From NCBI RefSeq assembly GCF_021134715.1, contig NC_060018.1:4047501-4111500 (forward strand): a stretch of 64,000 nt of DNA, given 5' to 3'. Of the stretch, positions 1-64,000 are shown piece after piece (position 1 is the stretch's first letter; every line of letters begins with the position of its first letter). The stretch comes from Daphnia pulex. Its lineage: Eukaryota > Arthropoda > Branchiopoda > Diplostraca > Daphniidae. The position numbers and the translations under genes are program-made. The notes beneath the pieces were generated by a model that ran no database searches, was not told the origin of the DNA, and saw nothing but the letters and a program-made list of their open reading frames with translations.

Positions 1-854
1 CATTTTCATTGTTTATTTTACTTAAGTTCAACATCATTTTTATATGTTGAATATAAGTGACATACTGAACCACTTTTTCAGAATATTTGAAGTGGTTTTA
101 GCACACAAGAAAACTGATATCCAAATTAAAACAAAATTATTTTTTTAAAATAGTACCAAGCAATAGTGTTTACTAACTAATGGTTGGTACTGACTGCTGG
201 AGTTAAAGTTAATTGGCGACATCTCCAAGGTTTCACGTTTCATTCTTAAATAGTAGTTGTTGCCTGATTGGTAAGTTTAAATTAAATTAATTACAAGGCA
301 TGTCGATACCGAAAAGATCGCAACCTGGTCTCTGATGGCGCGCCAGTACGTTCCCTACCACACGTTCCTTTATTTGGTTACATTTGGGATTTTCACTAGC
401 CCGGTCGAATTTTAGCTGCATAACGATCAAGAAAGTCTAAAACCTAAATCCCAAACAACTTATCTTTTATCCTGTCTCTTGGATTGTGATTTTTTTCTGC
501 ATAAAAAGTCAACATAAAAAAAACAGTCTACCGGAATTTGAGCATTAATAAAGGTAAGAAGGTGTGCTGAAGTGTTTTGTTAATCATAGAGATTCTTTAG
601 ATTTGTCAGTCGATCTCGGATCTGGAACGGGTTTTTTTAAATTAAAGATTCTAACACAATTTTATTTTTTAAAATTAGTCGTTAAGCCCAGCCGGTTATA
701 ATCCTGAACAGTGAACATTTTATATTCACATTTCACACTTCACAGTCGAATTTGCCGCTTTGGCTTTTAGCAATTGCAGGGATGCCAGATGCGGACTTTT
801 AAATTGCAAAACTGAAAATATTGGCAATGTTGCGCCTTGCGCGTTACTTTCAAG

Positions 855-966
855 ATGGCTGCTTCAGTCTTACGCCAGCCTGTTCGGGTACTGCTACGAC
901 CTACGAGACATAATTCAACTCAACTTTCTCAACTTATTTTCCCTGGCATTATTCGCCATAAAAATG
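855..966 (+). CDS. Orphan first exon encoding a mitochondrial-type presequence
   Basis: The frame opens at ATG 855 (MAASVLRQPVRVLLRPTR..., then HNSTQLSQL...) and runs into a GT donor after 966 in phase 1. The predicted peptide of about 37 residues is rich in Arg, Ser, Leu and Ala, has no acidic residue, and has alternating Arg spacing, which is the classic amphipathic matrix-targeting pattern. I could not connect it by frame to any downstream exon in this arm, so the mature protein is unknown and the exon may be a remnant. An in-frame codon 18 bases upstream is a less likely start. A non-functional ORF remains possible. Confidence 0.4.
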
Positions 967-1266
967 GTAACTCCTTCTTGTATTCATTTAAAGCTATTAA
1001 ATGTAAATTTTTTGTCTGGTGCATAAACAGATAACAACATAGTCTGCAATTTATACTTGGCATTTGGCAATTTCATCTTATCATGTGGCCTGAAACTGCT
1101 GTTTCCCAAAATGTCGTCTCTAGCTGCACGTATCGGCTGTACGCTTCAGAACAGTAAATGTGATCATGTTTGTACATTTAGTTAGTTGATGAAATTGTTT
1201 CTGATAATAATTGTGTTTCTATTTTTCTATTAACAGCATGGTGAAGTTTGAGCTTCTTCATTGCAG

Positions 1267-1759
1267 TCCAAAGTGCTCATTGATTTGTTGAAGCCAGCTG
1301 GCCAAAGGTGTTGCGCTTACAGTCTTGCTACCTGTACCAGTTGGAGCTTTCGTCACACACTGAAACACTTCCAAACAATTTAAAGTAATTAGATTGATCA
1401 ACTTTTTTGCAGTAAGGCTAAACATTAAATTTGTTGATGACTAGCTCTTTGCTTTATATCTGTTGACTTTTCAGTTAAGACTGTTTTAAAAGCTTGTTAA
1501 CTGTGTATTCCTTTGTAGTGTTTGTAAAAGATTAGAGATTGCTTAGTTTAATTATGCTTCTGTTATTTTCTTATGTTGCACATGACTTTGTTTTCTTACA
1601 GTAATCGAGTTTTTTTTCCCCAAGTAGGATTAACAGTCGCTTGAAGTCTGAGCCTCTTTGTTGCAGTCCAATATGTACATGAATTTTGTGCAGCCAGTTG
1701 GAGAATGGTGTGGTGAGCCGTTGCATGCAGACTGGTGCTGGTGTCGTTCGTTCATTTAA
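1267..1759 (+). repeat. Two exon-like direct repeats exactly 400 bp apart
   Basis: Exon-like segments open at 1267 and 1667, each right after a pyrimidine-rich TTGCAG acceptor. They share TGAGC-TCTT-TTGCAGTCCAA upstream and a CAGCCAG-TGG-AA-GGTGT type core. In the same frame they read SKVLIDLLKPAGQRC... (stop at 1381) and SNMYMNFVQPVGEWC... (stop at 1757), giving a shared pattern of hydrophobics, K/Q-P-x-G-Q/E-x-C. Each is also preceded about 30 bases upstream by another ATTAACAG acceptor-like site. The second exon of the small peptide gene at 9002 has the same pattern. I cannot identify a functional full-length gene here. Confidence 0.55.
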
Positions 1760-2675
1760 CTATGGACCGTTCAGTCGTTCGTTTATCGTAAGAAATCTGT
1801 TTCCTTGTCGCGTAAAATCGTGTCCACCAGGTGGCGAAGTTAGTAGGTTAGCATTTCGTTATTGATGTCGAAGACCATTGTGACATCTTAATTTGGGCTT
1901 CTAACTAAGTGCTTTTGTGGAAAATACTTGTTAAGAGTTGTAAACTTTTGTTGATGGAACATACCAGAAATTCCTTTGCTTATTAAAAACTTGAAATGAT
2001 TTCTTTGATCATCTTATTGATTTCTTTTTCTCTAGTTTAGTGTACATTTCAAGTAAATCATTATTGGTATCTTTTTTCAAATTTGTTTTACTTCATTTAT
2101 GTTCTTTTGTTTTGTAGGTTTCCATGGTCAGTTTTATGTTTGAGCTGTTTGTGACGTCGCTGTTTGGGGTACAGTGGTTTTGCAGTCATTTTCTAGTTGA
2201 GAGATGCGCTGAAATGGAGCTTGTGCGGACTTGCAGTTGAACATCATACTTTAATGTGTTATTTGCCTATGTCGGTGTCCATGCAGTCTATGTAGTGTTG
2301 AACTGCTGTGGCAAAATAATCGATATTGCCTGATGGCTGTCGGGCTTATTTTATCGGCAGCATTTTGTTGATATGTTGTCTCTTGCTACCTATACGGCTG
2401 TACCGCCATTGAGGTAATGCTTGATGTACAGTCTCATTTAATTATGGACTTCAAGTTAATATCTCCGTTTTCATTTCAGTTGATTCGTTTGCCGCCGTTC
2501 CCTAGACTTTAAACACCGGAGGGTCATAAGCTGGAAGCCTTCTATGACACACTGCTCTCATAATAACTGCTCCTCGGCTCTCTTCGCTCTTTTTCCGGTT
2601 TCTCTTAACCATGGCCGGGTAATCTCCCTGGTCGAGTCAGTCGGGCAGTGTCTCCCCCTGCTTGACTGGCTGCTG

Positions 2676-2838
2676 TTTGTACTGGACGGTTTGTTTAATA
2701 AATAAAACAAGTATAAAAAACCATATAATGTTTTCATTTTATAAATTGTTATTAATTAATTAAATATAAATAGGTAACAACTTGATTAACAAGCATATTT
2801 ATGTAACGTTGTTTATTAAACAGACCGTCCGATACAAA
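2676..2838. repeat. Nested short inverted repeat with facing poly(A)-like signals
   Basis: Bases 2676-2703 and 2812-2838 are inverted copies of each other with only a few mismatches (core GGACGGTTTGTTTAATAAA), around about 108 bp of very AT-rich DNA with an ATTAATTAATTAAAT core. The plus side carries AATAAA and the other side its complement, so this could be two convergent transcript ends with homologous tails. A MITE-like remnant is the alternative; no target-site duplication was seen. Confidence 0.6.
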
Positions 2839-3369
2839 CTCTTAGTTAGTACTATTGCTCAAAAACTGATTCTCTTGAATCAGCAGACTCGAGTGTTTAT
2901 AGCGCCGCCAAGGTAGATATTTCTGAATGGTACCCGTCTTGTCAACTGCTAATGATTCGTGTTCTTGGTTTGACAGAAGCTGTGTTGTGTGTGTTGATCG
3001 TCTCCACCATGCACGCGATAATCAAGACCAGCAACGTCTTGATCAAGGAGAAGCAAAGAACGACGATGTAACTACTAAATAGCGGGGTGGGTACCGCTAA
3101 ATTCATTCTTAGTTGAATGTCGAATCGCTAATAGCATTGTTGGTTATGGTAGAACAGTTTTCCACACTGGTACGCTGTATGACGTCGAGCATTGCCAAAA
3201 TGGAAGTGATCTTTGAAGAACTGAGCGTCTTCAAAGCCAGCAATGTTTCTTTTTTAAAATTACTGTGGTAATAATTCAAGATGATGAAGTCTAATTAGGT
3301 AGAAAACCTTTCTGAAAAGTTTAGGAGCCATTGTTAATTTCAATTGGTGTAAAGTGAGTTTTAAGCCAT

Positions 3370-3815
3370 AATCATTTGGTATTAATTTTTATATGGGTTG
3401 TTGTAGACCCATTCCAATCCCCAGCAACGTAAACCTGCAGAAGGAAAGGCACGTAAAACTTGTCATGCAGTGGTGTAGAGGTTGGGTGAGAACGGGATGT
3501 AATACATAACCATTTGGTATTCATTTTGAATTTTGATATTGGTTGTTGTAGACCCACCCCCAGCAACGACAACCTGCAAAAGGAAAGGCACGTTAAACTT
3601 GTCAAAAAGAGGTTGGGTGAGAACGGGATGTCTTACTGTTACATAACCATTTTCATTTTGATATTGGTTGTTGTAGACCCATCCCCAGAAACTTCAACCT
3701 GCAAAAGGAAAAGGCAGTCCGCCTGTCCTTCACATTCGAAGGTCACGGAGATCATTGCATAAAACGTGTCATGCAGTGGTGTAGAGGTTGGGTGAGAACG
3801 GGACGTGTTTCATCA
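3370..3815 (+). repeat. Three-unit imperfect tandem repeat upstream of the tyrosine-rich gene
   Basis: Three units of roughly 125-145 bp. The segment GTTGTTGTAGACCC recurs at 3397, 3542 and 3667, and GTTGGGTGAGAACGGGA recurs near 3482, 3611 and 3787. CATTTGGTATT marks the starts of the first two units. The array ends about 60 bp before a TATA box. Its placement suggests duplicated upstream regulatory DNA. Short ORFs across it are by-products of the repeat. Confidence 0.85.
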
Positions 3816-3872
3816 TTTTCAAGCAGCTACAATAGCCGCAAGGCTTAAGAGGTGAGGGTGATCAAAAAATCG

Positions 3873-3908
3873 TATAAAAGGAGAGAGAAAAGGCGAAGGT
3901 AAATCAGT
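3873..3908 (+). promoter_or_regulatory. TATA box plus TCAGT initiator of tyrosine-rich gene copy 1
   Basis: TATAAAAG at 3873-3880 is followed 31-32 bases later by TCAGT at 3904-3908. This is the usual spacing of an arthropod TATA/initiator core promoter. A 5' UTR of about 60 bases then leads to ATG 3967. Confidence 0.75.
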
Positions 3909-3966
3909 CGAGGGAGCATCTCCGACACGGCAACAACTGCAGCGCTCTGTCTGTCAGTTCGCATCC

Positions 3967-4900
3967 ATGGGTAAATATTCTGTCTTTTACATAGAGTTTG
4001 GTATCAATCCTTCTTTTGATTATGTATGCCTGTTATTATGTAATATTTATGTTAAAATTTATAATTGTCTAGCAAACTATGGTGTAGTGCTGCTGTTGTG
4101 TGTTGAATCTTTGATGGCTGGGTCGACCACTGGTGTACCGATGTTTTCTTGGTATGGCGGATACCAAACCGCAACGCCGCCGCCTTACTACCCAAAAGCA
4201 ACTTACGCAACGACCAGTTACTGCACCGAGGTCTTCAAGTACTACACCACTAAAACACCGGACTTTAATAGCACAACTTACGCTGCCCCGAGCCACTACA
4301 CTGACGCCCTGAAGTATTAGTCTGCCCCGAGTTACTACACCACCAAGGCGACGGAGGATGACTACGCATGCTGCCCATCCTCCGAGGCTCATATACCGAG
4401 GCTCCTAAGTATTACTTTGTTCTCATCTACTTATTGCACCGATTTTCCTAAATACTACTCTGTTCCCAGCTGCTACACCGAGGCTCCCGCTGATTACTAC
4501 ACCGAAGCTTCAAAGTACTACTCTGCCCTGATCTACACAACCATAACTGAGGCGGCCAAGTATTACGCTGTCCCGACTTACTGCACAGAAGCTGTCGTTC
4601 GTACTACGTTGAACAGGAATACTACACTGATGCTCCAGTTCACTACACCACGACCTACGCTACATCGCAGCCCCCAAGTACTACACCGAAGAAGCCGCCT
4701 ACAACAACGTATGCTGCCTAGTTTACTACACCGAGGCTCCCAAGTACTACATCACTAAGGCACCGGAATTCTACACGTCGATACATGCTGCCCCTGCCTA
4801 CTACACCGAGGCCCCGCATTACTACAACACTGAAGCGCTCAAGTACTACACTACAACCTGCGCTTCCTCGAGCTTCTACACCTACGTCCCGAAGTATTAG
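3967..4900 (+). pseudogene. Tyrosine-rich repeat protein, copy 1 (premature stop)
   Basis: The first coding exon holds only ATGG (3967-3970). Intron 3971-4072 has GTAAAT/TAG borders, and exon 2 starts at 4073. The joined frame reads MANYGVVLLLCVESLMAGS..., a signal peptide, followed by a region built of KYYTT, YYTEA and KYYS-type motifs. TAG at 4318 replaces a Tyr codon of the repeat, leaving 83 residues. Beyond it the motif DNA continues in shifted frames to AAGTATTAG at 4898, probably the ancestral stop. An intact promoter suggests transcription may persist. Secreted Tyr-rich proteins of this kind could be extracellular-matrix or cuticle components; that role is inference. A truncated but functional peptide cannot be excluded. 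Confidence 0.7.
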
Positions 4901-4989
4901 TGCGTAAAAGGAGTCTTCAAAAAGAAAAGTGCCCGAACTGCAGTGCCTTATCTGTCACCAACTGCTTTCCTCGTAACCGATTCGCAATT

Positions 4990-5839
4990 ATGGGTAAATA
5001 TTCTTAGTTTTACATTGAGTTTTGTATCAATTATATTTTTTTCTGTTTGTTAATATGCCTGTTAATATTTAATTTTAATGTTTCAATTTATTTACTGTCT
5101 AGTCAACTATAGCGTCGTGCTCCTGTTGGGTGTTGTAGCTATCGTTGATGGCTGGGTCGACTGCTGGTGTAGCGATGTCTCCTTGGTATGGCGGAAACCA
5201 AACCGCAACGCCGCCGCCTTCCTACTCGACTTACGCAATGACCAGTTCCTGCACCGATGTCTTCAAGTACTACACCACCAAACCACGGGAGTTTTATACC
5301 ACAACTTACGCTGCCCCGAGCACTACACTGATGCCCTGAAGTATTACTCTGCCCTGAGTTACTACACCATCTAGGCGAGGGACGACACCACATGACTACG
5401 TATACTGCCTATCCTACTACACCGAGGCTTCTAGGTATTACTCTGTTCTCAGCTACTTATTGCACCGATTTTCCTAAATACTATTCTGTTCCCAGCTGCT
5501 ATACCGAGGCTCCCGCTGATGTCTCCATCAAGACGGTCGAATACTACACTGAAGCGACAAAGTACTACTCTGCCCCGATCTACACAACGACAACTGAGGC
5601 GGCCAAGTATTACACAGTCCCGACTTGCTACACCGAAGCTGCTCTTTCGTGCTGCGTCGAACAGAGATACTACACTGATGCTCCAGTCTACTACACCACG
5701 ACCTACGCTACACCTAGCTACAACACCGCAGACCCCAAGTACTACACCGAAGAAGGCGTCCATACACAACTACGTACGCTGCCTAGCTTACTACATCGAG
5801 GAATTTAAGTATTACTCCTCCAAACTGCTACCAAAATGA
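4990..5839 (+). pseudogene. Tyrosine-rich repeat protein, copy 2 (frameshifted)
   Basis: Tandem paralogue of copy 1 about 1.02 kb downstream. ATGG at 4990-4993, intron to 5102 ending TCTAG, exon 2 from 5103 (MVNYSVVLLLGVVAIVDG...). The signal-peptide frame then slips by one base against the GSTAGVAMSPWYGGNQT... frame. The left arm also lacks one C near 5316 that is present in the right arm. Tyr-rich YYTEA/KYYS/YYTTTYA motifs continue in several frames to 5839. The upstream element reads CGTAAAAGG rather than TATAAAAG, so its TATA box looks decayed. At least two lesions make this a clear pseudogene. Confidence 0.75.
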
Positions 5840-6685
5840 GGTTCATATGTATTACATCAGCAATTCTTCCCACCTTGTCACCACTATTTACGCTACTCCG
5901 AGCTATATACCGAAGTTCTAAAGTATTTTTTGGATTTGTTGAAAGATTATTGAAATACAAGATTGATTCATAAATCACAATTGCATGTCTATTTTCTCTT
6001 AAGTACGTTTCCTCCTGCTGATTGTTGCATGATGTGAGAAAATATTTTTGAGTGCTATGTAAACTTACAAATAATGATCTTGCAAAATACAACAATGAAA
6101 TTCAAACTCCTGTTTTACATTTCAAAATATTTTTTTCTATCATTAAAATTCGAAGACCAACAACACAATTATTTTTCTAAAAATTCAAAGACCATCTATT
6201 TTTCTGCTAAGTCCAGACTTTTGTTTTTGAAAAAAAAATTAAAAAAATCCCCCCTTACAAAGTTTTAAAAAAATTTTGCTAAAAAATTTGATACGAATTT
6301 TTATTGCATAAAAAATTTATTTTTATAATGAACACATACATTTATTTTTCCTGTGGCCCCCAGGGGGGGGGGGCCTGTCGCTTTCTCTACCGCGATAATA
6401 ACATGATGCAAGTTATATGCAAGTTATTATTTGTTTGGTGCAGAAAGCTTGTTTTATCTAGCAGTTCTCGACTGTTTCAAACCTGACATTGATCAGGTTG
6501 CCTCAGTCGTATACTGCATGATTGAATGAAAACTCAAGACAACAGATCAAACTTTTAACGCAGCAACACAAAATATTACTGGCAGAGCAATTTCGTATGG
6601 CATGGATGAAAACGACAACACAAAATTTTTGAAGTCAGGAACCCAGATGGAACAGCTCAGCTACAACAGCACAGCAACTTCTGGA

Positions 6686-7031
6686 TTACACTGCAATCGC
6701 ATTCAGCATACAACAGTTCAATCTGTCTTTGTCACACCTTTCACCATTTGGCTGCAACAAGGTAACCACCAGCATTTGTTTTACCTGTTTAAGAAAAGAA
6801 AATTATTTTCGAGAAACACAACTGTGTACACATTATAACAAAAGAATACAAAGAGTGACAGAAAACTACGCAGTCCAACAGAAAAACTTTGATATCCGAT
6901 TCAAAGCTTCTATAGTAAACTAAATCTGTAGTACTTCTGCAAGACATTTGATCAAAATAATTACTTTTTACTGTTGAATGGGGTGAGACGTAAGCCAAAG
7001 AACAGGCAGCGAGACACACGAGGCACGCCAT
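6686..7031 (-). CDS. Putative small secreted Cys-containing peptide (left-arm copy)
   Basis: Mirror of 8755-9100. Exon 1 is 7031-6972 and exon 2 is 6784-6686, with the same phase-0 splice and the same predicted 52 residues. One difference was seen, within the intron. It is transcribed away from the spacer, divergently from the right-arm copy. Confidence 0.4.
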
Positions 7032-7352
7032 TTCGGAAATGTACAGGGACTTCCCAAGTCTGAGGTGAATGATTTGGCAAATTGGTTTCTACATGCTAAA
7101 TCACCTATAAATTTTCACATCAACAATTCAACATATCACATTCAATAACAATAGGAAATTAACAATAAATACCTTTTAATTTTCATCGTGAGAAACGTCA
7201 CAACCAACGACCCATTTCTGCTGCGTCTTGGAACAAAATGGCCGCTAAGATTCTCTGAAGACACTCACGCTACCTGGTGGTTCAGCCACTTATTCACAGC
7301 CACCTATTGACAGCCATTAGACTCCTGTTCCAAATCACTGAACGCAACGGCT

Positions 7353-8419
7353 GGATTGCTTCCTTCGAGACAGCACGAAGCAGCTCAATTGAATTCGACA
7401 GGCCTTTCGGCTTTCACTAGCTGGCACGAAATGAATCAAATGAGCATGACCACCAATTACTCCAGCAGCTTTCCTTATGACACAAATACACAAAGTTTTT
7501 AGTTAGCTTTTCAAACTTTGTAACTCTTTCAACATAAAAATCTATAATATTAACAGAAAGTGTTGGGGGTCAAGACAAAAAATTAAACTTGCAATTTTCT
7601 GAAGAAAAGAATCATTTTCCTGCCGGTGGCTGAAAGGCAACAGCACCAGTTATCTGTGTTTTTAGAGTACGCACAGTGAGTTGAGTTCCAACTAACTTTG
7701 GCATCAAACAGTTAGTCATGTTGAATCTAAAGGAAATATGTCAATAAATATTCCAACATTCTTCAAATAAATTAAAGTTAATGGCTACCTGCTGCTCGTG
7801 TTTAACATTCAGAAAAATACAACACGTGTTGGTATGTGACCAGTGCCCTGCATTTGTTCACATTCTTCTCTTAAGCTGCTGCAATAAACCTGAAGATTAC
7901 CCATGGCCTAGATGATATGATATTTTTCATAGCTTTCCCTATGACAGAAAATAAAAATGACATCAAATAACAGTTTCAAACCGAAAGAAGAATAATACTT
8001 GTACGTCAATGAATTATTTGTTGAAAAGCATGTTCAGAAAAACAAACATGTCCACACTGGGGTAGTGACCCAGTAGTGACCTACTGAGTTTAAATCACAT
8101 CGCAAACAAGTTGCACAGAAAAGAACTTGAATTTACTGATGAATTCATCGGTAATTTTCATGGAAAAATAGGAAAACTTTTGACAACCACTGACACAACA
8201 ATCCGCCATCACATGAAAACGACGACGCCTATGTCATCTATTGGACACTTCTGACACCCCAAGTCCATAACGCAATTTACTTTGGTATGGCGACCGTACA
8301 ACTCAAAAGTCAAAAGACAGAAGAACTCCATCGACAATAGAACCACAAATATTTTAAATAATTTTTAAAATGTCTTTGTATGCGACAGTTGATTGAACTC
8401 AAACGACAGTAGAACTCAA
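7353..8419. other. Single-copy spacer (loop) between palindrome arms
   Basis: About 1067 bp without an inverted partner in the window and with no convincing open reading frame. It lies between the start codons of the two divergent copies of the small secreted-peptide gene (7031 minus, 8755 plus), so it may hold their 5' regulatory sequence. I see no transposase or other mobile-element gene in it. Confidence 0.8.
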
Positions 8420-8754
8420 AGCCGTTGCGCCTTGCGTTCAGTGATTTGGAACAGGAGTCTAATGGCTGTCAATAGGTGGCTGTGAATAAGTGGCTGAAAT
8501 GATGTCCACCAGGTAGCGTGAGTGTCTTCAGAGAAGCTTAGCGGCCATTTTGTTCCAAGACGCAGCAGAAATGGGTTGTTGGTTGTGACGTTTCTCACGA
8601 TGAAAATTAAAAGGTATTTAATTATTTATTGTTAATTTCCTATTGTTATTGAATGTGATATGTTGATGTGAAAATTTACAGGTGATTTAGCATGTAGAAA
8701 CCAATTTGCCAAATCATTCACCTCAGACTTGGGAAGTCCCTGTACATTTCCGAA

Positions 8755-9100
8755 ATGGCGTGCCTCGTGTGTCTCGCTGCCTGTTCTTTGGCTTACGTCT
8801 CACCCCATTCAACAGTAAAAAGTAATTATTTTGATCAAATGTCTTGCAAAAGTACTACAGATTTAGTTTACTATAGAAGCTTTGAATCGGATATCAAAGT
8901 TTTTCTGTTGGACTGCGTAGTTTTCTGTCACTCTTTGTATTCTTTTGTTATAATGTGTACACAGTTGTGTTTCTCGAAAATAATTTTCTTTTCTTAAACA
9001 GGTAAAACAAATGCTGGTGGTTACCTTGTTGCAGCCAAATGGTGAAAGGTGTGACAAAGACAGATTGAACTGTTGTATGCTGAATGCGATTGCAGTGTAA
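8755..9100 (+). CDS. Putative small secreted Cys-containing peptide (right-arm copy)
   Basis: Exon 1, 8755-8814 (20 codons), begins MACLVCLAACSLAYVS, a plausible signal peptide cut near residue 13. A GTAAAA donor and a TTCTTTTCTTAAACAG acceptor bound a 187 bp intron. Exon 2, 9002-9100, joins in phase 0 and stops at 9098. The total is 52 residues with Cys at 37, 44 and 45 in the mature part. Exon 2 contains LLQPNGERC, matching the pattern of the exon-like repeats at 1267 and 1667. AATAAA motifs occur near 9446 and 9463. No family was recognised and no function is assigned. The short length means chance ORFs remain possible. Confidence 0.4.
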
Positions 9101-9940
9101 TCCAGAAGTTGCTGTGCTGTTGTAGCTGAGCTGTTCCATCTGGGTTCCTGACTTCAAAAATTTTGTGTTGTCGTTTTCATCCATGCCATACGAAATTGCT
9201 CTGCCAGTAATATTTTGTGTTGCTGCGTTAAAAGTTTGATCTGTTGTCTTGAGTTTTCATTCAATCATGCAGTATACGACTGAGGCAACCTGATCAATGT
9301 CAGGTTTGAAACAGTCGAGAACTGCTAGATAAAACAAGCTTTCTGCACCAAACAAATAATAACTTGCATATAACTTGCATCATGTTATTATCGCGGTAGA
9401 GAAAGCGACAGGCCCCCCCCCCTGGGGGCCACAGGAAAAATAAATGTATGTGTTCATTATAAAAATAAATTTTTTATGCAATAAAAATTCGTATCAAATT
9501 TTTTAGCAAAATTTTTTTAAAACTTTGTAAGGGGGGATTTTTTTAATTTTTTTTTCAAAAACAAAAGTCTGGACTTAGCAGAAAAATAGATGGTCTTTGA
9601 ATTTTTAGAAAAATAATTGTGTTGTTGGTCTTCGAATTTTAATGATAGAAAATTTTGAAATGTAAAACAGGAGTTTGAATTTCATTGTTGTATTTTGCAA
9701 GATCATTATTTGTAAGTTTACATAGCACTCAAAAATATTTTCTCACATCATGCAACAATCAGCAGGAGGAAAGGTACTTAAGAGAAAATAGACATGCAAT
9801 TGTGATTTATGAATCAATCTTGTATTTCAATAATCTTTCAACAAATCCAAAAAATACTTTAGAACTTCGGTATATAGCTCGGAGTAGCGTAAATAGTGGT
9901 GACAAGGTGGGAAGAATTGCTGATGTAATACATATGAACC

Positions 9941-10791
9941 TCATTTTGGTAGCAGTTTGGAGGAGTAATACTTAAATTCCTCGATGTAGTAAGCTAGGCA
10001 GCGTACGTAGTTGTGTATGGACGCCTTCTTCGGTGTAGTACTTGGGGTCTGCGGTGTTGTAGCTAGGTGTAGCGTAGGTCGTGGTGTAGTAGACTGGAGC
10101 ATCAGTGTAGTATCTCTGTTCGACGCAGCACGAAAGAGCAGCTTTGGTGTAACAAGTCGGGACTGCGTAATACTTGGCCGCCTCAGTTGTGGTTGTGTAG
10201 ATCGGGGCAGAGTAGTACTTTGTCGCTTCAGTGTAGTATTCGACCGTCTTGATGGAGACATCAGCGGGAGCCTCGGTATAGCAGCTGGGAACAGAATAGT
10301 ATTTAGGAAAATCGGTGCAATAAGTAGCTGAGAACAGAGTAATACCTAGAAGCCTCGGTGTAGTAGGATAGGCAGTATACGTAGTCATGTGGTGTCGTCC
10401 CTCGCCTAGATGGTGTAGTAACTCAGGGCAGAGTAATACTTCAGGGCATCAGTGTAGTGGCTCGGGGCAGCGTAAGTTGTGGTATAAAACTCCCGTGGTT
10501 TGGTGGTGTAGTACTTGAAGACATCGGTGCAGGAACTGGTCATTGCGTAAGTCGAGTAGGAAGGCGGCGGCGTTGCGGTTTGGTTTCCGCCATACCAAGG
10601 AGACATCGCTACACCAGCAGTCGACCCAGCCATCAACGATAGCTACAACACCCAACAGGAGCACGACGCTATAGTTGACTAGACAGTAAATAAATTGAAA
10701 CATTAAAATTAAATATTAACAGGCATATTAACAAACAGAAAAAAATATAATTGATACAAAACTCAATGTAAAACTAAGAATATTTACCCAT
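9941..10791 (-). pseudogene. Tyrosine-rich repeat protein, copy 2 (right arm)
   Basis: Mirror of 4990-5839. The segment 10406-10636 stays in frame for longer than its left partner because the single-base deletion is absent here. The signal-peptide frameshift remains. Substitutions relative to the left arm (for example Ala for Thr, Lys for Glu and Val for Ala codons) cluster at about 10135-10240. Confidence 0.75.
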
Positions 10792-10880
10792 AATTGCGAA
10801 TCGGTTACGAGGAAAGCAGTTGGTGACAGATAAGGCACTGCAGTTCGGGCACTTTTCTTTTTGAAGACTCCTTTTACGCA

Positions 10881-11814
10881 CTAATACTTCGGGACGTAGG
10901 TGTAGAAGCTCGAGGAAGCGCAGGTTGTAGTGTAGTACTTGAGCGCTTCAGTGTTGTAGTAATGCGGGGCCTCGGTGTAGTAGGCAGGGGCAGCATGTAT
11001 AGACGTGTAGAATTCCGGTGCCTTAGTGATGTAGTACTTGGGAGCCTCGGTGTAGTAAACTAGGCAGCATACGTTGTTGTAGGCGGCTTCTTCGGTGTAG
11101 TACTTGGGGGCTGCGATGTAGCGTAGGTCGTGGTGTAGTGAACTGGAGCATCAGTGTAGTATTCCTGTTCAACGTAGTACGAAAGACAGCTTCTGTGCAG
11201 TAAGTCGGGACAGCGTAATACTTGGCCGCCTCAGTTATGGTTGTGTAGATCAGGGCAGAGTAGTACTTTGAAGCTTCGGTGTAGTAATCAGCGGGAGCCT
11301 CGGTGTAGCAGCTGGGAACAGAGTAGTATTTAGGAAAATCGGTGCAATAAGTAGATGAGAACAAAGTAATACTTAGGAGCCTCGGTATATGAGCCTCGGA
11401 GGATGGGCAGCATGCGTAGTCATCCTCCGTCGCCTTGGTGGTGTAGTAACTCGGGGCAGACTAATACTTCAGGGCGTCAGTGTAGTGGCTCGGGGCAGCG
11501 TAAGTTGTGCTATTAAAGTCCGGTGTTTTAGTGGTGTAGTACTTGAAGACCTCGGTGCAGTAACTGGTCGTTGCGTAAGTTGCTTTTGGGTAGTAAGGCG
11601 GCGGCGTTGCGGTTTGGTATCCGCCATACCAAGAAAACATCGGTACACCAGTGGTCGACCCAGCCATCAAAGATTCAACACACAACAGCAGCACTACACC
11701 ATAGTTTGCTAGACAATTATAAATTTTAACATAAATATTACATAATAACAGGCATACATAATCAAAAGAAGGATTGATACCAAACTCTATGTAAAAGACA
11801 GAATATTTACCCAT
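10881..11814 (-). pseudogene. Tyrosine-rich repeat protein, copy 1 (right arm)
   Basis: Mirror of 3967-4900 on the minus strand: ATGG at 11814-11811, exon 2 from 11708, the same premature TAG at 11463-11461. A Val/Phe substitution in the downstream shifted frame is the main difference seen. Because the stop is shared by both arms, it either predates the inversion or was spread by gene conversion. Confidence 0.7.
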
Positions 11815-11872
11815 GGATGCGAACTGACAGACAGAGCGCTGCAGTTGTTGCCGTGTCGGAGATGCTCCCTCG

Positions 11873-11908
11873 ACTGATTTACCTTCGCCTTTTCTCTCTC
11901 CTTTTATA
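11873..11908 (-). promoter_or_regulatory. Mirror TATA plus initiator of copy 1 (right arm)
   Basis: Inverted identical copy of 3873-3908. The core promoter is intact in both arms. Confidence 0.75.
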
Positions 11909-11965
11909 CGATTTTTTGATCACCCTCACCTCTTAAGCCTTGCGGCTATTGTAGCTGCTTGAAAA

Positions 11966-12411
11966 TGATGAAACACGTCCCGTTCTCACCCAACCTCTAC
12001 ACCACTGCATGACACGTTTTATGCAATGATCTCCGTGACCTTCGAATGTGAAGGACAGGCGGACTGCCTTTTCCTTTTGCAGGTTGAAGTTTCTGGGGAT
12101 GGGTCTACAACAACCAATATCAAAATGAAAATGGTTATGTAACAGTAAGACATCCCGTTCTCACCCAACCTCTTTTTGACAAGTTTAACGTGCCTTTCCT
12201 TTTGCAGGTTGTCGTTGCTGGGGGTGGGTCTACAACAACCAATATCAAAATTCAAAATGAATACCAAATGGTTATGTATTACATCCCGTTCTCACCCAAC
12301 CTCTACACCACTGCATGACAAGTTTTACGTGCCTTTCCTTCTGCAGGTTTACGTTGCTGGGGATTGGAATGGGTCTACAACAACCCATATAAAAATTAAT
12401 ACCAAATGATT
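11966..12411 (-). repeat. Mirror copy of the three-unit tandem repeat
   Basis: Right-arm inverted counterpart of 3370-3815, with the same three units. Confidence 0.85.
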
Positions 12412-12942
12412 ATGGCTTAAAACTCACTTTACACCAATTGAAATTAACAATGGCTCCTAAACTTTTCAGAAAGGTTTTCTACCTAATTAGACTTCATCAT
12501 CTTGAATTATTACCACAGTAATTTTAAAAAAGAAACATTGCTGGCTTTGAAGACGCTCAGTTCTTCAAAGATCACTTCCATTTTGGCAATGCTCGACGTC
12601 ATACAGCGTACCAGTGTGGAAAACTGTTCTACCATAACCAACAATGCTATTAGCGATTCGACATTCAACTAAGAATGAATTTAGCGGTACCCACCCCGCT
12701 ATTTAGTAGTTACATCGTCGTTCTTTGCTTCTCCTTGATCAAGACGTTGCTGGTCTTGATTATCGCGTGCATGGTGGAGACGATCAACACACACAACACA
12801 GCTTCTGTCAAACCAAGAACACGAATCATTAGCAGTTGACAAGACGGGTACCATTCAGAAATATCTACCTTGGCGGCGCTATAAACACTCGAGTCTGCTG
12901 ATTCAAGAGAATCAGTTTTTGAGCAATAGTACTAACTAAGAG

Positions 12943-13105
12943 TTTGTATCGGACGGTCTGTTTAATAAACAACGTTACATAAATATGCTTGTTAATCAAG
13001 TTGTTACCTATTTATATTTAATTAATTAATAACAATTTATAAAATGAAAACATTATATGGTTTTTTATACTTGTTTTATTTATTAAACAAACCGTCCAGT
13101 ACAAA
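12943..13105. repeat. Mirror copy of the nested short inverted repeat
   Basis: Right-arm counterpart of 2676-2838, so the palindrome contains this smaller palindrome twice. Confidence 0.6.
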
Positions 13106-14021
13106 CAGCAGCCAGTCAAGCAGGGGGAGACACTGCCCGACTGACTCGACCAGGGAGATTACCCGGCCATGGTTAAGAGAAACCGGAAAAAGAGCGAAGA
13201 GAGCCGAGGAGCAGTTATTATGAGAGCAGTGTGTCATAGAAGGCTTCCAGCTTATGACCCTCCGGTGTTTAAAGTCTAGGGAACGGCGGCAAACGAATCA
13301 ACTGAAATGAAAACGGAGATATTAACTTGAAGTCCATAATTAAATGAGACTGTACATCAAGCATTACCTCAATGGCGGTACAGCCGTATAGGTAGCAAGA
13401 GACAACATATCAACAAAATGCTGCCGATAAAATAAGCCCGACAGCCATCAGGCAATATCGATTATTTTGCCACAGCAGTTCAACACTACATAGACTGCAT
13501 GGACACCGACATAGGCAAATAACACATTAAAGTATGATGTTCAACTGCAAGTCCGCACAAGCTCCATTTCAGCGCATCTCTCAACTAGAAAATGACTGCA
13601 AAACCACTGTACCCCAAACAGCGACGTCACAAACAGCTCAAACATAAAACTGACCATGGAAACCTACAAAACAAAAGAACATAAATGAAGTAAAACAAAT
13701 TTGAAAAAAGATACCAATAATGATTTACTTGAAATGTACACTAAACTAGAGAAAAAGAAATCAATAAGATGATCAAAGAAATCATTTCAAGTTTTTAATA
13801 AGCAAAGGAATTTCTGGTATGTTCCATCAACAAAAGTTTACAACTCTTAACAAGTATTTTCCACAAAAGCACTTAGTTAGAAGCCCAAATTAAGATGTCA
13901 CAATGGTCTTCGACATCAATAACGAAATGCTAACCTACTAACTTCGCCACCTGGTGGACACGATTTTACGCGACAAGGAAACAGATTTCTTACGATAAAC
14001 GAACGACTGAACGGTCCATAG

Positions 14022-14514
14022 TTAAATGAACGAACGACACCAGCACCAGTCTGCATGCAACGGCTCACCACACCATTCTCCAACTGGCTGCACAAAATTC
14101 ATGTACATATTGGACTGCAACAAAGAGGCTCAGACTTCAAGCGACTGTTAATCCTACTTGGGGAAAAAAAACTCGATTACTGTAAGAAAACAAAGTCATG
14201 TGCAACATAAGAAAATAACAGAAGCATAATTAAACTAAGCAATCTCTAATCTTTTACAAACACTACAAAGGAATACACAGTTAACAAGCTTTTAAAACAG
14301 TCTTAACTGAAAAGTCAACAGATATAAAGCAAAGAGCTAGTCATCAACAAATTTAATGTTTAGCCTTACTGCAAAAAAGTTGATCAATCTAATTACTTTA
14401 AATTGTTTGGAAGTGTTTCAGTGTGTGACGAAAGCTCCAACTGGTACAGGTAGCAAGACTGTAAGCGCAACACCTTTGGCCAGCTGGCTTCAACAAATCA
14501 ATGAGCACTTTGGA
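14022..14514 (-). repeat. Mirror copy of the two exon-like repeats
   Basis: Inverted right-arm counterpart of 1267-1759. The same two units read on the minus strand. Confidence 0.55.
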
Positions 14515-14814
14515 CTGCAATGAAGAAGCTCAAACTTCACCATGCTGTTAATAGAAAAATAGAAACACAATTATTATCAGAAACAATTTCATCAACTAAC
14601 TAAATGTACAAACATGATCACATTTACTGTTCTGAAGCGTACAGCCGATACGTGCAGCTAGAGACGACATTTTGGGAAACAGCAGTTTCAGGCCACATGA
14701 TAAGATGAAATTGCCAAATGCCAAGTATAAATTGCAGACTATGTTGTTATCTGTTTATGCACCAGACAAAAAATTTACATTTAATAGCTTTAAATGAATA
14801 CAAGAAGGAGTTAC

Positions 14815-14926
14815 CATTTTTATGGCGAATAATGCCAGGGAAAATAAGTTGAGAAAGTTGAGTTGAATTATGTCTCGTAGGTCGTAGCAGTACCCGAACA
14901 GGCTGGCGTAAGACTGAAGCAGCCAT
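14815..14926 (-). CDS. Mirror copy of the presequence exon (right arm)
   Basis: Inverted copy of 855-966 with the same reading frame and donor site. The predicted peptide is unchanged between the arms. Confidence 0.4.
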
Positions 14927-15780
14927 CTTGAAAGTAACGCGCAAGGCGCAACATTGCCAATATTTTCAGTTTTGCAATTTAAAAGTCCGCATCTGGCATC
15001 CCTGCAATTGCTAAAAGCCAAAGCGGCAAATTCGACTGTGAAGTGTGAAATGTGAATATAAAATGTTCACTGTTCAGGATTATAACCGGCTGGGCTTAAC
15101 GACTAATTTTAAAAAATAAAATTGTGTTAGAATCTTTAATTTAAAAAAACCCGTTCCAGATCCGAGATCGACTGACAAATCTAAAGAATCTCTATGATTA
15201 ACAAAACACTTCAGCACACCTTCTTACCTTTATTAATGCTCAAATTCCGGTAGACTGTTTTTTTTATGTTGACTTTTTATGCAGAAAAAAATCACAATCC
15301 AAGAGACAGGATAAAAGATAAGTTGTTTGGGATTTAGGTTTTAGACTTTCTTGATCGTTATGCAGCTAAAATTCGACCGGGCTAGTGAAAATCCCAAATG
15401 TAACCAAATAAAGGAACGTGTGGTAGGGAACGTACTGGCGCGCCATCAGAGACCAGGTTGCGATCTTTTCGGTATCGACATGCCTTGTAATTAATTTAAT
15501 TTAAACTTACCAATCAGGCAACAACTACTATTTAAGAATGAAACGTGAAACCTTGGAGATGTCGCCAATTAACTTTAACTCCAGCAGTCAGTACCAACCA
15601 TTAGTTAGTAAACACTATTGCTTGGTACTATTTTAAAAAAATAATTTTGTTTTAATTTGGATATCAGTTTTCTTGTGTGCTAAAACCACTTCAAATATTC
15701 TGAAAAAGTGGTTCAGTATGTCACTTATATTCAACATATAAAAATGATGTTGAACTTAAGTAAAATAAACAATGAAAATG

Positions 15781-16688
15781 TGTAAGTAAAATGGGACACC
15801 ACTGGACAAAATTTAAACTAAATGATAAACCACTTGATTTATCTTACAACTACATACACTATTACCATTTCAGATTTCCTGTTTTCATCTCATTCTCGTC
15901 GTCAATGTAGCTGTAGTAGAAACCCTGTCAACATCGAGGCATTTTCATGATACGGCAACGATTACGTGGAGACAGGCAGTAAAGTTAACTTTCTTAAGTC
16001 TTAACTTGAAGCTTGTTAAATCTGATTAATCCAATCAGAAATTCCGATGCAATACACTTGTAATTCGATAAAGAATGGAAAACTAACCAGAAAATCCAAC
16101 AACAATGTCTGCCATGTGTCGTAGTCGTGCTCGAGCTCGACTGCTCGTGCTTAGGAATCGCATCAACTGTTCAACGCATCACCTGGCGGACAAACTTTAT
16201 CCCAAACACGATTTAAATCATTTAATCAATTAGCGTTTTCAATTATACGCAATTCGTTAGTATAGCAAAGCTATCATTCACAAATATTGTGAGATGAAAT
16301 ATCTATTAAATCGAATGGAAATTATAAATATTTTACAAATATCAAAATCAGAGCTATCAGCTATTACTAGAAATGGTGTCCACGTTGCACTTTGTTTTTC
16401 GCTTAAATGTTTGATGTAGAAAACTACTAGAAATATTTATAATACCATAAAAACCATGTAAAATTCCTATTCCTATGGATGTAAACGACGGAATCATCAT
16501 TCGTGTGTAATTTACAGAATAAACGTCTAAAAGGACGTTGAATGGATCCGTTCTACGTTCTTATATCAGTAGAACCAACCAACGCTGTCCGCTGAGAGTT
16601 GCAGCTAGACGATATCGTTATCCAGTGCCAATCTCATTTACTTACCTATTAAAAATTAAAGTATTAAAATTGTTTTTTTGGCGCGCAG
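15781..16688. other. Sequence just outside the palindrome; no gene seen
   Basis: Single-copy AT-rich DNA. No open frame with convincing signals, no RNA gene and no terminal repeat was seen. The first bases continue a sequence whose palindromic partner would lie left of the window. Confidence 0.6.
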
Positions 16689-17017
16689 TTCATCAAAAAT
16701 TTGAAGCCATCTGGGGAGGGCTATCAATACCAAAGCCGACGTCATGTATTGGGAGAAAACAGCAATTCCTTCCGTAATGACACCAAAAAATAAGTCTGAA
16801 AAAGTTATAAATCCTCTACGGAAGAATACGGGAACACCAAATGCTAAAGAGAAACTAAAATAACGTGAACATTGTTGTTGGTATTATTTTTTGTATCATG
16901 TGTTATCTGTTGAAATTGCAGGAAATTTTCTCACGATCCCGCGAGACAAGACGTGAACAAAAGAATTCTTTCAATTTGAAGTCGACAAAAATCGAAGTAA
17001 ATCGAGTTCCATATTAG
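16689..17017 (+). CDS. Possible short coding exons with a D-box-like motif
   Basis: After a GCGCGCAG acceptor the frame from 16689 reads FIKNLKPSGEGYQYQSRR, then HVLGENSNSF..., and stops at 16791. It contains RHVLGENSN, an exact match to the APC/C destruction-box consensus RxxLxxxxN. One base fewer in the A6 run before that stop would join it to the frame MTPKNKSEKVINPLRK... ending at 16861. A second candidate exon (16922-17017) follows a TTGAAATTGCAG acceptor and reads EIFSRSRETRREQ... to TAG. No start exon was found. These could be the 3' exons or a remnant of a cell-cycle type protein, or chance. Confidence 0.25.
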
Positions 17018-20000
17018 TCTACTTTCACGTTTTCTCGGTCGACTTGCTTTTCCAATAATTGAAATGCGCTTCGTGATCTTATTGATGGCGCTCACGTTCG
17101 TTCATGCATTTAAAGAGTTCAAGATTATTATAATCTTATTCTCTCTATACTTAGACTTCATAACCGCATGAGAACCAAGTATTATACGTAGGCTCCGTGA
17201 AAAAACAAAACACTGACAGGATTTTACGCAATAGATCTCATCACGTAGTTTATTAGTAATGACGTCAATGGCAAATGATACTACCCCCACTGTTGTATAT
17301 ACACCCTTCTTCGTCTATAGGTTATATATACTCTCTACTCTCTCCACACCCGAGTCCCAGAAAGCCTATCAAAGTAATTCAATTTCCGTGTTCACTACAC
17401 GGGATTGATTCTGTTTTTATTGAGTTCGTCTTTCCAGATTCTGGAATAAATTAATGGACACGACGTGCACGTGATGGAGCCGTAGACACGTCCACTCGAT
17501 GACCAGGAGCGCTCCATACACTTCCGAATCAATAGATCTCTCCGACGACTGGTTTCTCTCTCTCTCTCTCTTGGATTTCATTCTTTGTACACGAATCAAC
17601 AGCAGATGGAGGAATATCATTTGCACTTTGGGTCTGCCTTGGGCACTTTAACAGTAGCCATCTTCAATATATACCCGCTTCAACTTTTATGTATCCTATA
17701 TATTATATGATAGGTACTCAATCTGATCAAACTTTCAGAAACTAGGCGGCATATGCTATATAGTTTATGAATAATAAACAGCTACTCGGCATCACTCTTG
17801 GTAATGGCAATTCATCATTTCCAAACAGTAAATCAATGTATAAATAACGGCACATCTTGCCATTGTTGGGCCTTTTTTATTTTTAAATATTTTTTGTTCG
17901 CCCCCTTCTCATTTCTCCCCGTTTGGTCAATTATCCGTTGGCGTTGGCATCGATGAAGGTTTGTCTCATTGTTCTCGCTTGATAAATATATAGCCACACT
18001 GCCACAGACTCGGTAATTACAATAACTGCCATACACGCGGCTCTCGCGGGTATATCGTGAGCGCGAATCCGTGAAACAAGTAGCACGCCATAAATCAATT
18101 ACGCCTCTACTACTGCTACTCAAAATTTTCATTGGCCAGCAAGGATGATAAATAAGAGAGCGGATTCCATCCACCGACATCAGCCCGTAGCGAATTCTGC
18201 TGGGCGCCCAACATTCATTCTCGTTTGAATCTCCAAACGATTCGGAATTTATCTGGTCGTGCAGTGCGATGAACAACTGATGACTGCTGATGAGCTCTCG
18301 TTTCCGTGTTATCTTTCAGACTATTTCTAGGTCGATTCGAAAAAATAGAGGATTTTCCTATAAGCCTATTTTGATTCACCAACGCCACGCATTTTCTCTT
18401 ACACAATCAAAACAAAAACAAGACAAGACCGGTACTGCGGTAGACGATTTCCTTTTCAACAAACTCGGCACTTGTGAATCGCCACTGCGCGGGATTGAAT
18501 AAAAGAAAATGTTGTTTTCCTCAAAAAATGGTGGAAGAAATGATTTGGTCGCCCCCTTCTCGGAGGAGCTTCTATTCATCAAGTGGCCCATTCAATAGCG
18601 CCGCCGCCTACTATATAGATAGATAGATATTCACATTTATATATGCAATGCATAAAAGACGGACTTTTCTCTTCCTTATAGCTGGGCCGCCTGCGCACGA
18701 ACGGAAGTAACGGTGTAAGAAAAAAAAGCCTCTTTTGTTTTGTCTCTCTCCTTTTTTCTTTTTGTGTTTGTGTTGGCCATTGAAACTTGTTGCTCGCCGT
18801 AAAAGATCCAGCACATTAATTTCCATTCAACGGCCGTCGTCGCTGAAACAGCCGGCCCTTTTCCCATTCAAACCACATTATGTAGACGACGACCAAGAGT
18901 CTGCGTGATAAATATCGAAACAAAACAAGGACGGAAGAAACGCATCGATTTGGACTACGCGTTATGCAACTTATCGGGTTAATGCAATTTGATCTGTTCC
19001 ACGTTATGTCAGGATATTTCAACAACAAATCGATAGACAAATAAAAATTTAAAAAAAAGAATTTTCTTTTGTCAAACGACGAGCTGACTTGTCGAGACAT
19101 GCAACTCTTTCAAGCACCCCGGCCCCGTCTGTCTGTCTGGCCTATACACACACGGAGAGTAGACCCTTGAAAAAGAGTTTGTTCAGGTGCTGGGTCAACA
19201 CATTGCACTCGTCATAATACATATAATAGGCGCCTATATAATATCAAACTCACGCGTCGACTTGGCCAATCGATCGTCACACATCAGCCGGCGTGCGTGA
19301 TATAATAGACTCGGCGCTCGTCTTCCTGTGACGTACCGCACAATACAAGGAGCACGCAGAACCCGCGCGGCCGTCTATATAATAAATCTAGTTGGCGTCT
19401 ATAACTTTTGTGTCGGGTTTTTGCACGCGCTCTAATCATCGATCGGCAAACAGCAGCACGGACTGTGCTGTGTGCGGCTGTGTGTGTTGGTTGGTTGGCT
19501 GATGACGAGTCACAAATATATATTTAAGAAACTGCTTGGCGTGCTGGCCGTCCTTGGTTGTATAATAAATGCCCGTCAACAGCAGCGCGAGGAGTGACTG
19601 CTTCAAACAGGACTCGTCCAGAGTCTAACTTGAAAGTAAAACGGATTAGAGCATCACTCCCCCCCCCCTCTCCTTCCTAGTTCCGTCTGCCCATTAAGAA
19701 ACAAACCCGTCCAGCTCTCCCCCCACTCTCTCACCGTCAGCTGAACTGTATTTGATGACTTGCGACTTAAATGATCTTCTTCTTCTTCTCTTTTAGACAT
19801 TTATATCTATAGTATATATTAGACACGGAGTGGTGCATGTGTGTGTGTGTGTGTGTGCTTGGTATAATGCGGTACTACCAGGCTGGGGCAGAGAGCTCGT
19901 GTGTATATCTTTAACTTGGTTGCCAGTCTACACACCGACACCCTGGGCGCTCCATCCTAATGAAGTCGTTCCCCCGCCACGTCGCCCATGTTTTCCCGGC

Positions 20001-23000
20001 TCCTTCCCTCCTTCCTCACATTCTGCTTATTCTCCACTTGTCCCCGGAGAGGATCTAAATAACCATTTGGCCGGGCATCATTTATTTGCCACACTTTTAG
20101 TTTTCCTGGGGGGTGGTCCGCATTGGCATCGGGGTCCAATCGAATGGAAAGAATCCCGTCGTCTGCGGGGAGAGGACTGATGGAAAGTTGAGCTGTTACA
20201 GTCGACGGATTAGAAAAAAGACTGTGGATGCTGCGGTAGATAAATGAGGACTTCTACTATAGAAGCAAAGGGATTTTTCCAAATCAAAGTGGGCAGGAGC
20301 AAGCCTCGATTATATATAAAAAGGCCGGAGTATATCAACATCATTTGTCGTCATCCAGGCCCTTGTCTGCGGAAGAAAATTTGTCGGATTTTTATCTTTT
20401 GGATTTACGTAGATTTATTCCAACCAAACGTGTAGCGAGAGAGAGCCCCACAGCGGTCGGTGCAGGGCACTTATACAGCCGGGAAGAGAGCTGAGACTAT
20501 CTACAAGATCAAAGCACCTGATGGTATATGTGTATACGCTCTACTCTATTGAAGAAGCAGCAAGGACGAATAGAGAGAAGAAGAGAAACGATAAGAAGAT
20601 ATTGTAAGCCCTTCTCGACTGCCGCTGCTGCTGCGATCCTATCTGGGAGCCCTTAACAGCACGTCCCGCGAGGCTCCACACGGCCAGCAACAAAGTGAAC
20701 AGACAATACTTGGACATTTAACGTTGGGACGGAATGTGTGTAGAGGATAGTACATCTATCCAAATGCTTTTGTGTTAAGCGGAAAGAGCTGCTGTGAGGC
20801 CTACGGCTCAGTTGAATGGCATCCATGTCCTTTTGCAACTCCATTAAGGAGCAGCAGCAGAGAGAGAGAAAAATAAAGAGGGGTCTCAACAATTTGTGTG
20901 TGCCCGATAGGAAAACGATTCGAGCTGCTGCTGGCCCTCTGGAGAGACCAGAGCAGAGAGCGTCTCTTTACAAGTTGAACGACGGGCGTGTCCGGTTTCA
21001 CAGAAGAAATACAAGAAGGCCAGTCTATAATATAATAATATCGTTATAGAAAAAAAGGATAAAAAAGATAAAAAGGTGTGAGGTGGTGAAAGGGCTTCTT
21101 CTTTTGAACTGGGCCTACATGTTGTATATATCCTATATCTCTCTCACGTCTAGAAAATGTACTAAACATAAATTTGTTTCAAGCTAGCTATATATATTTT
21201 CCCCAGTGGGAATTTTTCGATATTATTAGATGTGCAGTAGTAGACCATATTTCTGGATCTGCTACATGGCCTTCGCCCATCACTTTGATCTTCTCTTTTC
21301 TTCTTGTGAAATCTTGTTGGACAACCACGCCTATCCGCCCGGAGGGAGTAGCCCAGCACGGAAGCCCCAGCAGTAGCCAAAGCAAACAAAACTACAAAGT
21401 TGAGTTGGTTATCGACGCTGTTCTTCTGGTCGACAAAAAAGGAGGAAACGGCGACGACACATTGAAAAATATTTAAAAAGAACCAAATATCTCACGTGTT
21501 TTATATATATGCACTAATGTATAAAATAAATAGGGGGCCCAGAAGAAAAAGAAAAAAAGCCCGAAATTCTTGTGAGCTTTTTCCGGTCGAAACTGAGTTG
21601 TCCGGCGCGCGCATTGGGGGGTTTAATTGGCACCATCATTTCCGGCGATTGCTGGATCGGACGTGAGAGCGGTACAATGCAACCGCTGAGTCAGGTATAT
21701 AGGGAAAAGAAGGAAAGGATTTTCTGGGTTTTTCTTTAATGTTATTGTGTGGGCTGCTACAGCAGAGAGGAAACGGAAAAAAAAGAAGGCAAGACATTTT
21801 CCATTTTCAAACGAAAATATTTATGAAAAATGGGGCGGCTTAAATAAGGGGGAAACGGGGAGGGGATTTAAGGGGCTTCTTTTTTCCCCTCCTTGACCAA
21901 CAAGTAAAGTTGCAGCCCTCCCAACAAGAAAAAGAAAAGCGAAAGGTAAAAATAAAAATAAAAAATGGTTAAATAAGAAAAGCTTTTTCTTTCTTCTTTT
22001 CGGGTCGAAAAGGATATGGAAGAAACCCGAAAGGGAGGTGATTGTGGGTATGTATGAATGTTTCAAAAAAGCGGTCGACTAAAGCTGGGTGGAGTTGGTT
22101 TTTCTGCGAACGCTAACGTCTATAGCTCGAGTTGTTCTTCCGATATGTTTTATACCACTCGCTGAGACTGGTATATATTGACTGCTGTCAAACTAACCGT
22201 GAAAACGCCCATTGCTGCTATCTACACTATTTAGTATAGAAGTGGGCTGGCTGTTCAGTCACGGGCACGCACGCCTTGGCTACTGCAGCAGCAGCGACCC
22301 CAGCGCAAACCCCAAAAATGTCCAGGCAAGAAATATTGAGTCGAAATAAAAAGTTAAAAAGAAATCAGGGCGGTAGACAAATGGAGCACAACACGCTAAT
22401 ACGCTCACACACACAAAACTGCTGCATACAATGTACTACATCACCTGTCATTTCTTCTTTTTCTTACACATTTAACCTTTTTTTCTTTTTTTGAGTTCTG
22501 CTACAAAGGAATTAGGTTTTACACAAACGATAATATCTCTTAACGTGATTTTCCAAGTCTTGCCAACTTGGCATGCGGCAAATGGCGTGATGTGCCCAGC
22601 TCAGTTTAAATGTTCTGCGCAACAAATAGATTGATTTACTATTGGAGGTTTTTTTATTATACATACTCGAATTTCCCTCCCATGTGTTTTTGTTTTGTTT
22701 GGGGGGTTTTTATTCGCCAAATAATTTACGACGCCAGGGAATTTGTTTCTTTTAAAACATTCAATTTCCTCTTTGGGTTGTAAACGATATTGAAATATTC
22801 AAAACAGCTTGAAAAAAAGAAGAAAAAGGAGGGAAATTGATCATGAAATTTCGAGTGGGAATATCAAACATGTATAGGAAGTAAACAGCACGCACGATAG
22901 CTGTCAGCGTGCTTCATTCCCGAAATGTTGCTATACGCTCATAGCAGCCGTGAGAGAGGAGGTATGCTGGGCAATCCAACTCGTTTGATTCCATTGGTGC

Positions 23001-26000
23001 TGCTGCTGCTGCTGCTGTCGTGTTGTTGTTGTTGTTGTTAGCTGCAGATGAGAATGTGTATTAGTAGATAGTAGACGAGGTGTTGCCGATGACGGGCCGA
23101 TTGCCAACTGCCCGTCCCGTTCTACTACCGCCGTGGCGCCGGGCCGTCTCTCCTCCGACGGGCCCCTCTTGTTCTTCATCATCATTTTGGCGCTGGCGCT
23201 TATAGCTTTGACAGGCTGGATCAGGGGGCCGGCGACGGGCGTCATGGCGTCGTGGCGTCACGACGGCACAGAAGAAAAACAAGACGAAAAATAAGAAAAA
23301 GGAAGGAACCGAACATGAGAAAACAGATGCGAAGGCATCCGGAATGAGATAAGCTTCGACGTTGTTTATTATGTTGGTCGACGCAACGACGCCACGGTGA
23401 CGGGCCAGCAGCAGCAACACCAACGGGAAAAAAAAAAGTCTCGTTGCCGGCCAATAGTCCAGCATCACCTCTCTCTCTCCCGGCTTGAAAGAAAAATAAA
23501 GAAACGAAAATTTCCATTTCCAGGTCCTTTTGCAACGTAATACGAACTTGACCTTCAAGTGACCCTCTGGCACAACACCGTGCTGCAGCTATATCCATAC
23601 GTCAACTTCTATTTTACGACTCACGCTCTCTCTCTCTCGGCGGGAGCTACAGCAGCAGCAGCAGCAGCAGTCTCTCCACTTTTACAAAATTCCCCAGTGA
23701 AATTTCCCCCATTTCTTCAACTTCAGTTTGGATATCCCATCGATCTGTGCAGTAGACTATATCGACTGATTTCGGTCTACACATCTAGCGAAATGATGGA
23801 GAAGCATTGGCGATTTATAGACTTGTTGAATAATGGCGCCCCGACGCTATACATGTTCTTTTTATATAAGACGACGTTCCATCATATCGTCAGAGCAGAA
23901 CGAGCCCAACATATTATATAGCGCCTATCTTACGTACATTTATAGATCGAGGACGATTTGATAGCTGTCGACAGATATCCCTTGGCTGCTGATAGGCCGG
24001 GGTGCGATATGGCGTGCGTGTTAGGCCTCTAACACGCGCACAATATTCCCGCGCGTCTATAAAAAGAGCAGAATAAAAAATTTGTTTGAAAAAACTATGC
24101 GTGGAGAATTATTTTGGGGGGAAACGCTGTGAAATTATGGAGATGAAAAACGGAAAACCTTGACGGAGCGAAAATGTTTCGACTTTGGAAAAACAAGAAG
24201 ACGAAGAAAAAAAGGCGATAAAAGAAACAACACACAACACTCGGAATGCGGACAAGCGTGTACACATTCGTTTTGCTGACAAGCGATGTTTAAGCATGTG
24301 CTGCTGCTGCTGCCCAATTCCTTTTATGATTATTTTGTTTTTCTTCTCCGGTATTTATGTATCGAAAAGAAAAAGAAGAAGAAAACAACGTCCACTGAAG
24401 GGGGCTTCAGCAGAGAGTGTGTTCCGTACTAATATGGGCAATATTATTCATGGCCAGGCTGGATTTGCCATCATCATTAAAGGCACGCTCCTATATAGCT
24501 GCTGCTGCTGTCCCGGGACCTTGTTGGACGGATCATTTGGCCAGCAGTGGGGACTGGCTGGCCATTCCTGTATTTACAGCTGGCATTTCGCAGAGAGTTC
24601 CGCATAAGTATCGCCTTTTGTATTTACGTATTATCTACGTTACGTGATTTATATTTTAAAAAAGGCGGGGTCTAATCTATATGCTGACTCTTGCCCAGCT
24701 CTTTCTCTGTCATCCTCTTATTGTTTTCTGCTGTTATGTTCTTCTTTTTTTTTTGTTATTTTTCGGCTCAGGAATGTACACAGACGCACGCGCGCGAGTT
24801 TCAGCTGGCGTCTCTCTCATTCTTTGCTGCGTGGCGAATAGAAGAGTTCCCGACTGGACGTCGCCCGTCGTCCGCTCTCTCTCTCTCATCATCTATTCCG
24901 TTTGTGGTGCGCACGGCCCCCGTATGTGTTGGCTCCCGCACGCATCGATCAAAATGATAGTCCCGAACAAAAAAAAACAGCCAGCCCCAAACAACAACCG
25001 AAAAAATATAAGAAAAATGAAAAAAAGATACTTTCAAACCGAGCAAATGGAAAAATAAGAAAACACACATCAAACGCTTTACTACGCACAGACAGCACAT
25101 CACCTCTGCCCGAAAAGGGGAAAAATAAATAAAAGCAAAACGGAATAAGACGAAGAAATAAGGAGAAGGAAATTTTCGTGTGTGGGAGGGAAATAACAGA
25201 ACTCGACAGCTAAAAGGGGGAAAAAAACCAAAAAAACAACAACGGACAAAGAAGAGAAATCGTGAGTGCCTTACGTCGATGTGTTTGATTAACTTTTAGA
25301 TACTTGTGGAGAGCTGCCAGTTTTGTTTTTCTTTCTCGGCGAGAAAGTTTTCACAGCCTCTTCTTCTTCTTCCTGCATTATTCTTTTGTGTGTTATTTGT
25401 CTTTTTTCTTTTTAGAAGTTGTAATAATATTCAAAAAATTTAGGGGTTCCACGTCATTTTGGTATGTTTAAGGCCGGTGGAGGAGGGTGGATGATTACAT
25501 TTTTTTAGGTCTATAGACAAGGGGGGGGGGGGGGGTAAATAGAGAATGACGATGGAATAAAATGCTGGGGTTCGTACGTATGTACACGCTGTACGTATAA
25601 GGTGATGTTTCTCCCCTCATCATTCACGACCCTTAATCTTTTGAAAGATGAACCTTCATTTGTCGAGTTTGTTCCTTGTGTCTATTTTGTTGGACCGAGA
25701 ATAAAAAAGGAAAAGGGGGAAACTAATAAAAATTTAAAAAAAAGTTAAAGAGAAAATAGACGCGCGGGTGTAATAGTAGACACTGCTAAGCCGATTAGAT
25801 TCTCTCTTTTTGTTGTTCAAACTGTTTCTTCATTGTGAAAAAAAAATGGAATAATTCGACTCGGACTTTGTTGCGTGGCGGGGGAGAGAAGAAAACCGAG
25901 AAGACCCTTTTGAGACGAGTTCCTGGGATCTAACGTTTATATAGAGATAAGGAGGATGTACCTTATAAAGGGTGCACAGAGCTCCAAGCGAAAAGAAGAA

Positions 26001-27926
26001 GAAGATTATTTGATTCTTTTCTTTAAGTAAAAGAAAAAAAGATTGTGTGAATATTATTTTATGAAGAAAAAAAAGAAGCAACAGGACGGAGTTTAGGTAG
26101 AAGAAGAGAAGAAAAGGAGGGATTTACGGTCCTGGTGAATGAATTCAACTGTCGTGACGTGACTGGAAAACTCTGTTTCTGATTTTTATTTTTTGGCATA
26201 AGTCAAAGGGACTGACTACTGTGACATCCGCTTCCATTTTTCTCTTTCTCTTTATTTATTTAGACAAAATATCAAGAATAAATAAATAAAATTATTCCAC
26301 ATTTTTTCGTGTTTTCTTTATCTGGCAGAAGAAAATAGGAACTGACCGTGCCGACCGCCATGGCTATAAACATATATCTTTTAAAAAAGCCAAATCCTCT
26401 CTTTCTCTTTATTCTTGAAAACAAAATAATATTCATCGCATAGATTCATGCACCCGTTTGCCTATTCTCGACTCACTTTTGTGTCTATTATTTTGACTTG
26501 AATTTTTCTTTTAGTTTGATACTTTTTTTTCTATTTTTATGGCACCGGCGAGGGACGACTCTCTCTGTGTGTGTGTATATGCGTAACAAATCGCTTGCTC
26601 ACTCCATCCTTTCAGGAGAAGCTCCGCATTGATATTCGTTCCTACCTTTTCCGTGTTCAACAGATACGTGCAGTATATTCAATCTCTTTCTGTCTTTTCG
26701 GTTACGGATCGTCCGACTGATTTATATTCCTCCCTGTGCTGTTGGTAGCCCCCCCCCTTCCTTTTACCTGTACGACTTACACACACAGCATCGATTTCCT
26801 AAACCTAAATAATAGGATTCCTCATTGTGTGTGTGTGTAATCAGGACGTGAATTGCTTCGCCTTTATACATGTAATATACAGGTCTTCCTATCTAGGTTT
26901 GCATGTGTCTCCAAACAATAAACCCCGGACCCCACCGGTGAAACCTGTTAAGTCGCATTTTTTATTACCCAATATCTCTACCAATACCCGAGTCGACGAG
27001 GTACGTCTGCGAGCACGTTTTCCGTTCGGATAGAGGCGCAATCGTTCAATTCTCAAAGTGGATTTTGTTGCGCACCGTCTATTCAAATTTCCAAGGGCAA
27101 CAAAGCGCGTAATAGGGGGAGAGAATCGTTTCGACGCCATTTTAATATTTTATATCTACACGAACGCGTCGTTCTCCTCATAAATAATAACGAAGGAGGT
27201 GTCGGTGTGGCGGCGGCAGGTCCCTCTTCGTCATCAAATGAATCTGATTGATTTCACTCACAGACAAAGTAGGGAAGTACAAAAACAGGCCTGATCTGCA
27301 GTCGTTTTCAAATGAGTTACGTATTTCAAAAATAAACCTGGCTGATTCAATAGAAAGAGCAAGGGAAAACAGTCCCCGCCTATAACTGGGGAATACTCCG
27401 TTCTACGTCACGATCAACATCACCAGATAGTCAGAAAAGAAGAATAGGTAAGAATTTGTCCTACCTTTGAGCCTGGGAAATACGGCCAGGCATTCTCAAG
27501 GGTTCCATCCGCAGAATCCACCAGTCAAGATGGGGTAAAAAGGGGGTCCTCGTGAATACACCCACACTCACATGGGCGTACACGAGGACTTTTAAAGATA
27601 GGGGAAGAAGAGCTGCGTTAATTCGGCCGGCATTGGTAGTTTCTCCAATCAAGAGGGATGCTGTTTATCTAAATGAATAAAAATAAAAAATGGGTTACGA
27701 ACAAACATTGACAGAAACAACAAACAAGGAAGGAAAAGTTGAAAATGAGATTATGGGTAAACCCTTATTTTTAATAAACAGGAAAATGTAAGGTTTCCAT
27801 GTAATACAATACATGTATGCAAGTCAGAATCATTAAAATATCTAGCAGGTCACAGGAGAATCACAGTAACGAAAATGGAAAATCATTACCCAAGCGATGA
27901 TGCTGAGATTGTTGCTGATGACACTT
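17018..27926. other. Gene-poor, low-complexity-rich stretch
   Basis: No supportable gene. Contents seen: a CT microsatellite near 17553-17572, a GT tract 19838-19857, TGC then TGT triplet runs 22998-23039, a CAG run 23650-23670, a 15-G homopolymer 25521-25535, and many A/T-rich and GAGA/CTCT tracts. ORFs up to 170 codons here have low-complexity translations without conserved motifs. Regulatory DNA is plausible but not shown. Confidence 0.6.
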
Positions 27927-28406
27927 CTACATCAGCACTGGTGATAGGTATGCAATACCAGCATAAGCAAAACTGTCATATCTTGTGGTTATGATGGTTG
28001 GCTCTGGCCTCATACCTGCACAAAGGAAAAAGTTAAACAGTGTAAACAAAGTGCCATGCATCGACAGGGGGCTCACATGATAAATGCTAGTCAGGAATCC
28101 ACATTTCACAAATTCAGAACAGGTTTCTATTTTATAAGCTCCCATAATCATTCAATTTAGATTCTTAGTGTCATTTACTTGCTTAACAGCATGGAGTGTG
28201 TATTCAGCCATTCTATAGACACGACACCAGAGTTCACACGACGGCCACATTTTGTAATTTTATTTTTTTAAATGTTATTTTTGTTTCCCAAAAAGAAATC
28301 GTTCCATTATCTTTAAAATCTTGAACTTCACACCATTACCATCACTTTGTTCGTAACTAGTAGAAAACGAAGCAGACGACACTGATAATCTTCTAATTGG
28401 CGCCAT
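27927..28406 (-). CDS. Candidate two-exon micro-gene beside a DRE element
   Basis: On the minus strand, ATG 28406 begins MAPIRRLSVSSASFSTSY..., a Ser/Arg-rich, acid-poor N-terminus like a mitochondrial presequence. A GTAATGG donor ends exon 1 at 28340 in phase 1. Intron 28016-28339 ends TTTGTGCAG, and exon 2 (28015-27927) continues GMRPEPTIITTRYDS... to TAG. The total is 51 residues. The start lies 8 bases from a perfect DRE, the usual mark of an arthropod housekeeping promoter. Neither part was recognised, and additional exons may exist. Confidence 0.3.
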
Positions 28407-28413
28407 TTTAAGA

Positions 28414-28421
28414 TATCGATA
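28414..28421 (-). promoter_or_regulatory. DRE (DREF-binding) motif TATCGATA
   Basis: A perfect 8-bp TATCGATA just upstream of minus-strand ATG 28406. In Drosophila this motif recruits DREF at promoters of growth and housekeeping genes. Function in this organism is inferred. Confidence 0.5.
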
Positions 28422-30100
28422 GAAATTATTAAAAATCGACCCCCTCCCCTAAATCCGAACCGTTCAAAAACGATAACCGCGGTAGTTTCGAATAGTACGT
28501 CTCATCAAGTTACACTAAGCAGTCAAGATAAAATAACAAATTGTCAGTTTTGCACGAAACTGGCAGATAATTATTAACCGTCACAATAAAACCATCCAGG
28601 ACCCACTTGAAAGCCAAAAAGGTTTCTAGGGTGCTAAAAATACGACGAAATAATATTTCGTCACCAACTCACCACTCAATCAATAACTCAAAACTGCATC
28701 GAGCGTTATTAAAAAAAATTTGATTTTCTATTTTTAGGCTCGCATCAAAGTTGACGACGTTTTCCCTCCCGGCGCACACACAGACAGCACGACCGAAATT
28801 TCTGTTTTCCTTTCCCGTTTTGAATTATTGACGACTCTCGAGACGCATTTGCACGGGTTGCCGAGTCCGAGTGAGCTCTCTCAAGCGGCTGTGACGCCAT
28901 CAAAGAGTAGATATATCTATAGCTAGATATACTACACACACACACACAAGTCCAATAAATTTGCGTAAATTTCATTTGCGTTCACAGCCAAGGATCGGCA
29001 TCCTTTTTTCTTCTTCTTCTTGGCCCGCGTGAACGCCACAGCAACTGCACGCGGGAAAAAATAAACGCGGGTAAGAGAGCGAAGAAAGTCAAAAAGTAGA
29101 ATAAGAAGAAGAAGCGCTTTTGCCATCAGCTGGGCGAGTTGCTGGAAGTGCGACGGAGCAAACTCGTTGTCAAATTCTCAAGAGTCGTGAGCGCGGAAGC
29201 AGCTTTATTTCCGCTCCGGCTACAAATATGTTTCAAGTTTAAGATTTCTTCTTTTTTTGAAAAAAAAAATTATTTCAGACTTTAAGTCTTCTTATTTCTC
29301 ATGTAGAGCCTCTAGTTATATATTCTTTTAAAAATAAAAATAAAAAGTGTGGAAAAGTCAATCTTGTATCATCTTCTTCTTGGGGGAATTCTACTGCTGG
29401 CTGCCAGTTTCCAGCGTCTACAGCGAGAGAGACGCAAATGTAACTTGAAACTTCCCATTTTCCTTGGGTGGAGGTGTCCCTTGACTGGGAGCAGTCAAGT
29501 GTATAGTACGTAGCCAGGACGACATCAAAAAGCGTGATGACATTATTTCCAATAATCAACATCCAACCGTCACTATGTCGAGAGCTATAGATGCGACTAT
29601 GCCGCGTTGAGCTGTACACACGACTATAAGAGACGGGCGATGCCAAAAATGCCGAGCACGTCGTCCGTCCTTTTTTTCTTTTTATTTTCCCTGTGCGTTG
29701 TTGTTGTTGTTGTTGTTGTTTTTCGGCTTTCCCGCGCCTGCCTGCCTGTGCTTTTCCACACTTTCCAGTTGACAGAGTTTGGGTATCGCTGCTGCTGCAG
29801 CATTGGAGAGAGAGTGTACAAGTGGCGTTTGGCGCGTAGTGTACTGTGGCGCGGCGGTTCTAGCCGCTGCTGCTCGCCCAGGTTGCTCGCCCAGGACCAG
29901 GAGGCCACTCTCAACTCCGCCAGTCGCCAGTCACAGTGGAGAACTCTTGGATGATAGAGCGATACCCTCCATCTCTCTCTATCTATCTCCAGCAGACCCT
30001 CCTAATCATACATACATATTCTCTTTTATACATGTACTTGTATTAGTTTTACATTTTACTTCTCGACAACATCGATCGAATTTCTCTTTTTTTTTGAACT
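28422..30100. other. Intergenic DNA upstream of the LRR gene
   Basis: No gene supported. It contains short CA/TG and TTG-triplet runs (the latter at about 29698-29720) and GC-richer DNA after 29750 that may include the start of the LRR transcript, although no clear TATA/initiator pair was found. Confidence 0.4.
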
Positions 30101-30664
30101 TTTATTTGAGTTTTGAAATTTTATTGCTTGGTTCCCTCGTTTTACTCCCCCACTGGGCATTTGTGCTTGACTAGAAGAGAAAGAGCGGACTCGATAGTGA
30201 CTTCATTAGACTCGGTCCTTTTCTGCACATCTCCCCCGGACACGCATCACTCGACGACGACGACTAATTCGCGTTCACCGTCCGCTTAACATTTGGGGGG
30301 CCAAGTGGGACGTCGTTTTCTAACATTTTTTGGTCTAAACAAATCTTGTTGGGGGCGAGAGAGAGTTGACTGTTAACCGACGAGTTAAAAGAAGATCAGA
30401 AGCGACAAACTCGGTACCTATAGACGGAGGAGGAGAACATCATCGAGTGAATTACGTGCATCATGCTGAGCTGACAAAGTGGGTCCTGCCGCTGACATCT
30501 CATCAACCCAACGCTCGTCGTCGTCGTCATCGGGACGTGCTCAACACTTGATCTTCCCTCGGTAGAAGAAGAAGCAAAAACCTGCGGGTGGGAGAGGAGA
30601 GAGAAAAAGAGGAGTGCCATAGTCACCCATTCGCCTCGGTGTCTGTCTACTAGCGAATCAATCG
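30101..30664 (+). other. Probable 5' UTR exon of the LRR receptor gene (left end uncertain)
   Basis: A perfect donor GGTAAGT follows base 30664, and the next strong acceptor before an in-frame start is at 36944, just ahead of the LRR coding exon. The exon's left limit is a guess. The link to 36945 is inferred from splice-site quality alone. Confidence 0.35.
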
Positions 30665-33600
30665 GTAAGTCCTCTAGCTCTCTTATATTTCAAAAAATCC
30701 TTCACGTCTATAGTCAATTCGGTGCTGTATGGGAGATATAGAAATCCTTGCTCCCTTTCGGCCCTCACATCATTCCTGCCAGGCACGTGCCAAATCGATC
30801 GCCGAGCAAAAAAAAAGAAAAAAACCAATTCTTTCGCCCCCTAATCTTTGACGAGATCTGATATATATATATTTGCTGCTCCTGGGTCCAGAGAATGTCT
30901 TATTTCATACATCCCCGCTAGTTAATGTCTATTAATAATAACAAGGCAGGATCGGACCAAAAGGATAAAAGTCACAGAGTTTCTTGTCTCCATAAAAGGG
31001 CTATTAGTTATATCTAAGTGCAACCGTGCGTGGAATTTAATGCCAACAAGCGCTAGATAGACTCGGCTGCTGCTGTGCAGCACAAAGCGAACCTCTATAT
31101 ATTATCTATACATAAATTCACGATGAGACCCTTAAAACGAAACTTGTTCGCCCTTTTCTGGATCTAATCGACCAGAGCGGACGGGAGAAGACGCGGCCGG
31201 GTAAAAAAAAAAAAAAAAACTTTTTCGCCTTCTGCCCGTCTTCGATGTGTTTGTATCTACACAGTTCGATGTCGTTCAAACATGTCTATATGGCAGCAGC
31301 AGCAGCTCCAAAAAAAAAGATCCCCCGTGCCATCGGGAGCGCTCCCGATGCTTTGTGTACTTGAGGGGGGTACAGGGTATAGCCAGTACAATATAACGAT
31401 GGAAAGAGCTAGTGGATGGCAGCGCAGCCAGAAGAAAACTGATTGAAAGTGTCGGAACATCAGCTGATTGGTTCCCTATTATATCTCGTTTGGTACAGTA
31501 TAGTATATATAAGCGTCTAAAGAGAGACCCGCAGCAAATCAACGGAGAGGAGAGAACAAAGGAATCCATTTCCAGGGCTTTCATTCCCAGGCAGCAGCAG
31601 GAGCAGAACAGTCCGTTTCCATTGATTACGGCCAGCCAGTAACACATACACACGCTCGCGTTCAGCCAAAAAACGACAGTTCAGACAAAGAAGAATCTTG
31701 CGAGACTGCAATCCTCTCTCTTTTCTCCTGTCTTATAAAGACGCCCCAACGTGTATGTGCTGCAATGAACTACTAATCAACTGTGACGACGAGCTCCGGC
31801 CGAAATATAACGGCCGCTGCAATTTATAAGAACGAGAACAAACCAGTCAGTTCTAATATCTCCTTTATATCTACAATATGAAAGGGGGAGAAGAAATGGA
31901 CATTCTTTAACGAGAGGTACACTATGAGCATTATTGGTCAACAGCAGGTGCTACTACGCCGTGAACGAACGAGAGACTAAAAGATAGAACCTGCTGCTGC
32001 TGTTATAGCGCCCAGTCATTGTGTTGCCCATTATCCAGCACGACGATTTTTTGATTCTTATTTCTTATTATATATTCCGACCGGATGTTGGAGCCGGAGA
32101 ATGTCCGCGCGTTCACAACAATTCACTCGCGGTGGATATTTCTTTCCGAATCGCTTGGCTTTTTGTCATTGGCTGATTGTTGATGCCATTCACGAAATAT
32201 CCGTCCGTGAATAATCGTGGAACATTTGTCACTTTGATTGGCGAGCGGATTATATATTAGACAAAGTTCTAGCGACGTCGTTTCATTCATTCATTCCCCC
32301 TTTTCTCTTTTGATGTCTAATTTTTCCTCCTCTTCCTATTTCCCGCGTGTCATTATCAACTTTTTCTCCTTTTTAATTCCATCCGCTGCACTATTAGTCG
32401 TCGTTTCCCCCACCAGCAGCAGCTCTCCTTGTCTATTCCACATCCACCCCCGCCGGACCTTTTCTATCCCAACTTATAACATCCTCTCTTTCTCTCTCTC
32501 TCTCGTTCTATACTACCACGTCCACCTTCACGCGCGTGCAAGCCGGACGCGCGTAACTGACCAGCCGCGACCAGCAGCAGCAGAGTCGCTCCCGGTGACC
32601 GGCGCTCAGGACGGAAGTGAACAAAGGAAGGGGGGACCATTAAAAAAAAAAAGAAAAAAAGAGGAAAAGAACACAGGGAAAATAAGAGCCGGCCGCGTAT
32701 ATTTACACAATTTTTTCTCTCCCTTTGCTTATTATATAGTGTGGGTATAAAGAAAAAGTCAACACCGCGTAACCAGCAGCAACGTCCGAAACCGGAAACA
32801 CCTGCTGGAACTAAAAAGAAAGAAAGAAACAACAACCCGAGAGAAAAAATATAACAACCAAATTTCTCCGTGTTAGCCGGCCATACTTCCGGCCGATAGC
32901 CGCAATAGACGACCGACTGCCTGGTGGAAGTATTGAAGCGTGTAGAGAGTGAGGGATGAAAAGGAGCGCCCCCCCCCCTCTTTTGTGGTTGGTGGTGGTG
33001 GTGGACTCTATAATCTAGAGAGGTACTTTCACGAGTATAGACACTGCTGCTGCTAGCTGTGCTGGCAGGGCGCGTTCAAAAGAGAGGAAAGATGCGTGTG
33101 TTGTGTGGAATCCGTCAGGCACGAGTGCGCACGGCTCTCTCCCGTTCGTCCCACACACACACAGACACACACGCGGTTCGCTCCGGTTCACACAGACAAA
33201 ACGCGCAGCCGAGCAATTGGATATTATATAAGTAACAAACGAAAATGATGAAGAGGAAGGAGATGTGTGTGTGTGTGTCTATTATGCGTATGTATGCTGG
33301 TAGAAAGAAGACAAAAAACACTATATCTACATGTTGTTGCAGAAAGACATTATTTTATTGTGTGTATCATCTTTTTTTTTGAGGGGGGGGGGATCACATT
33401 TCGTACAGGCAACAGAGAGCGGCGTCTGTGTCTAATATGCAAGATGCACACCACCAAAGTCGTCGGGTTTAAAAAAAAAAAAGAAAACAAAAGAAGAAGG
33501 AAATCCAATAACAAGAGATTTGACGTCATTCTCCATTTTTTTGTTGTTGTTGTTGTTGCGTTCATCCTATCCCGATTACGTTGGGTGCAGACGACTTGCT

Positions 33601-36600
33601 TATACAATATAGCTTTCTCCCGAAAGAGAATAATAATATATGCTGCGCATTTTATAATCGATATACACTAGATAATATATACCACGATTTTCTAACGTTT
33701 CTGCGGTGTAAGTCTCTTATATAATATCTCCGGCGTCTATTTAACTAACTCGGCAAGATATGAAGGGATTTTTATATTATAATAATAGAACGAAAAAAAA
33801 AGCGTTTTCAATAGTCACGCCTGTTGGATTCGACTCCCGCGCGCGCAACACCAACATTATTACGCAGACAGGCAGCACATTTCCCGACTGGCGGGTTTCA
33901 TCATATTATTTCCGTTCAGACTCTTATTCCCATCTCTCTCTCTCTCTCTCTGTGTGTGTGTATTATGCGTGATGTCATCCGGATGATATGTGTCATGTAT
34001 TCACAGTATAGAGTAGGGGAGGCAGAGATGACGAAGGGAAATTCCTTTCGGATGAACGACAGTCTCAGCAGCAGCCCGGGAGAGAGAAGAAAGAAATTTT
34101 TATTTCTAGCAAATCGTGAAGAGATAACGGCCTCTCTCTCTGCTGTGTGTACTGTCTGTGTGTAGGAGGTATTATATGCACACGGCAAAACGGTCACGTC
34201 GAAGGCTGCTGGATGGATGGATGCGCCTGGGAAAATGAAAAGAAATCCGGAACAAAACGAAAAACTTACACAACAATTGGAATAATAGAGGCACAGCAGC
34301 ACCAAGATCGTGCGGGCCTCGCTAACAATTGAACCGAAATATTTCAGTTGAAGATTTTTTAAAAAAAGTTTTTCCTATAAGTGTGTATAGCGAAAAGGAA
34401 TTTCCATGCCAGAGTCTATATGTAAAATGAAAGGGATCAAAAAAGTTGCGCCCATCCCACATCTAATCGTCTATCTAATAATCAAAAAAAAAAAGATTGG
34501 GGGGGAGAGAGAAACGAAATTTGAATTGGGGATAGACACACAAAAGCAGGGGAGAGAAAAGGTGGGATCTTTACAGGTACACCTTAGCACTTTTCCTCCT
34601 CTTCTCGAGTAGATTTTTCTTTCTTGGCTTTTTTTGTTGAGAAACTCCTTTTCGTCTCTTGATGATGATGAGATGCTTGTTGGATAACAAACTCCATAAG
34701 AGGCGAAAAGGGCAAGGACGAAAGATGGAAGGGCTAGAAAGATAAGATCCTATAGCTTCTCTAACTCTGTTGGTATATTCTTAGGGAGAAATATAGACAC
34801 ACACACACGCCAGAAGAAACAAAAGTCAACACAAAAAGTCAGATCTTTTCTTCTTCTTCTTCTATCCCCCACGACCAGTTTTTCACGTCAGAGTATTGAT
34901 TTGATTATTCAACAGCTTCTCAGTTATTTAAATACATTGGATTCTTTTTTTTGTGTCGAGCTTATATACAGCAGCAGCTGGCTATAGAGTTCTGTATGCT
35001 GCCTAGTATTAAATAAAGAAATACCTTTTTAAATCTTTCAAATGCGATGCTGAGACTAGTGTGTATCAGTGTATGTATATTTTTATGGCTCTATCGACAC
35101 GAGACAAAGTTTAGTCGTCGTCTGACAAAACCAAAATAGAAAGGCGAAAAAAAGTGACAAGTCTCATCTTTTTTGATTCGAGTTGTGTGTGCCGTTCGCG
35201 TGTTAACTCTCATCCACCCGACAGAAAAAACAGAAATGGAGGGCCACTAAACACGTAAGGCTGGCCAAACTGTCTGGATGACGTCATAGCCTCTCTTTAT
35301 TATTATGTATATTCGTGCTGTGGTGTCCTGTCCTGGACATTCCGTAGAAGGTGAGCCGCGCAGAGCGCACGGAGCGGGCGCATGACCAAATGCAGCAGCA
35401 GCGGGCTAGCTAGCTAACTACGATCACGACCTCTCACGCGACTCGACGACATTCGGCTGCAACCCGGGCCCACCATAGCACCACCCGTCGGCTTTTGTGG
35501 AAATTTTTTTTATTTTTTTTTTCTTTTTACCAATGACAATAAATAACGTCATGGCGATAGAGTTTGACGTCTCCAGACTAGGTCCCCCCCCCCTCCACCG
35601 TACACATACTACAAGTCCCGAGACGACCATCATTATTCACGTTTTCTTTCTCGGAAAAAAAAAGATGTCGAAGCCGGTCCAGAGTCCAACTAGTGGCCAT
35701 CCTGTTTGGGTAGATTTTCTACTGGACCTGAGACTACTGCTGTCAGTTCATTATTATATATCTGTATCTATTCAAAAGGACGAACAAAGATGTAGAGAGT
35801 TAAAATACGGTTGAGGAATCAAGTCTCTCGGCTGATGAAGCCAAGAAGTTGGTCGAATAATATATAATAACGCCGGTGGGCTTAATTCCGTGGAATGTTA
35901 GGATAGAGAGAAAAGAACGATCATATTTCGCCTGGAGAACCGAACATCATCGAGTTGTTCTCTACCGTTCGTTTATATTTTCGTGATTTCTCGGTATTTT
36001 AATTTCTCCCGCAGCAGCGGACGAAGAATCAAAAGGAAATTGGGACGTGGCCTGCAGCAGCAGCAGCAGGGATGGCGAATTTATGCAAATCGTTCCATTA
36101 TTCTAATACCTGTAGCGCTCTTGCATATACAAGATTCTCGATGCGTCCAGGAAAAAAAAGCAGAACAACTGGCTATTAGCTCCAAATAAAGAATCGAACA
36201 AAAACCAATTTTTTCTTTTTTTCCACCGAAATTCTATATGCAAAACAAGCGAGTGGGGCGTTGTCGACTTTTTGTCATCTCCTTTTCCAGGGATCTATAT
36301 ATACATATTCCATCTAAAACATAATTAGATGCATTCAGAATAGGAAATGAGATTCGATCGATGGATCAAAAGACAAGATAGATTCGCTGATTCATTTTGT
36401 CCCAAGGAGTTTATTCTTGCAACAAAGTGGCAAGATGCAAATTTCTACAACAAAACAAAACTTTTGGCGTTTACAATTGCCAGAAACTTTCCAGGTGATG
36501 AGTCCAGGTGCATACGTCACGTTTTTTTCTTTTCCATGTTATTCACGAATTTGAGAGGTGCAATTTGGCTTGGGGGGGTTCAAAGAAATCAGCCAAAAGT

Positions 36601-36944
36601 CAAAATCTTTGAAATTCGTTTGTTGATTTCCAATTTTTTTCTTTTCTCCCCCCCCCCCATTCCGCTCGATCACGACTTTTCACGAGATAAATGGCCGAGT
36701 GGGTATCAGAAATGCCTTCCATCATCTTGCCGAGACGGCCGTAACAAATTGTCGGGTTAGTCACCGCGTCTGAATTCTCCGCCCATCTGACTAGATACAA
36801 GAACTCCACCCACGTCATATATCCTTCAACTTGTTGTTGTGGTTGTTGTTGTTGTTGTTGTTGTCGGAGCTGCCGGATGAGCAGATTCATATTCCAGCTG
36901 TCAGTTCATTCATTGCAGCTTCTTTTCTTTGTTTCTTCCTACAG
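30665..36944 (+). other. Probable 6.3 kb first intron of the LRR gene
   Basis: Bounded by GTAAGT and TTTCTTCCTACAG. Filled with simple sequence: 17 A at 31203-31219, CT/GT tracts near 32480, 33265 and 33930, TTG triplets at about 36829-36864, and many TATATA stretches. No internal coding exon was recognised. Its size contrasts with the short introns elsewhere in the window, which suggests regulatory content. Confidence 0.4.
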
Positions 36945-37000
36945 ATTCTCCGTGACCGATTAAATAACCAACAGAAGCAGAAAGAAGAAGAATCGTGAAA

Positions 37001-40000
37001 ATGGCGCCATTTTCAAATTGCCAAAGGAGTGCCGCCGTTGGGTTAGTCCTGTTGGCCTCGTTCTTCTTTTCCGTCTGCTGGACGTCGGCAGCGGCCGTCG
37101 ACGGCCAGAGGACATGGCGGAGGCGGCACAATGGCGATCTTCATCAGCACAATGGAGCAGCGGCGGCGACGGACGGCCTTGGTGCCGTGAGTGGACGGCA
37201 GAGAAGAGCCGAGTGGACGTGCCCGCAGGTGAGCGATTCGTCTCGTTCGCCCGGCATCTCGTGCCAATGCGATTTGCCGCACACGCTCCGCTGCTCGGGC
37301 GCTGCCGGGCAGAGCGAGTCGGAGAATCAGGTCTCGTTCATCATCGGGGCTCTGAGGGTCTTGCCGCTCGAGCAGTCCGTCTCCCTGCTGGACCTGTCCA
37401 TCCAGAATTTCAGCCGCCTCAGTCCGTACCTGTTCGAGCGGGTCACGCTCCACGGACTGGTCATATCGTCGGGTGAGATCCAGGACGTGTCGCAGCAGGC
37501 CTTTGCCGGCCTGGCCCAGTCGCTGACGGCCCTGGGTCTGCCCAACAATCGATTGGTCAGCGTTCCGTCGGAAGCGCTCGGCTCGCTCGTCCATCTCGAG
37601 CGACTGGACCTGTCCAACAACCGCATCCAATCCATCAGCGGCCAGCCGTTCGCCGGACTCGACCGGCTCCGGTTCCTCGACCTCAGCGGCAACGCCCTGG
37701 AGACCATCGCCCCGCAAGTCTTTGCCGCCCCTTCCGGCCTGCGGAGTCTCCAGCTGCGCTCCAATCTCCTGGAAGCCTCTCAACTGGTTCCGCCAGCCCT
37801 GGGCGGCCTGGTCAAACTGCAGGAACTCGATCTCGGCTACAACCGACTGCGCGGCCGGCTGACCAGCACTTTCCTCCAAGGTCTGGACAATCTCCTGACG
37901 CTGGAACTGACGGGCAACAACTTGACGCTGCTCAAACGCGGCATGCTCAGCGGACTGAAGCGGCTCCGCACTCTGCGGCTGGCCCGCAACCAGGTAAAAC
38001 CCCAAAATAACAAATAAAATAAAATAAAGAAAAAGGATGACGCAAAACGTGTGATGGATGTTATGGCGTCATCACTTTGACATCTATCTTGCATATCCAT
38101 TTTTAAACATGTATCGATCTCTCTTTTATCTTTTGCTGCTGCCCCCATTCTGGGCCATCAGATCGATGTGATTGAAGATCAATCTTTCCTCTCGCTGGCC
38201 GCGCTGACGTCGCTGGACTTGAGCCACAACGGAGTCGTCGCTATTTCCGGACAGTCCCTCTCTCATCTCAACGAGTACGTATCATCTTATTCATCGCTGT
38301 CATAGATAACTTGTGATTTGTCATCCGTCTATATAAACTGCTGCAGCAGTTCTCAGCTAAAGATATAACTCGATACATTATTTCCAGCATGACGTAAACA
38401 GACACGGAAATAGAATTATCTCGTGGATATTTTAAGGATCTATGACGAAAGGCGGAAGGATTTCACGGATGAAAGTTGATTCTTATATCTTATATATTTT
38501 CTATTTGGGATCAAAACAAAAGTTTGACTCAGTTGGATCTGAGCCACAACTACTTACGAGCGGTGACGTCGGACCTGGTCGACGGATTGCCCAGCCTCGA
38601 GTCGCTCGACCTCACCGATAACGACATCTCCCTGGTCGAGTCCGGAGCGCTAACCAACCTGCCAAAGCTCATCCATCTGTCACTCACTGGTAAGTCTATC
38701 GCCAACTTGCTAGCTATAGTATATTCCGCCGCATTCTCACCTCATCCCATCCATCCGGACGGCTGGGAGTTGGTAGAAGACATTCGTCGGCTGTCATTTT
38801 CATCGGCTGGGCTGACGTCAATCATAAACATTTCAAATAAAGGGAATAGCATATATATATCCCAGCAAGCAACTTTCTCTCTCCCAACTCGGCCCTTGTT
38901 TTTGTGTGGAGGCCGGAAGGATTCTCTCTCGCTTGCTGGGCATCAGGATCTGTTTTCCCAACGGTGTAGTGGTGGTTCGCCCCCCTTTTCTTTTCTTATT
39001 TTTTATTTTGTGCCAGGCCTCGTTTCCATCATGCAAAAGCGGCAGATGTGTCAAAACACATTCCCATCTCTTTCGGGCTAGTTCTCTCTCTGCTGTCTAA
39101 ACAGATGCAGTTCAGCAATCCAGCGGCGGCGGGCTCCTGAATCAAGCCGCTGAAAGCTCCTTATAATAATACTACACACATCTTTTTAAAAGCTGGAAAT
39201 GAAGACGGGAGCTCAGAGCACAGCTCCGATTTGAGACTGGCCAAAGCCACATTTTCAATTGAGGAATAAGAATAAGAAGGGGGGCCAGGCTTATAGATTC
39301 TCTTTCTCATCATCGCTCCGCTGGCTTCCCATCTCCGCTGGACACCTACTATACACACAGGAATCAATGGGTCTTTGCTCTTTTCACAGCTCTCACCTTT
39401 CTTTTTAACCCTGGCTGGACGACAGGGGGAAAGTAGAAAGGGAAACTGTCAATTTCATCCGCCCCGTCAGACAATTCGATTGTGCCGAAAACGATTTCAT
39501 CAAAATGGGCAAAAGGCTTTTATGTTCTGTACATCCACCACCCAGTTTCCCATTTAAAATTCTCAAAGAACCGGAAGAAAGGGACCTCACCTTTTTTCAT
39601 TCCTTTTGTTGGAATTCAATCGCGTAGTACAAACTGCATTCGCGTATATTGATCATATCATCGAGAGAATGCGAAAAAACTGGGAAGCCCAGACGAGTTC
39701 ATCGAATGGGCCGATTTATAATAAAAGAGCAGCGATTTCTTCTTTCTTTTTCCCCCCACCGGGCACGAAAAAGTACAATGTGTTGACGGGGAAATATTTT
39801 CCAGAGATTTTGCCCGAGAGAATTCCGTCAAATTTTCTTCTATTCATTTGTATTTTATTTTTGGGCGCGTGACGAATTTTGATTTTAAACAAATCGAATC
39901 CGAACAGTGGCGGAATAAGTGCACCGGTCGTCAACTTTTTTGTCCGCGCTCTTCCTTGTAGAGTTTTTTATTGGATGTTCTTTTGTCGAGCTGTCCGGCG

Positions 40001-43000
40001 AGATTGTACCCAAAGTTACACGCCTTAGATTTCTTTTTCTTACAAGCGGAAAAAAAAAAGTTAAAAGAAAGAAAGAAACGGACGGACTTTGAAATCTTCT
40101 GGCAATTGAACATCACACGCGCGCGCGGTCTCGGCCATGTTCCAGTGAATTCAGTTACACTTGCAGTGGCAACACATAAAAGTCGTGAACTGAAAAGAAA
40201 AGATCAAATAAGAAAAAACAGGCCAACGGGTCGGTCACACGAGCGCCGTGTCAACAATTTTTGCGGTGGGTTCTGCGCTGGTTCTCTGAACCTTTGAGAA
40301 AAAAAAGAAAGGACGTCGTCAACCGAGAGCTATATACGCATGGTAGTTCTATACTTCTTCTTCCGTTCCAGCATCCGCTTGGTTTGGCCTCGGCTGTTCC
40401 CGCCGACTAAGCATGCCAGCAGCAGTGTTATTTCAAAAGCGGAAACAAACATCAAACAAAACAGTTGAACCAACAGCAGCAGCAGTCGCAGTGGACCCCC
40501 AGTTTCATTCCAAGATTTATATATAAATCAAGTGACGGGATCGGTTGTGAGAAACAACGAGAGAGATATATTATATAGCCGGCGGAGCCAGCAAGAAGCA
40601 ATCAAGTTTTTCATGCTCGCTCATGCTCGTGCTTGAACATCGTTAAAGAAATAAAAACCGGGGCGAAAAAAAAAAAAAAACCGAACGAAATGGCGCCGGT
40701 GTCCATCAGGGGCCGCGTGCAACTTGCGTGACTTATGGTGGGGGGGAAGGAAGGAGATGCTGTGTGTGGTTACACTTTGCACATAAAAAAAGAAAAGAAT
40801 CCGTCGTCGGATGGCTGGACGTGAGCCGAATTGAACTGGAGGAAAAAACACACACAAGATCGAATGGCAGACGAGATGCTGTGTGCACACACTCTGTTAG
40901 GAAATTGAATGAAAACGCCAATGAAGAACAGCAGCACGGTTTCATGGTTTGGCCCTTTTGTGAACGTGACTATGAGCAGCGACCAATCTCCGAAAAGATT
41001 TCGTCTTTTAACCGCCGTCGTATAAGTGAGCGGGAAGTTTAAATCAAAAAGTGGAAAGACATTTTGGCCACTTTGGCATCCGACGAGGAAATAGAAATGA
41101 AAGAGAGAATGAATAATGGAACTAAGCATGAAAAAGACCAGCAAAGAAGGTGTGACAAATGAAGGCAAGAAAAAAAGACGATCCAACCCGAAAGTTTGGA
41201 GGATTATATGACGATACGTGTAAGAGCAGAGCCCCCTCCAAGGACGGTCGACGCACACAAAAGACGCGTCAAAGCCGTTACTTCATGTGGCCCTCAGCCA
41301 ACCAGAGGAAAAAAAGAGGAATATAACACATTTGTAGACATAAATGAAAAAGAAAAAACAGGTATCATTTCCTGTTTGCTGGCCGGCCCGGCCCGGCTTT
41401 TACAAACCCAAAAGAGTTTCCAGGATGGGGGGGACTAAAAAAAAATAAGCCCAGCATCTTTAATGACTTTAATCCGACGATTTGTGGAGGAGGTCCGTCT
41501 TTTAAAATTCTCTAGAGAAACGTGTGCCTTATTCTAGACGTTGCTGGAAAAATATATCTATCTTGCACGCCTTTTTTTTAAGCTGTAAAAATAAAAAAAG
41601 AAAATTTTTTTTTTCAACTTGACGACGACCATCATGCAATATTAACATTTCTCTCTGCCACCCGCCAAACCCCCAGCTGAAAAGAGATGTGTTCATTGTT
41701 GTTTTCCCTTTAATGGTCCCCGAGAGATTCTGGGCAACTGATTGAAAAGATCCCACCACCACATCCGCCCAGGGATAACACACACACACACAAAAATGGG
41801 ATCGACTCCTTTTTTCTTCTTCTCTCTGTGTACAACCAGGAAAAAAAATGCACTGGCAAGATACGCCATCAAATTCTCTTCTTCTCCCTTTAGGTTTCTA
41901 TACTGGCCGAGCTTATATTAGTATAATACAAAAGATGATTTCCTTGCAGTCATCATTCTTCTTTTTCAGCCGAAACAAAAAAAAAAGGAAAATTCACAGT
42001 CACGCGATGGCTGAGCAGAGTCTTTGCCGCGACTTGGCACCACCACTAGAGAAAGATGAGGATGTTTATGGCACTTAGACTACACCGGGGTCTTGTAGAC
42101 GGCCCTTCAACACGCACGACCATTATGCTAATGAGCGAATAATGAGAGCCTGTGCTGGAGAGTTCGGGGCGCGTTCCAGACGGCTCTCTCTCTAGACTCA
42201 TCAGAAAACTCTAGACATTTGATTCGTCTTATTTCGTTATATGTGAATCAAATATTCAAAATGTTCATTTTTTTATTTTATTCTTGATTTATTCAAATTG
42301 AACAGATAACCCGTTGAATTGCGACTGTCACATGGTCGATTTGGCCAGATGGTTGCGCAATTCCACCGGCAATCCAGCGGCGGATGATTTGAACCGAAGA
42401 TCGGCCGTTTGCGCCACTCCGCCAGCGCTGGAAAACGGATTCCTGTTTGAAGCGGAAGCGGAAGCGTTGACGTGCGACGTCCAGCAGACCAGTGGCGGTG
42501 AATCGTCGCCTTACAACAACAACAACGGCCAGGGCCAGCAGCACGGCGAGGGTGACGAGGAGAGCAACAACAATTTCTTGTCGTCGCAACCCACCGAGGA
42601 TTTCATCCGGCTCTCATCCGCCCAGGTGCAATTCGGCTCGGCCGAGCTGGAAGGCTCCACCCTCTTGCACACGATGTGGACGGTGGATTCTGCGACGTTG
42701 CCTTACACATGCGACGCCATTCTGGTCTACGAGCTCAACGAGGAGCACGAAGCGCTGCTGGATTCCTATCCGGTCCGCTGCCACTCGGAGGAGCGGCCCA
42801 ACAAGCAGCTCCAGCTGACCGTCAAACTCAGCGACAACATGAAAACGGACGGCCAGTATCGACTGTGTCTCGTCCTATTCGAAGGCGGACACGACGACGA
42901 AGCTTCGCTCCTGCCCGGCTGCTCGCACTCGATGACGTGGCAAACGCTGAAGCAGAATCACGACGGTGACGAGGAGGAAGTGCCGGCCAACTCCGACTCG

Positions 43001-43810
43001 ATCCGTCACGACGGCTACCTGCTGGAAGCCCATCACGTCTCGTCTGCCGGAATGCCGACGCAGATCACGGCCTTTTACGCCAACGTCAGCGCCCCCCAGT
43101 CCGTTTCGGTTTACATGAGGATTCCGGACGCCCTTCCGGCCTGCCAGTTCACCGTTGCCGTTTTCGAGAAGCAGCGGCTGCTGGCCCTGAAGCGGCTCAA
43201 CTGTTCCACGACGTCCTTCACTTTCGGCCAGCTGACGGAGAGTCGCGACAGCAACCCGTTGCAGCAGGCCACTTTGGCTAACCCCATCGATTACCCCATC
43301 GAGGAGTACCAAGTGTGCGCCACTTTTGCCCAGCAGGGCCAATTCCTCCCGCCGCCGGATGGTGAGCGCCAGGCGGATGGGGACATCATCCTGACGGCCA
43401 GCAAAGGGCGGAGCAGCAGCAGCAGCATCGCCATTTCGTCTCTTGGTAGTCCGTCGTCGTCGGTCACGGTGAATTCGTCGAGCGTCGTTCAATATGAGCA
43501 CTGCGTCGTGGCCAAAGTGCCCAACCGGATCTGGGCGGTTGAGAACACGCTGGTGGTCATAGCCGTGACGGTGGTGTTCGTCCTGATCGCCGCCGCTTTG
43601 CTCCTGCTGACTTACCTCCTGGCCAGACGGGTCTTCTTCCGCCGGAGTAAACTGCTTTGGTGCAGCTCGTCGTCGGATCCTTTGAGCTCGTCGGTTCCCA
43701 AGGCGACCAGCCGACACATTTTATACGTCCCGGAGAACGACTATTTCACCGACTCGGCCTGCAGCAGTAGCGGATCGGATCACCGCGAGGAAACTTCAAC
43801 TAACGTCTGA
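37001..43810 (+). CDS. Single-pass leucine-rich-repeat receptor, 925 aa
   Basis: Four coding exons: 37001-37993, 38162-38274, 38523-38689, 42306-43810. All phases agree and total 926 codons. ATG 37001 follows a 56-base UTR segment after acceptor 36944. Order: signal peptide (about 1-30); Cys-rich LRR N-cap (Cys 74, 88, 90, 98); a run of LRRs to about 425 with LERLDLSNNRI and LRFLDLSGNAL type units; LRR C-cap from NPLNCDCHMVDLARWL (about 427-490); an ectodomain with two segments that look fibronectin-III-like; a transmembrane helix at about 839-864; and a 61-residue Ser-rich tail. It probably acts at the cell surface in ligand binding or adhesion. It resembles arthropod LRR receptors in general (Kekkon, Tartan and Windpipe classes), and I cannot assign an orthologue. 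The acceptor of exon 38523 is weak. Confidence 0.88.
38690..42305 (+). other. 3.6 kb intron of the LRR gene before the C-cap exon
   Basis: GTAAGT to TTGAACAG. It joins LRR repeat and LRR C-cap in phase 1 with a perfect domain continuation, so it is real. Contents are simple-sequence runs. No nested gene was recognised on either strand. Confidence 0.7.
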
Positions 43811-43811
43811 T

Positions 43812-43835
43812 ATCATCATCATCATCATCATCATC
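43812..43835. repeat. ATC trinucleotide run in the LRR gene 3' UTR
   Basis: Eight ATC units begin immediately after the TGA stop of the LRR gene. Confidence 0.9.
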
Positions 43836-43925
43836 TCAACCCTTAAAAAGAAAAGAATCAAATTTAAAACATGGAAAAAGACCCGCAGGGGGGGACAGAA
43901 CCGTCGTCTACATATTATTACGTCA

Positions 43926-43931
43926 AATAAA
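43926..43931 (+). terminator. Poly(A) signal AATAAA of the LRR gene
   Basis: AATAAA 116 bases after the stop codon. Another lies near 44657, so alternative 3' ends are possible. Confidence 0.6.
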
Positions 43932-46900
43932 AGCTTTAATAATAATAATAATAATACTATCTTTTCTCTTTGATATCTATACGTGTCATTCTTCATTTTT
44001 CGTCGAGTCCCTCGAGCGCGGTCATTTTTAATTTTAAATTTTTTGATTTTTTAAATTTAGTGCCAAAGTCGAGCTTGATCCGCGCATATTTTCTGGCGTC
44101 ATTTCGTGTGTGTGTGTCTCTCTCCATTGGAATAATCACTAATATTTGTACCATAGAAAACTTTTGTACAGTTGGCACATGTATTTTCTCGACTAAACAA
44201 TTGAGGGGGGAAAGAAAAGAAAGTGAAAATCGTTGGCGTCATCGGATCGATTATCCGAGTCGTATTATTAATAAAAATTTTGTGTTGGTTCATTTTTCAT
44301 CCGCGTCGTCTCTTTTTTGGGGAAGTTGCGTGGTATATTGTTCTCCCCCCCCCCTCCATTTCTAATCTTTTATCATCCTCGACGAACTTTTTTCTTTTTT
44401 TTTTTTTAATTTGGCGTCTAATTTTCACGCTGGCCGAACTTTCTTAATTTGATTGTTGTGTAAAAGGTTGGAAATGCTGGCGGAAAGAGTCTGAGATTCT
44501 TCGAAAAATGTGAAATCCTGCGCAGGAGCTGTTATTTGCTGATCTGTGTGTGTGTGTGTGTGTGTGTCTCCCCCTCATCATCTCCCTGTCTTATTATTGT
44601 TATACAAATCACGTTGTGCATATTATATACGATCACTCTTGTACAGTACAGCTCATGAATAAAGACAACACACACATCCCTATATATCATTCGAGTTTCC
44701 AGCAATCGAATCGTTCACGCTCCAGCGAACATCAAAGCGTCGAGATATCACCTCGTTAAGAACAGAAATAAGAGTGGCAAACATCTTGACGAGTTTCGAT
44801 TATTTCTCCGTCCTTTGAACATTTAGTCGTCTCGTCATCAAGGGGAGAATAATTCAATTTCTTCGTTGTAACGCCATAAAGAAAGATGAACGAAAAATCC
44901 TATTTTTTCTTTAAGGAACGCGCCTCTTGTATATCCAGCAGGTCGCTGAGATCGTTGGCCTCCAGCATTCCGGCGGATATATTTCCAGACTTGATGCCTT
45001 TTTTTCCCCCTCCCCCGGCTACATGCATATTGCATATGCAGTTATGCAAGTAACATCCCTGCGGATTGACGAAATTTGATTGTCATATATTCAAAACGTC
45101 CTTTCCAAAAGAGATTACGTCACAGTTGAACGGGCTAACTGAGCTGGTAGGAAGATAACAAGATCCTCTTTCTGAATTTCCATTCGAGAGAAGAGTGTGC
45201 GTATGTACCTTTAGAGAGGGCCGGAATTGAAACGCGAATAAAACCAACAAGAATTTGAGTGGATCAATGAATAAGCTGCGCTCACGAGCAAGAGTCAAAC
45301 GTTATACCACATGAAGCACGTCGTTCAATTACAGTTGCACACAAGGAGCAGCACACGGACGTCTCTATAGTAGTATGTGCGCCGCATTCTGCCCGATAAA
45401 GCGGCCAGGGATTTAAAAGAAAAAAAGAAAAGGCCGACGAGCTGGTGGCCAGGAGTCACGGATTTGCTGGAGGAAAAGAAAAAGCTAGTAACAAAGTTGA
45501 CACACACGTTTCGTCCCGGCGCATTGGCTTAATCAAACACTGTGATGGGCTCAGCAGTCCAAGGAAAAAGGACGACATAGAGAGTTGACTCAACTTTCTT
45601 TTTCTTTCTTATATGTAGGTCTCCCAGCAGTTGGCGGATGAACGACCGAAGCGAAATCCTCCCCCGGAAAAAAGAATAAGAATTCGCGGTTCGTTCGGCA
45701 AACTTTCTCAGTCCGTTTTTTCCTTGCGGTCGATGATCATCTCAAAGGCTAAAAGACAATTCATTTCTCCAATTCTTTTTCCATTCATGTTCATTTCATT
45801 TCGTACATTGCGCTATGTGTCGCTCAATTTTTGTTAGCCGTCTAGCCACCGAATCCTCCAGAGAGTCTACATACACACGCGCCAATGTAACACTAGTCGA
45901 CGCTTTGTATTGATTAACGTTGGATGTTTCCTAAAACACTGTCGAGCGCGGCTATGGAGGAAGACAACAAAGGCACAACACCCATGAATATGTAGAGACA
46001 GCCAGAGAGAGATGAATAAATAGAGATATATTTCATTTCCTGCGCGCGGAGCAGCCAGACTATTATCCGTCCGTCCGATAACGACTTTTGAAAAAAACCG
46101 CGCTGGCACTGTTACAGCAGCAGCAGCGGCGGCAGCATCCGGATTTCTTGGGGGTGAGCTTATGTAATATACGCGCTTGTCCCCGACAGGCAGATCTTGT
46201 TTTATATCAGTGCAACCAACAACATAAAAGCCACTCGCATTCCTACATAGTAAATGTCGTCCCCCCACGAGCGCTGCTCATCATTCATAAAATCGTGAAA
46301 AGAAAAAAGAGCAAAGTCGGGAGCTAAAAAGAAAAAGGGACGACAACAAGTTCCAGCAAACTCATCATTCCAAAGAAATAGCACTGGGCTCTGGATTTCC
46401 CTCTTTCGGCTGATGAATTTGTTTATTCCACCGTTTTCATCAATGGGAAATAATAATGCGCACTCTGTTATGTATAGTACCGTTTTTCTTGAATCGTTTC
46501 TTTTTGGGAAGAAAGAATGAATTAAAACAAAATTATGGAACGTGAAATTGTTTTTTGCTCGTTGTTGTTGTTGTTGGAAAAAAGAAAAAAGACTTTTTTT
46601 GTTGTGTCTCGGACGGTTGGATTTTTTTGAGACGGAACTCGTCGACCGGAAAGAATAATAATGTCCGGGGATGCTCGTCTCTCTCTCTCTTATTATTATT
46701 TTTCTTTTTTTCAAAAAAATGGACTAGGACAAGATGAACAATTGCTGACCATTAGGCACTGCAGGATTATATTGCGTTCTTTGTTCATCACAGACAACGG
46801 AGAGATATAGATTACGGGTGGACTTTCCCACGTTCATTCCGTGACTAAGCTAATGAAAAGCAACAAACGGAAAAAAGATCAGAAAAGGGCAGCCAAGAGG

Positions 46901-48108
46901 AAAGAAGAAGAGAAAAGTTATCCACCAGAAATCTATTATACAGTCGTCTTTTTGCCATTTGAGCAACTATACTAATTCTCTGCACAAAGAGAAAGTCGTC
47001 GGTTCAGGAAGAAATAAGTTGTTATATACAGACAAGAGTCCCTTGTTGTGATTCCTCTGCCAGTTTCCGCCATCGATCCGATTAGCGTTCCGGCTTTAAT
47101 AGGGTCTTGAACCGCCAGTCTGAGATGGAGGCTTTCCCGTCATGTACCCACAATATTATATAGCCTAGCTGCCCGGATTTGATGCGTGTTTTACATCTAT
47201 TATAGAGTAGACGAAACGGTCGTGTGACGTTCATATAATGAAACATCAACTCTACCGGCGAGAGACGTACGCATATTATAAAAGTTAAGTTATCGACTCT
47301 ATCCTCAATCCGGCAGAATTCAAATGAACTTTTTAAAGAATAAAGAGTCGATGACCGAGTAAAAAATTCCTGTGGGGTCATTTGGGTGGGCGGCTGTAGT
47401 ACTGGAGTCGATTGAGGGCAAGTAAGAAAGGCGAAACCACGCCGCCTTATAGTCCGTAAACGGATACTCTGCATCTCATTAGCCAGATAAGATCCCCTCT
47501 CTCTCATTCTGACTTGAAGATTCACGACACGAGCCAAGTAAAATGAAGCAAGAATCGCTCCACATTTGCTGCAACCGTGTATAATAGCTACTACTACTGT
47601 ATATAGCATTACAACTCTATAAGGGTATATATACTTTTGAACAAGTTCTGCCTATAAGGTGCGCATTGTCTCGAAAGTTAACTAACCTGTTCTATATGCC
47701 AGAGCCTTTCAACTATTCAATCCAGCTCCTGATGATGGGCTATTGTGCCTTTGAGCTGACAGCAATTCACCGCCGAGAGAGAGAGAGAAGCTCTCGACAT
47801 TCAAAATGCTATACGTTATTATATTATTATCTTTTATTGCGATTTCTCTAATAAATTATACTTTTGTTTGATGAGGAGTTGCTCCCGCGGACGAATTGTC
47901 CATGTGGAGAAACGCGACCGTACGACCTTCATTACAGTCACGTTTCGACGTAATTCCAAAGACGTGTACTTGTACACAAAGCCCTCCAACCAACCGCGAC
48001 ACAAGGCTTTGATTGTTCAACTCTCATTCGCCATTTCGAATGATTATGCCCTTTATATCCCGGAGCCCATTTTGGGTTGGTTACGTCTGTTATACAGAAT
48101 GTTTGTAT
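43932..48108. other. Gene-poor interval between the LRR gene and TTC37
   Basis: Nothing convincing on either strand. ORFs of up to 175 codons (such as 47082-47609 minus) have no recognisable domains and lack coding-type composition. A GT tract at about 44543-44567 and poly-T/poly-A runs are present. Confidence 0.55.
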
Positions 48109-48350
48109 TTAGTGTTTACAGATTCCGCACGGATAATGTCTGTTGAGCATACACATGACGGCTGCTGAGACTGCTGTATATACTGCCAAAATTATACCGC
48201 CCTGACAAACACTAGTGTTTGGTTTGCAATATGTGCTTTGTGATAATTGTGCAAGTATAACTATAAATAAGACCAAAATTGCTGAAGCATCATTAAGGAA
48301 AACTAATCTTGACAATGCACGCGGTAATCGCCTAAGTTGTAAGAGGCTTT
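48109..48350 (-). CDS. Possible two-helix membrane protein exon
   Basis: A minus-strand open frame runs SLLQLRRLPRALSRLVFLND..., then a hydrophobic stretch (ASAILVLFIVILAQL), a short CKPNTSVC loop with two Cys, a second hydrophobic stretch (GIILAVYTAVSAAVMCML), and stops. This resembles part of a small tetraspan or receptor protein. There is no ATG in the frame and a stop lies just upstream, so it would need an upstream exon. No clear acceptor was found. It may be a remnant or chance. Confidence 0.2.
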
Positions 48351-48926
48351 ACGCTTGGAATACCAAAATTGATTCATAATGTTATAGTTCCAGACGGTGC
48401 CAGGCTGCCAGCATGATTCAGCGACTCAAACTTTAATATCTAGCCATAGCATTGATTATTTAGAAAAATAAATTTTTTAATTAATATTTTTTCGATTGTT
48501 TCTCTTTGTACCTTTACTACTTTACTTTCATTACATTCATATCTCTTAATATTAGAAATGACAAGATAGTTTTAACTCACATATTTTCTATTGTCGATTA
48601 AATATTTCACTCAGGGTTGAGACTTGAGAGACATGAGAGTGATGCTGGTTGAAATTTTACTGATTTATCGATTTTAAAATAAAAGCGGGAAGGGTTCGAA
48701 AAATTAGTAGGTTACTGTTTAGCCTCATCCCTGCAGCCGACGACACAAAAGAAAAAAAAGAAAATACGCGGTGTTAGATATCTCGATATTTTGATAAGGT
48801 GGTATTTGTTATTAACTGCTGTTCTGTTCTTTCAACTGATTTTAGCATTCTCAGGTACCCTTTGTAAAATAATGTCTATTTGGTTTTTTAAATGTTGCAA
48901 CATTTTTGTTTCCATCACAGTCAAAG
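48351..48926. other. Upstream region of TTC37
   Basis: AT-rich. The stretch near 48740-48920 probably contains the TTC37 promoter and 5' UTR, and an intron-like CACAG site lies just before the start codon. No distinct core element was identified. Confidence 0.4.
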
Positions 48927-51900
48927 ATGGAATACGACGTAAAGAAGGCTTTAAAAGACGCAAAAGAGTTTATTAAAAACAAGGAGTACACTTCAGCCTT
49001 GGACACCTGCAAGGTGAAGTGAATAACTACGCTGTTTTCAAAAATTATAAATCAATAATTATGAATGATTTTATGTTTGAAGGGCATATTAAAACATGAT
49101 AAGAGCAACTACCTTTCTTGGGTTTTGAGTGCTGTCTCTTTTCAAGAACTCGGCCAAAGTGATAAAGCATTGACAGCATTTGTCAAAGCAACAGAACTCC
49201 AACCGGACCAGCTCACTGCCTGGCAAGGTCTAGCAGCTTTCTTAGAACAAGAAAGAAACAAAATAGTGATTACTACTGACGGTGGTCAACAGGCAAATGA
49301 TCTTTCAGAAAAGCTTTGTGCTGTTTACAGAAAACTTGAGTGCCTTTTTGAAAGGTTGAATATTTTAAACATTTATATCCAGTGACCAATTTGCTGCTGT
49401 AACTAAACTATACTTATAGTTCTGATTTTGCTATCTAGTGATCCTATAAAACAATCAAATATCTTAAAGAAACAGTGTGAACTATACACTTTATTAGGAC
49501 AACTGGAAAACTACACTGAAAGGGCAAATATACTCTTGAAAAAGAATGACAAGGAAGTTATCAAGTTTGTTGCAAAAGTATTGTCTCCAGTATTGTCTCA
49601 TCTAGATCATCAACTCCTTCAAATTGTAAGTAATATCATCATTTTTATAATAATTGTAATCTCACTATTACTACACATCTCTATTGCAGTTGGGAGATTC
49701 CCTCAGTGAAATAATCAACACTGATGAAGAATTAGATCAGTTCTTCAGAGAACAATATCTTTTGATTTTGTTGCAGCAGAAGCAATATTTGAAAGCGGTC
49801 AATGTTGCGTCCGGAATACTGAGTTCGGACCCCCAAAATGTTCGATGTCTGGAGGCCATTTGCCTTGCGTTTATCGAAGAAGAGAAAATTGACATTTCGC
49901 TGGACAGAATTGGCGAAATCATTGATGCGTTGTTGTCAGTGAACAAAAATGATCATGGGATGTTGGCTAAAGCGAGATGGTTACTCTTGAAAGAAAAATC
50001 AATGGAAGCCAAACAGTTATTGGAGCTGATTAATACCAAAGAAGCAACGCGAAAATCGCAACTTTTCCTGTGTGACGCGTACCAACAGTTGCATCAGTGG
50101 AGCAAAATGGAAAATGTTTGTCGCGCCGGCTTAGAATCCTCGACCGAGTCAGACAGACTTTCCTGGAGATTAAGATTGATCAAGAGTTTGATTGAAGAGG
50201 ACGGAGTTGATCGCCTTAATGAAGCGTCAGTCATTTTAGAGACTGTTCGAGATGAAGCAAAATCATCCGTAACGTTCCGATTATTGGAAACTTTAATTTT
50301 GTTGCGTACCGACCAACTCGAAAAGTGTAAAAATAATCTCGACCTGTTGGAAGAACAACAACCGGCAACAATATGGACAAGTATGGAGAATATGGACAAT
50401 ATGGAACAAGTGCTACTCATGAAAGCTGAATATTTGCAAAAGACTGTAAAGGATATTGAAGCCGTTGAGTTGCTAGATCGTGCTTGTGAAAACCACCCCC
50501 AGAATGTCGCTTTACTCCTGAACGCGGCCAAAATGTTATGGAAGAGATCTGATCAACGTGAGAAGAGCGTCACTATTATGCTTAATGTCATCAAGATCAA
50601 TCGAGACATTGCTGAACCCTACATTTTGTTGGGAACCTTTTACGGCGAGCAGCGACACAACCCTTCCAGCATGCAGCGTGCCGTGCGTTGTCTGGAGAAA
50701 GCCTTCCAGCTGGATCCGTATCAAACTAGAACCTCTGAGAAGCTGCTGGAACTCTACCGTTTGATTGATGACATTACAAGCGCTCTTAAACTTTTGGATG
50801 TTGTCGTTCGCTCTAATGCTAAAAATCGACGATGGGCTTGGCTGCAAAAAGGTCTCCTCCACTTGAAAATGTTCCAGAAAGTGAAACAAGTTTCAGATAA
50901 AGAAAAAGAAGCCGGATTGGCTATTACTTGCTTGCAAAACGCAATGGCTATCGATTCCAATGACAGTTCGGGCTGGGAAGCTCTGGGTATGTGAATATTT
51001 TAGAATCAAATTTGTGGTTAAATTACAGCTGATCCATTTTTATTCAATTTTTAAGGTGAAGCATATATTGCTCGAGGATCTTACACTGCGGCATTGAAAG
51101 CGTTCCAGCGTGCGTCTGAACTGAATCCCCAATCCACTTATTCATCGTACCAAATCGCATCTATTAAACAAATCATGGGAGAAAATGCCGAAGCCGTAAC
51201 CGCATTCGAAGAGCTCCTCAAGCAAACCCCGGATTACGTGCCTGCTCTGAAAGGACTTGCGGAAACTCTTCTAAACCAGGCAGCCGAGTATTTAACCGAT
51301 GGATTCACCGGCAGATTGGTGGATTGCTGCTCCAAAGCTCTTGATCTGCTCGTAAAGGCGAGTCGACTCAATTCACATTTAGCTTGCGTCTGGTCTCTAT
51401 TGGGCCACGTCTGTTTGCTACTTCGATCTATTCCGGAGGACGATTTTACGCTGCTGGACGTTCCGCCAGTGCTCCTTTCAGACGAAAATTCGCCTGTCGC
51501 TAAAAAACTATTAATGGAGATGGGTCCGAAATTCTTTTTGTCTGCTCTGAGATTGTTGCCCGATTCAGCTGCGCTGTGGCACAATTTGGCTTTGTCGTAT
51601 CAGTCTTGCTGGATGGTTGACGAAACCATAGCACACAAATCCTCTGCGTTGGCGGCTATAAAAAAAGCCATTACTTTGGAGCCAAAGGATTCGTCACACT
51701 GGGATCTGCTTGGTCTAATCGCTGAAAAACCAGCCATCCGGCAACACGCGTTTATCCGAGCTCTGGAACTAAGTCCAAATGCACCGAGAACTGCTGCCAC
51801 CTGGACTCATCTTGGAGCATTGTACATGGAAAATGGAGATCTCCATCTGGCTCATGAATGCTTCAAGCAATCTCAAAACATTGACCCGTTCCATGTTTCC

Positions 51901-53365
51901 GCCTGGATTGGACAGGGAATTATTGCCGAACAATTGAGCCCAGCCGAAGCCATGGATCTTTTCCGCCATACTTCAACCATCGGTAGCGGTAGTCCCGGTC
52001 AGTGTGAAGGAAGTCCGTCGTACGCTCAGTGGGTTATGAACACCTTAGCCGACCCCTTGGCTAAACAGACGGCACACTATCGCTACAGCATTGTACAGAT
52101 GCACGCTGTACCGTCAGCCATAGATAGCCTAGTCAAATATGTAGCTCTCTATCCTGATGATAGCTGCGCGCTCAATTTACTTGGACTCCTTTATGAACGC
52201 CAGGGATTGTTCACGAAAGCCGAAGAAGCATTTTTGAAAGGTATAACATTTTCTGTGTATTAGCGTAGTTAGTTGTTACCATTTGTTCATTTGTTTTTTT
52301 CGCTCTACAGGAATCCAACATCTAAGTCTGGATGATACTACAATCAATAGGACCCGCATCGATAAGATGAAAGCTAATCTGGCCAGACTTTACACGTCCA
52401 TGGACCGTTGTGACGACGCCACTGAGCTGTACGGATCCCTACAGGAATCAGAGCTTAGTTCTGCCTGTGGAATCGCTTTGGCTCATTTCAAAGCCAACAG
52501 ACATGCCGAGGCTTACGTTACTTACGAAGCAGCCTTGCATTGGTTGGCCTCGGATGACGAGAAACGTTCTCACTTGTTAGTGGCCATGGCTATGGCTGCA
52601 TTCCGGCGCGATTTCCCTGACGCAGAAGCTGCCAAATTGCTTCTCTACGAAAGCTCGCAATTGCAACCACCATCAGTCTACGGTCTGCTGGCCCTCGGAG
52701 CACTTGGACTGCTAACAGACGACGAGACTTTAACGACAGCCGCTTTTCAGGAATTGCTTCCCTATCAAACAGAGCCACGTTACGTTGCAGATATTAGTCG
52801 ATTATCGGCCTATCAGCAATCGGTCATTGGAAACGAACTGCAGGGACAGCGTGAGATTGTTCGCAATATTCATATGCTGCCCAATGTTGCCGAGCTGTGG
52901 ACATTGCTGGCCTCCTTCAAAGCTTCACTTACAGTTCAGGCATCTCATCCCCTATCATCGGATGGATTGCAAGTGGCTCGTTGGGCGGAGATTGCATTCG
53001 ATGCGCGTCGCCAGAGCGATTCGGCCGTGGACCATGTCTTTCAACCCATTGATTTGTCACAAGTCATTTCACTCATCAGTTTGGGCTACCTGCTTGCGGG
53101 GCAAGGATCTACAAGTCTCATAACGGCACAGAAGGCTGTCCACTGCAACCCACATTCGGCCGCTTCGTGGTCCGTCTTACTCGCAGCTGCTCTCCCTTCT
53201 TGGGGAGGGTCGGCCGCTGGTGATGAACAACTTCACCGGTTAAGTTGGTTAAAGAAATTAATCGAACATTTGCGTCGGAAATGCGATGTGACCGCTTATT
53301 CTCGGTTAACTCCTTGGCTTGGCCATTACGAACGACGATTAGTCTCATTATTGAGCAAAGCTTGA
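48927..53365 (+). CDS. TTC37: TTC37/SKI3, TPR scaffold subunit of the Ski complex
   Basis: Six exons: 48927-49013, 49083-49354, 49439-49625, 49690-50986, 51056-52240, 52311-53365. All splice phases agree, giving 1360 residues. The N-terminus (MEYDVKKALKDAKEFIKN..., then KEYTSALDTCKGILKHDKSN) and LQPDQLTAWQGLA are typical of TTC37/SKI3. Tetratricopeptide helices recur throughout, for example ACVWSLLGHV, ALWHNLALSY and TAATWTHLGALYMENGD. SKI3 bridges the SKI2 helicase and the SKI8 WD protein, and the Ski complex feeds mRNA to the cytoplasmic exosome for 3'-5' decay, including no-go and non-stop decay. It is somewhat shorter than the roughly 1560-residue vertebrate protein. Confidence 0.95.
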
Positions 53366-53386
53366 TGTATTTCAATTACCGATTCC

Positions 53387-53392
53387 AATAAA
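53387..53392 (+). terminator. Poly(A) signal AATAAA of TTC37
   Basis: AATAAA 21 bases after the TGA stop. Confidence 0.75.
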
Positions 53393-53863
53393 GCTGATGA
53401 ATTAAATATGTAATGCGTTGCGATACGCAAAGACTTGGTGTGAAAAGTCTCGTTCAATTTTGTTGAAGGGTTATTGGTAAGTATTATTTAAAAAATAAGA
53501 CGGAATTTTTGGCAGGATTGTTGGCCTAGGTGACGCACCGCCCATTTCCTAGCACCTCCTTCTGCCAATTATACGGCGAGCACGGCCTTGGCGACGGTTT
53601 TAAAATGTTTTCTTCATTTGTGCTACACGTCTCTACACAGGTCGGTCTGCTCGCCCATTTCTTATCCTCCCCACTCGGTTGACTACGCGGACGACGGTTC
53701 TTCTGCATCTCCAAGGCGATCCAGACAGTCCCTTACTAATCCACTAGAGCACACTTCAACGAGGACTTGGATGTTGTGACTTGTGACTGACGCATTAATA
53801 TTTCCTCCAGTGGTTAGGTTCGGTGAAATCGACTTGAATCACCATGTACTTGAAGTTCCGCTA
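53393..53863. other. Intergenic / 5' region of the Dpr-like gene
   Basis: About 470 bp between the TTC37 poly(A) signal and the next start codon. It probably carries the Dpr-like promoter and 5' UTR. An in-frame extension to 53783 exists but would bury the signal peptide. Confidence 0.5.
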
Positions 53864-56800
53864 ATGACGCCGATCATAAAATTACTCACCCCGCTGGTTT
53901 CGTTATGGATCGGGATGGTCGCCGCTTCTTCGACACGGAATTCACTTCACAATGATGGTAAGTGAATTTTTCATTCAGTTGATTAGTGTCCGATTGTATT
54001 AAATAAGCGATTGCGGAATGGACAGTGGTTATTTGCATTTTTAAAAGGATTGTAAGTTAGAACCCAGAAATCAAAAGGAAAAGCTTACCGATAAAATTTA
54101 ATTGGATCAGATTTAGCTAGCGTTTCTTCTTGGTTTCTCCACTAATGTATCAACCGCTCCTGCATATATTATGTCTTGCGTGACAAGACCGTGCCTTGGA
54201 ACTGGACCATTTTTTTTGTTTGCGCCACTGCATCGCACAAGGGTGCGAAATTTTGTTCTGTAAAAAGAAACTTGGTGCCTTAAGGTGTTGATAATAATTC
54301 AACGTCGCGCCGAGCCTCTCCCACTTCTCCGCACGCTTTTAAGCGTGACTGCCAAGTTAGACATCATTGTCAGGCTCGAAGCGAAATCCAAACATTTTCA
54401 TACCGACCTTCAGGGTGTTGAGTGACTAAGAGATTTTTTCTTAATCTTTCCTGTTACCCCTTGTTGTTGAACACGCAAGCGACGGGTCTAACTAATTTTT
54501 AATTTTTGGTGTCACGAGTGTTGCTTGGATAACATTTTTTAGACGTTTTAATAAAATAAACTGATGAAACTCGAAGAATCCGCAGTTCCAAAATTAAGCG
54601 GGACGTAGTAATTATTGGGGGCACAGTTTGGTTAGACGTTTTTATGTCCGCTTCGCTAATTTGGTTTGACTTATGACTTTGGTATGTTATCAAACTCCCG
54701 ACAGGATTCGGAAGTTTGGATATAGACCTATACAGAACCTTTTGTTTAGATGCATTCTCGGAAAACGAAAGAACAAAAACGTTTCAAAAATAAACAAGTC
54801 TTGTCATTATACTAACATCATCATATACACAATGTACGTCAAATCCCCTCCCGACGGGTTAGGAAATGTTGTTGGAACTTGAGCAAACAAACTACAGGGC
54901 ACGGTGGTCGGCTGCTGGTGGTGGTGGTGGAGGCCAACGTATTGGGCAAATTTGTTCGGGTAATTGGGTGCCTAAAAGTCATAGATTCTCTCTCAGCTAA
55001 AGAAGCTCGTTGACCGAGAAACCTGCTTTCTCTGTGTGTGTTGTAGGGAGGGATAATGTGCAGCGAGCGGGTTTTATTTTCAGCTTGTCTTCCTTCATCT
55101 AATACTGTCTCTTGCGCGCAAGTCCCGGCCAACGTTGTTGATACCCGTAATGGTCTCGCTCGAGTTCACGCGTCTCCCTGTCAAGGCGACGCGGACGAGC
55201 GGGTTCACTTATTTCTACGTTTTGACACTACTGTATAGACATCATCTCTCTTGGAGAAGCGAGGAATATTTATGGGATTCCTTCCTTCCTTCCTGCCATT
55301 GTCAAAGAAGCCACTATTCGCTCTGTCTCTTTCTCTATTTCAGTCCGATTGTTCGTCTTCCCTTTTGATTAGGGGACGCGATAAGCATCACTAGCGTGGC
55401 TAGCTCTCTATTTTTAGGCGTCGCTAGCGCCACTCGTTGATTTCCCCGACGCCAAAGCAACAGTCTCATGGCAATAACAAAGCGGATCCTTTTCGACGTT
55501 CAAAGAAACTTTCTAAGAACTTCACGGGAGTCATTCGATCGCGCTTAACGGTCTTGTGGGAGGACACGACCCTCGACAATAAACATCCCTGACCACGTTG
55601 TTGGCAACACTAAAATGTAAGAACTGCGAAAGAAAAGACTTCAGGGGTTTATTATCTCACTGTCCAACTAAATAAATTCAATGGCGCAGTTCTCCAATCA
55701 TGAAGTGGCGAGTGAGCCGTTTGGAATTAATCCGCGTAACAAAGGCAAGACGGATTCAGACTATAGGGGAAGGAAACCTAAAGGAGTCGCATAATGGGAT
55801 CGTTCATCGTACTAACGTGATTCACGGCATTTTCTATTTCGAGAAATTGACGAGGTTAGTTTTGCTGGCCAACTCAATCAGAAACGCGTCAACAACAAGC
55901 GGTAAAAGTGTTTCCACTGTTGTGTGGGCCGCTGCGGATGTTGATCTTAACGAGATGTTTGTACGGGAACGATTCGGATCCGTTTATTTGTTTTCAAAAC
56001 TCAACGTTCTTTTTCTCCTATATTTTTATCGACAGAAATTTCAGCCGCTGCCGTCGACTCCATCCCTTCACCGATGCCCAGTTTGTACACGCGAACGCAA
56101 CTTGTGCTAGGTCCAGCATTGAACGTCACTGTTCGTGAAGGGGATAAAGCTGTGATGCCTTGCATTGCTCCACATTTAGGAGATAAAACAGTTGAGTCTA
56201 GTCTTAGTCATACGAATAGCGAACCGTAAACAATGACAGGCATGAAAGATGCGCACTTGTTAGTCATTAGTTCTCTAATGAAGATTCCTGTTTCTTGCTG
56301 TAACCAGTTTCTTATTCTTCTTTTTTTCCAGGTTTCGTGGATAAGACAAAAAGATTTGGCCATTCTCATTTCCGGTGATCACGTTTACACAAGGTATTTG
56401 ATTTCCAAAAATAAACGCAAGCTTCCGTCCTCGTCATAACAAAATTGTTGTGTCGTTTTACAACAGCGACACGAGAGTGGCATCTCTCCATCCTTCGTCT
56501 TCGGCCCTATGGGGATTGCAAGTAATGTATTGTACGAGCATTTTTGCTGCTTGTTTTAAAGACTTATTAGTTCTAAAAATATCATGGACATTCAATGTGA
56601 ATTTTAAGCATAGAAGGCGAACCCTCGACACTCAACTTTTCCATTCTAGCAGTTGATTGTAAAATATTAAATGAAATCGGATTGCGTCACGCAACACCGA
56701 TTTAGAATTGCGTGTGGAATTCCAGCGTCAATGAAATTGTGCAAGACATGACGCATTGGGCATTTGTATGAAAGGAAAGGCTGAGTTCTTTTGAAAAAAA

Positions 56801-57640
56801 GTGTCGCGGTGGTATTTCTTTACGAATGCGAAGATTCTTTAGATTCATCAACGCGTAGCAAGATCTGATAACGGCTAAGCTATGCTTTACATTACAGATT
56901 TCACCTGTCCGATCTTCCGATGAGGGTTTCTATCAATGCCAAGTGAACACAGAGCCAAAACAGAGTCACACGGTTGTTCTTGTAGTTTTGGGTAAATATT
57001 ATTAATCTGTTTTAATTTGAAACTATGTGACATGTAATTGTTCTTTTATTTTTTTATGAAGAACAAGATTTGAAAGACTCGCCTAGCGTACCTTCATTAC
57101 CCGTGTCGACAACTGCAAGTACTGGAAGGATACCTAAAATGTCACTGAAGATTGCTGGCAACAATCAAGAACGGACGGCCATCGAAGGAAGTAATCTGGT
57201 TTTAACATGTTCAGTCATCCTTCATGAGGATGGGCTACATGGAAAGAATATTGATCTGACTTGGTGGCGCGGAAACTTGAAATTTAACTCCAAGTATGCA
57301 ACAACAACGATTATTTATAAATTATAAAATAAAAGAACAATTCAAAATATATCTCAACAGAACCGCTGGATCACAAGTCATCAGCAGTCAAGCTGAGGGA
57401 ACAACAGAGATCAAAGCAGAACTGAATATTGGTTTTGTGAAGCTTTCTGATGCAGGGACATATTATTGCAGAGTTGAGCCGAAAAATTTCCAGCAGGAGA
57501 CAATCAAAACATATTTCCTAAAAGAGTCTTTTGTAACATTAAACGTAGTTAGAAAACACACAGAAAACATTGCTTACCTCTTTATGCCACCATCTGTAAA
57601 CCTAATATTAATCGCATGCTCTACTGTTATGTTTTTGTAA
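53864..57640 (+). CDS. Dpr-like two-immunoglobulin-domain surface protein, 323 aa
   Basis: Seven exons: 53864-53957, 56036-56190, 56332-56393, 56467-56521, 56898-56991, 57062-57293, 57361-57640, with consistent phases (972 nt). Exon 1 encodes a signal peptide (MTPIIKLLTPLVSLWIGMVAA). Ig domain 1 has Cys in AVMPCIAP, the family hallmark VSWIRQKDLAILISGDHVYT, and DEGFYQCQV. Ig domain 2 has LVLTC, LTWWRGN and DAGTYYCRV. The C-terminus is a short hydrophobic run (VNLILIACSTVMFL) with no tail, suggesting a GPI anchor. Drosophila Dpr proteins bind DIP partners in synaptic and cell-type recognition. Sequence is divergent, so orthology within the Dpr/DIP superfamily is open. The exon 2 donor GTTGAG is non-ideal. 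Confidence 0.88.
53958..56035 (+). other. 2.1 kb first intron of the Dpr-like gene
   Basis: GTAAGT to ATCGACAG, between signal-peptide and Ig exons. No nested gene was recognised; a 136-codon ORF overlapping the following exon is in another frame. Confidence 0.7.
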
Positions 57641-57655
57641 ATAAATCGGTTTATT
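57640..57655. terminator. Facing poly(A) signals of two convergent genes
   Basis: AATAAA at 57640-57645 overlaps the last base of the Dpr-like stop codon. TTTATT at 57650-57655 is AATAAA on the minus strand, 33-38 bases past the MRPL34 stop. The two 3' UTRs must therefore overlap. Confidence 0.7.
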
Positions 57656-57687
57656 TCTGTTTAAATTGTGTACTACTTCAAACATTT

Positions 57688-58014
57688 TTAATGACTTAAT
57701 ACATGTCTGCCTTTAAGGATTCGTCTCATTAAAGTTTTGCGACCATCAAGGGTTGAGAGGCGTGTTTTCCAACCGTGCCTCTTAATTCGCTTGATTTCAC
57801 TTGGGCGAGGAAAATGGCATCGTACATTACAAAGAGCTGTGGTAAGGCTGATTGATCTGGTCTGGTTAAAAACCGCTGCTACTCCACATGCAGGTTGAAT
57901 TGCCAATCTATTATAAGAAATCAAATAAGATCAGTATTAGCAACGTATTACATACAATGAAACTAACCTAGACAGGCCAGAAAGAAGCTGGCATCCAATA
58001 CCGAATAAACCCAT
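57688..58014 (-). CDS. MRPL34: Mitochondrial ribosomal protein bL34m
   Basis: Exon 1 58014-57968 and exon 2 57907-57688 are joined across a 60-bp GTTAGT...ATAATAG intron, giving 88 residues. The C-terminal block [20 protein letters not shown] followed by [14 protein letters not shown] is the diagnostic bL34 signature (highly basic, HGWxxR and GRxxLxxRxxKGRxxLS). The N-terminal part is an Arg/Ser/Leu-rich import sequence beginning [16 protein letters not shown]. It is a component of the mitoribosome large subunit that binds rRNA in the matrix. It is convergent with the Dpr-like gene and head to head with MCC. Length matches the family. Confidence 0.93.
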
Positions 58015-58586
58015 TTTCTATAGTTTTATAGTACTTTAAAATAAAACGATGAAAACTTGTGTAAAGACACACGAATCCAGAAATTACGAGAATCTTTTTC
58101 GTCTGCTAGACTCAAACAACATCAACATATAAAAAAAGGATTATATTAATTACAATTTATTTCAAAATCCGAACTAACTTGATGGGTATAAAATTATGCT
58201 TTCAAATTGATATTTAATTAACATTTGAATTAAAGTTCAATTTCGAGTTATATGAAATCTTATTTTTAAACTGCGGCAACGCCTGCAAATGCAACAACCA
58301 GCTAAAGAGAAAACCAAACAGCATTTTTTTTTCTCGTTATTATTATTTTGACAATAATTGAAAGTGTATGGTGTACTCCTGTGGCCCTTGTTTTAATTGG
58401 AACACGCCGTTCATTGTGCTTCTATCGTCATAGCCTGGAATGTGGACTCCTTGCGGCTTTGATTAGAAAATCGTCCTTTGCCTCGAGCTTATTATGCTAG
58501 TTCATTATCGTAGGCTAGCTTGTTTATTACTGGCTCGTTGTTCAAGTGGGCGCACGGGTCCTTGAGAGTCGTGAACTCAACATATT
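58015..58586. promoter_or_regulatory. Shared divergent upstream region of MRPL34 and MCC
   Basis: 572 bp between two start codons pointing away from each other, so it holds both promoters. It is AT-rich on the MRPL34 side and more GC-rich near MCC. No TATA box was identified, fitting housekeeping-type promoters. Confidence 0.5.
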
Positions 58587-61500
58587 ATGGATCACGATAA
58601 AGCGACAGAACAAGTTCGGAATCAGAACGCTTTTGACATGGGCTCGAACTGTGGAGACACCAATAGTGAAGCTGAATCAATAAGTGAGGAAGAGAGAGTG
58701 AGAAGGTTATTTGCAGTGTGTGATGCTGATGGCGATGGCTATATAGACAGGTATAGTTTTAATTATTCTGTTAATATTTGGGAACCAGATCTAACCAGCT
58801 TTTATCTTACTATAGTCAAGATTTAATTAGTGCCCTGCAAGAATTGGGTTTGGAGGGTGCCATCAATGTTAGTGACCTTATGCAACAGATGGGTGCCGAT
58901 ACCCAAGGAAAAGTTTCATATGAACAGTTTCTTCAATGCCGTTTGTCCCACAGAACAGAAATTGAAGCCTTGAGGGTTCACAGTGGAGATGCAAACCTCC
59001 CTCCGCCTGGTGGTTGGATTAATGCAAATGATCTATCTGGTAGTTATTCAAATGTTTTAAAGTTTTTGTGTTTTTGAATGGTTGATTTATTTTATTCATT
59101 AAATAGGTTTGTACAGTGCAGACATTCATTTGCCTACCAGCAGTGAGCACAGCTTAGGTGCTACTTCGCTTCGACACGAAAGCTGGGAATTCGACAGTGG
59201 GGCTCGAGACTTGAGCCCAGAACCAAATGCTCTTTACAAGCTGATTGAAGCGGCAGGAGTTTCCCTCACTGCCAATCCTAGCCAGATATTGGAAATAGCT
59301 AACAAGGTAAGCGATGTTGTTTACTGGGAACTCCGATAGCTGTCGCTGGCTCCCTTGTCGCCACTGAATTTCGTGTTACCGAGCTGGGTAAAATAGGAGG
59401 GGGAGTTATTCCGTACTGGACGAGGTGTTTTCCCGAGGAGTACCAGGTTACTCAGTCTGTCGTGAGCGAAACGCCCAGCCTGTTCACACAAATTCCCTCC
59501 CGTCATCCTACTGTATCTAGTTTCTACATATGTTGTGAACGCAGGGTGTTTTCTTTTTCTCTTCCAACTGGAAACTGAAAGTGTCACGTTTGTTACCATT
59601 TCCGGTTTTTGGATCTACTCAGTTTTTTTTCCGATGATTTGCCGGAAAATGGATCTTCCACTATTGCCATTTCCGTGATGCAAACTGTTAAATTACCGCA
59701 AAAAAATTTCAACTTTTTTTGGGAAAAATGTCGAGACATCCAAAATTAAAAAACGTCAGCGACTTAGTACCATGCAATGTAAGTATTTTAATTAATTGTA
59801 AAATGCAAGTCTACATGAGATGAAAATGCGTGTTTTCACCACTACTCGGCGGATCGATCAGAACCACTCTAGCTAATTGAGAAGACATTTTGCACTGAGG
59901 AGGGGGATGCGCTGGGATCGTTAATGCTGTTCGATTAACACTTAAAAACGTCGACATGAATCAAAGTGGAAGGATGAGGCTTTTTTTTGGGAGGGGGGGG
60001 GAGAACTGGGAATGAGATAGCTTTCACTTTTGCAATACATCTGATTGTATTGAATTGACACTTTTGGGTTTGGGAGACTCGTGCTATTGATTTTTTGTTA
60101 TCGTTCGTACCCTCGTGCCTTTTAGCAAAAAAAAAGGAGTCACTTATCTGACGATTGATCGCATACAATGGATGCCAATGGCAAGATCTTTGAAAACTAT
60201 TCGTATAAAAGTGTGCGCTCGTAGTCGTTTTTCTTTTTTCCATATGCCAATTGAGGATACAATCTAGAGCATTCATCGGACATGCTATTCACGCTCGACT
60301 CGGCGCAAAAATAATTCACGATGTTGTTGACCAGCACTTCTTAGAGTTGTATTCATCACCACGGCAAAAAAAAAGGGAAAACCAAACAAACAAACATGGC
60401 CGATTCATCTCGCAGATGGAAAGAGATTGAGTTCCCTTGAATAAAATCCGTTCGGACGGCTTTTCATGCCGGGAAAAAAAAATTTTGAAACTGTCCGACT
60501 ATCGCATTGCAGTGTCGACCTTATTGATCCAAATTCTTCCAAACTCAGTAGACGCAATTCCAGAAACATTTGGAGATAAACAATTGAATCAATCAAATCA
60601 CTCGCGTTGATATTCGGGAGGTTTTCCTTTGCAGTGAAATGAGGGGGAACCGAACCCCGAAAAAAGACGACATAACTATCTTGCATCGTTTGTCGTCGGG
60701 TTCTATTTCTAGGCGACCTCCACACGAAAAAGAAAAAAGTCTTTCAGAATGTGTGGCATTGTTGTCTCTTTACTGTTGGAGGAGAAATTCAAAGTTGTGG
60801 GCTTAAAAATGCATCCCGACTCGAAATAGACCCTGTATTTATGTTTTCACCTGATGGAGAGATGGACAGTTGACTTACACTGGAAGCGTATAAATATTGA
60901 CTGTTTTTGGCAGCAGCTATCGATAAAATCACACCTCCGTGCTCCGTAAGCTTTTCTTTCGTAGAAGGAGGATTCTGCCCAGATTAGATTTTGTCCTCCC
61001 TCGTTGAGAAGTCGATTTCAAGCCAGCTCGACCGTGACTTGAGTGGAATGTCATCCTCCTGATCCATGTTTTTTTTCTTACTTTTTCCGCGTGGTTTCCC
61101 AGATGCGACATGTAACGCCCATTTACAACGTAGGCAAGAAAAAAGGCTACCGCAGTGTGTTCGTCATCATTCGGATGCGTTCTATTCCGCCATAGACCGC
61201 TGTGCGGATTATCGACTTGCACGAGTGCAAAAATGTTTTCAGCCCTGGGAGGAGCTCTGTGTGTGTGGGCGGATGTTGGGATGTATGCGCTTTTGAATGA
61301 ACTGGATCGATAGGTATACACAGGCCAGAAACCGGCGTCAACAACGATCGATGGCGAGCAAATCTTCTTTTTTTTTCCTATTTCCTTCTTATTCGTTTTT
61401 ATTTCTTGTTTACTATTTATTTTGGGAATAGAATAGTACCCCAAAAGAGTGTTTTAAAAATAGGTAAACATTCGAAAAAGAATCCGTCAGCGGTTCCCTT

Positions 61501-63719
61501 TCTACAGTACAAAGTGAAATGCATTACGAAGAATAAAGAAACCCAACTTCTACCGACGATAGATATTATGTAGGACACGCTCTTCCAATATCCGGTCGTT
61601 TTCTCAGAAGTGAAGTCGAGGTTTCTCAGCCGTTAATTCATTTAACTACTAGGTTTTATTAGATTTACAGTCTGTTTTTTTTTTTTTTTTTTTTCTTTTC
61701 CTCGTCTCTCTCTCAATTCCACGCCAGCTGGTTCATCTCGCTGGGGCATTCGTTGATTGGCCTCATTATTTCTTTCGATCGCCTGACAGTTGAAAGAAAC
61801 TCCGTGGAGAGTCATTTAGAGAGAACCTGGCGGTTATTAGACTAGAGAAAACGCGTGAAGCGACGTGACAACACGAGCTATATGTTCCAGATGGTGTATA
61901 TTTCCTTCCCCCTGATCGACTCATTTTAGTTTCTCCAACTGGGGTGAGTGCGACGAACTTTCAGTCGCCACCGAATAGGAAAGTAAACTGGCAGCTGATT
62001 ATTACAAACAGTTCTTAAGTGCTTTTTGCTTCTTGGAGTGCGTGCTCTCATTTTGTTTTGTTTTTAAAAACATGACAAACGCTTAAACCGACTGATAGAA
62101 TGACGAATGAAGAAGAATTCGGAATGTTAGTTTCAAGTATAAGAGTATATAACTGTTTGTTGACAGCTTCAAGCTTTGATTTCAGAATAAATAGTAATCA
62201 TATCTGAATTATCTGTGGGTTCAGTTTCCTTTGCTTGATCATCAATCTAGTTTCTATGCAGTCAGTTATGAGATTGCGGCCGTGCCTCTTCAGCGCAAGC
62301 GTACCCGATTACCGCCTTCCCCTATGCCGGAAGGCAACTCAAATTGAAAACAAATTTCCTATCTCTTGTATGCCAGAGAGAGAAGTCATGTTGACTCAGC
62401 TGGCGGGCTTCCGATTTAATGCATGTTTCTGAGCTGTCTGGCTTTGGAAACGACACGAAACGGTGACGTGGTTTTTTAGCATTTGTTCCAGCATCCGTTC
62501 GTCGTTCGGGAAGGCAAACAATAAAACATTTTATTTCTTTCCCCTAAAATAACGGGGAAGTGTAGGATTTGTTTCGTTCGAAACAGGTGACTTGCAAGCA
62601 GTTGCCAATTGGGAAGTAAATTTTGTTAAACCTTGCATCGACATCATTTGCTGAGATGTACGGAAAATCCCCCCTTTTTTTCCTAAATAGTTTCCGTGGT
62701 GTTTTCATGACCGCGCGTGTAACGCGTCAAAAGTTTTCTCCCTTCTCTCTCTCTATTTATAAAACTTATCTCCTTGATGTACTCGACGTGTGGACGGGGC
62801 TATTGAGCTCGGGAGAAACACAGTCACGAGAAAGGGAAATCTGTAAACGCCCTTGCGCCTTTGAGTTTTCAGTTTTGCCATCGTGAGCTAGATTTCACGT
62901 CGCGTTACTTCAGTGGAATGTTGCTTGGTCTTTGACGGTTCGTCCCCTGATGGATGGTTTGTTGATGTACTTTTTTTCTTTTAGCTACACCTGGCCGCAC
63001 TAGGTTCACTCCGTGGAGAGATATCGGAACTGCACGCCCGACTCCAAAGGGCCGCTCAAGATCGAGATACGCTCGAACAAGCCCTGGCCAAAACACAGGT
63101 ATTATCGTGCCCCCTTGTTTTCCCTTTGTCGCTGCCAAAGCGAATTCTATCATGTTGTTCATGTTCTTATTTCGGCTTCTTTCAGTTGGAGCGATTGCGA
63201 TTGGTGCAGGAGAGCGAGGAACGGTTGGAACGTCAATCGACGCAGTACGAAGAAAGGCTGACGGAATTGCACAGCGTTATCGCCGAGCTGACGCGGAAAT
63301 TAAACCGACAGCAGTACAAGTAAGAAGAATGGTATTTTCTGCTGAGATGTCATCAATCATTTGTTCCGTTGTTGAATTACAGCGTCATCAAGGAAGAAGG
63401 AGAAGAAGAGGAAACGGAAGACGACGAAGATGAAGAAGAAGCAGAGGAAGATGATGACGTCGACAATGACGGCGAGGAGGAAAGTAAAATGAAAAGGTCC
63501 GATCCAGAAGTCAAAGGCTCTGTCGAACGCCCGACTGATGTCAAGCCTGAGGCAACTAATCGGAACAAGCGGGCAGAAGAAGTTGGCTATAGCTTGCTCA
63601 GGGATGGACAAGATGTAACTGAAGAAGAACCAGAAGCTGCTGCATCCAGCAGCTGCAGTAGCGACCTCTCTTTTGGTGCCAGCTCTTCCGGTATGGATCA
63701 TAACATAATGAAGAGCTAG
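58587..63719 (+). CDS. MCC: MCC (mutated in colorectal cancers) homologue, 5' part
   Basis: Exons 58587-58750, 58816-59039, 59107-59306, 62985-63098, 63186-63319 and 63383 onward, with consistent phases. The N-terminus has an EF-hand (VCDADGDGYIDR, continuing QDLISALQELGLEG) and MGADTQGKVSYEQFLQCR, as in long MCC isoforms. Then LHLAALGSLRGEISELHARL starts a coiled coil containing YEERLTELHSVIAELTRKL, the strongest MCC signature. Vertebrate MCC is a coiled-coil scaffold at cell membrane and cytoskeleton linked to Wnt/NF-kB signalling and migration. An open frame ends at TAG 63717-63719, but a GGTATGG donor after 63690 and the missing C-terminal coiled coils indicate that the gene continues off the window. 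Confidence 0.9.
59307..62984 (+). other. 3.7 kb intron 3 of MCC
   Basis: GTAAGC to TTTTCTTTTAG, separating the EF-hand part from the coiled-coil part. It contains a TATCGATA element at 60918 and poly-T at about 61675-61694. No nested coding gene was recognised. Confidence 0.7.
60918..60925. promoter_or_regulatory. DRE-like TATCGATA inside MCC intron 3
   Basis: A perfect palindromic DRE 2.1 kb before the first coiled-coil exon. It could mark an internal promoter for a short isoform lacking the EF-hand, or be chance. Confidence 0.3.
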
Positions 63720-64000
63720 TCTTAGAAATGACTTATTGATCGAAACATGAAAGGGGGTTTCGTCTACTCTGTAAAAACTGTCGGCGGGGGTGGAGGGGGG
63801 GATGAGACTTGGCACTAGTAACCAATAAGATTCCGCCTTTCAGATGTCTGAATTCCGCAATCAACGCCACAATTAAGTCCTGTAGTTCTGGCCAAGAATG
63901 CTTAATTTGAGATCAAATGAAGATCGCCCGCAATGAAAGCGAGATTGGATCTGGGCAACAGCTTAAATGTCGCTGATTAGTGATTCAGTGTTACACTTCT
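63720..64000. other. Probable MCC intron at window edge
   Basis: If splicing occurs at 63690, this is intronic. No feature is seen in it. Confidence 0.4.

What the first reader, a model, noticed from the sequence alone, without database searches (positions are those of the whole stretch)
1..15780. Giant near-identical palindrome (arms of at least 7.35 kb, 1.07 kb spacer)
Every feature of 1-7352 recurs inverted in 8420-15780 with well over 99 percent identity, and the outer end lies beyond the window. Palindromes of this size are normally unstable or are maintained by arm-to-arm gene conversion, as on sex chromosomes. Alternatives are a fold-back assembly artefact, or two haplotypes joined tail to tail at a contig end. 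The scattered indels and substitutions argue against a trivial read fold-back of one molecule but fit haplotype joining.
Basis: partly seen in the sequence, partly recalled or inferred. Interest (0 to 1): 0.7.

Follow-up and report, generated by a model that had tools for sequence, protein, structure and literature searches.

The report
Dispersed family of self-correcting DNA palindromes
The giant mirror-image stretch is real in the assembly and is one of a few dozen related palindromes scattered over most chromosomes of this small-genome animal (probably the water flea Daphnia pulex), whose two halves keep copying their sequence onto each other even though the genes they carry look dead.

Summary
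The palindrome is confirmed and closed: arms at window -977..7347 and 8432..16765 (8,325 and 8,334 bp, 99.4% identical) around a 1,084-bp spacer, 4.05 Mb inside a 13.35-Mb contig, so it is not a contig-end fold-back. It is not alone. A search with a fragment of the arms' Tyr-rich sequence gave 72 loci on 11 contigs; 28 of 72 are convergent inverted pairs, against 0 pairs among 34 and 16 long hits of two control transposons. I read 15 inverted loci in whole or part.

Arm-spacer junctions are shared between loci on several chromosomes, so the palindrome predates its dispersal. Yet the arms are sisters in 11 of 14 loci, and in those 11 both arms share 121 substitutions seen in no other sampled locus, against 8 private to one arm. 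Two loci show sharp edges between identical and diverged arm sequence. This means arm-to-arm copying (gene conversion or break-induced copying). The Tyr-rich sequence is frame-shifted in 13 of 13 loci, so selection on that protein is an unlikely cause. Such palindromes are known from mammalian sex chromosomes and C. elegans; a dispersed family carrying dead genes looks like a new variant. No reads or second assembly were available.

The parts
1..7347 (+). left arm (8,325 bp in all; the outer 978 bp lie left of the window, C2:4046523-4047500)
   Evidence: self-BLAST
7348..8070 (+). spacer segment S1, shared in whole or part by other loci; 90.1-100% identical (median 94.4%, 55 pairs) between the 11 loci compared
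8091..8431 (+). spacer segment S2, shared in whole or part by other loci; part of it lies inside both arms at C12:9.82 Mb and C2:1.22 Mb
8432..16765 (-). right arm (8,334 bp), reverse complement of the left arm at 99.4%
3862..4900 (+). left arm, first Tyr-rich (YYTEAPKYY-type) sequence, with an in-frame stop and frame shifts: apparent pseudogene
   Evidence: ORFs
4981..5808 (+). left arm, second Tyr-rich sequence, about 80% like the first, frame-shifted
9972..10800 (-). right-arm copy of the second Tyr-rich sequence
10881..11919 (-). right-arm copy of the first Tyr-rich sequence
1..4596 (+). window part of the difference-free stretch of the arms (5,470 bp from -873 to 4597): candidate recent conversion tract
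4597..7280 (+). inner part of the left arm holding 17 of the 19 arm-to-arm differences

Best explanation
The feature is a genuine chromosomal palindrome and one member of a dispersed family. Inferred: an ancestral unit, with two tandem Tyr-rich sequences per arm pointing towards a roughly 1-kb spacer, arose by inverted duplication and was then copied to dozens of sites on at least 11 chromosome-sized contigs by segmental duplication. Shown from sequence: spacer and central junctions are shared between several loci, while within most loci read the arms are nearly identical and carry locus-specific mutations in both arms. So sequence is repeatedly copied from one arm to the other after dispersal. 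Most likely this is non-crossover gene conversion between arms that pair by folding or between sister chromatids; break-induced re-copying of an arm is an alternative of the same class. The copying runs over stretches of hundreds of bases to kilobases, seems weaker at the ends of the arms, and does not depend on a working Tyr-rich gene. I think the palindromes are a by-product of this repair geometry and have no protein-level function.
For: (1) Family: a Tyr-rich fragment search listed 150 of 156 matches, falling in 72 loci on 11 contigs; 28 of 72 are inverted, 28 of 28 convergent, 23 with an exactly tied score. Controls: 0 inverted pairs within 15 kb among the 34 and 16 long hits of two transposons; among the shorter hits not counted, one tied inverted pair of 167-bp pieces lies 13 kb apart on C10. 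(2) Ten loci chosen because they showed inverted pairs all proved large palindromes, main arm matches 97.4-100%; another (L008, C5:9.29 Mb) has 4.75-kb arms at 98.8%. (3) Common descent: one S2/right-arm junction is shared by C2, C3 and C12 loci, a second by three C5 loci, C1 and C12. (4) Homogenisation: in the inner 1 kb the arms of one locus are 99.0-100% identical in 11 of 14 loci, and for these 11 the best match to another locus is 93.9-98.4%. Arms are sisters in the same 11 of 14. The tree grouping arms by side of the spacer is rejected, p-AU 4.4e-50, 8 loci. (5) Sites private to a locus and shared by both its arms: 128 over 14 loci; in the 11 homogenised loci 121 against 8 private to one arm, in the other three 7 against 87. 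Mismatched arm pairs with both loci set aside average 0.40, maximum 9, over 182 pairs. (6) Tract edges: L008 arms are identical over about 954 columns, then 87%; L003 arms identical over 400, then windows of 87-97%; L004 and L007 unhomogenised at 93.0 and 89.5%. (7) In the window the arms are identical over 5.47 kb. Pooled over 9 of 10 loci examined, differences lie nearer arm ends than at random (0 of 20,000 shuffles; C2:3.81 Mb left out of the test, C12:8.65 Mb not examined). (8) The frame-shifted Tyr-rich motif is present in 13 of 13 loci, 44 copies.
Against: No reads and no second Daphnia assembly, so everything rests on one assembly. S1 of L003, L007 and L008 is 99.0-99.4% identical between these loci although same-side arms of L007 and L008 match only 80-98% by window, so exchange between loci also happens and the spacer is not a clean clock. 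Some palindromes (C10, C5:8.05, C2:3.81, C1:5.23) lack most of the shared spacer, so independent re-formation there is not excluded. One-sided outer homology with variable truncation could also come from re-copying an arm outward from the axis. Arm ends were set by BLAST, which by itself enriches differences at ends. The window locus itself has only 3 private shared sites against 2 in one arm. GC content gives no sign of GC-biased conversion.
Confidence: 0.85

Rival explanations
1. Independent, recent inverted duplications: each locus began as one arm plus spacer and was doubled lately, so the arms are alike because they are young.
For: Outer homology to the family often continues on one side only, as if one side were native and the other a truncated copy. 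44 of 72 loci have hits on one strand only (partners may have been missed because only 150 of 1,775 candidates were scored).
Against: The S2/right-arm junction is the same, apart from a short variable stretch, in loci on different chromosomes. Unhomogenised (L007, L004) and half-homogenised (L003, L008) palindromes with a shared centre exist, the latter with sharp edges between identical and diverged stretches. In C2:3.81 Mb the outermost ~365 bp hold at least 60 of 91 arm differences.
Confidence: 0.08
2. Assembly artefact: fold-back or joined haplotypes.
For: Palindromes are classic misassembly sites; PMC7953838 (passages) warns that erroneous scaffolding makes artificial palindromes. Derived differences in the window lie more often in the left arm (about 12 to 3), which could mean uneven consensus quality.
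Against: Inside a 13.35-Mb contig; 28 inverted loci of one family, all convergent, none for long hits of control repeats; single-arm transposon insertions; private substitutions shared by both arms.
Confidence: 0.04
3. A foldback-type or terminal-inverted-repeat transposon whose long TIRs are the arms.
For: Dispersed on 11 contigs, inverted structure, spacer as internal part.
Against: Outer ends differ from locus to locus and homology runs past the palindrome edge on one side. The five arm reading frames scanned had no Pfam hit. Target-site duplications were not tested.
Confidence: 0.06
4. Hairpin-RNA loci: read-through transcripts of the inverted dead gene copies fold into long dsRNA and make siRNAs against working Tyr-rich genes; arm identity is selected.
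For: Convergent Tyr-rich copies in all 28 inverted loci; candidate open members elsewhere, e.g. C7:8546989 in a 451-aa open frame without stop.
Against: No transcript or small-RNA data. The inner arm, where no Pfam hit or long frame was found, is homogenised too. Conversion explains arm identity without selection.
Confidence: 0.07

Closest known systems
Long inverted repeats of paralogous gene pairs in Caenorhabditis (Zhao et al. 2007, PMC1803023; abstract, Discussion and part 1 of 2 of Results read)
   Same: Inverted duplicates in an invertebrate, arms alike within a lineage but not between lineages, ancient structure, lost in some species, divergent pairs that duplicate as a unit
   Different: There a few gene pairs compared between species; here a dispersed family of at least 28 inverted loci in one genome with frame-shifted Tyr-rich sequences and visible tract edges
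Mammalian sex-chromosome palindromes (Rozen et al. 2003, recalled and cited in papers seen; Jackson et al. 2021, PMC8981503, abstract start and passages seen)
   Same: Arm identity above 99%, unique spacer, conversion as cause, spacers in which sequence has become arm sequence in other copies
   Different: On many chromosome-sized contigs, many related copies, arms of about 4-9 kb, no GC-bias signal found, no intact Tyr-rich gene seen in the loci read
Palindromes of Adineta vaga and Folsomia candida (PMC5490193 and PMC7953838, passages seen)
   Same: Inverted duplications in animals with parthenogenesis
   Different: Those are gene-block palindromes; in F. candida a wide Ks range argued against concerted evolution. 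PMC7953838 states that D. pulex was not screened because no annotation was available
Foldback/TIR DNA transposons (general knowledge; PMC2884549 on D. pulex DNA transposons, passages seen)
   Same: Dispersed, inverted arms
   Different: No common outer ends seen, no transposase domain in the arm frames scanned

Membership tests
Palindrome maintained by arm-to-arm gene conversion | two long inverted arms, near-identical, around a unique spacer | tested here: met
Palindrome maintained by arm-to-arm gene conversion | structure older than the arm divergence suggests | tested here: met
   shared junctions and spacer between loci; tested between paralogous loci of one genome, not between species
Palindrome maintained by arm-to-arm gene conversion | new mutations present in both arms; tract edges | tested here: met
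   family level; for the window locus alone the evidence is the 5.47-kb identical stretch and 3 private shared sites
Palindrome maintained by arm-to-arm gene conversion | GC-biased replacement in arms | tested here: inconclusive
   inner-arm GC 0.36-0.40 with no trend by homogenisation; substitutions not polarised for GC
Mammalian-type sex-chromosome palindrome | location on a non-recombining sex chromosome, intact testis genes | tested here: not met
   family on 11 contigs; frame-shifted Tyr-rich motif in 13 of 13 loci; expression not testable
Caenorhabditis-type inverted paralogous gene pairs | inverted paralogous genes with arms alike within a lineage and diverged between lineages | tested here: inconclusive
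   arm pattern met between paralogous loci; genes look pseudogenic; no second species
Foldback/TIR transposon | fixed outer termini | tested here: not met
   outer ends vary, homology passes the edge on one side
Foldback/TIR transposon | target-site duplications | not tested
   no common terminus to anchor the test
Contig-end fold-back artefact | contig end on one side, arms derived from one sequence | tested here: not met
   single-arm insertions in two related loci
Hairpin-RNA locus | transcription and phased siRNAs | not testable with these tools
   no RNA data

The most novel reading that the evidence does not exclude
A dispersed, self-homogenising palindrome system: dozens of palindromes of one ancestry, carrying dead gene copies that point to the axis, are kept symmetrical because the symmetry itself is used. 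They would be hairpin-RNA loci whose double-stranded transcripts silence the living Tyr-rich gene family, with arm-to-arm conversion preserving perfect base pairing.
Probability: 0.08. Interest if true: 0.85.

Novelty: new variant of a known kind. Interest (0 to 1): 0.6.

Why it matters
Arm-to-arm conversion is usually argued from a few sex-chromosome palindromes compared between species. Here one genome offers dozens of related inverted loci, several with the same centre, from unhomogenised (89.5%) to identical, two with visible tract edges. Conversion rate, tract length, edge effects and palindrome decay could be measured away from sex chromosomes and with little sign of selection on the Tyr-rich protein. 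If the animal is Daphnia pulex (cyclical parthenogen with mutation-accumulation lines), the role of meiosis in conversion becomes testable by comparing sexual and clonal lines.

Tried and rejected
Contig-end artefact: rejected. TIR-transposon reading, first suggested by the dispersed hits of the palindrome centre: not kept, because the homology covers multi-kb arms and outer ends vary. Import of the left-arm differences from another locus by ectopic conversion: in the part of the alignments that was shown most left-arm states are private, so not supported. GC-bias: no sign. Rfam and tRNA scans of the window: nothing. Two transposon control queries: no inverted pair among the long hits; one short tied inverted pair on C10 among the hits not counted. 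The first mismatched-arm control (mean 0.011) counts the partner arms among the others and is near zero by construction; it was replaced by the fairer one (mean 0.40, maximum 9 for the closely related C2:1.22 and C10 loci). In some searches I used part of the listed rows: 40 of 48, 41 of 58, 34 of 197 and 16 of 87 matches, leaving out low-scoring or short pieces. Paper searches touching palindromes or ectopic conversion, in Daphnia or in general, listed no title or abstract on this family; only an open-licence library was searched. A Tyr-rich gene family search of papers found nothing relevant. The apparent 245-column run of L007 comes from a truncated row, not a tract.
Full report
OBSERVATION. 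The window is C2:4047501-4111500 of a 133,188,837-bp genome in 13 contigs. C13 carries the best COX1 match, with 9 TGA codons inside, as expected of a mitochondrial contig, leaving 12 others. D. pulex is given as 133.2 Mb (passage of PMC12926508), so the genome is probably D. pulex (inference). Self-comparison finds the inverted repeat. With 40 kb of upstream sequence it closes at -977..7347 and 8432..16765, 99.41% identical, around a 1,084-bp spacer. The flanks beyond show no inverted match within the 104 kb read. The 19 differences (12 substitutions, 7 indels) are clustered: 2 near the outer end, none over 5.47 kb, 17 in the inner 2.75 kb.

WHAT THE ARMS CARRY. Each arm holds two tandem sequences coding in pieces for Tyr-rich repeats (YYTEAPKYYTT type), pointing to the axis. 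The frames are broken by a stop and frame shifts. A frame-shifted motif with a YYTEAPKYY-like reading in another frame occurs in all 13 loci examined, 44 copies, so the damage predates dispersal if the repeat frame is ancestral (inference; no intact parent was read). Other family members in the genome do lie in open frames without stops. The five arm reading frames scanned had no Pfam hit at E 0.1.

A FAMILY. The centre of the palindrome matched dozens of places on C2, C3, C4, C5 and C12 (C1 and C11 also). The second Tyr-rich sequence gave 40 main hits, 30 of them in 15 inverted pairs, 10 pairs with equal score; the first gave 41 main hits, 24 of them in 12 inverted pairs, 9 equal. The outer arm (window 1-2400) gave further inverted pairs on C1, C2, C8 and C10 beside many single hits (read by eye). 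A 174-aa open frame from a related locus gave 156 matches, of which the 150 listed fall in 72 loci on 11 contigs: 28 loci inverted, all 28 convergent, 23 with an exactly tied pair. These are lower bounds because only 150 of 1,775 candidates were scored. Two transposons found inserted in single arms served as controls: 34 and 16 long hits, 0 inverted pairs within 15 kb. Among the short hits not counted, one tied inverted pair of 167-bp pieces lies 13 kb apart at C10:6.86-6.88 Mb.

Ten loci were fetched because they showed inverted pairs, so their being inverted is by choice. That arms of several kb are 97.4-100% alike is a result. L008 has 4.75-kb arms at 98.8%. With the window and the partly read L003, L004 and L007 this makes 15 inverted loci seen as sequence. 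Spacers range from nearly none to about 1 kb. In C12:9.82 and C12:8.65 Mb a transposon sits in one arm only and has no match in the other.

COMMON CENTRE. S1 and/or S2 of the window's spacer recur in many of the other loci to varying extent; C5:8.05, C2:3.81 and C1:5.23 Mb have lost them at the centre. The junction of S2 with the right arm is the same in the window, C3:9.73 and C12:8.65 Mb apart from a short variable stretch; L002, also in that alignment, does not show it. A second form, with part of S2 lost, is shared by C5:9.10, 9.29 and 10.04 Mb, C1:4.95 and C12:9.40 Mb. C12:9.82 and C2:1.22 Mb share yet another centre in which part of S2 has become arm sequence; PMC8981503 describes spacer sequence corresponding to arm sequence between primates (passage). 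So these loci descend from palindromes, not from separate duplications, where the centre is kept.

ARM-TO-ARM COPYING. In 1 kb of inner arm (773 columns for C12:8.65 Mb), arms of one locus are 99.0-100% identical in 11 of 14 loci; the other three are 95.1, 93.0 and 89.5% (L003, L004, L007). For the 11 the best match to another locus is 93.9-98.4%. In the tree of 33 rows the two arms are sisters in those 11. Holding arms together by side of the spacer is rejected (p-AU 4.4e-50, 8 loci, one set of identical rows left free). Over the 14 loci, 128 sites have a base present in both arms of one locus and in no other sampled locus. For the 11 homogenised loci it is 121 such sites against 8 private to one arm; for the three others 7 against 87. 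Mismatched arm pairs, both their loci set aside, average 0.40 such sites, with up to 9 for closely related loci. L008 and L003 show abrupt changes from identical arms to 87-97% identity, and C12:8.65 Mb changes from 100% over 1,916 bp to 96.7% over 389 bp across the single-arm insertion. These are the marks of conversion tracts. Differences pile up at arm ends in the pooled test, with the caveat that BLAST-set ends exaggerate this.

RESULTS AGAINST A SIMPLE STORY. S1 of L003, L007 and L008 is 99.0-99.4% identical between loci although same-side arms of L007 and L008 match only 80-98% by window, so exchange between loci also occurs. Outer family homology often continues on one side of a palindrome only, which fits loss of one outer arm but also re-copying of an arm from the axis with variable ends. 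Derived states in the window arms lie mostly in the left arm, about 12 to 3, two ambiguous, two not polarised; this is unexplained and could be a consensus-quality effect. GC content shows no trend. How common long inverted repeats are in the rest of this genome is not known beyond the 104 kb read.

COMPARISON. The process matches what is inferred for mammalian sex-chromosome palindromes (PMC8981503, abstract start and passages) and for inverted gene pairs in Caenorhabditis (PMC1803023; abstract, Discussion and part 1 of Results). It differs in being a dispersed family on most chromosome-sized contigs with broken Tyr-rich sequences. The survey of parthenogenetic animals (PMC7953838, passages) states that D. 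pulex was among the species without the annotation needed to screen for palindromes; in F. candida (PMC5490193, passages) a wide Ks range argued against concerted evolution. My paper searches listed no title or abstract describing this family; they cover open-licence papers only.

VERDICT. A real, ordered structure in this assembly, explained with good confidence as a member of an old, dispersed palindrome family homogenised by arm-to-arm copying. The mode of dispersal and any use of the symmetry are unknown. A hairpin-RNA role is possible but untested.

Noticed in passing
L014:1968-4717 (left arm of the C12:9.82 Mb palindrome): About 2.7-kb insertion in one arm only, with a 123-bp perfect inverted repeat near its ends; 28 full-length copies in the genome, 27 at 99-100% identity, several close to contig ends: a young DNA-transposon-like element.
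   Followed up: partly
L028:8099-9929 (left arm of the C12:8.65 Mb palindrome): 1.8-kb insertion in one arm only; 11 full-length copies at 97-100% with a self-inverted first ~290 bases.
   Followed up: partly
C10:6863565-6863731 (+) and C10:6876711-6876877 (-): Tied inverted pair of short matches to the 1.8-kb element, 13 kb apart: perhaps another inverted duplication, unrelated to this family.
   Followed up: no
L005 and L006 (C5:10.86 and C5:11.00 Mb): Two family loci about 143 kb apart in opposite orientation with identical S1 and 98.9% inner arm: a recent inverted segmental duplication.
   Followed up: no
L024/L025, C1:5.23 Mb: Tandem expansion of a short repeat in the Tyr-rich sequence, of different length in the two arms (open frames of 225 and 276 aa).
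   Followed up: no
C7:8546989-8547324 and C7:10783459-10783860: Unpaired Tyr-rich family members in open frames of 451 and 360 aa without stops: candidate living genes of the family.
   Followed up: no
C4 and C5 family loci: On C4 only 3 of 21 family loci show both strands, against 7 of 18 on C5: loss or absence of the second arm may differ by chromosome, or weaker partners were not listed.
   Followed up: no
window 4597-7280 against 8499-11184: Derived states among the arm differences lie mostly in the left arm (about 12 to 3) and mostly look private to the window locus in the part of the alignment shown.
   Followed up: partly
window 36968-43810 (+): Leucine-rich-repeat gene (LRR_8 E 1.4e-36 in the first large frame); that the frame at 42302-43810 belongs to it is a guess.
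   Followed up: no
window 49660-53365 (+): Tetratricopeptide-repeat gene over three neighbouring frames, the third with only a weak match; possibly a SKI3/TTC37-like protein (TPR; the name is recalled).
   Followed up: no
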